Shown piece by piece: positions 1 to 64,000 of a stretch of 64,000 nt of DNA (position 1 is the stretch's first letter; every line of letters begins with the position of its first letter). Source of the stretch: Pholiota molesta (lineage: Eukaryota; Basidiomycota; Agaricomycetes; Agaricales; Strophariaceae); the NCBI GenBank assembly GCA_014925825.1, contig JACGCK010000014.1, positions 372,001 to 436,000 on the forward strand, written 5' to 3'. The notes below the pieces were generated by a model, which was given only the letters and a program-made list of their open reading frames with translations, was not told the DNA's origin and ran no database searches. The translations under genes were made by a program, and so were the position numbers.

Positions 1-1783
1 CGGTGCACACTCCGATGTAAGTCAAATCCTTTTCCACCCTTGAATAGTGGGTTAACCGTTCGCTAGCAAACTGCCCGCCCTCTTTCGCTTTGAAAACGTG
101 ACTCCGAGCATTTGGGAAAAGAATAACTGTCCCCCCGGTGGCGAAGCCACGAAGGCGGGATCCAAGGGCAAGTAAGTCGAATCCAATCGTGCTATTGATA
201 TCTGATTGATCATCATCATGGCAGGTTGCGCAACCCATTACCTCGTAGCATATACCAAGGTGGTACGGGTGTTGCGCCATCACAAGAAGCGGGACCATCA
301 AATACAGTAGGCATCTACAGGAACGGCGACGCACCACAGGAGTATCCGACTCGGATGTGAGTGGTATCGGCCGTAGTCATTAAACCGAGTTAATTGTTGT
401 TAGTCCTGCAAACCAAAACAATGCGCATCAAGCGCCGTTTCTTCAGAGGGTAAATTACACAACGCACTCGCCGTCCGCATTTGTTTCCTCATCGTCCTCT
501 GCCATCAATTCCTCGTCTCCATCGTCCTGGCGCCCGCCTTCTTCGTTGTCGGAGCGCCCCGCAGATTCCCCTGCAGGTCCATCCTCCGACTTGGCCGACC
601 AACATTTTCAGCACACGGAGTTCGACGATGATATGCTCGCTGCGATCATGGCTAGCCTAGAGGATGCCGTCGAGAACACCCGCCTGGATTCCGCGCCATC
701 GGAGTTTTGGGCGCTTGGACAGCTTTTGCACGAGATGCGTTGTATTATCGATGCAGGAACTAGAGGGGATTCAGCTCGTATGGGTGAGAGTTCGTCACAG
801 CCGAAGTATTCATGCAGTGGAATACCGTCATCGTCATCGGGGCTAGATAGCGACGCTCAGCCGCCAAAATCTGGAGTTGTGGCCGATATAGATGCGAGCT
901 ACTCACCAGCTGTGTCTTCCTATACATCGCCGCCACCGCCACCGCCGCCACCATCGCGTTGGAATACCACATCGAATATCGCACCCGTGGCGTCGTCATC
1001 TAGCCACGGTCACCTAGTATCCCTGCCACATCAACAGGAAGCCTTGCTGTCAACGGTAAACAATGCGACTCACGCGGGTGCTCCAAATGCTCTGTCGCCG
1101 GCGCCGAATGGGGGAGGATCAGGCCTACAGATGGCTCAACAACACGATGGCTTCGATATCACCGATGTTCACTCACATACGATTTCACCTGTCAGTGGGG
1201 CATTGCTAGCGCCATCGTCTTCGCCGTCACCATCGTCCTCGCCGCCGGAGCATCACACGGATCCCACCGCCTCGTCGTCATCAAGTAGTCGGCCAACGGC
1301 CATACCAGAGGGCGGCATTGACATCCCCCTTCCCATCCTGTTGCTCTGGCTCGAGCGCAATGTGAGCTCCGCATTCTTTGCTGAGCTGATAAGCCGGTCG
1401 TTCTTGCTGCCAAACTCGGATAATGAACGGAGCATTCAGCTGCTGCTAGAGACTGCGGTAAGACACGGTGTCGACGATGTCCACGAGTTCCTCGAGAGGG
1501 TCTTCAGAGGCGCTACTGAGCTCTGGGAGCTTGGATACTTCGTGTCAGCTCCTACCGAATGAAGTACGTCAATTGGTTTTTCAACCTTACACAAAATTGT
1601 ACCGTTGAACTTACTGCATGAATAGGCCTCCACATGGATGCACAAAGTGGTCTGTCACGTACATAGGAAGATGAGGATTCGGGACATATGGGTCAGATGG
1701 AAAATGTTATCGATGGAACGAGGTAACTGCCAACATTCCTGTCGAAGCCCAACCGGTCCGAAACATGATCCGTCTCCGAGCCT
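1..1783 (+). repeat. Left arm of a large inverted repeat (continues off the window)
   Basis: The reverse complement of about 3770-5529 aligns to this segment from base 1 to about 1783, with scattered substitutions and two large indels. The arm starts at or before the window edge, so its outer limit is unknown. Relative to the right arm it lacks about 140 bp near 455-470, which removes the N-terminal part of the exon present in the other arm. It retains a segment near 1095-1280 that the right arm has lost. The arm carries the 3' coding part of an unrecognised gene. No target-site duplication can be judged because the outer end is not in the window. Confidence 0.85.
546..1562 (+). CDS. Unrecognised repeat-family protein, 3' coding exon (copy A)
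   Basis: An open frame ends at a stop at 1560-1562. The reading opens near 546 without an ATG, so this is an internal or last exon. The product is Ser/Pro-rich and disordered, with a poly-Pro run near the middle. It is bounded by two conserved helical-looking blocks: an N-terminal one around the residues FDDDMLAAIMASLEDAVENT, and a C-terminal one around LLETAVRHGV and VFRGATELWELGYF. Both blocks are also present in the inverted copy at 3982-5033. Protein-level conservation between copies argues that it was a real gene. I recognise no domain and assign no function. The 5' exons would lie left of the window. Confidence 0.5.
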   Translation: MSERPADSPAGPSSDLADQHFQHTEFDDDMLAAIMASLEDAVENTRLDSAPSEFWALGQLLHEMRCIIDAGTRGDSARMGESSSQPKYSCSGIPSSSSGLDSDAQPPKSGVVADIDASYSPAVSSYTSPPPPPPPPSRWNTTSNIAPVASSSSHGHLVSLPHQQEALLSTVNNATHAGAPNALSPAPNGGGSGLQMAQQHDGFDITDVHSHTISPVSGALLAPSSSPSPSSSPPEHHTDPTASSSSSSRPTAIPEGGIDIPLPILLLWLERNVSSAFFAELISRSFLLPNSDNERSIQLLLETAVRHGVDDVHEFLERVFRGATELWELGYFVSAPTE

Positions 1784-3769
1784 TCCATCTAAGTACCAAC
1801 CATCTACTGTCCAGTGTCCTCTCGTACGCAATACTCAGGTCCTGCCCTTTGTACCAAAATGACATGTAGCATACTACGACTACTTTTTTTAATGATTTAG
1901 CTTCCTATTATTTTTCTGTGTTACCCCATTACCCACTTAAGTAACATGCTCTGTCGACGACTTTGAAAAAATTCAATTCTAATTCTGAATGCTTTTCGAT
2001 TCCAAGTAGGAAAGACTGACGCAGAGTTCTTGAAAACCATAACTTATAGCGTATGATAAGTGTTTTCTGATATATTTCGGAATCATTTGTGCGCGTTCCG
2101 AACAGGTGATTTATTGTTTGTCGAAAGTTACCACTGCAAGGACTGACATACGATTTCAACAAAGGACAAGTATGTTTCTCTTAGTCAAGTTCACCGAATG
2201 AAGCTAACATGCACGTCCTATGATCCATACGCTCGATCCCGTAACTCAATCAATGAACAGGAATTTCAGCGGAAATGGGTGGGCGCAGGCGTCCGCGGGT
2301 GGTATACCGTTCGCTAATCATTCTTCTGTTAGCTTGCCTGCATGCCGCGGCAACGAGCTCGGACGTACCGTATACGCGCCCACGCGCCGTTTGGAGCTCG
2401 CCTCGTACGTCCCATGTTGCCCATACCATCCGTCCGAGCTCGTTGCTAGCGCCTGTGTTGATCTCGAAGAGTTTGGTCAAGGGCGAGGGCGAACGGCGGG
2501 CGAGATCGGATGGTCGAGGCCGATGCGTAGGACGACGGCGGGACGAGGTGTCTGCGAGGCCGCTGCGTAGGACGACGGCAGGACGAGGTGTCTGCGAGGC
2601 CACGGCGGCGTCCGCGCTGACTTGTGCATCCTCGCTCGTCCGTGCCCCTGATCCGCTATCGCCATTGCACCTCTTCCTCTCTGCTCGCCTCCGCCGCCGA
2701 CAGCCGCATACTTCCCGGGTAAGAGCGCGCCTTCTCGATGCTTGCTGTGGCCATGGACGTTTGCCGCCTGGAGCTGACAATCGACGACTGCCAGGTGCCG
2801 CTTGAGTACGCACTCGTCTTCGTCAACACGAAATGGGATGGGCGGGGCCGCCTGGTGGACTCGTCATCGACGACTGCGGCAATTCGGGGTCGCAGCGTGG
2901 CTGTCAATGGCTAGGGCCGCGGCTCGACTTGCGCGCAATGGGGGCGTGCTGGAGGGAGAGGAAAGGTGGTGGGAGGCGAGATGGTGGTCGTAGTGTATGT
3001 AGGCGATCGTGCACGGAGGGAGAGTGAGTGAGGAATCCACTAGGCCTCCCGCGGCGCCCAACTCTGGGCCTGAAGAACGCGTCGTCGGCGCCCATGGCGC
3101 TTCGTAGGGCTTGGTGTCGTCGTCGATGGAAAGCGGGAAGCCGTGCCGGGGCAAGGTGGGAGGCGAGATGGTGGTCGTTGTGGGTGTAGGCGAGCATGCG
3201 CGGATGGAGGGTGGTGTAGATAGAAAGGCCGCGGTGTGTGGTAAGCGCTGCGCTGCAAACAGGTCGTCAGCGTGTGCTGGATGCCGTTGCGATGAGCTGC
3301 GACGTACCGTATATGTGCTCCGCATCGTGAGGTGTTCCGTCCCGAGCGCGTGGAATCGTCGTCGAGGACGAGGGCGGGTGTAGCAGCGGCTCCGTCGTCT
3401 GTAAGTGTATTGCGCGGGGTCGTGCAGGTTGGGAAGTTGAAGTGATGGGAGATGTCGATGGGTGGCGAGGAGCTGGAGCGCTGGGATGGCCGAGGTAAGT
3501 ACGAGTTCGCAGCAAAGCAAGGGAACTCAACACAGCGCCTGCTAAACCCCAAAACGCATCGCAGGGCGTGGGCGTCGAGTGAAGACGTGTGTACGTCCCA
3601 AGGGATCTTCGTCACTTTGCAGGAGGGACGATGGACTACGAGAGCTGGCTCGTCGGCAGAAACGTCGCGGAGAGTGGGAATGGGTGTCGTTGATGGGCAG
3701 GCGCGGATGTGGGACGGGGTGGAGTTGGGCGCAAGGTAGTAGGCAGTGAGAGGTGGCCGGAGGGCGTGC
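1784..3769. other. Spacer of the inverted repeat, AT-rich then GC-rich, no gene recognised
   Basis: The first 400 bases are AT-rich and unremarkable. From about 2260 to 3740 the DNA is strongly GC-rich and full of long overlapping open frames on both strands, which is expected from composition alone. It contains internal repeats: a 40-bp tandem pair at 2516-2595; a related block at about 2966-3025 and 3156-3215 (gtgggaggcgagatggtggt); and a shared motif gacgtaccgtata at about 2362 and 3302. No frame shows a recognisable protein. Confidence 0.6.
2516..2602. repeat. 40-bp tandem repeat, two copies plus a short partial
   Basis: Units at 2516-2555 and 2556-2595 both begin gaggccg and differ at only two positions. 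A third partial unit starts at 2596. It lies in the GC-rich inverted-repeat spacer. Confidence 0.85.
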
Positions 3770-5529
3770 CTCGGAGACGGATCACGTTACGGACCGGTTG
3801 GGCTTCGACAGAAATGTTGGCAGTTACCTCGTTCCATCGATAACATTTTCCATCTGACCCCCATCCTCATCTTCCTATGTACGTGCCAGACCAATTTGTG
3901 CACACTCCATGTGGAGGTCTATTCATGCAGTAAGTTAAATGGTACTATCTTGTCTAAGGTTGAAAAACCAATTGAAATACTTCATTCCGTAGCAACTGAC
4001 ACGAAGTATCCAAGCTCCCAGAGCTCAGTAACACCTCTGAAGACCCTCTCGAGGAACTCGTGGACATCTTCGACACCATGTCTTACCGCAGTCTCTAGCA
4101 GCAGTTGAATACTCCATTCATTATCCGAGTTCGGCAGCAAGAACGAGCGGCTTATCAGCTCAGCAAAGAATGCGGAGCGCACATTGCGCACGAGCCAGAG
4201 CAGCAGGATGGGAAGGGGGATGTCAATGCCGCCCTCTGGTATTGCCTTGGCCGACTACTTGATGATGACGGCGACAGAGCATTTGGAGCACCCGCGTGAG
4301 TCGCATTGTTTACCGTTAACAGCGAGGCTTCCTGTTGATGTGGCAGGGATACTAGGTGACCGTGGCTAGATGATGATGCCACGGGTGCGACATTCGATGC
4401 GGTATTCCAACGCGATGGTGGCGGTGGTGGCGGTGGCGGCGATGTGTCGGAAGACAGAGTTGGTGAGTAGCTCGCATCTATATCGGCCACAACTCCACAT
4501 ATCGGCGGCTGAGCGTCGCTATCTAGCCCCGATGACGATGATGGTATTCCACTTTTGGAAGAATTCGGCTGTGACGAACTCTCACCCATACGAGCAGAAT
4601 CCCCTTTGGTTCCTCCCAAGGATGCATCGATAATACTACGCATCTCGTGCAAAAGCTGTCCAAGCGCCCAAAACTCCGATGGCGCGGAATCCAAGCGAGT
4701 GTTCTCGACGGCATCCTCTAGGCTAGCCATGATCGCAGCGAGCATATCATCATCAAACTCCGTGTGCTGAAAATGTTGGTCGGCCAACTCGGAGGATGGA
4801 CCTGCAGGGGAATCTGCGGGGCGCTCCGACAACGAAGAAGGCGAGCGCCAGGACGACGGAGACGAGGAATTGATGGCAGAGGACGATGAGGAAACAAATG
4901 CGGACGGCGAAGACGATGATGTGGACGCGGATGGTGCTGGTGCTAAGGGTGCTGTAGCAGAGAAGAAAGATAGTGAGTGGCCTCCATCACCGTTGCCGCT
5001 CTGTTGATCCGTTTGCGACACAGATTTTCCCAAATCTCGTGGCGCCGACTCGGTAGCAGAGTGCGTTGTGTAATTTACTCTCTGAGGAAACGGCGCTTGA
5101 TGCGCTTTGTTTTGGTTTGCAGGACTAACAACGATTAACTCGGTTCAATGACTACGACCGATACCACTCACATCCGAGTCGGATACTCCTGTGGTGCGTC
5201 GCCGTTCCTGTAGATGCCTACTGCGTTTGATGGTCCCGCTTCTTGTGATGGCGCAACACCCGTACCACCTTGGTACATGCTAAGAGGTAATGGGTTGTGC
5301 AACCTGCCATGATGATGATCAATCAGATATCAATAGCACGATTGGATTCGACTTACTTGCCCTTGGACCCCGCCTTCGTGGCTTTGCCATTAGGGGGACA
5401 GTTATCCTTTTCCCAAATGCTCGGAGTCACGTCTTCAAAGCGAAAGAGGGCGGGCAGTTTGCTAGCGAACGATCAACCCACTATTCAAGGGTGGAAAAGG
5501 ATTTGACTTACATCGGAGTGTGCACCGAG
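3770..5529 (-). repeat. Right arm of the large inverted repeat
   Basis: This is the inverted copy of bases 1-1783. Homology ends on the inner side near 3770, inside a shared segment matching 1770-1783, and runs on the outer side to about 5529, which corresponds to base 1. It lacks about 180 bp (matching left-arm 1095-1280) and carries about 140 bp that the left arm lost. The two arms therefore have complementary deletions. Confidence 0.85.
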
Positions 5530-6150
5530 TCCTGTTGTGACTCGACGCTTCCGCCATGGTGGCTGGTGATCTCGCCAGCACCGATGGTGTGCTCAGATCG
5601 TACGTATTGACTCCCGTTCCACCCTAAGGTGGAACGTTCGTTGCTAGCTCTTGATGAGCTACCTGTTCAGCGCCAACGTCACTACTTGCCTTCCGCAGGA
5701 TTGACTATCCGAAACTCACCTTGGTTTATGGAACCTAGAGGAATCTGCGACGCCTGGTGCATGAACTCCAGCAGACGGGCGTTATTGTCTTGAGTGGGAC
5801 GCAGGCTTGATGGTCCTAGCGAAGGCCGCTGTTGAACAATGGGCCCATCTGGCGTCATGGACTGACTACCAGAAAACTTAATTTGGTTTACGGAACCTAG
5901 AGGATTCTGTGAAGCCTGGTACATGAACTCCAGAATGGCGTTATTGTCTCGGGCGGGACGCAGGCTTGATGGTCCTAGTGAAGGCCGTTGTTGAACAATG
6001 GCCCATCTGGCGCCATGCGTCCTGGACGCTGGTTCGAACCACCATCTTCCTCGTCGACTGGGGCGCTGGGATGGGAAAGATGGCTCTGGACAGGCGGCGC
6101 TTGCTCGTTGAGGGCTCTGGTTCGGTTTGCTTCCTTTTTTTAGGGGGCAT
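3982..6150 (-). pseudogene. Unrecognised repeat-family gene (copy B), multi-exon, broken
   Basis: On the minus strand an ATG at 6150 opens a basic N-terminus (MPPKKRK, a likely nuclear localisation signal). Two tandem units of about 53 residues containing SLGPSSLRP and QASQ.PLGS.NQ follow. The frame reaches a probable donor near 5715 (CAAG/gtgagttt). A short exon near 5640-5515 follows, and then the long Ser-rich exon 5033-4155. The end of that exon is frameshifted relative to copy A after a 180-bp deletion: the conserved C-terminal block continues in another frame at 4191-3982, with its stop at 3982. I see no known domain. Related copies lie at 546-1562 and about 25.8-26.9 kb. Confidence 0.5.
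5700..6005. repeat. In-frame tandem repeat of about 160 bp inside copy B
   Basis: Two units share gaacctagagga.tctg (near 5731 and 5893) and gcaggcttgatggtccta (near 5801 and 5960). The offset is 159-162 bp, a multiple of three within error, and both units are translated in the same minus-strand frame. Confidence 0.8.
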
Positions 6151-7229
6151 AGTGAGGAATGGGGATTTTTCAGGGTCCTTCGCTTGCCCTCGCTTTCTTT
6201 ATAATGTCTTTGTTTGGTTGGATCAAGTGGGATCTCTGGCGAACTTGTGGGTTGCGTATGACCCTGACAATCAAATTTTCGATCCGGTCGAAGTCACAGT
6301 GCGCTTGCCTTCCCTGGGCGGTGAATCATTCGGACTCGCAAACATGCTAGTCTTCTGAGGTCAAGACTTAACCTTAATCACACCTAATTCAAGCCTCGAG
6401 GTACTACTGAATAGATTTACTGCAAAGAAAAATGATTGAAAACACAACGAACAGGATGTCCGGTTCGGGAGCGAACAAGGAACAAAAAAAACAAGCCTCA
6501 AGTGATGCGCTTCATATCAGAGATGTCAAAATTGGAGTCAGAGTTCTGGCCTTCAAAGCTTCAGGCTCAGGGTGCAAGCGCAAGCGCAAGCAAACAGTGT
6601 TCTCCTTGTGAGAGCTCGTCTGAGCCTGTTGATTGCTGCTGGTCATGTCGATCATACTGATTGACCAAAATCTATCACTTTACGATCCTGACAGGTCCCG
6701 CAATGAGTGGTCACAAATCATATTTAAATCTGAACTCGCTATCAGCTTGCTAACCGCGGCGCCCGTATGCTCTCTGATTCCGGAATTCGCCAATCTAATC
6801 TGAAGTATGTAGAAATCCATGATGACTTCGTTTCAGCGACAATGGACATAAACGGTTCGTGGTCTTATGAATAACGGAAATAGTCACTGCGCTCTTTCTC
6901 GTTCGTTGATAGGCAGGATAAATTATTAAGTATGCGCGTCCGTCAACTGCCATACCTCCAATGCTCTCATAACAAACGCCTTATGATTCCAAACCCCAGC
7001 GCAAATCCATTCCACCCGTCTTTGATGACGCATTAACGATCGAACCCACGCCGTGTCGCATTTGCCTCCGTCCACTCAAGCCACGGTACGTCACTGAGAC
7101 ACAAAGTTGACCCGAATGCCAGTCACCGCCCACCACATCTACCACCATTCTGGAGCGTTTATGTGCTGCGCTGATCTTGGTGCCCACGCATTTAGATTGT
7201 TACTTCAATCACTTCGATACCCTCTGTGA
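6151..7229. other. Intergenic, nothing recognised
   Basis: The region lies between the start of the repeat-family gene (minus strand) and the start of the PRM10-like gene (plus strand). It presumably holds both divergent promoters. The open frames here are antisense to the neighbouring gene or short. I found no RNA gene or repeat. Confidence 0.6.
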
Positions 7230-10200
7230 TTGATGGACTCTTCCAATCCCGAAACTCCTCCCGAAACTCCCCCAGAATCACAATCGCCATCACCTGGAAG
7301 TTCATCCACAGCTTCTTATGTAGAAACTCCCGGAGAACATCGCGCCCGGACTCCTCGAAAGGTCCAATGGCCAGACGAACAGCCTGACGAATCCCCATCG
7401 GTGAAGGAGCAACTCCTGATGGCTCTCAGCTCGATGAGAAGGGTTTGCACGTGGGTTGTCTTTCTTATTTCTCTCGTTTCCGAATATTTAGAATAAACCA
7501 GCCTGAACGCTTCCAAAAACTGGCCGAGGCGCTGGAAAAACATCGAAGAACAAGGCCGTTGCAAAAAGTGCATTATTACCCTCCTGACGAGCCGGTGACA
7601 CCACCCACCCAAGATGTCCCCGCCGAAGATACCAGTACTCCTTCTAAAGACACAGAACCAGACAGCATGTATCCTACTACTCCGTCTCGAGCCACTACCT
7701 TTTCCCCCGCAGAACCAAGCCGTCGTGTCCCAGATAACTACATCGACGAACACGAAGATGCAGGGCTTCCTGGGACCAAAGATCTACGCGACTACGCAAT
7801 TGGAAAGGCTGAACATGTCATGCAAAATCATCTCAAAAGACCTCACATTTTTACTACGCGACAAGACAAGCGACGCAAGGACCTCTTGCAGCGCGGAGAT
7901 CCAGAGAAGGCTGCGGAACACGACACCGAAAAGCGCGCCGAATCGCCATCACATGAGGGAGGTATCCTATCTGCCTGTTAAACTTTATCGAACATATGAA
8001 TCGCCATCGCCATCGTCGTCTGCTGCGTCCTCTAGACGATCATCTTTCGATGGATATAATACCCCTTCCGATCAAGAAGAAAAAGATACTGCCCGACTCT
8101 CTCGTAGAATGGCGAAAAGAAGTGCGTTTTCTTCCTTTTATTTGAATATGCATTGATCCCTCCACAATATTGACGTCATAGACGAGAGGGCGAAAGAGTA
8201 TATGACCGCCAAAGGTGGCATTGCGAAATCCCGAATATATTTGGACACGTAGCTCGTCCGGCTGCCACAAAGAGCGCTGGTGGTGTATTCGGCCCGCTCA
8301 TAGCGAGCACTGGCAATCTTATTGGAGTAGCAGCCCCCAGGCAAGCCATTACAACCAAATCTCAAACGGCCAGGATACAGTCTATCTCGGTCCGTTAACT
8401 CGACAATGTTGTTATCAATTGATTTAATCTTCTTTTAGATATTCTATGGAAACCGTGGACATACCACCGCCACGACCTCGACCTCCAATGTTACCACGAA
8501 GACATACTAGTGACTACGCTGGCTCTGCACCCCCATCAGAAGCTACAGGTACACCTACGAATTCTCCAAGCGATGACCAACGTCCTTTTTATCGCCAGGG
8601 TGCCAAAGCTAACCTCTCGGGCCTCTTTGGAGACTATTATCACGCCATGCGTGGCAGACGGTCAGGGTATACCACACCGACGGAACGGGGAAAACGATCG
8701 CCATCTCACGGTGGTCATCGACAACGACGCAAACGGAAGGATGCTGAGGTTTATGTACGTTAACCATACTTCTGAAGGCGCATATTTTGTTTCATTTTCG
8801 CTCACCCTACTTTCAGATCACTCGCCATGTCGCTCAAATTATCCGACGTGAGGAATTCATAATGAAGCTTACACGGGCTATGATGATGTTCGGCGCTCCT
8901 ACCCACAGGCTGCAATCGCAGATCCAATCGGCGGCCCATGTTCTCGACCTCAAATTAAGCTTCCTATACTTGCCCGACATCGTGCTCCTGAGCTTTGACG
9001 ACAATACAACTGGAACCAGTCACATAAAGCTTATCCGACAAGCTAGTGTACTCGACCTTGAAAAACTGAAGGAAGCGTTTGCGCTGTATTGGAAGGTCTG
9101 ACTTTTAGCCTTTTACTTGGGCCCAGCATGGATGATTTACTGATGTTCTCGATGGTAGGTGATACACGATCAGCTTTTGGTGTCCGATGCGTCTGCCGCG
9201 CTCGACGAACTGATGAAAAAGCAACCACTGTATGGTTGGTGGCCATCTCTTTTCATTGGGGGCATGTGCTCGGCCTCGATATGCACCGTCAGCTTTGGCG
9301 GCAGCTTCATAGATGCGGTTGTATCGTTTCCGTTCGGTGCGCTGCTGGTTGCGGTGCAAATACTCAGTGTACGAAACATCTTGTACTCGCACATCTTCGA
9401 GTGCGTCAATTCCACGCACCTTCCTTCCTTTGTCTTCGGATTTGCTTATTAACATCTCGCGATAGGGTCACCATTACGACGCTGTTTGCCTTTATCTCGG
9501 CCGCATTGTCGGCGACACATAAACTATGTTATCCCGCTGTCACTTCAAGTGCTGTGGTTCTTATCCTACCAGTACGTTTAGTTGCCTTCGGAAGACCACG
9601 TTGTTAAGAATCTGGCTCAAATTACCGAGCACAGGGATTTCTTGTGCTTACTGGATCACTGGAACTCATGTCTCGACACATAATATCTGGTTCTGTGCAT
9701 TTGTGTTTTGCAGTCGTCTACGCGCTGTTCCTCGGGTTTGGTTTTACAATTGGGGCAGAACTGTTTGAGATCTTTACAGGTCACCATGTGTACGGCGCAG
9801 AGGACTATATGTGCAATTTGACGCATTCACCACATGGGGCTTGGTATCAACGAACGCCCAGTGTATGGTGGGGTAAGATATACCAATCTCTTTATTTTAA
9901 ATGGCTTCTGATGTGTCTCTTCGTAGCGTTTCTAACGGTCCCTATGTTTTCTCTGTTTCTCAGCCTCCGTAATCGTTGCCCTTACAATAAAAAAGAGCTG
10001 GCAAGTGACATCTTTGAAAACGGCCGTTCTGACTTATTCACCAACATTCATCCAGCCACTCCTTATTATTGTCTCGTGCGTGGGATGGGTTGTTAGCTAC
10101 TTCGCCGGGCGGAGATTCAGGGGTCAGAGTGATATCAATGCAGCTGTCGGGTTGGTCTTCTGTGCATTATGGAACCGGTAGAAATCTACCTCACCCTGGG

Positions 10201-10580
10201 ATTTTCGACAGGTCCTTCGCCATCGGCCTCATCTCGAACCTTTACTCGCGCATCTTCTCGGGCAACGCCTTCGTGGTAATGGTGAGCCTCTTCTTTGTCT
10301 TCATCTTATCTATCGGCGTTGAAACTTTGACACTTCATTTCCCGGCTCGTAGATTACGGGTATCTTGTTCCAGCTGCCTTCGGGGCTAGGCAGTGGGGGT
10401 CTGCTCAGCTATGCTTCGCAGCAGGCTTCCGGGTATACCAATTCCTATCTGCTGGGGTTTCAAACGGCGCTGAAGCTCGTGTCGGTGGCCGTTGGGATTA
10501 CGATAGGGTTGGGATTGTCGCTTGTGTTAACCCATCCGATCCAGAGTCGAAAGCGAGAAGCCGGAATATTTAGTTTGTAG
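7230..10580 (+). CDS. PRM10: PRM10-like ThrE/DUF1212 family membrane transporter
   Basis: A multi-exon gene on the plus strand, ATG at 7230, stop at 10578-10580. The N-terminal third is hydrophilic and Pro/Ser-rich, with basic stretches. A conserved cytosolic ThrE-type domain follows (about 8828-9200: MKLTRAMMMFGAPTHRL, then LDLKLSFLYLPDIVLLSF). After it come multiple hydrophobic segments to the end (9210-10580), including WWPSLFIGGM, a block with AVVYALFLGFGF, and a final GITIGLGLSLVL segment. This is the layout of the threonine/serine exporter family, named after pheromone-regulated membrane protein 10 in yeast; the substrate in fungi is not established. Clear introns include 7451-7501 and a GC-AG intron at 10001-10055 with donor gcaagt. 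Two junctions need unusually short introns (7410-7438, 29 nt; 8215-8252, 38 nt) or small indels. The junction near 7960-8035 is not resolved. Confidence 0.85.
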
Positions 10581-11646
10581 TCATAACATGCTGAGATTCT
10601 TTTTTGCACCGTCCTGTAGTGGGTTTTCCACGTTGTTGTGTTATTAGCCAAGTACTCAAGCTATTGTCAAGCTATTCAAGTGTCAACAAGTTGTTCTCAA
10701 GTACATAGCAAGCATCCGAGCTTTACGGAGCTCGCCGCCATGTGCTGATTGGCTGCTATTTCGAACTCAGCTTACCAGGATCACCCGATTTTGTGGTTTG
10801 CGCGTTGGATCACTACTACAACGACCGACGCCGAATCGCTACACGCTATCTCCCCTGCCGAAGTCCTCGTATTTGAAGTCCTAACTAATTCTCGGAACGA
10901 GAAGTAGGCAAGGCTACGTGCGAACTGATCGTACGCTCGGGATTTAGAGCACGGACCTGTCAATGTTCGAAGAAAATTGGCTCAAAGTGATTGGCTTTAT
11001 GGATCCCAAAATCCTCTTCTGGGGTGATTCACGGGGATGGCATGATCTCAAAATTCTGAAACTTAGAAACGTGTAGGGGAATGAACTCGAATCCAGGATT
11101 TAGAGCGCTAATGTGAGTAATATCCATATGCCCCACATGGTTCAGGCTGCACGGAGTGATAATCGGAACACCCTTCCATGCTCTTTGCTGAAAATATGGA
11201 GCTGACACTATCCGATTCGTACCAGGCTATCCATAGTCTATGCGCCGCCTTACGGTCGTACTCTGACTCCTGTATCTTGCATCCTTGTCATGCTGCCGCA
11301 ATCGGGCTGGCCAGCCGCTCTAATTCTGAAATCACCGTACAAGTCTGGCCGCCCTAAGTAATCTTACCAGCGCACGCCTCTGACAAGCGGAATAGACCGG
11401 CCTTCCGTGTGCTCTGCGAGATAGCTTGTACAGGAAAATGTCAGCCTCCTTGGAGGCTGGAAATCCTCGATCTGGTGCGCTTCTTGGGGTCATCCTCGCC
11501 CCGTTTTAAATTAACCGACTCTATTTTGCGTCCTGGGCAGCAAAGGACCGCTCTGCCGATTGATTTAAATACCAGACCCAAAGAGTCGATCAATCCAAGC
11601 ACCTTCGCTCAAAGTCGATATCTCCGACGCACAGCAGTCTACTTCC
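10581..11646. other. Intergenic, upstream region of the PKS gene
   Basis: I see no gene. Short direct repeats of caagctatt/caagt occur near 10660-10700. The promoter of the polyketide synthase gene presumably lies at the right end. Confidence 0.6.
11562..11570 (+). promoter_or_regulatory. TATA-like element of the PKS gene
   Basis: An AT-only stretch gatttaaata lies about 80 bases upstream of the PKS start codon at 11647. Its position and composition fit a TATA-like core promoter; there is no further support. Confidence 0.35.
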
Positions 11647-14600
11647 ATGGCTTCTTCTCTCTATAACAAAAAGACTCTCCTGAACGCTTTCGTAAGCATT
11701 GCGCACTCTGTTGACGTCGAACGCGTTGCTGTCGAATGCGGTCAGGCTCAGTGGACTTATGGCGAACTCGACGTCGTGTCAAGCGGTCTGGCGCGCGACA
11801 TGTACAAGGCGTATGGCGCCAAGCCCACCGTCGCCATTGTCTGCGAGAACCACCCCTATACGTTGGCGATGTTGTTTGCCATCTGGAAGCTTGGCGGCAT
11901 AGTCGCGCCCCTAGATCATAACGTTCCCAAGGACATCATGGAACGCATGTTGACCAACATTGGCCCCACCTGTGTTTTGGTTCCTTCGACGGAACGAGTT
12001 ACTCAGAGCATCATTGAGGGTATGTCTTCGCAAGAACATATCTCATCCTTCGTCTACGGTACTTATGCGCTTAGGTATCTCCTTGAAATGCCATACCTTC
12101 GACTCCGAGGCAACTACCATCACCGCTCTCATACAGAAATACCTCGATCAGTCTCCCGAACTTCCTGGTCACCAATTCCCTCCTCCCTCGCCAGAAGACA
12201 TCGCGTTATATTTACATACGTCTCGGCTTCTTCTGTTGCCAATGTCAAATGCGTCCCGCTCAGCCACGAGAGCATCTTAGGCAGTGCCAAGTCCCGCCTT
12301 GCTGGTGGAAACGCACTTGGCCCAAGCAAGAATTCGTCAACTTGCGCGTCCTTGGATGGTCTCCTTGGTCGCACGTCATCGGCTTGACTAGCGATCTCGG
12401 CGCGGCTATGCTCCTGACCGCAGGCTGCTACGTCTTCGCGATGATCCCTTCCGCGTACGGCGCTGCAGCGGCAAGTCCGACAACGCGGCCCGCTACCTGG
12501 ATGTATGTGGCCAGCTCCTAGAGACCGCTATTGCGAAGAAACCGACTTTCTTCGCCGGTGTGCCGTGGGTCCTCGAGGGTTTCATGAGGACCTATAAGCA
12601 GGAGACGGACGCGGCTCGCAAGCAGCAGATCTGGAGGCCATTCAGAGGTTCAAGGCTTTCGGATCAGGGGTGCAGCAACGAATGCGGAGTGCCTCGAGTG
12701 GGCCTCTCAGATCAAGCTTCCTCTCGTCATCGATATTGGCATGACGGAGATCGGCGGTAAGTTTGATGGTTTGAGTTTGTGTCGTGGCAACGCTGACCTT
12801 CGCTTTAGGAGCGTTGTTCCATTCGACTATCAACGGTGCTGAAGGCTGGGACAAGGACGATTGCCTACTCTCGGATGCCCGCTTGCGACTCGTCGATGAA
12901 TCCGGAGCAGAAACAACTTCGGTAGGTTTAGCATTTATAATAACCCAAGTCGTATATGTTGACTAATATTCATATTGCAGAAGGAGAGCTCATCATTAGA
13001 AGTCGCTTTGTGACCAAGGGATATCGCCAATACGATAATTCGCCGTTTACTCACGAGGACGATGGAACTGTCTCTTTCCGTACTGGAGACATCTACGGTC
13101 ATGTTGCGGATCAACGCCTGGTTTGGAGGGGACGCAAGGAAGATTATATTCAGGCTCGTCATTTCTATTTCATTTCTATTTTTCTGTTCTTATATCTACC
13201 ATCCCTTTTAGATGAGCTCAGGAGAGTCGCTCGATCCTCGTGTCGTTGAGGCCATTCTCGACAATGCCCCGTTGTCGTTCGCAGCTGCGTTGTCGGAAAA
13301 TTCCTCAAAGCACCGTCGCAACTTGTCTGCGCTATCATTCAGCCAGTCAAGAATGCATCGACTCTCGAGATCACGCGAGCATCTCCGTCGCCAATCGTGG
13401 GCTTGCTCCCCCCTTGCGTATCTCCTGGTCCCGTGTTTGGTTTGAAGGAAGATCAAGAGATTCCCATCACCAAAAAGGCGCTATTTTCCGCAAAAAGCTA
13501 GAGCAGCTTTTCGGCGAGCAAATCACTTCCTTGCTTAGCTCCGATGTCGCTTCTCAGAGCGAGAACAAGGCCAGTGCTACCACCAACCGCGCGCAAGGCA
13601 GGACAGGGATCAAATCGCCGCCATCGTGGCGAATATCGTCCTTCAGACGCTGAGAATCTCAGAAGAAACCATGGACGACAACTCGCAAGCCACTTTCGCC
13701 GAGGTCAGCTGTCTATTACTCTTTTAGTCACTCTTCTATTATCTAAACCCTTCTATTAGCTTGGAATGGACTCGCCATGTCGACTATGATTGTCAACAAG
13801 CTCAATCGTCAGCTAGATATGGCGCTCCCTCTAAACACCTGCCACACTTATATCGACTTGGTGTCCTTGACCAATGCCATCCTGTCTGACCTTGGTATGG
13901 ACGCGGCTTCGCCCAAAGTTCCTTCCTCCCCTCGAGTGCAGCGTCAAGTCCGCGAAAAGGAGGAAATTGTCATCGTTGGCCAAGCTGTTCGCCTCCCTGG
14001 TGACATTGACACCCCGGAAAGCTTCTGGAAGGCCCTTATCGATAAACGTGAAGACATTATCACCGCCGTCCCTGCCTCTCGCTGGGACCACGCAAGTTTC
14101 TACAGGGCGCCGGACTCGACAGAGCCTCCTGCCCCGTGTGACATCACTTTGGAAAAGGCGGGATTCGTGGACAGTTATAGCTTCGATCATACGTTCTTCG
14201 GTATCTCGTCAGCGGAGGCGTTCCATGTTTCTCCCAACATTCGACTTTCAATGGAGATTGCTTTCGAGGCGCTGGAGAACGCCAACATTCCGCCTTCTAA
14301 AGTAAAGGGATCCAATATGGCTGTTTCGTCGCCGCTTCCATGGACGAAGGTTATCTCAAGCTTTTGTTTGCCGACAAGGGCTGGGGAGGTAAGGCGTTCG
14401 TTTTCATTGCTGTGCGAAGCTGTCGCTTACGTTCATCGCATAGCGTACACTCGTTTCTACGGCACTGGAGTTGCCACTAGCACTGCTTGTGGTCGTCTAA
14501 GCTAGTGAGTATTTTTATGACGCATGTCTTATATAGCTCCTCATCCAAATTTCGTTAGCTTGCTCGATATACATGGTCCCTCTTTGACCATTGACACTGC

Positions 14601-17600
14601 CTGTAGCTCGGGATTGATCGCATTCGATCAAGGTAAGCAGTATCCGAAATAGTCTTCCATTCGTATAAACTTATTTTCTGTAGCCGTTCAATTCTTGCAG
14701 TCGGGTGAAGGAGAGTCAGCCATCGTCTGCGGAGCTAATACCCATGCATGGTATGTTTTTCCGACAGTTGTTGCCATATGCGGTTCCTCATCATCGACAC
14801 TAGGCCTGGCACCCTTGGCTTCCTGTCTGCCCAGAAGATGACGTCGAGTAACTCGCGCTGTGCGACCTTCACCAACATGGCTGATGGGTACGATCGGTTT
14901 ACTGCCTATCGTCGACCTTCTGACCTGTTTCATTTAGATATGTCCCATCTGAAGCGGCTGCTGGTTTGATTATGAAAACTAAAAGCGCCGCTTTGAGAGA
15001 CGGCGATAGGATCATTGGCGTCGTCAGATCCACGGACGTCAAGCATGACGGCAGATCCCAAGGCTTGGTCGCCCCCAACGTGAAAGCCCAGATTGCTATG
15101 CAAATTGCCCTGCTTGAGAAGGCCGCGCTCTCGCCTTCTGAGATTGAGTATGTTTCTCCTGTTTGTTGGCTTTCAATTTTCTGATCTCCTCCATTAGTTT
15201 CATTGAAGCTCACGGAACTGGTATATTATATTTTTTTTGGCACACAATTTTCCGATGCTAATCCTTGTCGATAGGTACCTCTCTGGGTGATCTCATTGAG
15301 ATTCAAGGAATCAACGAGGTCTTCGAGTCTTCACATGGCCCTGAAAAGCCTCTCGTCGTCGGCGCTGCTAAATCTTGCGTGGGCCACGCCGAACTGGTCG
15401 CCGGACTAATCGGCGTCGTGAAAACTCTTTGCTCATTCTCAGAAGGCTCTGTTCCCGGTCTCGTTCAATTGACTGCGGACAACATGAACCCCAACATCGA
15501 CTGCAGTGTCGTCCCATTGCATATTCCCATCGAGCCAGCTGTGTTGAAGACCGAGAACTCCCTTCCTCTTCGCGCATTGATTCTGTACGATCTATCATTC
15601 TCTTTCTATCTTCATTGCACTCATTTCGCATAGGTCGAACGGTTTCGCAGGTTCCATCGCTGGAACGATCCTCGAGGCCCCCACAGAGGACATGAAACCC
15701 AAATCCTCTGCACACATCCCAGAGACCACGCCTATGCTATTCGTCGTCAGTGGAAAGAGTCAAGATGCCCTCACGGAATACCTACAGAAATACCTAGATT
15801 TCTGTCTCGATGCATCTCCATCGCTCTTCCACGCCATTTGTTACACAACCTGCACTGGTCGCGAGCACTATCGCTACAGATTCGCTTGCGTGGTCAACAA
15901 CATGCAGGACCTGATTGCGCGTATCGAGGATCGTCTCCAAAACAGCTCGACAGGGGCTGGAGGAAATGCGCGCCGTATTCTTCTGGATTCCCTGGCCAGG
16001 GCTCTCAATACCAGGGTATGGGTCGTTATCTTGCCAACCAGTATTCGGGCTTCCGATCCATCATCGTTGAAGCTGCCAACAAGGCCGCCGCCCTAACTGG
16101 ATACCCATCCTCCCTTTCCTCATCGAGGAATCGGCACCAGGAAAGCTCACCATTGATCATAGCGAAGTCGCCCCTGTCTGTATCTTCATATTCCAGTATT
16201 CTGTCGCTACTTGGTTGGAAAGCCTCGGAATCCAGGCTCATGCCGTTATGGGACACAGTTTGGGAGAGATTGCCGCCGCAGGTTAGTGTCTGACCTTTCC
16301 ATCGTTGAAGAAAGCTCATCCGATTTTTTCCAGTCATTGCTCGCGCGTTCTCGTTTGATATCGGTCTCCAATTTGCCGTTCAGAGGGCCAAGCTACTTCG
16401 CGCCGATCCAAAGCGTCCAGCCGGCATGGCTGCCATTCAAGCCACAGAAGACCGTATCGCCCAATACATCCAAAGTTGGGTCTCAATGACCGCGTGGCGA
16501 TAGCCGTCTACAATGGATCCGACGCGCATGTAGTTTCCGGAGAGTTGAAGGCCGTGGAGGCCTCATGATGCGGCCAACGGGATGGCTTGAGGTGCACCAA
16601 ACTGAACGTTGATCAAGGTATGACAATCAAATCATATTCTAACGACTTCGCTTATTCCTCTCTAGGCTTCCATAGTCCAGCGATCACGCCTGCGCTTCCT
16701 GCTCTCAAAGCTTGGCTGGACGAACACCAGGACGAGATCAACGGGCTCGAAAAGCCTTTCTTCTCCACCTTGCGGGGTGCAGAGATTCCCAAGCACGAGC
16801 GTTAGACGCTCAATACTGGGTAATACTGATATCTTTATATCTATTGAACGTCGATCTGATATTTTGGCTAGGTTGACCATGCCAAAGCGCCGTCAGATTT
16901 GTCCAAACTGCTAGGGCGGCGACCAAGGCGTCTACGATTGACGTCATTGTGGATGTTGGTCCACAACCCACCATCTGGTCGAACATGCAAACCCCTGAAT
17001 TCTCCAAAAAATCTCGATTGGCTTTTACAGGGAAACGCGGAAAAGATCAAATCGTCGCGATGCTGGCGGCACTCTCGTCTCTCTTCGAGAAAGGTTCACT
17101 ATCGATTTCGATGCTCTCTTCGCCCAAATGCCCTACAAATTCGCAATGACCGATGTTCCTACGTATCCCTTCCAACGCCTTTACAACTACCCATCGTACA
17201 TTTGCAGTCGTGCGTCACTGTTGCTTCCATACTCAATCAAGTGGAAGCCACCCAGCAAAAAGCGCCCACTCCTCGATTCGTCGTCGATCAGCCTCTCTGC
17301 GATTTCCTCGACCTTCACCGAATCGAGGGTCGTCGCGTTCTTCCGGCGCTGCAATGGTCGATTTCTTCGCCCGTGCAGCGGGGTCCAAGTCTGTGAAGAA
17401 TATCAAATTCCACACACCGTTGTTTTGGAGACACCAGAACTCAAGTCCGCGCCGAAATCGACGATCAAGGCGCCTATAAACTGGTTCAGGAAGATGGTGC
17501 GACACGTATATCTGCTCGGAACCATTGCCGACAAACCTGGATCGTCTCTCGGCCGAAAAGTTGTCAAGGAACCTGAGATGGTTCCTTTGCAGATGATGTC

Positions 17601-19998
17601 GAAGGCACAGATCTACGAGTGCTTCAAGAATGTTCAATTCGGAGAGCCTTTCCGCACTGTCCAGGAGGTTAGAATCTGGGCAGACCACGCCGACGCCGAT
17701 ATCAAACTCCAAGCCACGGAGAATCCTGCTCATGATCGCATTCGCAAATTGGACGCCTGCCTGCATATGTTCGGTGCTATTTCGTCGAGGATGGCGCCAC
17801 CAGTCGACGATAGCGCCGGAGCTTACCTCCCTGCTTCGTTGGAGGACTTCACGCTTCACACGGATGATATGCCTTACAATTTCACCTGTCGCTACTATCT
17901 ACCCCTCGACATCGGCCGTAACGCTCGTGTTCTCAGCTCTTGCTTCGAAGTCTTTTCCGACGCTGGAGATCTTCTTGTATCTTGCAAGAAATACTCTGTG
18001 GCTTGGGTTCCTCGAGGTGTAGTTCACAAGGAACAGAAACCGGCGGAAACGAATGCCAATACCTGGCTTCGGAACGGCTGGACTCCGCAACCTTTGCCTG
18101 CGCCTCAGACCACATCCGTCCATAGATTCGACGAGCTACTCTACCTCGGAAATGGACAATCGTCGAGGGTTTTGCACGCTCTCTCGCCTTCAGCCAAAGA
18201 TTGCATTTCAGTCGAAATCCCCCACTTATCTCACGATAAACCGACAAACAGCGTGGCGAAGAATGTCAAGACGTTTGCTTGCGAAGAGTTGAACAAACTC
18301 CCTTCGCTCGTGCGGGGTCAAGATATGCTCGTCGTCTTGGATTTATCGAAAGCCAACAGCTCCCCAGGCTCCAAAGAATTCACTTCGCTTTATCTACAAA
18401 TCTTGATGTTCATGAAGCTGGTCATGGCCCACAAGCTCCATATTCGCAGTTTCTTGGCTCTGACTTCGTGGTCAGCACCAGTGGATCTCTATAAGGAAGG
18501 CCTCGATCTCTTCTCCGACTCTAATGTGGCGTCAAGTTCTCTTGTTGGGGCGATCATGCAGGGTATGATTCGAGTCTTCCGTCGCGAAACCGGCCTCGAC
18601 TTTGCGGCGTGGTGTTTGGATCTCGCGAATGTCGACAACCTCACCGACTCAACTCTTCGCCACATTCTTACCAACGAAGTCCAAGCACGACACCAATCCA
18701 CCTTCTCGGACACCTTCGTTAGCTATCGTGAAGATGCGGCCAAGAAATCGCTCTCTCGCCTTGTGCCTGCTCTCGAATCCCTCGAGCAAGTTCCCGCTAG
18801 GTCGCCCTCAGGAACAACAGTTATTGTGGGCATGGGAAGCATCGGTTCCGCACTCGCTATCTCTCTCATCGAGGCTGGTTGTGATTCCGTCATCTTCTTA
18901 GGACGCAGGCCCGATTCTCAGGACAAAGTAAGCAGCGTCTTCCATCCCTTCTAGAGGCTATTTTTGATCAAACTGTTTGCCAGGTCATCAAGGAGCTATC
19001 GGCCCTGCCTGAAAAAGTCAAAACTCGCTGCCAGTACCGTCAAGTAGATGTTTGCGATAGGGAAGCGCTCAAGAACGCCTTGGCCGATATCAATCGCATC
19101 CAAGGTCGCATCAACAACATCATCCACACCGCCGCGGTTGTCACCGATTCCACTATCGCCGCCACTAAGCCGACTGATTTCGAAGCTGTCCTTCGACCCA
19201 AGGTTGTCGGGTCTTGGAATCTCCACGTTGTCAGCCAAGAGTTGAACCTCAACCTCGAATCATTCGTTCTTTGTAGCAGCACTAAGTGAGCCAACACTCT
19301 TGTCCTCTTTTTCGTCTCCTCATATATTTTTTCCAGTGTCATTGTCGGAAACCCAGGGCAGGTTGCATACGTCGCCGCGAACTCGTTCATGGACTCCCTC
19401 GCTACCTTCCGTCATAATTCCGGCATGCCCGGAACATCGCTACAGCTGGGTGCTTGGGAATCCAAATTGATTGGCGAGATCGACATGAAAGGCAGCTTCG
19501 CTCTGCTTATGAAGAACGAAGAAGGCCTGCCTCTCATTCTGAAGGCTATGATGGCGCCCATCCCGCTGCAGATCATTGCTCGTATGGATGCCACCAAGCT
19601 CGCTGCCACGCCCGCATATGCCAAGGACCCCTTCTTTGCGCCTCTCTTGGCGTCGCCCAATAGCGCTGACACAACGCCGTCCAAGGCGAAGCTCTCGGCG
19701 GAACAAGCCAACAAGATCCTCATTGATATTCTTCGAGTCGCTCTTGAGCTCCAACCCAGCGAGAAGCTTGGTATGTTTATCTGACCCTTTTATCCTAAGA
19801 AATAGTACTGACGACGGCCTGCTATAGATACCGCTGAGGAGCTTACCTCCTTAGGCGCAGATTCGATAACGTTTGCCCAGTTCAAGGGCCAGGTGCTCAA
19901 GGAATTCCAGGTCGATGTCCCGATGATCTACCTCTCTGATGGCTACACCATCAGCGACATGATCAACAACGTCCTTGAGTCGTATGGCGCAGCTTGAT
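11647..19998 (+). pseudogene. hispS: Hispidin-synthase-like hybrid polyketide synthase (A-ACP-KS-AT-DH-KR-ACP), many frame breaks
   Basis: ATG at 11647, stop at 19996-19998. Domains in order: acyl-adenylate ligase (11647 to about 13500; WKLGG, GWSPWSHV and, in another frame, GMTEIGG); ACP (about 13620-13900, GMDS); ketosynthase (13950-15700; active site DTACSSG, then EAHGTGT and a GHAE motif); acyltransferase (15980-17160; FPGQGSQ and GHSLGE); dehydratase hot-dog with HRIEGRRVLP, i.e. HxxxGxxxxP (about 17300); ketoreductase (18800-19500; GMGSIG...); terminal ACP (19700-19990; GADS). From memory of the family, the ligase and KS resemble fungal hispidin (styrylpyrone) synthase, which extends caffeic acid with two malonyl units. 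The reading frame changes at 15 or more places between about 12210 and 17560 through one-base indels, several at homopolymers. Bases 17560-19998 and 14400-15900 are clean. The changes may be true decay or consensus error. The intron at 13154-13211 appears to be GC-AG. Confidence 0.8.
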
Positions 19999-20463
19999 TC
20001 GTAGTGGTATACTCCCGTATTTTCTTTATTTTTCACGTAGACCGTATACATTATTCCTATAGACTTGCCCGATCTATACCCACTTTGACTTGACTGCATA
20101 TTCGTTGCTCCTCTTAAGTGTTTTCGCAATTCTCGAGAAGGTTTGGTGCGCAAAAAAGCGCATGGCCAAAAATAAATCTCGGGCTCGGCCTTCGGTGATC
20201 TTTTTCTCAAGCCAGGCCGCCGGCTTTGGTCTACAACTTCCCTGTCTGTCACCACGACTGCTTGTTCATCGATTGTTCGTTAGTCAATCCCCGAGCTCGT
20301 TCACTCATCCAACAATTACGCACTCATCTTCGTCCTTCTATCCTGTTCTGTGGTTTGCGTATAAAAACAGGGATTCCGTTCGAGATGTATCATCAACCAG
20401 CTCTTCAGCTTTCGCATCTGCCTCACATTCAACTTCATTCCAAACCATTCGAACCAAGACAAC
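19999..20463. other. PKS/SDR1 intergenic region with duplicated promoter
   Basis: The 3' flank of the PKS gene comes first. From about 20140 the sequence is the promoter segment repeated upstream of the second SDR gene at about 22880-23199. It shares agtcaatccccgagctcgtt and the TATA box region. Confidence 0.7.
20357..20366 (+). promoter_or_regulatory. TATA box of SDR1
   Basis: gtataaaaac lies about 105 bases before the ATG at 20464. The same gtataaaa element precedes the paralogue at about 23096, at a nearly identical spacing. Confidence 0.55.
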
Positions 20464-21320
20464 ATGCCTTCCTGGTTGATTACTGGCGCCAACAGAGGCA
20501 TCGGCTACAGCACTGTTGAGAACTTGGTGAGTTCCTCTTAGGCGCCAACGTAGAGATGTTGTTAATGTCGGTTATTCAGCTCAAAGACGACGCAAACTTC
20601 GTCGTTGCGACAGCACGCAGCGTCAACGTCCCCGAGCTGCAATCTCTGGCAGAGAAGCATCCAAACAACCTCAAGCTGGTTGAACTCGATATCAGCAGCC
20701 AGGAGAGCGTTGACAGGGCTGTTGAGGCCGCGACGCCTCTGCTCCCCAATGGGCTCGATTACCTCGTGAACAACGCTGGCAAGAACCCACAGCCTACGAC
20801 GTCTTTCGAAGAACTGTAAGGATACCTCACTCATTCTTACTCTTCGTTCACTCATAAGGCTTTTTTTGCCATCAGGAACCTCGACGAGTTCGCGGACGAA
20901 ATGACATTCAGCACCGTCGCTCCCCTCCGCGTCTCCCGCGCCTTCCTCCCTCTCATCAAGAAATCCGAATTGAAGCGCATCATCTTCATCTCCTCCGTCC
21001 TCGCCTCCTCCCACATCACCTTCCTTATGGCGGGCCAGTTCAACGCCTACTCCGTCGCCAAAGCCGCATTGAACATGCTCGCGCACAAGTGGGCCGCGAC
21101 GCTCAAATACGACGGCGTCACCACTGCCGCGATTCACCCTGGTTGGTCGCAGACGTCCCTTGGCGAGGGAATTAATGATTGGATGGCCAAGTATGCTCCG
21201 CATGTGCCCCATTTCCCTCCGGAGGCGGCGGCGGACAATGTTATCAAGATATCGCAGGCCCTCACCCTGGAGAAGACGGGCGCATTTTGGCATTTCGATG
21301 GTACAAACTTGCCTTGGTAG
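20464..21320 (+). CDS. Short-chain dehydrogenase/reductase (SDR1)
   Basis: Three exons, 20464-20526, 20580-20815 and 20876-21320, with canonical GT-AG introns of 53 and 60 nt. The product is about 248 residues, normal for classical SDRs. It has the N-terminal cofactor motif TGANRGIG (TGxxxGxG, usually NADP(H)), the structural NNAG motif, a catalytic Ser in ISSV, and the YxxxK active site in AYSVAK. The family is of the fungal carbonyl-reductase / norsolorinic-acid-ketoreductase-like type. It is cytosolic, with no signal peptide. It sits immediately downstream of the PKS gene, so a tailoring ketoreduction is possible, but its substrate cannot be read from sequence. It has a tandem paralogue at 23200-24051. 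Confidence 0.92.
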
Positions 21321-23199
21321 AGAGGAGGGATCTGATGCATGACGAAGTAACATAAATTACCATTTTAATTGAACAATGTATTAGTAGCCATTTAAAGTAT
21401 CGCAGTTTACAATTTGACTCTTCTCTTCCTTAACTTCTGCTTTGCCACGACTAAGTATCTCGCTGCTGTTGTACATGTTCGAGTCTGTAAGAAAGAGCGA
21501 ACACACGTAAAACGACCTCATCGTTCGCTGCGCAAAGAGAGATGTCAAGACTGTAGCTCTCGTTCAGGGCATACGCACATGCAAATCTGTAGGACCAGCA
21601 ATGATCCACCGGCTTCCTGTGATGGGGAGTCTGACCGCGCCATATACCCGACGACGACCCCGTTCCACTGAATCGCGAGGCGGAGACAAGGTCAACCTTC
21701 CGCGAGCAATGATCTCCCATGCACGAGCTCATTAACTCCTATTGGTCAAATCGTACTTGCTAGACAGATCCATCGCTTTGCGATCTCGACAGACCACATC
21801 ATGAGTTCCGCAGAAGAGTGGTGAATACAAGCTATTTTTCGAGAAAATCTGAGCTCGTCGGCAGCGTTGGCCAGATAGGCGCCCGTTGCCGGCAGTGCTG
21901 GGTCCTCGTCGAACCTAGCACATCCCGCTCTGATGTATATTGCTCAAATTCCACTCTTGAGCTTGCAAATGACGATAGCCTCCAACGAAGAGAGAGGCAG
22001 CCGCGCCAGAGATAGGCGCTGATGCTCTGGCGTCCATGTCGCCAATACGGAATCTCGGAGCAAGCATCAACTGCGCCCTTCTGGCACTATATCCAAGAAA
22101 CACCGCCTTCATCCACGGGAAGCTGCAATGGGACCTGCCCGGAAAATCCATCATAGATGTTTATCATCGACATCTCTCATCGACGCGAACGGCCGAGATC
22201 TAACGACGATGATCCAGGACTTCGATGAGATCCCGGGCAGTCTGCAGCTGCTGTTGATGGTAGGTGGGATGCACTTCTACGACGAGCGGCGGAAGCAGGT
22301 GGGGATTAGATGGAAGGTACTCATCGTCGCGATCGATAACGCGCTCCAGCTCTTCATCTGCGACGAACTTTCGAAGCAGCTGGAGACGGCGATTGAGGCC
22401 TTGAGGAGGATTTCGATTTCTTTGCGTAAGTACCCATTTACAGCTATCAGAAAGTATACTCACAGTTCGCTCCAGCGAATTGCTGACATGAATAATCTGG
22501 ACAAGCGCAATGTGCGATCGATGGCGAAGATTACGGTAAACGGGCCGGGCCTCGATATGTAAGAACCCGTCGCAAGTCCGTCGTTCGCAAGTTGTTCGAT
22601 GCTTTTCTTTCTATGTTCCTAATTTCAAAATACCTTCTTTCACATCGCAAACTTCATACATAGAATACCTGCAAAATAAGGAGTTTCGAAAGACGTACTA
22701 TTGCTGATAGAGATGCATTGAATTATTCCAAAATTCATGTGCTTGTTATGCGCCAAAGCAGCTGCCAGGTAAGGCTTACAGAAGATGTCAGCTGCCCTAT
22801 GTCGTATTCAAATCAAGAAATGTAAACGGACGCGAACCGTTCTCGCTTAAGCGCCCACGGCCACCTAGGCGCCCAACGTGCATTGACATGCGGCCAAAAA
22901 TAAGCATCGGGCTCGGGCTTCGGGCTTCGGCTTCGGCGATCTTATTCAAGCCCAGACCGCTAACCACATCTCCACGACTGCTGGTTCTTGGCTTGTTCAT
23001 CGATTGTTTGTTAGTCAATCCCCGAGCTCGTTCACTCATCCACATCCAACAATGACCCGACTGCTCCTCGTCATTCTATCCTGTTCCATCGTTCACGTAT
23101 AAAACCAGGGAGTGTGTCGGAAATGGATCATCAGCAACCGTTTCAGCTTCCACATTCATCTCACTCTCAACTACTCAAACCCACCCAGCTCAAGACAAC
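21321..23199. other. Region between the two SDR copies
   Basis: No confident gene apart from the weak candidate at 22128-22562. From about 22880 to 23199 it is the duplicated promoter of SDR2, with a TATA box near 23096. The rest shows nothing recognisable. Confidence 0.6.
22128..22562 (+). CDS. Hypothetical small protein, weak
   Basis: An ATG at 22128 opens 144 codons to a stop at 22560-22562. The middle, around LLLMVGGMHFYDERRKQVG and ALQLFICDELSKQLETAIEAL, looks like a plausible amphipathic fold. A probable intron (donor gtaagtacc near 22424, acceptor near 22466) could change the C-terminus. I recognise no family. It may be a fragment left by the duplication that separated the SDR genes. 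Confidence 0.25.
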   Translation: MGPARKIHHRCLSSTSLIDANGRDLTTMIQDFDEIPGSLQLLLMVGGMHFYDERRKQVGIRWKVLIVAIDNALQLFICDELSKQLETAIEALRRISISLRKYPFTAIRKYTHSSLQRIADMNNLDKRNVRSMAKITVNGPGLDM

Positions 23200-24051
23200 A
23201 TGCCTTCCTGGTTGATCACTGGCGCCAACAGAGGCATCGGCTACAGCACCGTCGAGAACTTGGTGAGTTCCTGTTAGCGCTCGGTGCAGAATTGTTATTA
23301 ATAGCATCATAGCTCAAAGACGAGGGAAACTTCGTCATTGCGACAGCGCGTAGTGTGAACGTCCCCGAGCTGCAGTCTCTTGCAGAGAAGCACCCGAACA
23401 ACCTCAAGTTGCTTGAACTTGATATCAGCAGCCAAGAGAGCGTTGACAGGGCTGTTGAGGCCGCGACGCCTCTACTCCCCAATGGGCTCGATTACCTCGT
23501 GAACAACGCTGGCAAGAACCCACAACCTACGACGTCTTTCGAAGAACTGTAAGGATACCTCCCTCGTTTTATTCTCCATCCACTCATAAGCTTTTCTCGC
23601 CTCCAGGAACCTCGACGAGTTCGCGGATGAAATGAGATTCAGCACCGTCGCTCCCCTCCGCGTCTCCCGCGCCTTCCTCCCTCTCATCAAAAAATCCGAA
23701 TTGAAGCGCATCGTCTTCATCTCCTCCGTCCTCGCCTCCTCCCACATCACCTTCCTCATGGCGGGCCAGTTCAACGCCTACTCCGTCGCCAAAGCCGCGC
23801 TGAACATGCTCGCGCACAAGTGGGCCGCGACGCTCAAATACGACGGCGTCACCACTGCCGCCATCCACCCCGGGTGGTCGCAGACGTCCCTTGGAGAGGG
23901 AATTAATGAGTGGATGGCCAAGTATGCGCCGCAGGTGCCCCATTTCCCTCCGGAGGCGGCGGCGGACAATGTCATTAAGATCTCGCAGGCTCTCACTCTG
24001 GAGAAGACGGGCGCCTTTTGGCACTTTGATGGCACTAATTTGCCTTGGTAG
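23200..24051 (+). CDS. Short-chain dehydrogenase/reductase (SDR2), paralogue of SDR1
   Basis: Three exons, 23200-23262, 23313-23548 and 23607-24051, in the same phases as SDR1. The protein is almost the same: TGANRGIG cofactor motif, NNAG, ISSV serine and YxxxK (AYSVAK). Differences are conservative (for example lysine-leucine-leucine versus lysine-leucine-valine early on, and an Asn-to-Glu type change before WMAKYAP). Both copies are intact, so either the duplication is recent or both are under selection. A tailoring role beside the PKS is inferred from position only. Confidence 0.92.
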
Positions 24052-25836
24052 AGCTGTCGCGCCTAGTACCAGATTCTCATTGACAAATGTATTACTATTC
24101 TGAACCATTTAAATTATCACCATACAGAATTTGATTTTTTGATTATTACTTTGGGTATTACTAAAGTGTTCTTCTGATCGTCCCTTATTTGACCCATAAA
24201 ATAGAGTCAGAATAGAGTGCATATTTACTACCAACGCCCCGAGCGCCAGAGAGAGCTAGCGACAGCAGACTCGCCGACGTTGCCAGTTGGCCATTACTCG
24301 CACGGCCCGGACGGAATTGCGGAGGAATGTGGCGATCGCCACTCCTTGTTCTCATCCCTGACATTGACATGCATGACACTTTCCGTTTCACTCATACGCA
24401 ACGGATCCTCGTGAGCCTTCTTCCGGCAGCCGTTCCCTTCTGCTGTTGCTGCCCCCACAGCTCCGTCCTTGCATATAATGTTCTCTGTTCATCGACGGAG
24501 TCTCCCTTAGGTAGCATACGCTGTGCTGGTGTAAGTTGTGGTTGCGCGAATGGCTCTCGACTCTGAGTGTTCGGACAAAGGTTGGCGTCAAATTGTATGC
24601 ACGGATGCCTGGTCTGCCCTCATAGAATCGCTGGTGGTGTTTATCGAGCTGCTTGAACCGGGATAAATGGGCAGGTGGCATTTTCTTGTCCATTCTCCAG
24701 GTCGTCTGTATTTCTGCTGTAGTTCGCTTCCTGTATGATGGGCGCTTTCTAGTCGTGTTCCCTCGGTCACCTATGATTCTTTTTTTGTTGGCCACGGCGA
24801 GAATCGTGGATTTTTGGAAAGCGCATGCAGCATTTTCCCTGTTCCGTGGCTTCTTACCCATTCAAGCCGATGGAATGCTAAGATGATCGGATAACCTCGC
24901 ACTGAACGCCTCTTTACTTACAGTGGTCGTTTTCGCATCCGATTGTTCTTAAGCGCGCCAGTTGCATGCAGATAACGAGGAGAATACTTCGCGACATATC
25001 TTGAGTATGGTTGTTTTAAAACGTGGGACGTCACGTTTGATTACACCTATCGGTGGCTGATCCTGGCCCAAACGCAGTCGTCTTTTGAGTGAAGCGTAGA
25101 TGACCCAACCCAGGCTCAGGTTCGAAGTACGGTTGAACATTGTCAAATGGAACCTGCAGCTGGAGTTCGCGTGCGAGATACTTACTCGAACATGCAATAA
25201 AGCGGCACATGTCGTCGACTCGTAGTCCGAGGACATGGACCGGCATAGGTGTGAATGGCAGCGGCGACGAGACCTGTTCCTTGCTCGAGTTACTGTGATC
25301 TATGGATGGCACTTTCACTTATCTACCCCATGGACATTGCTCTTCCTCTGTTCATTTTGTTGCTAGTTGCCTCTGGCTTGCAAGGTACTTGCTTTAGGTC
25401 AACTGTATCCTCAAAAATATAATACATCCAGATTCCATAGTGCATTGGACACAAGTTTGAATTTGAGACCGGAAATGTCAAAAATCTGCAGAAACATATG
25501 CCAGTCAATAGCAATGGACATCAAATAAAAGTCTACATAAGTACAATTATATTTAGAGGGGTATAAAAGTAGATGTATAACAATAAAAGAGATGGTTGAT
25601 GATAAAGATCCAAGAGTAATGAGCATCGACAACAATTGATGTCGTCGAAACTACGGGACCCGGGTGATTGAATGTGGCAGTCACCTTACTGATCGATAAC
25701 ATGATCCAACTTCCGTCCCACCTTCCTCTGCGAGTCGCTCCCTGCTGCCGCCACCATTCCTCGTGCCCATCGCCTTGAACTCCATTGATATAGTAAGCTC
25801 ATTGAACATGTAAATGCATAAAGGAACTGACACACC
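24052..25836. other. Intergenic, nothing recognised
   Basis: There are only short overlapping frames without coding character. AT-rich stretches occur around 25400-25640. I saw no RNA gene or repeat. Confidence 0.6.
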
Positions 25837-26903
25837 TCAAGAGCAGACCCACCATAGACTGACAGTGCTTCTGTCCTCTATGCTCAGGGATGCATATGCC
25901 GCGTCCTCGGCAACATCCACCCCATCCATAGGTCCACGTAGGGCATTGAACTCCCTCTCCAGATCCTCCTCCGAGCAGGGCGGCTGAGTGAGCGCGTCGG
26001 CGAGCTCCATCGGGTTTGCCATGATCACGAGCCAACGGGCCCAGGCGCGTACTTGTGGTGGGATACAGTCAACATCCGTGTTCTGATGAGTGAGAAAAGA
26101 TTTGACTTATGTCGTAGATCCTGTGGGGCATCGCGGGGAAACTGAAAGGCTCTTTCAGTCTCCCGCGACGATGCAGCGTCTACAGCTGCCTGATGTGGGG
26201 ATGGACCGGGATGGCGGGGGCTACAACAATATTGATCAAGCTCATAATCAAGAGCGAGAGCGCATGCGACTCACTGTACGTCCTCCGTCTCATATCTGCT
26301 GTGCCGATGTACACGATGTGCCGTGGCACTCCTAGCAAAATAATCAGCGTACTCTCGAAAGGGTGGGATACGATTAAACTTACATCGGAGGGCCCATCGA
26401 GCCTCGCGGAGACTCGGTGTTTTCGCCATGGCGGCTGGTGAGATGACCACCGGCGCCGGACGCGCTCTCGGATCGTGGTTTAGAAACGTTATTCCACCCT
26501 TCGGCAGAACGTCTGGTAGGAGGTCTCGCGGGTATTCCTGTTTATCGACGGAATCGCTACATCAGTGATCTTGCATATTTAATTGCGAGGGATCTCATTA
26601 CTCACCCTGACTGCTGACACTTTGCATGCTCTGTAAAGGAACGGCGCAAACGAGCGTAGAGTTTTGCGCTGGGATGGGCCGTGGATGGGCGAGAGGCTGG
26701 CTGGAAGGTCCAGCTCTAGGTTGGGGCCGGGGTTGTTGTACAATGTGCGAGTCCTGGTGCGCGCTAACTGGTTTATTTGCATGCCTATTCGCGTCTCGAA
26801 TGTCGCTAATTGAAGCGGACGGAATGGAGTCTTGCCGATGGGGCTTTGTGATTGTTCTCGTCGCGCTGTCTGTGTCGTCTAGAGTCCGTTTTCTGCTGTC
26901 CAT
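25837..26903 (-). CDS. Unrecognised repeat-family gene (copy C), multi-exon model
   Basis: An ATG at 26903 on the minus strand opens a hydrophilic N-terminus (MDSRKRTLDD..., rich in Gln/Pro/Ser). It runs to a donor at about 26603 (CAG/gtgagtaat). The next exon, about 26540-26385, contains HLTSRHGE and ends at a gtaagt donor. It aligns with the exon at 5640-5515 of copy B (ITSHHGG), with the same splice-site positions. A downstream segment at 26028-25837 is also open (a stretch around SEEDLEREFNAL). The family relationship is clear at DNA level across about 26340-26540. I assign no function and the 3' end is unsure. Confidence 0.4.
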
Positions 26904-27130
26904 TGGGGGGAGGGGGATGATGGAAGATTGTTTGGAGTTGAATGAAGTGCTCTTTCATCCCTTGGCTTCTTTAGACCGTTTCTGTTCACTTATATCTCTG
27001 TTAAAACCTGCTGGTAACGACGAGGCAGCATGAAATTTCGCATCGTGCGTACTAAAACTGCCGAACATCGCTTTCTTGCTTTGCGCTTGAACAAGGGTTC
27101 TAGTTGATGTCCGGTGCATTCTATCAGATA
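26904..27130. other. Short flank left of the transposon
   Basis: This would be the upstream region of the copy C gene. It ends at the transposon target-site duplication. Nothing else is seen. Confidence 0.5.
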
Positions 27131-27139
27131 CAACAAAAG
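27131..27139. repeat. Left target-site duplication
   Basis: CAACAAAAG directly abuts the left TIR and is repeated exactly at 32659-32667 beyond the right TIR. Confidence 0.88.
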
Positions 27140-27324
27140 TAGTCTCGGAAACCCAGCCTCTGAAGGGCTCCTTCCCAATTTGGGTCCCTTCCCTTCAGAG
27201 TCTGGGAAATTACCAACGGTCGCAAGGGACTTGTGCGTTCGGGGTTTTTTCGACGCTCGCAGCTGATTTTCACGGCCCCTTTTAGCACACGTGGGTTCGT
27301 GGGAACTCGGTTACGCGTCGCGCC
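27140..27324 (+). repeat. Left terminal inverted repeat, 185 bp
   Basis: Reverse-complementing 32474-32658 gives this sequence with no difference that I can find. An internal imperfect hairpin at 27158-27200 is formed by ctctgaaggg and cccttcagag. Weaker similarity continues a few tens of bases inward after a 4-bp gap. Confidence 0.92.
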
Positions 27325-27452
27325 CATTATCAGCTATCAGTTATCAATCTCGTTCGCGTCGTGTTTATTCTATATCTGCCCCCAATATCACTGGAATAGT
27401 ATCAGATCCTTCTTATACACCTGTTTCACTCTTTTTAAATCGTGTTTTTTGA

Positions 27453-30212
27453 ATGGATCGCTACACATTTCGGCTATTTGCACAAGGAATACCTGAAGAT
27501 GAAGACTATGCAGAATCGGATGCTCGAAGCTCACCTCCCCATCCATCCTCCCCCATCCCACAATCTGATGACTTTGAAGACCCTTCCATTCTTCTTTCCC
27601 CAACTGACATTCTCGAAGATCCTGAAGACGAGGACTTTTACATCAAGACATCAACAAAACGCCGATCTCCGCTCTCCGACACAGAGAAGGCGCGTCTGGT
27701 CTTGCAATTCATGCGAGACACTCTGTCTCGATTTTCCCTTCGACAATTTCTGCAAACGATCTTTACATCTGACGACGGACCAATCAAGAACTTTACCAGT
27801 ATTTTTCTGGCCGGTGGTGGGCATCTGGCGATGATGGAATTATGGTGGGAACTCTGCGGTGGCCTGAAGGATCGAGAAGCGACACGTTGGGTGGTCAACA
27901 AAGCTGCCTCTGCCTGTTCCAGAGAAGCCAGCTGGCTGTCAGATCGTGCATCCGAAGGGCCGAACAGAGCTCATGCACAATTCCTACGAGTCTCGTCGCA
28001 CAATGTCGATGTTGAAATGCTTAATACATTTCGTATTTTTGATCTACTGAAACGATATGAGGAAGTCACACCACATCTCCAGACAATTCTCAAGACAATT
28101 ATAAACAAGGAAAACATGATATTAAAACCTGGAAGCCGACACACCGAAGCTGTGAGTAATTGTCCACATGATATATTCTGAATCTTGAATTGATAATTTG
28201 TTCAGGGAAGAACACTAATTACTTCAATGCTTCTCAATCTACGCAGCCGTCATTTAAACTACCATGCTGCTATAAACACATTGTTATTCTGGGACAATCG
28301 CATACCCAAACGCCTCGTCCAAGCCTTCAATCACTTTGGTATTACGACGTCGTACTCCTTTCAAGTGGACGCAGTCACAGCAATCAGCAAAAATGCGATG
28401 CTCCTTGTGCAACAGGCTGCCAATGATCCCTCTAAAATCAAGATGTTGCCTTACGATAATTTTAACTGGACTTCTCGAGCATGGGAATCTAGTGCGCTAC
28501 ACGGAACTGTTACTCATGACGAGGTTTCTGCTCTTCTGGTTATTCTACCCACACCACCTAATGGTCCAAATGCACGTCAAATAACAAATATCCATCACTT
28601 TGCACCCACTCAGCGAACCCGACATGATATTTCTCCTGCCAAATCCTTGTCTGACATACTCCCCAATTCCGCCGATCAGCTCGCATTCCGTGCTAATGCC
28701 ATCATCCATGTCACACAGATTTTAACGGAGGATATTAAGGCACTCTCCCATCTCTCTTCAGCAATCCCCAGTTTTGAGGATCCCATGGCTATTCCACTGC
28801 ACAAAACTGAAGAGTACTATCTCCCTACCTTTGACCAAGAGCAGGGGTCAACGCGGGGAAATATGGATGTTCTTGAGCACTACTTTGGAAAGGTGCTAAA
28901 AATTCCAAAGGAAACATTTGAACAGACTATGTTTGCAGTACTTGGGGATCGTCTGACCACTGTCCGTGACCGTGCTGCCCAGGACCAGTGTGCTGTTGAC
29001 CGATCTACAGCTCGATTTGACCATTTGTCTAGTTTATCTATGGTCAGCGGCTTAATGCACTTTGTTTTGAACTTTATCGAAGCAGAGGGGAAAAATGCAT
29101 GGGGCACGTCTGCTGTGGCCGATCCTGTCAGTCTTTCGACCCTTCGGGACTGTCTCCCAAACCGGTCAAATATTAACCTTCAGAAGGTTGATTATTACGC
29201 ATGGCTTCGCTTTCTAGATGTTATCCTTCGCAGTCTTACCATTCAAGCTGCCATCCAAGCACTCAATATTTCTTCTGCGGAAGATATCCCACAGCATATT
29301 TCCGACTACAATTCTCTTGAACGACTCTCAGCAAAGATTGTTGACAACTACACACTTCCATCGCCAACACGCCTCGAGGCTTTGGGTCAAAAGAAACTTC
29401 CCGGGAACACCGTATGTGGGCATGCCATTATTCTAAAGCATAATCTTATGACGCTTCGGGAGATGCAACACGCGATCAAATATGGTCATCCTCAGCGTAT
29501 TCAGCGGATGATTAAATTTTGGTTGCCAATGTTTTATGCTGCCGGGAGCTACAACTACGCCAACGAGTGTATGGAACTACTCCACAATATGATCCATGAT
29601 TGGCCCAAGGATTTTGCACAAGTGGCATTCAATGGGATGCTCGTCAATCCATCTGGAAAACCCGGAGAATTCAAACCAACAGATATCCGAGTTGAGCATC
29701 TCAATGACCGAATCAAAGAACGTGCACACGGCTCAAATGCAACACCCGATCTTCTTTCCAAAATCACTCCAGCTATGGGACATATCTCACAGCTAACAGA
29801 CCGATTATTTTCTGATCTGAACATTGAACATCAAAACCAACAACATGTTCATGTCGCTCAGCATCGGGATATTGAGCTTCTTGTCAAGCACTTCATCAAG
29901 GAGAAGATATTTGATTTTAACTCTGATGTTCTCTCAGAACACCCAGTTGTCGACTTATATCGCTCAGGCTGTATACGGCTTGCCGGAAATAATACTGGAC
30001 ATTCTAATCATCTTAAACAACATATTCTCCGCCTTCGAACTCGTCACACTACTCCAAGTCAAGCATCCTCTCTTCCTGAGGAAATGGAACTTGTGAACGC
30101 TCGTGATCATAGGCAATTAAATTTCACTACACGGGAGGAAGGCGATGAATTTCAGGAAATGAGCAATCAATCTATGCAGAGTCCCGAGATGGATGAAGAA
30201 GATGGTGAATAG
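27453..30212 (+). CDS. DUF6589-domain protein, candidate transposase
   Basis: Two exons, 27453-28151 and 28206-30212, joined in phase 0 across a 54-nt GT-AG intron. The protein has 901 residues. The N-terminus (about 1-75) is acidic. The DUF6589 region, common in Agaricomycetes, spans about 240-830. Motifs shared with my memory of the family are YDNFNW (D317), an RGN followed by GDRLTTVRDRAAQ (D481), and NYANECMELL (E687). Their order and spacing could form a D/D/E RNase H-like triad; that is inference, and the family is officially of unknown function. The C-terminus (from about 850) is acidic. The gene starts 128 bp inside the left TIR, so the TIR probably carries its promoter. It is convergent with the helicase. 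Confidence 0.88.
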
Positions 30213-30263
30213 GATATAATTATATTTAGTCGGATAGAATTATAAAGTTAGTAGAGATTTACT

Positions 30264-32372
30264 TTACGAAAAATTCGATGTAGCTTTACGTTTTCTCGAG
30301 GAGCACGTGGAGTCTGTGGACGTGGTGGGTGTGCCTGCCATTGGACTGTAAACACTGTCTAAGATGTGTTGAAGTGCGTTGAATAGCGGCACAGCAAGCT
30401 CTTCCTCATGAGGAATGTGGGTGAATGAAAGAAGGGTGTTGAGGGTAGAGATGTTGTGTGCTCGCTTGGCAATCTCTTGCAGATCGCTGTCGGAAACAAG
30501 AGAGTCTGGTCCGTAGCAAGGCCAATTTTCCATCCATTCCTCTTTCCAGATCTTCAAACGCCAAGCGGCAAGGGATTCAAAAATGATCTCCTTCTGTGTT
30601 CTTGTGGTTGTTGGTCTGGTAGGGGAATAATCTTCGTCGACAGCTGGGAAATTCTCCATGATCCAGGTGAGGTCGCGATCGATGCAAAGAGTGGGATTAC
30701 AGTTGGAACAGCGTGTGCGGCAGCGTACGCAGAGATTGCCAGAGTTGTCGTAACGAGGCGGGTTTTCAAGGCGATGATCTACAATGTGCTCGAGACAGTC
30801 AGAGGTTGAATGAATCAGATCCAACAATGCTGGATCTTCAAAATGGGGGGACGTTGTGGAAAGATCCCCATCATCGCCGCTCATCGACTTCTCAACGAGA
30901 ATAACTCCCACCGCTGTCGCTCCGCTTCTTCGAGCACCTCTCCCACGACGTTGTTCCCATTTGACAAGAGTGAGACCCCGACATCGATATTGCACCACCA
31001 TCTGCACACTCGGAAAGTCCATCCCAGCCCCAATTTTGTCTGAACCGAGCAGAATTTTTGTCTTTCCGCAGATAAAATCAGCCGTGCATATTTTCTGATG
31101 CTCTTGAGACAGCCCGGAATGCAGAATGTCAACGAGGCTAGTGGGCAACCTCATAGACCCGAGGCGAGTGTGGAACCACCAGAACATGGCAGTAAGCATG
31201 TCCAAATTGTCGCAGTAGATTATTGTTTGGGGGATTGATTCCTCTGACGCATTCCACGGAAGGACGAAAGTTAGATCTTGGAATGAACTTGCATCATGTT
31301 GCATCCGCGCGACGATTGTCGAGAGCTCAGGACGGAAGTTCCCAAGGTTTATTAGTCGGTATTCTGGCTTTAAGCCTGCGTGTATCTCGAGAGATTTGCG
31401 GTAGAGTGTTGGGAAAGTGGCAGAGAGGGGGACTAATGGGATATCGTCGCCCAAGAGCTTTCGAAGTAGATGGAGACGTGAATATCCTGGGCGCCATGAC
31501 ACGCTCTCGTGTACTGTATGTGCTTCATCAATATAGACAGCAGATAGTTGTGCCCGAAATGACTCGGAGTGGAGAACGCGAGCAACTGAAGGAGTCTCGA
31601 GCATCTCTACGCAACTATAGACAACGTGTTTAGAGCCGCCCTTCGCGATTTTCTCCAATGTAAATGAATCTGAGGCACCAGAATGAAGAAACGTGCATTC
31701 TATTACAGAATTACGATGACTATTATATAGGTTCAATAACAATATGATAGCTTGTCTCGAAAAGCCGCACCGTTCCTTCCCCTGATAACCCAAACTCGTA
31801 AAAGGTACAACAACGAGTGATATACCCATCCCCTGCGCAAGAAGTGGGAGGATCCATGTATGCGACTTTCCAGCACCAGTTGGCGCTATCACACACAGGT
31901 CACCACGGCGCGAAATCACAGAATTTGCCGCCTCGACCTGATAATCCCTCAACACCTGCCCAGGCTTCAAAATGCCGCTGTCCAGTGCGAGTTTGTTCCA
32001 TTCTGTCGCCGAAAGCGGATCCATACCAGTAATAGACTGGAAATCACCAAAGGCAAAAGCTTTTTGGCGAGGATGTCCGGGATTGTTGATCTTGTATGGT
32101 GTGAAAGACAGAGTCTTCGACTTGACTTCATATCCATTTTGAAAGCGCGGTCGAATTTTCATGGCACTAAGTGGGGCTCTCGGAGTCAAGAGAGGTGAAT
32201 GGGGGGTTGAGATTAAGTGATTTGGAGTGTTATGGGGTGTTGCAAAACGAATGGCCGGCGGGATCGATGTCGATGTTGTGGATGTGCCAGACTTGACTTG
32301 TTCAGGCTGATTTTCATCATGAACCCTCCGTCGTTTGGAGGGATGGTAAGAATTTGGAGTAGGGAGCGACAT
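30264..32372 (-). CDS. RecQ-like superfamily 2 DNA helicase of the transposon
   Basis: A single-exon frame, 702 residues from the ATG at 32372. The open frame extends upstream into the TIR but has no ATG there, so 32372 is the best start. The N-terminus is basic and disordered with SKRRRV, a possible nuclear signal. Helicase motifs: LRDYQ (motif 0), Walker A APTGAGKS (about 163-170), IDEAH (281-285), SAT (317-319), GSDKIGAGMDFPSV and the arginine-finger motif QRRGRGARR (473-481). A Cys cluster at 547-562 (CxxCxxxCxxC plus C) resembles the RecQ zinc-binding subdomain. I see no HRDC domain. It could assist transposition or repair of the donor site. It is intact and convergent with the DUF6589 gene. 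Confidence 0.9.
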   Translation of the reverse strand: MSLPTPNSYHPSKRRRVHDENQPEQVKSGTSTTSTSIPPAIRFATPHNTPNHLISTPHSPLLTPRAPLSAMKIRPRFQNGYEVKSKTLSFTPYKINNPGHPRQKAFAFGDFQSITGMDPLSATEWNKLALDSGILKPGQVLRDYQVEAANSVISRRGDLCVIAPTGAGKSHTWILPLLAQGMGISLVVVPFTSLGYQGKERCGFSRQAIILLLNLYNSHRNSVIECTFLHSGASDSFTLEKIAKGGSKHVVYSCVEMLETPSVARVLHSESFRAQLSAVYIDEAHTVHESVSWRPGYSRLHLLRKLLGDDIPLVPLSATFPTLYRKSLEIHAGLKPEYRLINLGNFRPELSTIVARMQHDASSFQDLTFVLPWNASEESIPQTIIYCDNLDMLTAMFWWFHTRLGSMRLPTSLVDILHSGLSQEHQKICTADFICGKTKILLGSDKIGAGMDFPSVQMVVQYRCRGLTLVKWEQRRGRGARRSGATAVGVILVEKSMSGDDGDLSTTSPHFEDPALLDLIHSTSDCLEHIVDHRLENPPRYDNSGNLCVRCRTRCSNCNPTLCIDRDLTWIMENFPAVDEDYSPTRPTTTRTQKEIIFESLAAWRLKIWKEEWMENWPCYGPDSLVSDSDLQEIAKRAHNISTLNTLLSFTHIPHEEELAVPLFNALQHILDSVYSPMAGTPTTSTDSTCSSRKRKATSNFS

Positions 32373-32473
32373 AGGTTGACAATAAATAGAAATTAGGGGG
32401 CATAGGGTATATAGAGTGAATTGGAGGGAGGGAGGGAACGCGACGCGACGCGAACGACGTTGATAATGGGCCA

Positions 32474-32658
32474 GGCGCGACGCGTAACCGAGTTCCCACG
32501 AACCCACGTGTGCTAAAAGGGGCCGTGAAAATCAGCTGCGAGCGTCGAAAAAACCCCGAACGCACAAGTCCCTTGCGACCGTTGGTAATTTCCCAGACTC
32601 TGAAGGGAAGGGACCCAAATTGGGAAGGAGCCCTTCAGAGGCTGGGTTTCCGAGACTA
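32474..32658 (-). repeat. Right terminal inverted repeat, 185 bp
   Basis: Inverted exact copy of 27140-27324, with the mirrored hairpin at 32598-32640. The upstream region of the helicase gene abuts it. Confidence 0.92.
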
Positions 32659-32667
32659 CAACAAAAG
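32659..32667. repeat. Right target-site duplication
   Basis: CAACAAAAG, identical to 27131-27139. Confidence 0.88.
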
Positions 32668-33789
32668 ACATGCGGACAGGAACCCACTTTTGGACTCTAT
32701 TGTACGCCGGACGTTGGAAAAAGAAAGAATTGAGTGGGTAAGGAGCGCATGGTAATAATTATGTTGGAGCCAAATCCTGGTCTGTCAACTGCGAAGCGCT
32801 CCTCCGAGCGGCTCGCATCAATGCCGTTCAGTCCTCAGAATAGCAGGAAGGTTTCATGTATTCACAATGTGTACGCTAGGATCAGGCTCGAATATGAGTT
32901 TTCAAAATTAACGCATGCTTAAATACAGAGCGCTTAGCGCGATCGCTCGAGATTTGGAGAGAGCGCACGCGGCTATAGATAAGTAGAACGTCAATATCAA
33001 GCGGCCAGTTATTATTCGGAACCAGCACTGAATCGATCTGTCTAGCGAGAACATACAGTACGACAGATAGCTCAATCCATCAACAATATTTATCTTCATA
33101 AAAGCTTGACTATTTATCACCTTTGACTCAATCCATTCCGAACGAACTTCGATTTATGAAGTATTGAAGCCCGCACAAATATGTAATATAGCACTTGGAT
33201 CAATTGAACCTATATAATGATGTACATCGAAAGAGTGCGACATATTTGTTATGACCATAGACCAGCCGGATTCTGACGGAACTGCGAGTAAATGTGGCAG
33301 AGACTGATACTTAATCGATATTCACTGATTATTCGTCTCAAAAATGCTGATCCTCGTTTTTTGGAAAGGTGAGAAGACGGTCCTGTGTGCCCCGGATTCA
33401 GACAGTGGTGCTACGACAGCTTATTAGGATTCAATACTTGTAGGCAACCCAAAATGATATGAGCGCGAGCGCTCAGGAGTCTTAACGGGCGCGTACTCTT
33501 CGGCCGAGTGCGGCAATCAACGGACAATTCCAGTGACGCTGACATGTTTTCGATATCACCTGAGCCCCTTCGTTCAGTTCCAACACCAACGGACCTTATC
33601 CTCGCACCTTTCCTTCAGATCCAGCCTTTAGATAAATCACGCTCAGTAATCCTAGTCTCAAGGTGCAATCGACGAACAACAGCAAGCCGCTAACGATCAT
33701 CAAGATCTATTTACTCAAATCCAACTAAAAACTAGCGATATGTCGTTTCTCTCCTCTCACACAAACAACATTGCAAGAAATGTGACACC
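32668..33789. other. Intergenic, with an uncertain 5' exon of the next gene
   Basis: No gene is recognised. An open stretch at 33508-33693 and a possible coding segment at 33660-33780 may belong to the 5' end of the F-box-type gene, but I cannot link them in frame. Confidence 0.5.
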
Positions 33790-35738
33790 TCTCCTTCGTA
33801 TTATTCTCCGGCGCAAGATCTTCCGATTGAGCTTCTTTCAGAAATATTTCTGATATGTCTCCAGAGCTATAACCCGGGATACGATAGTCTGCGCTCCGAC
33901 CGCCCTCCTTGGACGTTTGGAAAGGTGTGCCATCACTGGCGCTCCGTGTGCCTCTCCACGTCCCTACTTTGGATACACCTCCCTCGTCTTAACACAAACT
34001 CACAAAGTACACAGAACGATAACTTCCGTGGGCTCCTTCGCACTTCACTCGCACTTTCTAATCCTGCTCTATACCGTTTGCACCTGACCACGTATTTGCC
34101 GCGAAATCAGGACAGATTGCCTCAATTAATAGGCGACATCTTCCCCCATATGAATCGATGTGAAGAATTGACGATCGCTATGAATTCATCCATTATTCCT
34201 AGACTCTGCGAACTTCCCTGGAAGTTAGATGCACTGAGGACGCTCAACATTCGCTTCTACGGTCAAGGAAAAGATTTTGAATGCGTAAATGGCCCCATTC
34301 TCTTCAAGAAGGCGCCTAGTGTTGATAATATTACCGTGGAATTGGCGCACCCTACGACGGCCTTATGCCAAGACTACAATTTATATCAGTTTGATTGGCT
34401 TCAGCTTCCATGGGATCGACTTACGAGCTTTTCTGCGATAAATATGTCTAATCATTCTGCCTTAGAAGTTCTCCGCCACGCGCCAACTCTGCGCCAATGC
34501 TCTTTCACTGCGATGTGGACTGTTGAAACTGAGGCAACTTCTAGCCCCGAGTTCCCAAACATGTTCAAGGACCCACTTCGACACGTCATCCATCGAAAAT
34601 TGCGCTCGATCTCCCTCCATCGGCCCCGCGGGACGCCCAATACTGAGTCCTACATTTTTCCTTCGTATCTTCGTCACATTACTGCGCCGGGCCTTACCAA
34701 ACTGCACCTCACCATCAGGGAGCTGCAAAACGATTACATGCCCCAGATCACTGCCTTAATCCAACGCTCAGTGTGCTCGCTGACATCTCTCACAATCTAT
34801 GCCGAGCACGCACACAGCCATTTAGCAGACCTCCTCCTCTTTACGCCCCGCCTGCGGTATTTGGAGATATGCTTCCTCGGCACGGACGACCTCGCGAGGA
34901 TCCGCCTCCAGGGCGCAGAGCCGCTCATACCACATCTACGACACCTAACGCTCATCGCACCGTCAGTCAAAGCGGATGATATCGATTTTTTTATCACATC
35001 GCGCACGGATAGCACGCTCTTTGGTCAGCCGAACCATCCTTTCGTGGGTTCTGCCTCGACATGGGACTCGTCCCCACAGCCACTTGAAAGTTTCACACTG
35101 CAGTTCGGGAGGAAGCATTCCTTTGGGACAGATGCCTCCACAAGTAGGGATGTATATTACGAGCTGGAAGGATGGGATGGGATGCCTCGTAAGGATCAGG
35201 CGTTTCTGCGCGTTCTGATTTGGAAGAGGAGGCTGGAGACCCTGAAACGGGAACAGGAAGTCTTGGCCGAGGGGCATGAAACGCAGATGTTTGCAGAGGT
35301 ACTATTCCCTTCGCGACCTTCATCGTGAGAGTCTTATTTCTGACGCATCGCCGTACTATGCAGTTCTTGCGAAAACTGGATGGGATCCTTGCAGAGGTGG
35401 AAAAAGACCAACCCACGCCTGCCCGCTATCTCAATGTACGTGCTTTCCCGCCGCCGCTCGAGGTGCTAATCTGGATACGTGCTCTTTAGTATTCAACAAT
35501 CTGCGCCGTCGTCCGAGATATAAAGCGCCTGCTCACGTCCAACGAATCCGAACCCGTTGAACTGTATCAGCAAAAACTGCCAGTCCTCCAGCGCATTCAG
35601 ACGCTATTGATGGGATGGGACCTCACGCTGGAACGATATGCTGACAGCCCCCATTGGACCGTTAGCAAACCACCGTCATACCCTGATGAGATTACCTATT
35701 CCACGGGATACAGGCAGACACTTTTGGACGAGGACTAA
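33790..35738 (+). CDS. F-box/LRR-like protein
   Basis: The coding frame is open from about 33790, where an F-box-like segment reads DLPIELLSEIFLICL and then VCHHWRSVCLSTSLLW, typical of the agaricomycete F-box family. Leucine-rich segments follow to about 35297. Two further exons are supported: donor at about 35298 (GCAGAG/gtactatt), an exon about 35362-35432 and an exon about 35490-35738, stop at 35736-35738. The C-terminal part is helical. F-box proteins are substrate adaptors of SCF ubiquitin ligases, and this family is greatly expanded in mushrooms. The target is unknown. The true start is not resolved because no in-frame ATG precedes the F-box without an extra intron. Confidence 0.72.
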
Positions 35739-35943
35739 ACGTCACTAAAGTATTCAACTCTTGGAATTTATCTTATTTGTCTTATTATCGCACAAATGTC
35801 AATCCAAAAAATGTACTATCATGCGAAGTCGAAAGTCATTGAGCGAAAGTTGACTCTCCAAAGATTCATCACAAAACCTAGATGGTCAGACAATATGACT
35901 TTGCCCAATTTCTGGATCCATATAATTTGTATGTAGACCATTA
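35739..35943. other. Short convergent 3' intergenic region
   Basis: AT-rich 3' flanks of two convergent genes; nothing recognised. Confidence 0.5.
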
Positions 35944-36818
35944 TTATCGAGTTACCCTCGCATACCTCTTAGGCATTTTCATGCCTCCAGGAGTCTGAGT
36001 GACAAGGATGAACCCAATCGGAATCGTAAAGCCCTGCAAACACTGAGAAATCGCGTCCACAATTTCCTTCGTCCCGGCGGTATCATTTCCCTCCACCGAG
36101 CTCAGCCCTTCAATGAGTACCACCTTGGGTTGGTCCACCTTGGGTTGGTATTCTGGGCTGGGCGATGCCCGGAGCGGCTTTACAATCAATTCCAGTATTT
36201 GCGATGCAAGAGACCGCATGAATACGGCAGGATCATTTAGTCTGACCGCAGCGATGGATTGCTGAACCTGGGGAAAGGTGTGCGCCAATTGGTAAGCCAG
36301 GGTTGGGATGAGACTCATCCGCGCTTTCTGTGCGTCGGCTTGATCTACGGTAGTGGTGGTGGCGGCAGTGCGGCGCGAAAAAGAGAACGAGGCGCCAAAG
36401 ATGCCTCCATCTCTGCATATCTCCTCTATCTCTGCTGCGGTCAGCGGATGCGCAATAGGTCCTGTGGGCGTGGAAGAAATTGGAGGTGAATCTCCTATCC
36501 AGAGAAACTTTCGTCGCCTCTCTGCATCCTGAAGCCAAGTCTTGATTCGCTCCAAAACAGCCTGATCCGTTTCGGAGGGATTTTCCAGGGAAGAAGAGGG
36601 TTCATCATCTCTGCGGAGGTCTTGAAACGCGTCTTTCGATATATGTTTTCGAAGTAGAGCCATTCCTATTCATTTTCTAGTAATTTCCTTGGAATACCAA
36701 CTGTGACGAGCATACCTCGATCGCATCTTTCTCTGTTCGACTCGACCGCGCTCGAACTTGCATCATCATTATCTGTGATCGTTTCGGTACGAATTCGCTG
36801 GAGACGGCGTGAGCTCAT
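35944..36818 (-). CDS. NACHT/NLR-type NTPase fragment lacking Walker A
   Basis: Two exons on the minus strand, 36818-36716 and 36665-35944, with a 50-nt intron. The protein has 274 residues. From about residue 60 it follows the pattern of basidiomycete NACHT proteins: a lead-in VLERIKTWLQDAE, then KFLWIG, then GASFSFSRR, SLIPTLAYQLA, NDPAVFMRSLASQILELIVKPL, and the Walker B region VVLIEGLSSVE, followed by a sensor-like LVTQTPGG. Where family members have GPAGAGKS after FLWI, this protein has GDSPPISS, so the nucleotide-binding loop is missing. The usual Asp-rich DGLDEC is also altered. No repeat domain follows; the gene stops after the NTPase core. It is probably not an active NTPase. It could be a decaying NLR or a regulatory remnant. 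Confidence 0.7.
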
Positions 36819-37294
36819 TGTCTTGGAGCAGTATGAGACGAGAGTCGATAGCAGTTTACAAAGGGTACCACGGGTTGGAAACTGGGAAGAGAGGAAGAGT
36901 GACCGTGCGCAGCGGCCGTGCACCCAGCGTCCGAATCGTTGAGTCATATGATGATAATCAGTTACTTACATCTTTACTTGAGTCTCATGTTTGTCAAGCC
37001 TTCGGGAACGCTGCGCATCGACGAATTCTTAGGGAAACAAATGAATGGATCAGGAGGCGCACCAGTCAAATGCCTCATATTCAACGTCATAGACGCATTT
37101 CCTCGTAACCACTGCGAACAAGCAGCCCCCGGACACAATTCAATTAGGCCCTCTTTCCGCCTGTATAGTTGGAAGATCTCTCTCGCGCTCACTTTCATAT
37201 GACAGTTTGTGTAAAAAAAACCAATCAATACTTTCTGGGAAAGCATAGCGAAAAAAAACATGAAACCATACAAATATATCAACCGTCCATAACG
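36819..37294. other. Intergenic between the NACHT-like gene and COG3
   Basis: Promoter of the NACHT-like gene and 3' flank of COG3. Short frames only. Confidence 0.5.
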
Positions 37295-40200
37295 CTACGG
37301 CCTCCCGTAACCTGGGGCACCACCATCAAGATCTCCAGATACATCCCTCAACACCGCCTTCAAGCGCGCCGGGCTCAACACGTCCAACTCTGCCTGCCAG
37401 CTCGCAGCACCCACAGCAAGCCGCGCGACCGCCTCGCCCCAACGCTCGTACGCATTAGCAATGCGCTCCATGACGTGCTTGAGCAGGATCTTCACCGTGC
37501 GCCCGTCCTCGAGATAGAGCTGCACGCGCGCGACGTGCCCGCGCAGATCGCGCTGCACGGCCTCGCGGAAGCGCAGGTGCACCGCGGGCGCGGCGGCGCG
37601 CAGCGCCTGCAGATCTGGGGGCCGTGCGGTGTTGGCGGTGGGAGGCGCAGCGGTGCTGGGTGGTGCCGACGACTTCGTCAAAGACGTGGCATCGTCGACT
37701 GTGGTCGACCATTCCTCGAGTGGAGCACAGATCGGCTCGGCACATGCTGCGATTACATCTTCGCAAGCTTTCCGCAGAGTATGGTCGATATCCTAGGAAA
37801 TGCAAGTAATAAATAAAACGGATCAACGATGAGAAGCAGTACGACATAACTTACCAGTCTCACGCCCCGCATGTCAGTTTCTGCAGTTCGCGTGACTCCA
37901 AGAGAAGCAAAAAAGCCTTCAGGCAACATAGATGTTGTCTTATTGAGCATGTTCGATAGCGTTTCTACAAGAATCGAAGAGTAAGGCCAGCGAAGCAAGA
38001 GCTTGGATCAAAATCGAACGCACCAGTAACACCACCCCCTACCAACGCGCCTCTGACCGCCCCCAACCCACCGAACTCTGAAGCCCGCGCGCTCGATATC
38101 GCCCACTTATCACTCTCCTTCTCAGCCGTCCGCAGACCAGAGCCCTCTTCGCGGAGCCGCAGCGCGTCCAGGCTGCTGACCACCTCCTTCAGTATCAGGA
38201 GATGCCGGACGAGGAACAGGCTCCCATCGAGATGCGTGCCCGGCGGCTTGCGGGAGCGGATCAGGTCGCTGGCGGTGACGAGGGAGGTGCGGCAGTAAGC
38301 TAGCGCCTCTTGGGCGATGTCTTCGAATATGGCGGGCTGGGAGGGAAGGGCATGGGCGAATGAGATCGCGCTTGGCGGATGAAGAAATTAGATGGACCCT
38401 ACCTTTACGAAGTCGTGCAGTTGGGATAACACCCATACTGTAGTCCTCAGCGTAGGATACCATGTGTCTTTGTTCTGAAGTGCAGTGACGCCCGTAAAGA
38501 TCTGGCTCATACTCTCTTTCTCCCTGATCTCATTCCCCGTTCTCGTCTTCTCTGCCGCTACCAGGAAAACACGATTAACAACTGCACACTAAAAACCATT
38601 GAACATGATCTGGACTTACAAACCAGAATGTCGGGCCAGGTAAGCTCCTCCGCCTTCGGCGCGTAATGTCGGATCTCAGCCTGGATGACCGCCTGCGCCT
38701 TGAAAAACAACCGCGTCTGCGCATCCTGCAGCACCATCTGCAGAAGATGGCTGATGTGCAGGCGCTTGCCCACCTTGTTCTTCGGCTGTGGATGGGAAGG
38801 GGATAGGAGGAGATCATCGGAGGGTGTGGATCGCTTGGCCACGCTAGTAGCTGCGTCGTCTTCGTCATCCTCGTCCGCGGAGACGTCGGAGGAAGACGAT
38901 GTGGAGAAGATAGTCGAAGTCGGAGTTACTGCGGTTGTGTCCAAAACCATGAGAGCTTGCAGGACTGTACATACTTCGCACAGAACGGTTAGACGAGGCT
39001 CGTGCAGGATCCGTGGACGCAGGTCGTCGTATAACAAATCGCAGATGGTCTCCAGAAATTGGCTTAATTGAATAAAAAGATGAATTAGCAGCGTTCGAAA
39101 ATTAATGTAGCAAGAACTTCACTCACTATAGACCTTCTTCACCAGTCCCGAAAAACTCCCGATAAAGACCCCATTCATCCGTACACACTTGCTTGAGATA
39201 ACCACAGCCTTCTCGCGTGAGTTCCACCAATTCGCTCTTCCCCGGATCCAACCCGCGTATTTCCTCCATGATACGAGGCACCAATAGCGTTTTCCGCGTA
39301 TTCAGATACGCGGCGTGGCATTCGGCCAGCAAGGCGGTGAGCTCGTCGGGATAGGACTGCGCGCGGCGCTCGAGCTCCCCAAGCAGAGGTGCGACGCGTG
39401 TGGACACGGTCTTGAAGCGCGTGTAGAGGAGGTGGTGGAGTGCGGTGGGCGAGATGTCGTCCGTGAGCCGTTTGGATATCTCAGCGGAGAGCGCGCGGAG
39501 GGAGCCGACGAAGTTCATCTTGATCAGGGTCATCGCGCGAGTCATGCATTGCTGGAAACGCAGAAGATATACTTCGGCTTCTCTATAGTGCCTCTGCTTG
39601 TCGTATCAGCTCTCTAGCATAATTTCGAGGATAATATTCACTTACATGGCCTTTCAGGAAGTCGATACATATATCGACCCTTTCGACCATATACAAAAAG
39701 TCGGGCTGGAAGATGAGCGACTCTCCAGGATAGTTCAACATCCGCGTTGCATGTTCTAGCTCTTGGAAGTATTCCAAGTGGCCTCCGATATCCTCCATTA
39801 GCTCTACGAGATTGTCCTAAAATATTGTGAGCGCCTTTCTGTTCAATACTCGTAAACGACGTACCCTCTCCTCTAAAAGGCGTTCGCATGCACCTTTCAA
39901 GCTTTTACCGCCTTCTTCGACTCCTCTCCATCCCTCCATCATGTCATCGACCTCTTTTTCGATCTCGTCAATCCTCTGTTCTAGGAGCTCACAGACGCGT
40001 AAATGCTCCTCTAGCGAAGCCACATGAGCGCGATAGGATGCTTCTTGACTGTGCGCAACGGAGCGATCGATGAGTGCAAACCAGTCGTAAAACTGCTGCG
40101 GTGTTTGTACGGGGTGCGAAGGATGCAGTGCATGCCCATTTCCGTGGTGCATCATGCTCGGGGTTCCAGGCCTAGAGCCATCCTTTTGCTGCTGCAACAG

Positions 40201-40610
40201 CTTGTTGGCGAATCCAGGGCGGGCAAAAGTCGGGGTTGGCGTCCCAGGTTGGCTGTGCGTGAATGGTTCCTCAGCAAACTAAACAACTCGTTGAATAGAC
40301 GCGCATATAGTCAGCTACAATGCGCGTTCAAGATTCAGAAACTCACCTTTAGTGGAATGAACGCTTTTTCGCTGGCTTTCAGCACTTGGTTTACGCTCTT
40401 GTTCTGCAGATCACTCAAGGGCGCTTTGCGCTCCCATTCCTCAACGCTGATCGTGGATCTTATATGGGGGGCCGTCCCCAGCGTTTGTGGCACGTTCAAT
40501 GTCGAGCTGGAGGCATTGGTGGTCGACGAGGACGAAAGATTGGACGAAGAGAGGGGAAGTGATGATGGTGTAGTTCCTCTTCTGAGCGCGTTAGTTGACC
40601 TAGTCGTCAT
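37295..40610 (-). CDS. COG3: Conserved oligomeric Golgi complex subunit 3 (COG3/Sec34)
   Basis: A multi-exon minus-strand gene. The start is the ATG at 40610 and the last exon ends at 37295. Exons I can place: 40610-40347, 40278-39865, 39816-39646, then about 39592-39130 and further exons to the end. The hallmark N-terminal COG3/Sec34 domain is clear: QQFYDWFALIDRSVAHSQE, SLEEHLRVCELLEQRIDEIE, LKGACERLLEER, LEYFQELEHATRML, then a segment around VYLLRFQQCMTRAMTLIKM. Middle exons have acidic and Ser-rich inserts (about 38840-38930). The C-terminal exon is Ala-rich with VARVQLYLEDGRTVKILLKHVM. COG3 belongs to lobe A of the COG tether, which acts in retrograde intra-Golgi vesicle traffic. It is a single-copy housekeeping gene and marks this stretch as ordinary chromosome. 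Confidence 0.9.
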
Positions 40611-41011
40611 TGAGATAGTGATGACGCCAAGCTCAACGCCTCGCACGTTGAGGGGAGTATTTGGCTGAGTCCCCAGGGACAAATAATGATCGCGGCGCAC
40701 TCCCTCCGGGCGCTTCCGCAGCGCCGTGCCGCCCGGAGACGCTCGCGATCACGCACTTCGACCTCGACGGCGTGCACAACGCGCGGCGCAGAGTGCGGAG
40801 GTCCGGATGAGGTGTCGCGCCTAAGTCGCACAACACGGCTTAGTTGAACAGTCTAACACCTATATTAGTATGTACCAAGATAGAGTTCGCGAAACTTTCA
40901 TTTACTTAATCGAATTACAACTAGCTACCTACCTATTACTACATGGGTCGTGTTAGAACTGGAATACAAACATGAATACAGGCGTCCTATGTTCGCCCTC
41001 ACTTCCAATCT
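40611..41011. other. Intergenic upstream of COG3
   Basis: COG3 promoter region and 3' flank of the next gene on the same strand. Nothing else is recognised. Confidence 0.5.
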
Positions 41012-42548
41012 TCAAACATCGAATCTAAAATCCATCTCATCATCCATTCCAAAACCAACATCCTGCAACACGATCACCTCATCCACATACGGAACCACTC
41101 CCGACTTCGCCTTCGCCTTCGCCGCCGTCCCAACAGCCAATGCCGTATGCGGCCGGCGCATCTCCACAGCCTTCCGCGGCGCATTCGCATTCGACACCGG
41201 TTTCCCCCCGGGATGAGCAGTGGTATTAGATGACGAGCCACCTCGCGCGCTGGGAAGGCGCTTCAGAACAGACGTTGCCAGTGCGGCCGTGGCTTTCGCG
41301 CCTGGAAGCGGTTTGGCTGCTGCCGACGGCTGAGCAGCAGTGCGCGACGCCAGTCTCGTAGACGCAACGGAGTGCGAGCGCGTCGTCGATCTGACGGACG
41401 GAACCGTGGAGGCTTTCTGTGACCCGGCTGTTGTGGAAGGCGCGGCGCGACTAGCGGGGCGACCGGCTACCGTTCGCGAAGCTGTTTTCGTAGAGGAAGG
41501 CTGCATATTTGCGGGTTTGACGGCCGCAGTCTTGGTACCTGCTTGCAAGGGTTTCGGGCGCGCGATAGCTGCTTTCACTTTTGAAGGAAGCGCCAAGGAT
41601 TCGAGGCGTGCGAGGTAGAATGGGTCATCGGATTCTGCGGTTTATAGAATCAATACCTGAAAAGCCAAAATGTTACTACAGCTTTACCTATAGGGGGAAG
41701 AGGCATCATATCCCAATTCGCAGGTTCCAGTTCTGCCTCCTTGAAGTCAGGCTCAGGAAGTGCAGGGGTGTCGTCATAGCGGCAAGAATGTGCGAGCTGG
41801 AATAACGTCCTCCCCACTTCTTTATAGTCAGGGAGCTGAAAATCGAAGGGCGGCTCATACGGCAGATCTAACAAAAGAATTAGGATATTTCAACCACCAA
41901 AAGTAGTCGCATACCAAGCGTATTCGGCGGTCCGTATTCCACTTCATCCATATCATCGCCTTCATCCTCCACGATCGTCTCTGGTTGAACATCAGGGATG
42001 ACGATATCCCCATCGCTCACGTCCCAGTGGTTCCCTCTATTCGCCGGCGTCTCGAACGCCTTCCCGCCCGAATTCCTAGGGTGTTTGATGTGCTTGCGCA
42101 TGGAGCTCGGCCGCTGCGCGGAGTCGGGGGTGCCGCTCTCGCTCTCACCACCTCCGCGGTTCTGGTTCAGCTTCGACAGCTTCGCCATGCCCGGCAGCGG
42201 CGTCTGGAAGAGCACATTCCCGCCGAAACGGTTCGGGAGCGGCGTCTTGTCGCCGAGCGGGCGGGTGGTGGTCAACAGGACGCGCTGCTTCCCCGCGTTT
42301 GGCTCTGCGATGAAGGGGGTCAGATACCGGTTGTTATGTCAGTTGAGGTAGTACGCACTGACAGTCGAGGGCTGGAACGGCGTCTTCGGGAAGGCGTTCG
42401 CGTTCTTGCCACCCTTGCCAGTGACCGACAGCGCTGCTCCACCGCCCGCGTGTGCGTTTTCGATACGGTTTTTCAGGCCTCGACTAGGCGTTTTCGCCGG
42501 GAGATACGCTCCATCGGTGTTCAGCTGTATTGGGCGCGAGCTTAGCAT
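41012..42548 (-). CDS. Unrecognised basic, Ser/Ala/Pro-rich protein
   Basis: A four-exon minus-strand model: ATG at 42548, exon junctions near 42355/42307, 41915/41868 and 41690/41636, stop at 41012. The N-terminus has LPAKTPSRGLKNRIENA; the next exon has RPLGDKTPLPNRFGG and later HWDVSDGDIVIPD. The third has PFDFQLPDYKEVGRTLFQLAHS. The last begins ESDDPFYLARLESLALPSKVK and then becomes low-complexity Ala/Ser/Thr/Lys with many basic residues. Such short conserved motifs in a disordered basic protein suggest a nuclear regulator, possibly cell-cycle related, but I do not recognise the family. Coding nature is supported by splice sites that keep frame and by motif-like islands. Confidence 0.55.
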
Positions 42549-45158
42549 TTGGGCGTCAGAACATGGGCGTAGTGGAGGAAATGGGAAATTAGAATCGCGT
42601 TCGCGAGTTTCAACATTATGATCACGTGAACGTTTTGTGGTTAAGTCGGGATCAAGTGCTTGCAAGTTGCCACCTTGTTCCTTTCGCTCCCTGGTTATCT
42701 ATCGTTTCTAAGTCTTCCAACATCTCTGGTTCTAACTTCTTGCTGGATAACCTGGCACCAAATTGTATATCGGAGCCTAATTGGCTCCGAACGTGACTGT
42801 CAACTAACCGTCATTCAATTCTAAGAGCTATTCGCAAATCCCCTTACCATCTGGAAATCTATCCAATAACACGCTTGCCACAGCTTCTGAACCAGGATGG
42901 CGTCTGTTTACGACGGTAGACCGAATTGTCGGAGCTATTTGGTGACGCTGATACGAATGGAAATATGGATGTCTTCCACCCACTGACTAATATCGTCATC
43001 GATGAAGGGTGTCCTGGTACCCGACGTAGAAGAGGCGGTGATGAATTTCAACTGGATATTTAATACTGAGCACTGAATGCTGACACCTCGGCGTTGCCTC
43101 ACAATTTTTGGCTGTGCCCTTCCACTGCGTCAAAACCGGAATACGGGGCATTTCATTTGATTCATGCATTCAGCCAAAGCTGCCGAATTCTGGGTGCATT
43201 TCGGTGGTTCGGTGGTTCTGATATTGATAGGCCGGCATTGTTGTGAGACAAGCGAACGTACTGCTTCATATACTGTCGATATCTGTATTCGGTCCCATCG
43301 CTCTGTGATGTGACATCTCCTGCTTGGTTCTATGACCGGAGTTTAATTGGCGCCTCAGCAGCGAATTTCAGCCCGAACCGCTCAATACTATCGCCGCCAC
43401 TCTAGGTCTTGCTGTTATGGGGTCTCATTAATTGAATGTCTGGAGCTGCTAAGCGTAAGGTCTCCCGCAGAGTGACCCACCTCGCGATAGCTGTTTGTGT
43501 TGCTAGCACGCATGGGAGTATACATATCTTCACACTTTCAAGCCACTAATTAATGGCGTCATCGATAAATGTTATTCTGGCGCCCGACAGCAGAGAGATG
43601 GTAATACATTACCACCGAATGCTGAGCGCTGAGGACTGCCGACAATGCTTGCCGATTTTTTTGCTGCGCCTTCGGCGGTTCGAATATCGATGGGCGGTCT
43701 TCGTTGTGACAGAAGTAAACATACTGCTTCCTCTACTATCATCATCCGCACTCGGGGCCTTGGAAGCTTGTCCTTGGACTGTTTCATACGAGCATGTCGC
43801 CGTGGAGCACGCATTGCTAACCAATATTCCTGCCTTCAATCGGGCTTGAGCATTTGGATCTTGGCCTCATTTCTTTGGCCGAGACCCTATTTTTACGACC
43901 CCAGGTTAAAACAACGCAACTGAACGACATCCGGTGGTGAATTCGCCACCACACTGCCTGCGTCGGAGTGAGACAGTACGATCCAGGAACTGTTCATTGT
44001 GCGCCGAACGATTTTTTGTGGACTTTGTTGACAATTTAGTTCTCTACTTACGCAGTGATACCTTTGCGCGCATGACAAATATTTAGTCATGGCGTGGACC
44101 TGGACGTGCCTTCTAATCCTACCTATCAGTCTCTCTCGGCATCCAGTTATCATCCACCGATTTTAATTTGTCCCAAAGTACAACCGGTTTGTGGCCCCAT
44201 CTTTTATTTTGAGCTCCGGACCTAACAGGGTTGCTTGATAGCAAATGGATAGATGGCCACTAGATAGAAGGTCTGAGAACCCCAGAAGAAACCCGTATGA
44301 CGTGAGTTCGTATGTCCTGCTCTCTTCTTCTGCTCGAGATCTAAGCCGAATGATTTCCAGGATGTACGGGTTGTCTTTCGATCTGCTTTTTGTGAATATT
44401 CACAGGTTGTATATCAAGACGCTCTGGTATTCTACCTGCACTTTTATCTAGCAATTATTCTAGCAACGTGAACGTTCGCCGCCGGCCGGTGCGTCTGTGT
44501 GCAACGTGCACCTGCGTGGTGGAAAGCAACTCCATTCGGGCTTCGCATTTCACTGAAGTGCCCAAATCCTGATTATTGATTCCTTGCATGTACTTTGTTT
44601 CACATCGTAACAACATACCCGGACCCACTGGTATGGCAGGGACCTCGGTCTGTAGATAAAGATGGCGCCATCGTTTTGGGCATCGTAAGATATATTCAGG
44701 ACATGCAATATTGGCTTTTATACTCTGAATCGATGTCCGGTGCGCGTAAAATAATGCAGACAAAGATAGAACGGAGTCGTTATCGCTTGCTATCCCCACA
44801 TTATGACATGCGTACCTGCCCCGCATCACGCTAATCTCTCGTCACCGATGCTATTCTCTGGCATTCTGTGATCGTCCATGGTCCACTGGTCCAGTCTGAA
44901 ATATTTACAATCAGATACCCAGCTAGCTGCTTTCGGCGGGATCTTGTGAACCGGAGGACGTAGCCGGCGCGTATCTCGCCTCATGTTTGCCATAAGTGTA
45001 TGATCGATGATATCGATCAATCACCGAGCCTTGAGTCTGCCGCACGACCATGCATCGATGTGGTATACATACCATCACCACCCATCTCCCTCTAATTACC
45101 CACCTCCGACCTCCTAATTCTCATCCCAAAACGCCCATCGCGGCCGCAGCCTTCACGT
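42549..45158. other. Long gene-poor stretch with a degenerate duplication
   Basis: No convincing gene. A diverged direct duplication lies at about 42970-43300 and 43545-43770. Otherwise there are only short frames with stops on every strand. Confidence 0.6.
42970..43300 (+). repeat. Degenerate direct duplication, first copy
   Basis: It aligns to 43545-43770 through cgtcatcgat, cccgac, gaatgctga, gttgtgaga/gttgtgacag and gtactgcttc/atactgcttc in the same order. It is strongly diverged, with indels. Confidence 0.6.
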
Positions 45159-46517
45159 ATGGACATTGCAGACCAGATCCCGGCGATGCGCCTCCCGCAG
45201 GAGCTTGTAGACGACATCCTCGACTATCTCGTCGACGACCACGCGACGCTGCGAGCCTGCGCCCGCGTCGCGCAGGCGTGGCTGCCCAGCAGTCGGCGCC
45301 ACCTATTCGCGAGGATCAGCCTCAAAGCGACGTCGCCGCACAACGGGCCTGCGGACCCGCAGGCGCGCTGCCAGCGCCTGTACAAGCTGCTGCAGCGCGT
45401 GCCCGAGATCATCGCGCACATCCGCACGCTCGAGATCTGCGAGGGCTCGCCGCTGCACCACCACTACTCGCATGTGCAGGGCTCGACGACGTGGGTGACG
45501 ACCGAGCGCACGCTCGCGGCGCTCCTCCGCGTGCTCACTCACGTGCGCCGCCTCGAGTTCGCCGCGACGTCGACGCTGTACTGGACGCTCCTCCCCCCGA
45601 CGTTCCAGGCCGCGCTCTGCACGCTCCTTTCGCTTCCGTCCCTCGTCTACGTGCGCCTCCACTCGTGGATGTTTCCCAACTTCGCCGCGCTCACCTGGAC
45701 GCTGGCGCACTGTCGCAATCTCCAGGCATTTGCGCTCTCTTCGACGAACGTCGGCGGCGAAGGCGGCCCGGAACTCGGCCTCGATGCAGCGCGCGGAGAG
45801 GGGGATGAGAGGGGCGTGGGGCTACCGCTGGAAGCGGTGATGCTCGATTTCGTTACGTTTGCGTACCTCGACCACTGGCTCCTCGGCGAGCACTCGCTCG
45901 TGGACATCCGGCAGCTCAGGGACCTGCGCGTGGCACACTTCCACGACGCGCACGTTATCGAGAAGCTCCTCCTCGCCGTGGGCGGATCCCTGGAGTACTT
46001 CCACCTCAAGCCCGGGTCGTGGAACGGTAAGCACATGTTGTTTCTTACACGTTATCGCGCTTCGCAGACGTTATCAGTGACTAATTACGACTGATTTCCT
46101 ATTATTTTTCTCGCAGTGCACCCCTTCAACTTATCACATAACTCGGGTCTACGCGCAATCAGGATAACGCTCGACGATCCAGAGACCGCCATGTCCTGGG
46201 CGACCACCTTGCTTGCCAGCCTATCTGCCGGATCCAACACCGCCTTGACATCTATCGGGCTCGAATTCTTCGCGGACCCGAAGAAAATCGTCGGCTGGAC
46301 GGAGCTGGACGCGCTCTTCATGCGTCCTGAGCTCGCTGCCCTGAGCTACGTCGAAATAGGCCTGTTCGCGATGCCTAGTCATGCAGATTTTGTTGCGGTC
46401 AAGGACGAGATGCGCGGCTTGAACGAGCGCGGAATCGTGAGGTGGTATCAGCTCGGCGTGAAGAGCCAGAGGTCAAGTCGACAACTTACCCCCAAGATCA
46501 GCCGGTACGAGTTTTGA
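45159..46517 (+). CDS. F-box protein
   Basis: Two exons, 45159-46026 and 46117-46517, joined in frame (the split codon gives Val). The protein is about 422 residues. An N-terminal F-box covers residues 9-50 (MRLPQELVDDILDYLVDD, then LRACARVAQAWLPSSRRHLF). Leu-rich segments without a strict LRR period follow. The coding exon 1 is extremely GC-rich at third positions, which opens long shadow frames on both strands. It is likely an SCF-type ubiquitin ligase adaptor; the target is unknown. It converges with the G-alpha gene, whose stop lies 352 bp downstream. Confidence 0.82.
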
Positions 46518-46868
46518 ACGCTAGCGCTCGGGCGTGTTCACTGGCTTGCACTTCGGTGTCATCGTTCATGCTTCGACCCTTTTTTGTTTTTTGTTTTTCT
46601 TGCCACCTTTAGACTTTAATTTTTACCTTTGACTTTACTTTCTTGCTTATTTAATTCGTCGTGTTGTTCTTGCGCTGTTCTTGCTTCTTGCTTTCGCTTA
46701 TGTTGTGTCCATTTTTCTTGTTTTCTTCGGTTTCTTTTGGCTGCGATTCTCTCTGGGCGTGAGGAACGAACGGTATGGTGATAATTTAACCTTAGACCCT
46801 TTCATGCAATTCATATATACATATGCCACCCTCATCCATATCCACCACTCATAGTCTCATACCCATTA
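46518..46868. other. Convergent 3' region
   Basis: T-rich 3' flank of the F-box gene (poly-T and ttgttttt runs, 46570-46740) meeting the G-alpha 3' end. No gene. Confidence 0.6.
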
Positions 46869-49744
46869 TCATGCGAGTCCCACATCCGCAATATGTTTCC
46901 TTAATATCGCTTCTCCTACTATATATCCCACATACCATAATGCGCACCATATAGTATTTTAATTAGCGCCTTTATTCTTCATATGAAGCTGCCATATAGG
47001 TTTATATGCTACTCACCGATCCCTATGATGCTTTGTGTCGCTTTTATATCCTACATACATTTTCATATGTTTTTGGCGTTTGTCGGAGATGGAGTGGAGG
47101 ACGACGTGGCGAGCGGACGGACGGAGGGTTTGGTGGGCAATTCATTAATCAGTACATCTCAGAGAGTGAGCGGACGGGCGCCTTTACTTACAAGCATGGA
47201 GGTGAAATGCTGTAGAGTAATGGATTAATTCCGAGTCGATATAAAGTGGCAGGATATTTTGATCCAGGCTCAAGCCGAAGACTTACAATATACACCCGCC
47301 GATTTCCTACATCTTTCTTCCGATGCACTTGCAAGAAATGCGAGCGAAAGTAGTCCGACACCGTCTCAAAGTTATTCGGCCTCGCGCCGAAGCTCGTTAT
47401 ACTGCAGGACCTAAATCAGTACATCCTGCGCACATAGCGCACTGCATCATAGATGGTATACATGACACGCACTACCGTCGGACCTGCGTCCCAGCGTCGA
47501 GTTTTTCCCGCAGGATGTCCATCTAAAGGCACCGAAAGAGTGGGAGGATGTGTGAGTGCTATGTTTAACTATAAGCTCACGCTCCACCAATATAGATATA
47601 TACATATCACATACTGGCAGGGTTTGTGAAGCGGGAAAGACGGTATAACTAACCTTGTTCAGCAGAAGGACAAGATGGGCGTCTTTGAGCAGGATATTAG
47701 CACAAATCGTGCCGAAGAGCTGCAGGGAGTCATCGATGCGATTTGTCTTGGCGTCCTCTTCGAGGTACTGTTGCGATGGTAAGGAAAACAGGGTTATTAG
47801 CGTTTGGAATGACGAAATAGGATAAAGGAGCGGGGCCAATTGTCAGAAGCCACAGAAGAGTCTGCAGAGAAGAAGCATATGTCACGGAAATCAACAAAAA
47901 GACATACTTGGTCAAATGCACTTAATGGTGCTAAATATGAACATCAGCCCATGTCACTGTCAGCGTTTTCTGATGCACGCATCCTCCCTGCAGGCAGGCT
48001 GCCAAGATACACCTGCAAGAAGGGAGGACTTGAGGGATGTTGGTATGCGCACCTAGAAATATAATAGCGGTCGCTGGAAGCGGCGCGTGCCAATAGGAGA
48101 ATAAATTAGTACTTTGTGCGTAGACGGAGGCAGAAATTCTCCACGCCGCCCCGAAGGGAATCGGAGACGTGCAGTGGTAGTGATGGAGTATGTGGTGTAT
48201 GTATGACATCGATTAAACGTACCATCATCAAAATACGGTATCCATGCTGGCCTCTTCGAGAGCATTCAGTTATTTATATTGTGCAGCTAGTGCAACGCTG
48301 AGAGACAACATACCTGGCCGCGCTGCATACGGAAAAGTCGGACAGAGAAGATCATACACGTATGAGCGGCGCTGAAACCATCACAAAGCTGATAACGATA
48401 TGACTGATACTCACCGCACCTCCTACATCATACAAAGTCCAGTTATACGACCTTCCCGCCATATTCATCGGGAATGAGTGCTGCATCACCCCAAGCGTGC
48501 GCAGACGGACGGCTAGAATGTCGTCTAGGAAAATGCGTCTCGAAGCGTCAGCGACCTCGCGCTTGCCACAAATACACAGCTCTACGTGGGAGACGCACCA
48601 TTGGTAGGGCTGTATTCTGGCTCCGCTATTCGCTGGATATGCCGGAGGAAGCTGGATATTCGGCGATTGTCAGTTCAACAGTCAAAGAATGTCAAAAACT
48701 CGAAATAGGATCCATATCATGGGCAAAGCCTGTGATCGCGCGCGTCTCACGCGTAGAAAATAGAAAAGAACTCAACAGAGTCATATGGAAAGGGAAGGAC
48801 GATGAATGGATGAAAGTAAGGGACAGATTACGCACAAGGAGACTGAGTCGTCCAGTCGAATTTTGCGCTCGTGGACGTAGAACTTGACTGCATCGTGCGC
48901 CCATAGGGCATCAATATCGTCCGCTGCAATGGTCATCGTCCGCGCGACAAGCGTCGTGGTCTCTCGTGCACGACTCGCAACCCCGGCCTTCTTCGCGTCG
49001 GCGCCCGCCGCCCATGGTGGCGCAGTGAGCGCCTGCCAACCACCCCGGACGAACGCCTCGCTGCGGCCGCCGACGATTGCTACCCCTCCACTCAGTTCTG
49101 CTGCGAGGGTTGATTCTAATGCGAGAAGCGGGAGTAGCCGTACGCGGAGTGCACCTAGTTCGCGCTGGACTTCGAGGGAAGCGAGGGGTTCATTTGGGAC
49201 GCGTAGAGATGTCTCGTACTCGAGCTCCGCGAAGATGATCCGGACAGCTTTGATGATGTTGGCGTAAACAATGGGGACCCATGAGAGGCGTTCGAGGTCA
49301 AGCGAACGGGAGGCGTAGAAGAGCTGAAATTGCTTTTGCAGGGTTGATTTTCCTGTAAGCTCGGGATTGGTTGACGTTGAACGAGGTTCGTTGAAGAACT
49401 CACCTGAGTCTGCCTGACCCAAAAGCATAACTTGGAATGGTACGAGCTAGTTGTAAGAATATGTCCGAGACCCGAAGCAAGTCAAATAAGCACCTTTTAC
49501 TTGTCTTTTGCGCGCTTCCCTTTTGCGCGCAGACTCTTTCTGTAATGCCCATTGGTTAAGGTGTTAAGGTGAATAGGTGCAAGTATCTGCAACGTACCTT
49601 GATCTCCTCATCGATCCTTCCACTGATTCTAGCTGCCTCTTCTCTCGACATAACAATGCCTGCGTCAGAGCTACACCGGTTGTGTCCGCGGGTAGAGGAG
49701 GAGGAAGGAGTTGGGCGTTTAGATGTGATCGTAGCAGCTGCCAT
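46869..49744 (-). CDS. G-protein alpha subunit, non-canonical expanded-family type
   Basis: An intron-dense minus-strand gene: ATG at 49744, stop at 46869-46871. Recognisable parts in order: P-loop LLGQADSG/KST (split by an intron at about 49355-49405), SRSLDLERLSWVPIVYANI, switch I VRLRTLGVMQHSF (arginine and threonine kept), switch II YDVGGARGQRPAWIPYFDD, AIIFLAP, YLEEDAKTNRIDDSLQLF, the guanine-specificity motif LLLNKMD, FRSHFLQVHRKKD, a KATQ segment, and the C-terminus ILRKHIADVGLA. The switch II glutamine of DVGGQ is Ala, so intrinsic GTP hydrolysis should be weak. The N-terminus lacks the Met-Gly myristoylation signal. A long insert in the helical domain (49190-48880) is typical of these basidiomycete paralogues. 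Exon joins near 47780-48060 are uncertain. Confidence 0.85.
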
Positions 49745-51365
49745 ACAAATGTAAGGACTTTGAGAGAACCTGTTGAATGGGACTTGTTATTTACCGAGCC
49801 GGCCACGGACTGGAGCGTGTTCAATGTCTATAGCGTGCTCGACAGCGGTGGGGATATCATGATGCCAGGCAGCCACTGATGCCTTGTGCAGTATAAGGCG
49901 TACGTCAAACCTAGCTCCCTTGTCCTTCTCGTTTCTAAGTTTGGACAAGATAAAAGGTCCGAGAATCATTTCGACTAAGTATGATATCCCAGGATTCCCA
50001 CCGCATGCTCTGCCTCGCTGCGCAGAATTAGGCTAGTGCGGTTACAGACGCTTGCCGGCTACGCAATCTTGACTCCTGCAATTGTAAATATTTCTTGGGT
50101 AGCTAGGGATTCAGACAGCCGACGGTGGCCGATGCCTCGAGGATGTTTAATCTGTACCATTTGCTTCGCTGTTGGCAAGGTGAGAAAATATGAAGCAATG
50201 GTCAAATGTCGTAAACTTGAAAGAAATCGAGTTGATGCCGCATTATCCTAAATGGGTCCCGTGATCAAGCAATTAAAAATAATAACAGAGTCATTAATGA
50301 GGAGGAATTTGGAAGGAAGAAACTGCAGTACTACCGTGCAACTCCCTTGAAAATGTAATCTTCCATGGGAAGTGAAGATAGTGAAGGGTTCGATGTTTGC
50401 GCTATTCCCCGTCCCTTGATGAGTCACGGTAAGGACACTCTTCCTCGGATATGGAAGCTGAAGCTTGGCTGAAGCGCTGATACTTGGCTGATACCAAGCT
50501 CCAACCAAGCTCAGCCTCATGGGCCAACTTGCTCCATTGAACAACCTTTATCAGGCGAGTCTTTATTGATAATGTAATGGATCTGTCTTGGATCTGTCAA
50601 AAGTATTTGCCCTCTTTAGGGCAGATGTCGCAAAAATGTCTGTCGTTAATTTAATTCCTACTGAGCATCAACTATTTCTCATGAAAGTATCAACGTTTAT
50701 AGATGAACGCATAATCGCACAATTCCTGAGATCTACAGTTTAGGCTGATGCCAATGTCATGCGCAGGATTCAATACTTATTACGCCCAAATGTCGCCCTT
50801 ACACACGCTCGTAAGCGCTGAGCGCTGAACCTCGGTCCGAAAGAAATCCGAGGATGTAAGCACTGCAATTATCTATGAAGAGCGACTCATGAATTACAAA
50901 AGGCGGACAGAGTTTCTATTTTATCCACAGAATCTACAAAATAAAATAAAACTTGGTATACGGTTCCATCTTCTGGGGCTCTTAGACTGCCTTCGAGCGA
51001 GTAATCCTTGGATGAAAAAAGGAGTTTTTGTTAATACTTATAGTCGAACAAAAATAATGTTGCTCCTTTGCATGAGTGGCAGTGTGCTTTGAGATATTCA
51101 GAGAATGGGAAGCGCGGAGAAGATGATTATCTTTCGTCTTAGGAAGTCCGAAACTGTATTGGGTCTAGACAGCAGATGCCCCTTCCGCGAAGGATCACTT
51201 ATTGATCCATGAAATACTACTACTAATAGGTCGTAATCTGTGAAAACGGAGATGCCATTGACTTCATTCTGTCCTGATCACCGCTCATAATCATCTGGCG
51301 CTTTAGCTTTATGCTTTGCTGAGGAGTATCATTGAAGATCAGGCCCAGGGGTTGACTCTTTGAGA
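49745..51365. other. Intergenic, nothing recognised
   Basis: G-alpha upstream region followed by AT-rich DNA without coding character. Short repeats of cttggctga / accaagct occur near 50460-50515. No RNA gene is seen. Confidence 0.6.
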
Positions 51366-53120
51366 TTGGCCGCCGTAGTATCGAGTTTGGCTGGGCCGCG
51401 TTATCCGCTATGTTCTGACGAGGTAAGATAGGATGGTCTGCATAAGAAGATGGCGGCGCAGCGGCGAGTAAGTACTTGCCTGCGTTATGCCTGTGCCCTC
51501 TGGATATCCCTCGTGATCGTCTTGTTGCAGCACTCATACATAACAACAATGCTGCCAGCTGCAATCGGTCGGATCTACCGTGACAAGCACGATAATTTGA
51601 CCCGGGTATGGACATTGTCATTGTCGCCAGATGTTGTCTTGATCGGTGTCGACGGCTGTGAGTCGGGCGGCTTTGATGAATGCGGATATCGATGCAGGCG
51701 TCTGAACTCCGGCGAAATATAGAAAACCCGTTCACCTGCTATCCAATTCGTGATGCGAGCTCAGGCGGCGGGTAGGCGTCCGGATATCCCTTGTCTATCG
51801 CCATCGACGTCTGTCATCGTTGCCTTTGGGCGTGGTTGTCATCGCCCATCGCTGTCGACATCCCGCCGCGGTTCTGGCATTGCCGTCTGCGGTCCATCTC
51901 GCGTAGTCCGCGTCGTCGTCAGTCGCACCATCCGCATCGTTGTCAGTCGCGCTATCCACGTCGCGGAAGAGGCGCTATCCGCATCATCAGGGTCATCGTC
52001 GGCCACGCTCAGCGCTGGCCCAGGGACATAACAAGTTGTCAAGAATAAAAGCCAAAAGCTAAACGATTCCGAAGCTGAAAGAGAGGCCCGTACGGTTTTG
52101 GATGACGATATGTCAGACGCTTCATCGGACTAAGCGATGATGACGACGACCAGGAGGAGGAGGAGAAGAAGAAGGAAGGCGTCGAGGTGAAGCTGAAAAC
52201 GCCGGTAAGTCTGCAGTTTGTTTGTTCGAGTTTTGCGCACTTACGGTTCTTTGCGTGACATCAGTATCTTACCATGACATCAACTACAGCCTCAGACTCT
52301 ACAAGTGATACCAATGCCAGCTCGCCAATACAACCAGCTCCAGCTATGGTGACTGTCTCAGAATCGCGCATTATGGGAAACACCGGCTTATCCAAGAGAC
52401 GCAAGAAGCGTATCAAAGCCGTTGCACCCAATCGATCTCGCTGTCTCGTTGAGAATTGCCCGAAGCAACGAGCCGTTCGATATTGTCATATTGTTGCGAA
52501 GTCTTTATCGAATAACGATGAGTTTGCACGTATCTTCTTCATATCATGATATGAATGCTATACTTACCAATGCGTAGATGAACAGCATTGAATGGTTTTG
52601 GAATATGAGACGAACGACGCTGAACCTCAATACTCGCCGGAATATAGTTTGTCGTAGGTGGTGATATAATTTGTTAATCGTTCAACAGCTCACGATGTCT
52701 TTTTTAGTCGGAGCATCCTTACAAAAACTCATGGACAGTGGTAATTGGGCCCTGTTGCCTTCGTCAGAAATAATTATGCAATACGCCTCGACCCTCGAAC
52801 AAATCGGCAAGTTCAGCCTGATTGCTGATAGAAAAAAATTTCCAGATATACCAGCAAGTCCCATTATTTTTCCCCCAGAAGTCTTGATTTCTTATGTGTG
52901 AATCGTATGCAGGATGGTATCTATTCCTACTCTTTGCTACCACTTTTCCGAATGGAAAAATTAGGAATCACGATCCAAACGGATCGAGTTCCCGTGGGTC
53001 CGGAGAGCTTCGTTAACTACATTTATCCCTTCGCCGACTTACCTGCTTTTCGCTCCCACATTCATCCGAAATTTGCTATCCTTGCACTCGGCAGAAAATT
53101 GTCGGAGATGGTGGTCAACA
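51366..53120 (+). repeat. Segmental tandem duplication, copy 1
   Basis: It is homologous in the same orientation to 53988-55675. The match begins at ggccgccgtagtatcgagtt and runs through the divergent ORF and the HNH gene. The offset varies from about 2,615 to 2,560 bp because of small indels. The HNH exons are almost identical, while the upstream portion is more diverged. Confidence 0.85.
51560..52042 (-). CDS. Hypothetical acidic protein divergent from the HNH gene, copy 1 (weak)
   Basis: In both duplication copies the minus strand encodes an Asp/Ser-rich segment (about 52010-51900 here; clearer at 54660-54540). It is followed by a conserved stretch TNWIA.E.VF.ISPEFRRLHR and then a Ser/Pro-rich tail with TPIKTTSGDND (51735-51590). 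Conservation of the protein across diverged DNA suggests a real, possibly multi-exon gene. I could find no ATG start or full model and recognise no domain. Confidence 0.3.
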
Positions 53121-53566
53121 AGGCTAGGCGTAAAGCTTTCGATGAGGTTCTCGAAAAGTTCCCTATATTGGAGGAAGTCCAGGGGTTGTATATTGCTTGG
53201 ACAAACCCAGTGGACCCAAAGGCCGTGAAGGCTGATAAATCTTATGCGGCCCCTGATTACGACAGTGATGATGATGAAGACTCCAAACCGGACATTGACG
53301 ACTACGACGACGACGACTCGAAGGATTCGGACAACAAGAGCACATCCTCCGCAAAGACGAAACCTCGCAGAGTGCGCGACGCAAAGCGAGAGCGAGCCAA
53401 TACCAAGAAGCGAAAACGAGCCAGTACTTCACCCACACCTGGTCGGCGCCGTCACGACAATTCTCTTTATCGGGAATCCCTAGTCGAGCACGAAAGGGCA
53501 GTCGGAAAAGGAGGATGGACTGCAGAACAGGTAGGCAATTGGAGGCAACAACTCGAATGTGCTTGA
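52274..53566 (+). CDS. HNH-nuclease-type protein, copy 1
   Basis: Exons 52274-52521, 52586-52646, 52689-52853 and 52913-53566 keep frame and give 375 residues. The third intron (52854-52912) is GC-AG with donor gcaagt, conserved in copy 2. The HNH-like core runs from about residue 55 to 123: CLVENCPKQ (two Cys), YCHIVAKS (H72), LNTRRNI (N102) and LQKLMDSGNWALLP, where family members usually have His and this protein has Q115. A C-terminal acidic tract and basic KKRKRAS stretch follow (about 285-345), a likely nuclear signal. Such HNH proteins are common in mushroom genomes with unknown roles. Loss of the last His makes catalysis doubtful. Confidence 0.75.
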
Positions 53567-53987
53567 GGTCTATCGATAGTTTCACCCCCTCAACCTCTAC
53601 CACCATTCCAACCTCCGTCTCACTTGGTACCACCCCGGCAAGATATATGCTATCTTGCGTGCGATGATAGGTAGTCTGCAAATGTCCGACTGCTCAAACA
53701 TCCGAACGCTTGGTCCCAAGGGCGATAACGAAACCTCATTCATACGATTCAACATCGAGGGAGAGGTATACCATGATCTGATACCACTGTCTTTGAGATC
53801 AAAATTGACCCAGATGTTTGAATAGAAATGATTATGGATTAGTATGTAATATACGATACAAATTGCACTCTACCATTTCTATACGCACTCTATCCTAAGG
53901 CCTGAGCCAACATCCGTCGACAGCCATGCAACGCACTCAACAATACGGTGGAATGAAGTCACCGAAATCCGCGATGAACCATTGAGG
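53567..53987. other. Junction between duplication copies
   Basis: 3' flank of the HNH copy 1 gene; no gene recognised. Confidence 0.5.
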
Positions 53988-54165
53988 TCGGCCGCCGTAG
54001 TATCGAGTTTGGCTGGGCCACGTTATCCGCTGTGTTCTGACGAGATAAGGCAGGGTGGGTTGCATAAGAAGATGGCGACGCAGCGGCGAGTAAGTACTTA
54101 CCTGCGTTATGCCTCTGCCTGCCTCTGCCCACTGGATATCCATCATGATCGTCTTGTTGCAGCAC

Positions 54166-54663
54166 TTAAACACAACGACAATTTTGCCAGCGGATCTTCC
54201 ATGACAAGCACGATAATTTGGACAGTGTATGGACATCGTCGTTGTCGCCGGATGTTGTCTTGATCGGTGTCGACGGCTGTGAGTTTGTGGCTGTCTGTGG
54301 AGGCTTTGATGAATGTATATTTCGATGCAGGCGTCTGAACTCTGGCGAAATGTTGAAAACCCCTTCATCTGCTATCCAATTCGTGAGGCGAACTTGAAGG
54401 GTGGGTAGGCGTCCGGGATTCCCTTGTCCGTCGCCATCGACGTCTGACATCGTTGCCTTTGGGCGTGGCTGTCATCGCCCATCGCTGACGGCATGCCGCC
54501 GCGGTTCTGCCATTACCGTCTGCTGTCCGACATCTCGCGGAGTCCGTTGGGAGTCCGTGTCATCGTCAGTCGCACTTTCCGCATCGTTGTCAGTGGCGCT
54601 ATCCACGTCGTCGGAAGACGCGCTATCCGCATCGTCCTCGTCATTGTCGTCCACGCTCAGCAC
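54166..54663 (-). CDS. Hypothetical acidic protein divergent from HNH copy 2 (weak)
   Basis: Asp/Ser-rich part at 54663-54472 (DDNDEDDADSASSDDVDSAT), then, in another frame after 54470, the conserved TNWIADEGVFNISPEFRRLH segment to 54166. A frameshift or an intron lies between them. It is paired head-to-head with the HNH gene as in copy 1. No known domain. Confidence 0.3.
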
Positions 54664-54831
54664 TGGCCAAGTTGTTAAGAATAAAAGCTAAATTAAATAA
54701 ATGATCAAGTCAAGATCAAGTTACTACATATATAGCCGAATCCCGATACGGTAAGTCTGCAGTTTGTTTGTTTGAGTTTTCAGGAAGTGACTTTGCGCAC
54801 TTGCGTGACATCAGTATCTTACAAAGTTACA

Positions 54832-55675
54832 ATGACATCAACTACATACTCAGACTCTACCGAAAGTGATACCAATGCCAGCTCGCCAATACGACCAGCT
54901 CCAGCTATGGTGACTGTCTCAGAATCGCGCATTATGGGAAACACCGGCTTGTCCAAGAGACGCAAGAAGCGTATCAAAGCCGTTGCACCCAATCGATCTC
55001 GCTGTCTCGTTGAGAATTGCCCGAAGCAACGAGCCGTTCGATATTGTCATATTGTTGCGAAGTCTTTATCGAATAACGATGAGTTTGCACGTATCTTCTT
55101 CATATCATGATATGAATGCTATGCTTACCGATGCGTAGATGAACAGCATTGAATGGTTTTGGAATATGAGACGAATGACGCTGAACCTCAATACTCGCCG
55201 GAATATAGTTTGTCGTAGGTGGTGATATAATTTGTTCATCGTTCAACAGCTCACGATGTCTTGTTTAGTCGGAGCATCCTTACAAAAACTCATGGACAGT
55301 GGTAATTGGGCCCTGTTGCCTTCGTCAGAAATAATTATGCAATACGCCTCGACCCTCGAACAAATCGGCAAGTTCAGCCTGATTGCTGATAGAAGTAAAT
55401 TTCCAGATTTAGAAGCAAGTCCCATTATTTTTCCCCCAGAAATATTGGTTTCTTATGTGTGAATCGTATGCAGGATGGTATCTATTCCTACTCTTTGCTA
55501 CCACTTTTCCGAATGGAAAAATTAGGAATCACGATCCAAACGGATCGAGTTCCCGTGGGTCTGGAGAGCTTCGTTAACTACATTTATCCCTTCGCCGACT
55601 TACCTGCTTTTCGCTCCCACATTCATCCGAAATTTGCTATCCTTGCACTCGGCAGAAAATTGTCGGAGATGGTGG
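54832..55675 (+). pseudogene. HNH-type gene, copy 2, truncated by LTR insertion
   Basis: ATG at 54832. The exon structure and the GC-AG intron (55415-55473) match copy 1, and the HNH-like region has the same Gln in place of the last His. The coding sequence is cut at 55675, after the codons for GRKLSEMV, where the 5' LTR starts. The acidic and basic C-terminal third is missing in the window. It could lie beyond the far LTR, outside the window. Confidence 0.8.
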
Positions 55676-56153
55676 TGTGGAGGAGATGGATAGCGCGCTC
55701 GTCGACGCGACGCAAAGTCCACCTTCCCACGAGATGCCGATCGAGCCGCACGAGCCTAGGCTCAGCGGTCGATAAGATCTTTCTGTTCTTTCGTACATAC
55801 CCTTTAACCGCTTCCCCTATCACATTATTCCCTATCACAAGAGCGACCGATTATCAAATTCTCGTGCCCTCACCTTCTTTTGCGATGCCTTAGGACTTCA
55901 AACACGGCGTGAGAACGCGCACGGCACGACTACGGCAACTTAGGCGCCCGCGCAAACTCGACAACGTCAACAGAACACGGCGCCGCGCTCAACGAACAGA
56001 CACTCGACCATAATCCTACAAGTACGAGGGAGATGGAACTAGGGCATAGGGTGTGTCGGACGAGCTTTACCCGACGATTCTGCTTTTCAAATTATAAGAT
56101 ATGTCTCTCCATTTTTATCTATCAATATTTTCGATCACTTCCGCGTTTCGTTC
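55676..56153 (+). repeat. 5' LTR (part confirmed against the 3' LTR)
   Basis: Identical to 63523-64000. The real 3' boundary lies further right, somewhere before about 56530, but cannot be set because the 3' LTR is cut by the window end. A TATA-like ctatatacac lies at about 56406. I could not identify the primer-binding site with confidence. Confidence 0.88.
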
Positions 56154-56834
56154 CCTTTCTTCTACATAGCCAAAGCCGCGCATGGCGAGACGATACGTCG
56201 TGCACAGGATCTGGAGGATGCGCCCACACATGCGTCGAGCAGCGAACATGGACTGGTCACCCATGCAGGCAGGCATATCCCTTTGGCAAGGATGTGTCTC
56301 CTCTCGCGCCCGCATCACCACATCATCCGTTTCCCCTATCCTGCGTACGGCCGACAATATCGTTCCGCGTGGCCTAGGTCTTATCTTTATTTGAAAACGG
56401 GCACTCTATATACACGCGTTAAGTAGCTTATTTGATTTTCATGATTTCACGGACCTGGCGACACAAGAGTACGTGTGCGCCAGGGAATCTCGTATATACC
56501 TCGTTTGTAAATTTTTGTCTCCTTGGTTAATCCACCCCCATTTTTGATTCTGAACTTCGAGCGCGAGCACGAGCCCCAACCCGAGCAATACGAGCCGAGC
56601 ATCACAACTATCTACACATTAACTCCTACTCTGTCCCCTTCCGTCACTCTCCGTTATCGACGACCTCAGTCCTTCCCACCAAGAAGAAACCAACTCTTCC
56701 ACAGTAGCTATCGAGACTGGACCTAAGGTTTTCCGTCGAAAACATCACCGCTAAGTTTTTCTCCTTTTTCTTTCAATTTCAATCTGTCTTCGACATTTTC
56801 CGAGCTCCCATTCCATTTAATTTCGAACGTCGAT

Positions 56835-59264
56835 ATGGCAAATCCGGCACAACCACAGCTGTTCACACAGCTTAAGCCGATGCCCATTCCGCGCACTTTG
56901 AGCGCGCCGCTTTTCGATGGCAAATACGTCAACGATTTTATTTCTATTCTTGAACGACATGGGAACGCCGCAGGGATACCTGATTCTGATCTCCCAAAAT
57001 ACATCGTTCAATACTGCACTGATCAAGTCAAACAGGTCATTAGGTTCTGCGATGAAGTCCAAGGAAACGACTGGGAAAAGGCCAAGCAACTCCTCGTCGA
57101 CTTATACGGATCGAACGACGAACCAGTCAAGGCAACGCTGGAAATTCTGCGACTTTTTGTCAAGGAACACGCCAAGGGTAAAGAATTTGGTAATAGAACT
57201 GATGTGGACGAGTATCACAGAGGATATCTCACGATTGCCGCGCAACTGAAGTCGAAGAAGCTTATCGATGACAGCGAGATGAAACTTAAGTTCTTTGCGG
57301 GACTCCCACGTCGTACTAGGGCCTTTGTTACTTCCCGTCTCCCCCCAGCAAACCTCTCGACGAATGCGCCCCCAGAAATCAAGACGGTTATTGAAATTAT
57401 TTGCCGGCAATTCAACCCATCAAGCATCGAATCCTACAATGTCGAATCGGACGCGGAAGATTCGGACGACGACACGCCTACTCCCGTGAAATCGATCAAG
57501 CCGGCTCTCCTCCCATTATCGAGCGTCGTCGAACCCGCTAAGTCCAAAAATGTATCAGCCAAGAATGATATTGATCTCCTCGCACAACAGCTCCAGCAGC
57601 TTTCGCTCAACCAGGCCCAGATGCAAGAAATGTTCAAGGTTGCGATGAGTACTGGCACTATGTCTCGCCCGTCTAACATGATGAACTCCGCTGACAAAAC
57701 TTGTTTCATTTGTGGGTTGCCCGGGACACACAAATTGCACCCTCGTTTCTGCCCCGAGACTGCCAAACTCATTGCGGAAGCGCTCATCAAGTACGACGCG
57801 GCGCGTGCACGTTACACACTTATGGACGGATCCGACCTTCCTCAAATCCCATTCACTCCTGGAGGTGTCGCGCAGTTTTTACGAGAACATCGGAATGACT
57901 TTCCGCGACGTGAAACACCGCCCCACACGATAACTGCAAATGCGTCCCCGGCAACTCTCATGATGGGCGATTACCCAGCAATATGCGGAGACGTGTACGC
58001 GATCGCGTCGAATCAAGATGAGTTCTATTTTTCTGATTCATATCCCGTTACACGCACTGGCAAAGACACCTCTGCTAGAACCGATCCGACTCGTCGTCCA
58101 CCAGCGCGCAAGCAACCCGAGCGTCCTGCAACACCAACCGCGCCTCCTGCGTCAGCAGTTCGCCAGCCATCAGTAACCGCGCCGGCGCCTCCTGGATCTC
58201 AACAAGTCCCCAACGAGACACGCGCGCCAACCGGACCCGCGCCGCCGCCAATCAATACTCGTGAAGGCTGGAAGGAATCGCTTCCACGAAACCAGAAGGA
58301 TGTCGAGATGAAGGACGACGCGAAGAACAAGGCGCCTCAATACCACTATACGTCGGACGTCCAGGAGAAGATCTCGATGCAGGATATTCAAGATCTGATC
58401 TTGCAAACACAGGTAACATTGACTCTGCGTGATATTTTAGGAATCTCGCCAGGACTTCAGAAACGGATGGCTGACGCCACGAAGACTCGACGCGAATATC
58501 TGACGAAATATGGCGAGTATGATCTTTACACGGAGCGAGCGGAGGAAGAACTCGCAAAGACTAGTGCTGGAGCACGAGTAAATTCGGCGAGTTCCCTTCA
58601 ATTTGACGAGTTAAACGATCCATCTATGCTTGATTCGTTTATGCTTAGGTATTCGAATGCTGTTAGCTTTCGACCCACGAAGAAATACGCGATGACGACT
58701 GGCATTTTCAACGCCGAACTCGCGGGAATATCAATCAAATTCATGGTAGATTGCGGATCTGAGCTCAACATCTTTCCAGAGCGTCTACTCTCGCAAACGA
58801 ACCTTCCTCTCGACTACGAAGGAACGCGCTGGTCTCTGAAGGGCGTCAATGGAGGGCCCGTAGGATTACGAGGAGTATGCCGCGACGTACCGATTTCAAT
58901 CGGCGGACACAGATTCGATCATCATTTCTTTGTTACTCGTGATGACATGGACTCACAAGATTGTATTTTAGGACAGCCGTGGATCCAGTGGTTTGCCGCG
59001 CGCATCGATTATTCAAGGACCGGCCATATGAAGATTATGCTCTGGAAGGACGGCGACCGCAACTACAACCCGACGATCTCGGTACAGCTCACCAAACCTA
59101 ACGATCCACGGAACGTCGATGCAACTGGCCCCATACCAGGCCCTTCTCGACCTGTACAACACGACGAAGAGCCGGTACACAGTCACCATCAGCATTCGCA
59201 CCATCAACGAGCCTACATCGAAGAAGTCGACGACGAGTACGTTGACGCTCAATATTTTCTCTAG
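56835..59264 (+). CDS. Retrotransposon gag-protease polyprotein
   Basis: ATG at 56835, 809 codons, stop at 59262-59264. The N-terminal 200 residues are a gag-like capsid region (FVKEHAKGKEF, FFAGLPRRTRAFV). An acidic linker follows, then a zinc-knuckle variant with Cys290, Cys293, His299/302 and Cys306 (CFICGLPGTHKLH). A Pro-rich linker spans about 410-475. A retropepsin-like aspartic protease has the active-site motif VDCGS at 638-642 and the later ILGQPW. The protein would form virus-like particles in the cytoplasm. It is intact. Confidence 0.88.
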   Translation: MANPAQPQLFTQLKPMPIPRTLSAPLFDGKYVNDFISILERHGNAAGIPDSDLPKYIVQYCTDQVKQVIRFCDEVQGNDWEKAKQLLVDLYGSNDEPVKATLEILRLFVKEHAKGKEFGNRTDVDEYHRGYLTIAAQLKSKKLIDDSEMKLKFFAGLPRRTRAFVTSRLPPANLSTNAPPEIKTVIEIICRQFNPSSIESYNVESDAEDSDDDTPTPVKSIKPALLPLSSVVEPAKSKNVSAKNDIDLLAQQLQQLSLNQAQMQEMFKVAMSTGTMSRPSNMMNSADKTCFICGLPGTHKLHPRFCPETAKLIAEALIKYDAARARYTLMDGSDLPQIPFTPGGVAQFLREHRNDFPRRETPPHTITANASPATLMMGDYPAICGDVYAIASNQDEFYFSDSYPVTRTGKDTSARTDPTRRPPARKQPERPATPTAPPASAVRQPSVTAPAPPGSQQVPNETRAPTGPAPPPINTREGWKESLPRNQKDVEMKDDAKNKAPQYHYTSDVQEKISMQDIQDLILQTQVTLTLRDILGISPGLQKRMADATKTRREYLTKYGEYDLYTERAEEELAKTSAGARVNSASSLQFDELNDPSMLDSFMLRYSNAVSFRPTKKYAMTTGIFNAELAGISIKFMVDCGSELNIFPERLLSQTNLPLDYEGTRWSLKGVNGGPVGLRGVCRDVPISIGGHRFDHHFFVTRDDMDSQDCILGQPWIQWFAARIDYSRTGHMKIMLWKDGDRNYNPTISVQLTKPNDPRNVDATGPIPGPSRPVQHDEEPVHSHHQHSHHQRAYIEEVDDEYVDAQYFL

Positions 59265-59272
59265 CGCAAGAC

Positions 59273-62200
59273 ATGCAGATCCGGCCGCCAATTCACTTCA
59301 ACGTGTCTTGCGCGACAATAGGCCGGTCACTCATGGGTCTTCTCGGAGATCCTGAGTTTCGTGAGTATAGTTCCAATTTTTCTTCTTTTAATCCTCCAGA
59401 TTCGTTTGATTATTTATTACGACAAGTGAGTCATGCATCTAATAGTTTAAGGCCGCTAACTACGCCTTGGACCCTTCGAGCCCTATCGAGCTCAACCGAT
59501 ATGCGAACGCGCGACGTGTCTCTTACCTCAAAGCGCAAATACAAACCCGTGGACCGTAAAGTGCGACCTGTACCTACCTACATGCCGAAACCCGAAGCCC
59601 TCGAGTTCAAACCGATTCCATTACCTTCAATCACACCACTACCAACGAGGCCGCCTCATGTTTCTTCTATCAAACCCACGGAACGAATGACAGCTGAGCG
59701 TCTCACCCTTTTATTAAACACTATACCTGAAGATTTCCTCTCCTCAGAAGAGATCGATCTCCTCGCGTTTGTTGTAATGAGACGCGAGGAGGCATTCGCT
59801 TTTACCTTCGCCGAGAAAGGAACTTTTCGACAAGAATATTACCCCGACTATGAGATCCCGACTATCGAACACACGCCCTGGCAGCGTCCACCAATCCGTG
59901 CACCCAAAGCACTAGAAGACGTCATTCGACAAGAAATCCTCGAACAGGAAGCCGCGGGACGATTCGAACCCACGTCATCAAGTTATCGATCTGCGCTCTT
60001 CGCTGTCGCAAAGAAGACAAATAAAGTGCGTCTCGTTCTAGATCTCCAAGAGCTGAATTCCGTCACTATTAGAGATGCTGCACTGCCGCCTTCAGTCGAA
60101 GATTTTGCCGAGGCCTTCATTGGTCGAGCGATATACGGATCCGTTGATCTGTTTGCGGGATATGACGCCCGCATACTAGCTAAGTCATCCAGACCATTAA
60201 CTGCATTTCATTCACTTTGTGGGCCCAAACAGCAAGCCACTCTTCCAATGGGTGCGACAAATGCAGGCGCCGAATTCCAACGATGCGTCGACCATTCCTT
60301 ACAGGAAGACAAGGACGTCCTCGCGAAGGCCTTTATGGATGACGGAGGGATCATGGGTCCACCTACGACGTACAACAACGAATCGATTGAAGATAATCGT
60401 AACATCCGCCGGTTTGTATTTGAGTATGCAACTAACCTTGACAGGGTTCTTGCACGATTTATAGCAGCCGGGATCACTGCATCGGGACTCAAGACAACCC
60501 TCGCAACACCTCGTCTTCGCATTGTGGGATCAGTCGTGTCGATTGACGGATGGCACCTTGAGAAAGGTCTCATTTCGAAAATCGCACGATGGCCCCCATG
60601 TGAGAATGTCTCTCAAGTTCGTGGATTCCTCGGAGTGGTCGGCTGCGGACGCAAATGGATCAAGAATTTCGCATTAATAGCTAAGCCATTAACATCGCTA
60701 CTCCGAGCTACTGATGCAGACTTTATATTTACACAGGAGGCACAGGACGCTATGGATTGCCTCAAAGATCACGCAACAACGGCACCCGTTCTCACCAAGA
60801 TCGATTATGACAGAGCTAAGCTTATCACCCAGCTACCTCGCTCGTCTGACGAGGGACTTGTGATAGTCGCCGTCGACGCTGCAGCCTTAAACGGCGCCGG
60901 CTGGGTGGTTTACCAACATCTCGACAATCAACGCCGACCTGCCATATATGGGTCTTGCACCTACAACGAACGCGAGAGTCGATATTCGCAGCCCAAAGCT
61001 GAACTTTACGGCGTATTCAGGGCATTCAAACACCTTCGACATCGAATTTGGGGCATCCGATTTTGCTTGGAGCACGACGCTAAGTTCCTCCGTGAAATGA
61101 TTGTTACACCCGATTTACCAAATTCACCAATGACTAGATGGATCGCGTATCTTCTCCTTTTTGACTTTGAGATGCAACATGTGAAAGCCGAGAAACATCA
61201 AGCCCCTGACGGTTTATCTAGGAGGCCCAAGTCGGAACAGGATTCCGAAGATGAAGATGATCCCGAAGATTATCTCGATCGGTTCTTGGGGAATTTCATT
61301 GCTTCGGAAACTGATCTTCCTCAGGGGTTCTGGCGTCGAAATTCATATAAACTCACGGCAAGGCAAGTCCATTCTGTCCTTCGCTCTATTCAGCTCGCTC
61401 GCTCTGCTCTATCTATGTCTTCAGCACCATACATGCGGCTTCTTCGGAACGATGCGCCTTACAATCCCTACGCGAATGTTTACAAGCCTCCGGCCTTTCT
61501 CTTCAAAACTGAATACATGGGCGGCATCCTAATCGACTCGGAACCTCACGTCGGCGCCAAATTCAACCTCCCGCTCAAGCCAACGCGATTCGATCCTTCC
61601 AACTGGACGCGCAACTCATTGATCGACTACACGCTCCTTCGCGTGACGGACACCATGACATATCTAGGCCATGAATTCTTCAATCGCAATACACCTATCG
61701 AACAGGATATCGAATATATACTTGGTGACGAGGCGATCACACTCACAGTCACGAAGTACGTCAATACTTATGCTTCGCAACTGGAGAAAGATCGTATGTG
61801 GCTGAAACCGAAGAAGTCGAGCTCAGCGCCACCCCGGCTAGTCATTGAAGATCCACAACGTCGTCAAGAGTTGCTCGTCCAAGTACACGACGAGTGCGGT
61901 CATCGGGGGCGCGACCCGACCTACATCAAGCTTGCAGAACGAGTTTATTGGCCGAATATGTACAATGACTGTGCATACTTCGTGCGATCGTGCGTACCCT
62001 GTCAACTAGAGTCTAATGCTAAACCTATTATTCCCTATAATCCGGCGTGGGCATCCTCGATCCTTCGTCATTGGCACATGGACTGTATTCACATGCCTCT
62101 CGGCGTGGGGGTAAGCAGTACCTTGTTCAGGCTACATGCTCCGCGTCGAAGTGGGACGAAGCCGAAGCAATTCGTCAAGCCAATGCGACCACGATTGCGA

Positions 62201-62946
62201 AGTTTATCTATAAATTGGTGTGTCGTTTCTCATGCATTCCTTATATTACGGTCGATGGCGGCTCCGAGTTCAAAGGCGTGGCGGAAGAGGTGTTCCGTCA
62301 GTACGGAATTGTCGTCATTGTGTCCTCAGCCTACCACCCGCAAGGGAATGGTGTATCCGAGCGTGCTCATCAGACGCTCGTACACGGACTCATGAAGGCA
62401 TGCCATAAGGATAAATCCAAGTGGCCACTTTATGTCGACGCTATTTTATTCTCGATCCGCGTTACTACTAATAGAGTTACAGGCTATCCTCCCTATTACC
62501 TCGTATATGGGATCTTCCCTGTTTTTGCCTTCGACATCGAGGACGGCACTTGGCAAACCCTCGATTGGGACACCGTGCGAACAACAGCCGACTTGATCGC
62601 CCTTCGAGCTCAACAGATTGCGCGACGTGATGAAGACGCTGAGGCCGCGAATGAGCGCGCTCGTTTCTCTCGGCAGCAAGCGATCGACAACTTCAACAAA
62701 CGTTACGGTAAAAATTTTTCTTTTCATGGCTTTGACGTTGGGATGTGGGTGCTTCGGCACGAGACCTGGTTGGATAATCAGTTTGGAAAGAAGGATCTTT
62801 GGCGCTGGTCTGGGCCATACATTATTCACGAGAAGCGCGATAACAACACTTACGTGTTGCGCGAGCTCAATGGAACGGTTATGCGAGGACATGTTACTGC
62901 TCACCGTCTTAAGCTTTTCTTTTCAGATCAGAAGATCAGATTATGA
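59273..62946 (+). pseudogene. Retrotransposon pol: reverse transcriptase, RNase H, integrase (one frameshift)
   Basis: ATG at 59273, eight bases after the gag stop and in a different frame. RT (about residues 210-430): VRLVLDLQELN, SVDLFAGYDA (Asp292) and the catalytic FMDD at 354-357. RNase H: DAAALNGAGW (Asp535), Glu577 and Asp602. Integrase: HHCC zinc motif (HDECGH then CVPC), then Asp in WHMDC, Asp in TVDGGSEF and Glu in GVSERAHQ. At the five-G run 62107-62111 the frame shifts: the first frame continues falsely to 62395, and the integrase core continues in the next frame to a stop at 62944-62946. The loss of one G explains it. Confidence 0.88.
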
Positions 62947-63370
62947 AGACTGTCACCAACATCCAGCTCTACTACGACATCCATCACTTCGAACGTGAGT
63001 TCATCAAGAATCTTCGATCCTCGAGCTCTCTTCATACGGCGCGCCATCCCGACATCGACTATTATCATTACAACAAGGACCCGCGAGGCAATGACGACCT
63101 TCCAATACCGACCTTTGCTTCCGTTGGTGCGCGCCGACCCTTACGAATTCTCTACTTCCCCGGCATGGTCGCGAATCCCTCGAGCTCGGCGCTTATTCAC
63201 AAACCGCACTGGGGGGATCGATTCGCGACGACCCCGCTTTTGAGTCCTTCGAGGATTGGTCTGCGAACCTCACGCGCATCGCATTGGACGACATCCTGGT
63301 TGCCGAAGACATATTCCACCCCAAGAACGCCAACCCTGGCCGCTTTCCGTTAGGATTCATTCGCGCGTAA
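62943..63370 (+). CDS. Third retrotransposon ORF downstream of integrase, unknown product
   Basis: The ATG at 62943 overlaps the pol stop codon as ATGA, a classic reinitiation arrangement. About 90 residues run in the first frame (MKTVTNIQLYYDIHHFEREF...). At the six-G run 63211-63216 the more plausible coding continues in another frame (SFEDWSANL, then a segment with GRFPLGFIRA) to a stop at 63368-63370; the original frame stops at 63353. The total would be about 140 residues. I see no membrane segment, signal peptide or known domain, so it does not look like an envelope protein. Confidence 0.55.
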
Positions 63371-63510
63371 CGTCCTCATTCCCCTTAAATCTTTCATTTC
63401 ATTTACCTTGCCGTTTCCGTGGCCCTTGACATTTTATCCTGCTTTATCACTTTATCCATCTCTCCTTTATTTCTTCCATATCATCCTTCTTGATGTTGGG
63501 GGCAACATCT

Positions 63511-63519
63511 AAAGGGGGG
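63511..63519 (+). promoter_or_regulatory. Polypurine tract
   Basis: aaagggggg lies three bases before the 3' LTR start (TGTGG). This is the position where plus-strand DNA synthesis starts in LTR elements. Confidence 0.8.
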
Positions 63520-63522
63520 CAC

Positions 63523-64000
63523 TGTGGAGGAGATGGATAGCGCGCTCGTCGACGCGACGCAAAGTCCACCTTCCCACGAGATGCCGATCGAGCCGCACGA
63601 GCCTAGGCTCAGCGGTCGATAAGATCTTTCTGTTCTTTCGTACATACCCTTTAACCGCTTCCCCTATCACATTATTCCCTATCACAAGAGCGACCGATTA
63701 TCAAATTCTCGTGCCCTCACCTTCTTTTGCGATGCCTTAGGACTTCAAACACGGCGTGAGAACGCGCACGGCACGACTACGGCAACTTAGGCGCCCGCGC
63801 AAACTCGACAACGTCAACAGAACACGGCGCCGCGCTCAACGAACAGACACTCGACCATAATCCTACAAGTACGAGGGAGATGGAACTAGGGCATAGGGTG
63901 TGTCGGACGAGCTTTACCCGACGATTCTGCTTTTCAAATTATAAGATATGTCTCTCCATTTTTATCTATCAATATTTTCGATCACTTCCGCGTTTCGTTC
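63523..64000 (+). repeat. 3' LTR, truncated by the window end
   Basis: 478 bp identical to 55676-56153. Identity of the two LTRs indicates a very recent insertion. Confidence 0.92.

Follow-up and report, generated by a model that had tools for sequence, protein, structure and literature searches.

Among described DNA transposons, the closest counterparts of the element studied here are the Academ transposons, which we cite from excerpts of the published work. AcademH elements encode a helicase and make target-site duplications of 9 or 10 bp, while AcademX elements encode a nuclease and make duplications of 3 or 4 bp; it was suggested that the length of the duplication goes with the encoded helicase or nuclease (PMC10045372). 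AcademH was described at low copy number in Basidiomycota, Ascomycota and Mucoromycota (PMC10799480). Most fungal Academ copies contain protein domains, for example DEAD/DEAH and recQ_fam, and annotations frequently present these copies as host genes (PMC6416283), and putative non-autonomous Academ elements were reported in the mushroom Marasmius oreades (PMC8290104).

We analysed a stretch of 64,000 nucleotides of the mushroom Pholiota molesta, hereafter the window, against the 65.6-Mb genome of which it is part and whose contigs bear C-numbers (C603, C422, C55 and so on). The window contains a transposon of 5,519 bp (27140-32658, window coordinates) with two convergent genes, one for a DUF6589 protein and one for a RecQ-like helicase. 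We consider it very probable that this is an intact, probably recently inserted autonomous transposon of the AcademH type, in which DUF6589 would be the DDE transposase and the helicase an accessory enzyme. A preliminary description, made from the window alone, found support as regards a complete mobile element, further loci, empty sites, the pairing of the two genes and a function for DUF6589. No support was found for its statement that neither gene was a classical transposase or for its suggestion of an undescribed superfamily: helicase-encoding fungal Academ (PMC6416283) and AcademH with duplications of 9-10 bp (PMC10045372) are in print, as the excerpts of these works state.

Ends, target-site duplications and empty sites

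The preliminary description had placed the identical 185-bp TIRs, the exact 9-bp duplication and the two intact convergent genes right to the base (Table 1). An inverted-repeat search returned 186 bp instead of 185 for the TIRs, as the adjoining G and C pair too.

Table 1. Features of the transposon, in window coordinates
Feature	Position	Strand	Evidence
Left target-site duplication CAACAAAAG	27131..27139	.	Identical to 32659-32667; homologous empty site C205 with a single 9-bp stretch
Left TIR, 185 bp, start TAGTCTCGGA	27140..27324	+	100% complementary to 32474-32658; copies on C603 (95%), C422 (90-91%)
Subterminal inverted repeat, 24 nt	27341..27364	+	88% complementary to 32443-32466
DUF6589 gene (proposed transposase), exon 1	27453..28151	+	Splice as in public protein P0001; dN/dS 0.017 vs C603
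DUF6589 gene, intron, GT..AG, 54 bp	28152..28205	+	Splice as in P0001
DUF6589 gene (proposed transposase), exon 2	28206..30212	+	PF20231 E 1.1e-96; dN/dS 0.127 vs C603
Proposed catalytic codons, DUF6589 exon 2	D317 28455-28457; D481 28947-28949; E730 29694-29696	+	Conservation; predicted fold of P0001
RecQ-like DEAD/DEAH helicase gene, 702 aa, intronless, uninterrupted	30264..32372	-	PF00270 + PF00271; dN/dS 0.176 vs C603
Helicase motifs: Walker A; DEAH; Cys cluster	31863-31886; 31518-31529; 30684-30731	-	Motif search
Subterminal inverted repeat, partner of 27341-27364	32443..32466	-	88% complementarity
Right TIR, 185 bp	32474..32658	-	100% complementary to left TIR
Right target-site duplication CAACAAAAG	32659..32667	.	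Identical to 27131-27139

Using the left end as a query gave eight matches in the 65.6-Mb genome: both ends each of the window copy, of a copy on C603 and of a copy on C422, plus two short partial matches. The C603 copy is 5.5 kb long and 94.6% identical to the window copy over aligned bases (5,198 of 5,494; 44 gap columns), and it is the other copy with both genes free of inserts. No stop interrupts its DUF6589 coding sequence, one TAG falling in the stretch that matches the intron; its helicase gene has a small frame-shifted stretch, in which codon 213 of the helicase frame is TGA. Among the copies found, that of the window alone has two intact genes. The C422 copy is gene-less and consists of both ends (1,014 bp). 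Two diverged relatives were found via their proteins. The first, on C55, encodes a DUF6589 protein 55% identical to that of the window and has 125-bp TIRs at 75% identity, starting with TAGTCTCG; about 5.3 kb (C55:40816-46113), probably an insertion, separates the two parts of its helicase match. The second, on C456, has 198-bp TIRs at 97.5% and stops in both gene matches.

All five copies with resolved ends, window included, have TAG...CTA ends and a duplication of exactly 9 bp. The duplications all differ: CAACAAAAG in the window, CTCAAGTGG on C603, CTGAGCTTC on C422, CAAACAGAG on C55 and TCAGCCCAG on C456. Thus, the expectation that other loci would bear the same TIRs, with 9-bp duplications of different sequence, was borne out on C603 and C422. 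With the ends fixed, nine identical base pairs would arise by chance with a probability of about 4e-6 (window copy), and this, with the TIR copies elsewhere in the genome, puts the TIRs and the duplication of the window beyond chance. As four of the five duplications start with C, we also considered a duplication of 8 bp, with the C as part of the right end. This was rejected because the left flank carries the same base in all copies and the C456 duplication starts with T.

These resolved cases represent four of 30 DUF6589-helicase pairs, plus the gene-less C422 copy. Inverted repeats without a clean target-site duplication were seen on C40 and C257, and the remaining pairs gave no clean ends in the sequence searched. 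Two pairs on C257 (99202-105545 and 119672-126498) have divergent, not convergent, genes; they share the same inverted repeats and have adjoining flanks, and therefore probably arose by segmental duplication and not by separate insertions. On C400 (131279-140366; L022, L052, L053, L023), two inverted pairs have identical match scores, pointing either to duplication in palindromic form or to an error of the assembly.

Kolobok transposons duplicate TTAA, and Helitrons are not known to have TIRs or a target duplication. The long TIRs and the target-site duplication led us to reject membership in the Helitrons. The helicase would be accounted for if the element were a Kolobok of the RecQ-bearing sort (KolobokH or a relative of it), since KolobokH encodes a RecQ helicase and is known only from fungi, according to the excerpted source, which also describes a RecQ helicase on the complementary strand of Kolobok-1_CCri of a red alga, a layout like that of the window element (PMC9587614). 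Yet five different 9-bp duplications are found here instead of TTAA, and the helicase is a separate convergent gene, whereas that of KolobokH was described downstream of the transposase domain (PMC9587614). On these two grounds KolobokH membership was rejected, and we regard a Kolobok origin as extremely improbable.

Empty sites were found within the same genome, as homologous sites and not as proven alleles. The left flank of the window copy has a 92% homologue on C205. A probe in which the flanks were joined through one 9-bp copy aligned there ungapped at the junction (87% over 1,189 columns), and the 9-mer at this junction is CGAAACAAG, which differs from CAACAAAAG at three of nine positions. 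Older homologues of the window site, on C46 (370k) and C98, are empty too, with small indels at the junction. The C603 copy has an empty counterpart at C603:22055, with exactly one CTCAAGTGG and matching flanks, and another at C603:38648, with a 9-mer bearing one difference. A partial homologue of its left flank on C8 ends short of the junction and says nothing on an empty site. As for C456, a repeat on C25 is an empty site, with one exact TCAGCCCAG between the same flanks; a repeat on C19 also spans the C456 empty-site probe, without the exact 8-mer. The single 9-bp copy at the empty sites shows that the repeat was made by insertion. The preliminary description had considered that the repeat might pre-exist, and these homologous sites show that it did not.

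The DNA adjoining the insertion (window 26240-27129) has homologues on C205 (92%), on C46 (369746-370572, just outside the window; 83%) and on C98 (83%), so the insertion target was duplicated DNA. Elsewhere in the window, adjacent long open frames on the plus strand (56727-62946), two of which were scanned with Pfam, contain DUF4100 and an aspartyl protease, then reverse transcriptase, RNase H and an integrase zinc-binding domain; by its domains, this region is a Ty3/Gypsy-like retrotransposon. Open frames at 11569-12384 and 16999-18951 (plus strand), with an AMP-binding domain and a weak, below-cutoff match to a polyketide-synthase dehydratase, are perhaps secondary-metabolism genes.

Two conserved genes and a predicted DDE fold

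Both genes are under purifying selection, as evaluated by comparison with C603 (Table 1). Codons skipped at indels numbered 0 in exon 1, 3 in exon 2 and 3 in the helicase gene, and the helicase ratio takes in the frame-shifted stretch of C603, which is able only to inflate dN. Judged from these ratios, both proteins remained functional during most of the divergence between the two copies. With identical TIRs and an exact 9-bp duplication, the two intact conserved genes bear out the earlier view of a complete, probably recently mobile, autonomous-looking element. The dS value was 0.21 for the helicase gene, nearly twice that of the DUF6589 gene (0.11-0.13), which hints at a mosaic ancestry. By sequence, the best solved relatives of the helicase are human RECQ5 and other RecQ proteins, and it contains the motif SWRPGYSRL, which we take to be a RecQ-like loop.

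The DUF6589 protein of the window has 901 aa. The public protein P0001, which has the same splice, agrees with the DUF6589 frame of C603 in the two pieces compared. A Pfam scan with E up to 1 gave PF20231 only for exon 2 and nothing for exon 1. A sequence search of solved structures returned no match either for exon 2 alone or for the A1 profile, so that the fold match described here was found by structure comparison alone. The predicted model of P0001, a relative used instead of the window protein itself, matches the RNase H-like DDE transposase fold. Indeed, among the 50 matches listed, 42 were DDE transposases or RAG1 and eight were the Prp8 RNase H-like domain. The best match reached Z 12.6 at an rmsd of 6.6, in a range where, as the tool warns, models that are largely helical may score up to about 13 even when unrelated; the structural alignments with the best matches showed 6-10% identity. 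The DUF6589 protein thus looks like a DDE transposase with an RNase H-like core, as predicted from this model. This supports the expectation of the preliminary description that the element would give DUF6589 a function and goes against its statement that no classical transposase was present.

Placing the active site was less direct. Among close relatives, conservation reaches 95% or more at about 20 acids and therefore cannot single out the triad there. The initial pick for the third acid was E679 (P0001 numbering), present in 91 of 93 A1 sequences and lost in the C119/C11/C244/C400/C25b lineage. E722, which corresponds to E730 of the window protein, was kept in 24 of 24 rows and in 88 of 90 in the A1 alignment. 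Moreover, the ends of five fold alignments put the third acid at 714-724 (P0001 numbering), by arithmetic on alignment end points and not by residue-by-residue superposition, using the catalytic residue numbers of Hermes, Transib, RAG1 and Tn5. E679 was therefore dropped as first choice and is kept as a rival third acid, D718 (P0001 numbering) being a further candidate. We infer that E730 is the third catalytic acid of the window protein.

Recurrent pairing of DUF6589 and helicase

The genome contains 61 matches to PF20231, against none in 14 control genomes. Clustering at 1.5 kb yielded 37 loci, although two on C152 may belong to a single locus. Thirty of these 37 loci are accompanied, within 6 kb, by a match to the window helicase and, conversely, a DUF6589 locus is found no more than 6 kb from 28 of the 30 helicase loci, where chance would give about 0.005 per locus. 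No helicase was found within 6 kb at seven of the 37 loci (C100, C135, C136, C223, C25:116 kb, C313, C98), and no DUF6589 within that range of two helicase loci (C88 and a split-off piece on C55). As a control, we used 70 loci of KDZ (Kyakuja-Dileera-Zisupton) transposases, hand-picked as one row per locus out of 128 matches, and only one lay within 6 kb of such a helicase.

DUF6589 relatives are present in many other mushroom genomes. Among public proteins, there were 155 DUF6589 matches in 8,000 scored candidates, the best 120 of 155 each carrying PF20231, and 337 helicase matches in 7,999 scored candidates. Among the matches listed (120 of the 337 helicases), 34 of 77 element-type helicases (P0121-P0197) shared a contig with a DUF6589 match, and 0 of 43 other RecQ-like proteins (P0198-P0240) did so; a shared contig stands here for an equal exact number of bases, and the DUF6589 side comprises the matches found. 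The two genes could have turned out never to occur together, or only without TIRs, which the preliminary description had regarded as damaging; the recurrence of the pair and the further loci with the TIRs dispel this concern.

Both genes might nevertheless be passengers, that is, cargo of an element moved by another transposase, for instance of the KDZ or hAT type. The C422 copy shows that gene-less ends can be moved, and KDZ genes are abundant in this genome, with the 128 matches mentioned above. However, the TIRs enclose both genes, which show purifying selection and stay together in diverged families, and the DUF6589 model (P0001) matches DDE transposases. Furthermore, KDZ duplications are 8 bp or less in the excerpted sources, which give 7-8 bp (PMC12730594) and 4-8 bp (PMC12810828). 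We therefore hold the passenger reading to be very improbable.

A more serious possibility is a separate, undescribed superfamily, whose DUF6589 transposases would not share descent with those of Academ, would have a hAT/RAG-like DDE core and would have gained a RecQ-like helicase independently. In favour of it, the pairing is specific and is seen again in diverged families; DUF6589 had no mention in the open-licence literature, PF20231 having an unrelated mention only; and the likeness to Academ is drawn from published descriptions. On the other hand, the recQ_fam helicase, the 9-bp duplication and the basidiomycete host all coincide with what the excerpts report of fungal Academ and AcademH, and we consider a separate superfamily unlikely. 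If true, DUF6589 would be the transposase that founds a eukaryotic lineage not yet described, and a single mushroom genome would contain dozens of its diverged loci.

Proposed mechanism and comparison with known transposons

For an element of the AcademH type, we propose the following mechanism. The DUF6589 transposase would bind and pair the 185-bp TIRs, its D317/D481/E730 triad acting on an RNase H-like core with a long helical insertion between the second D and the E. It would free the ends of the element, exposing 3' ends, and these would be joined to target strands at cuts 9 bp apart, from which the 9-bp duplication would result. As an accessory enzyme, the RecQ-like helicase probably opens, unwinds or remodels DNA at the ends or at gapped junctions. 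Movement would be by cut and paste rather than replicative, judging from the family and not from an excision event, none having been seen.

DUF6589, a Pfam family labelled 'unknown function', would thereby gain a function and a testable proposed active site (D317, D481, E730). As an annotation, the link between DUF6589 and transposases may be new, as far as the open-licence literature searched can tell. There are 37 DUF6589 loci in this genome alone, and annotation often treats Academ copies as genes of the host, as the excerpt cited above has it (PMC6416283). Owing to its identical TIRs, its two intact conserved genes and the gene-less C422 derivative in the same genome, the window element is a good candidate for testing the role of a RecQ-type helicase in DNA transposition.

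How does the element compare with other families? KDZ elements resemble it in being DNA transposons with TIRs in basidiomycetes. Membership was rejected, as PF18758 was not found in the DUF6589 protein (Pfam, E up to 1) and only one of 70 KDZ loci lies near such a helicase. hAT (Hermes), P element, Transib and RAG1 have a large helical insertion before the last catalytic acid. They gave the best structural matches and share with the DUF6589 protein the predicted RNase H-like core and an extensive helical region that precedes the last acid. They differ by the 6-10% identity, by duplications of lengths other than 9 bp (8 bp for hAT and P, 5 bp for Transib) and by the helicase, which is not known from any of them. 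In particular, 9 bp in five of five resolved copies, against 8 bp for hAT, led us to reject hAT membership.

In contrast, no difference from AcademH appeared in the features tested, the comparison being with published descriptions, known in excerpt. AcademH encodes a helicase beside the transposase, and here a RecQ-like helicase lies inside the TIRs. Its duplications are 9 or 10 bp as excerpted, and those found here are exactly 9 bp in each resolved copy. It has a DDD/E transposase, and here a DDE fold is predicted. The helicase of fungal Academ is of the DEAD/DEAH, recQ_fam type according to the excerpt (PMC6416283), as is the present one, with PF00270, PF00271 and RECQ5 as best solved relative. 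Finally, AcademH is known from Basidiomycota (PMC10799480, in excerpt), to which Pholiota molesta belongs.
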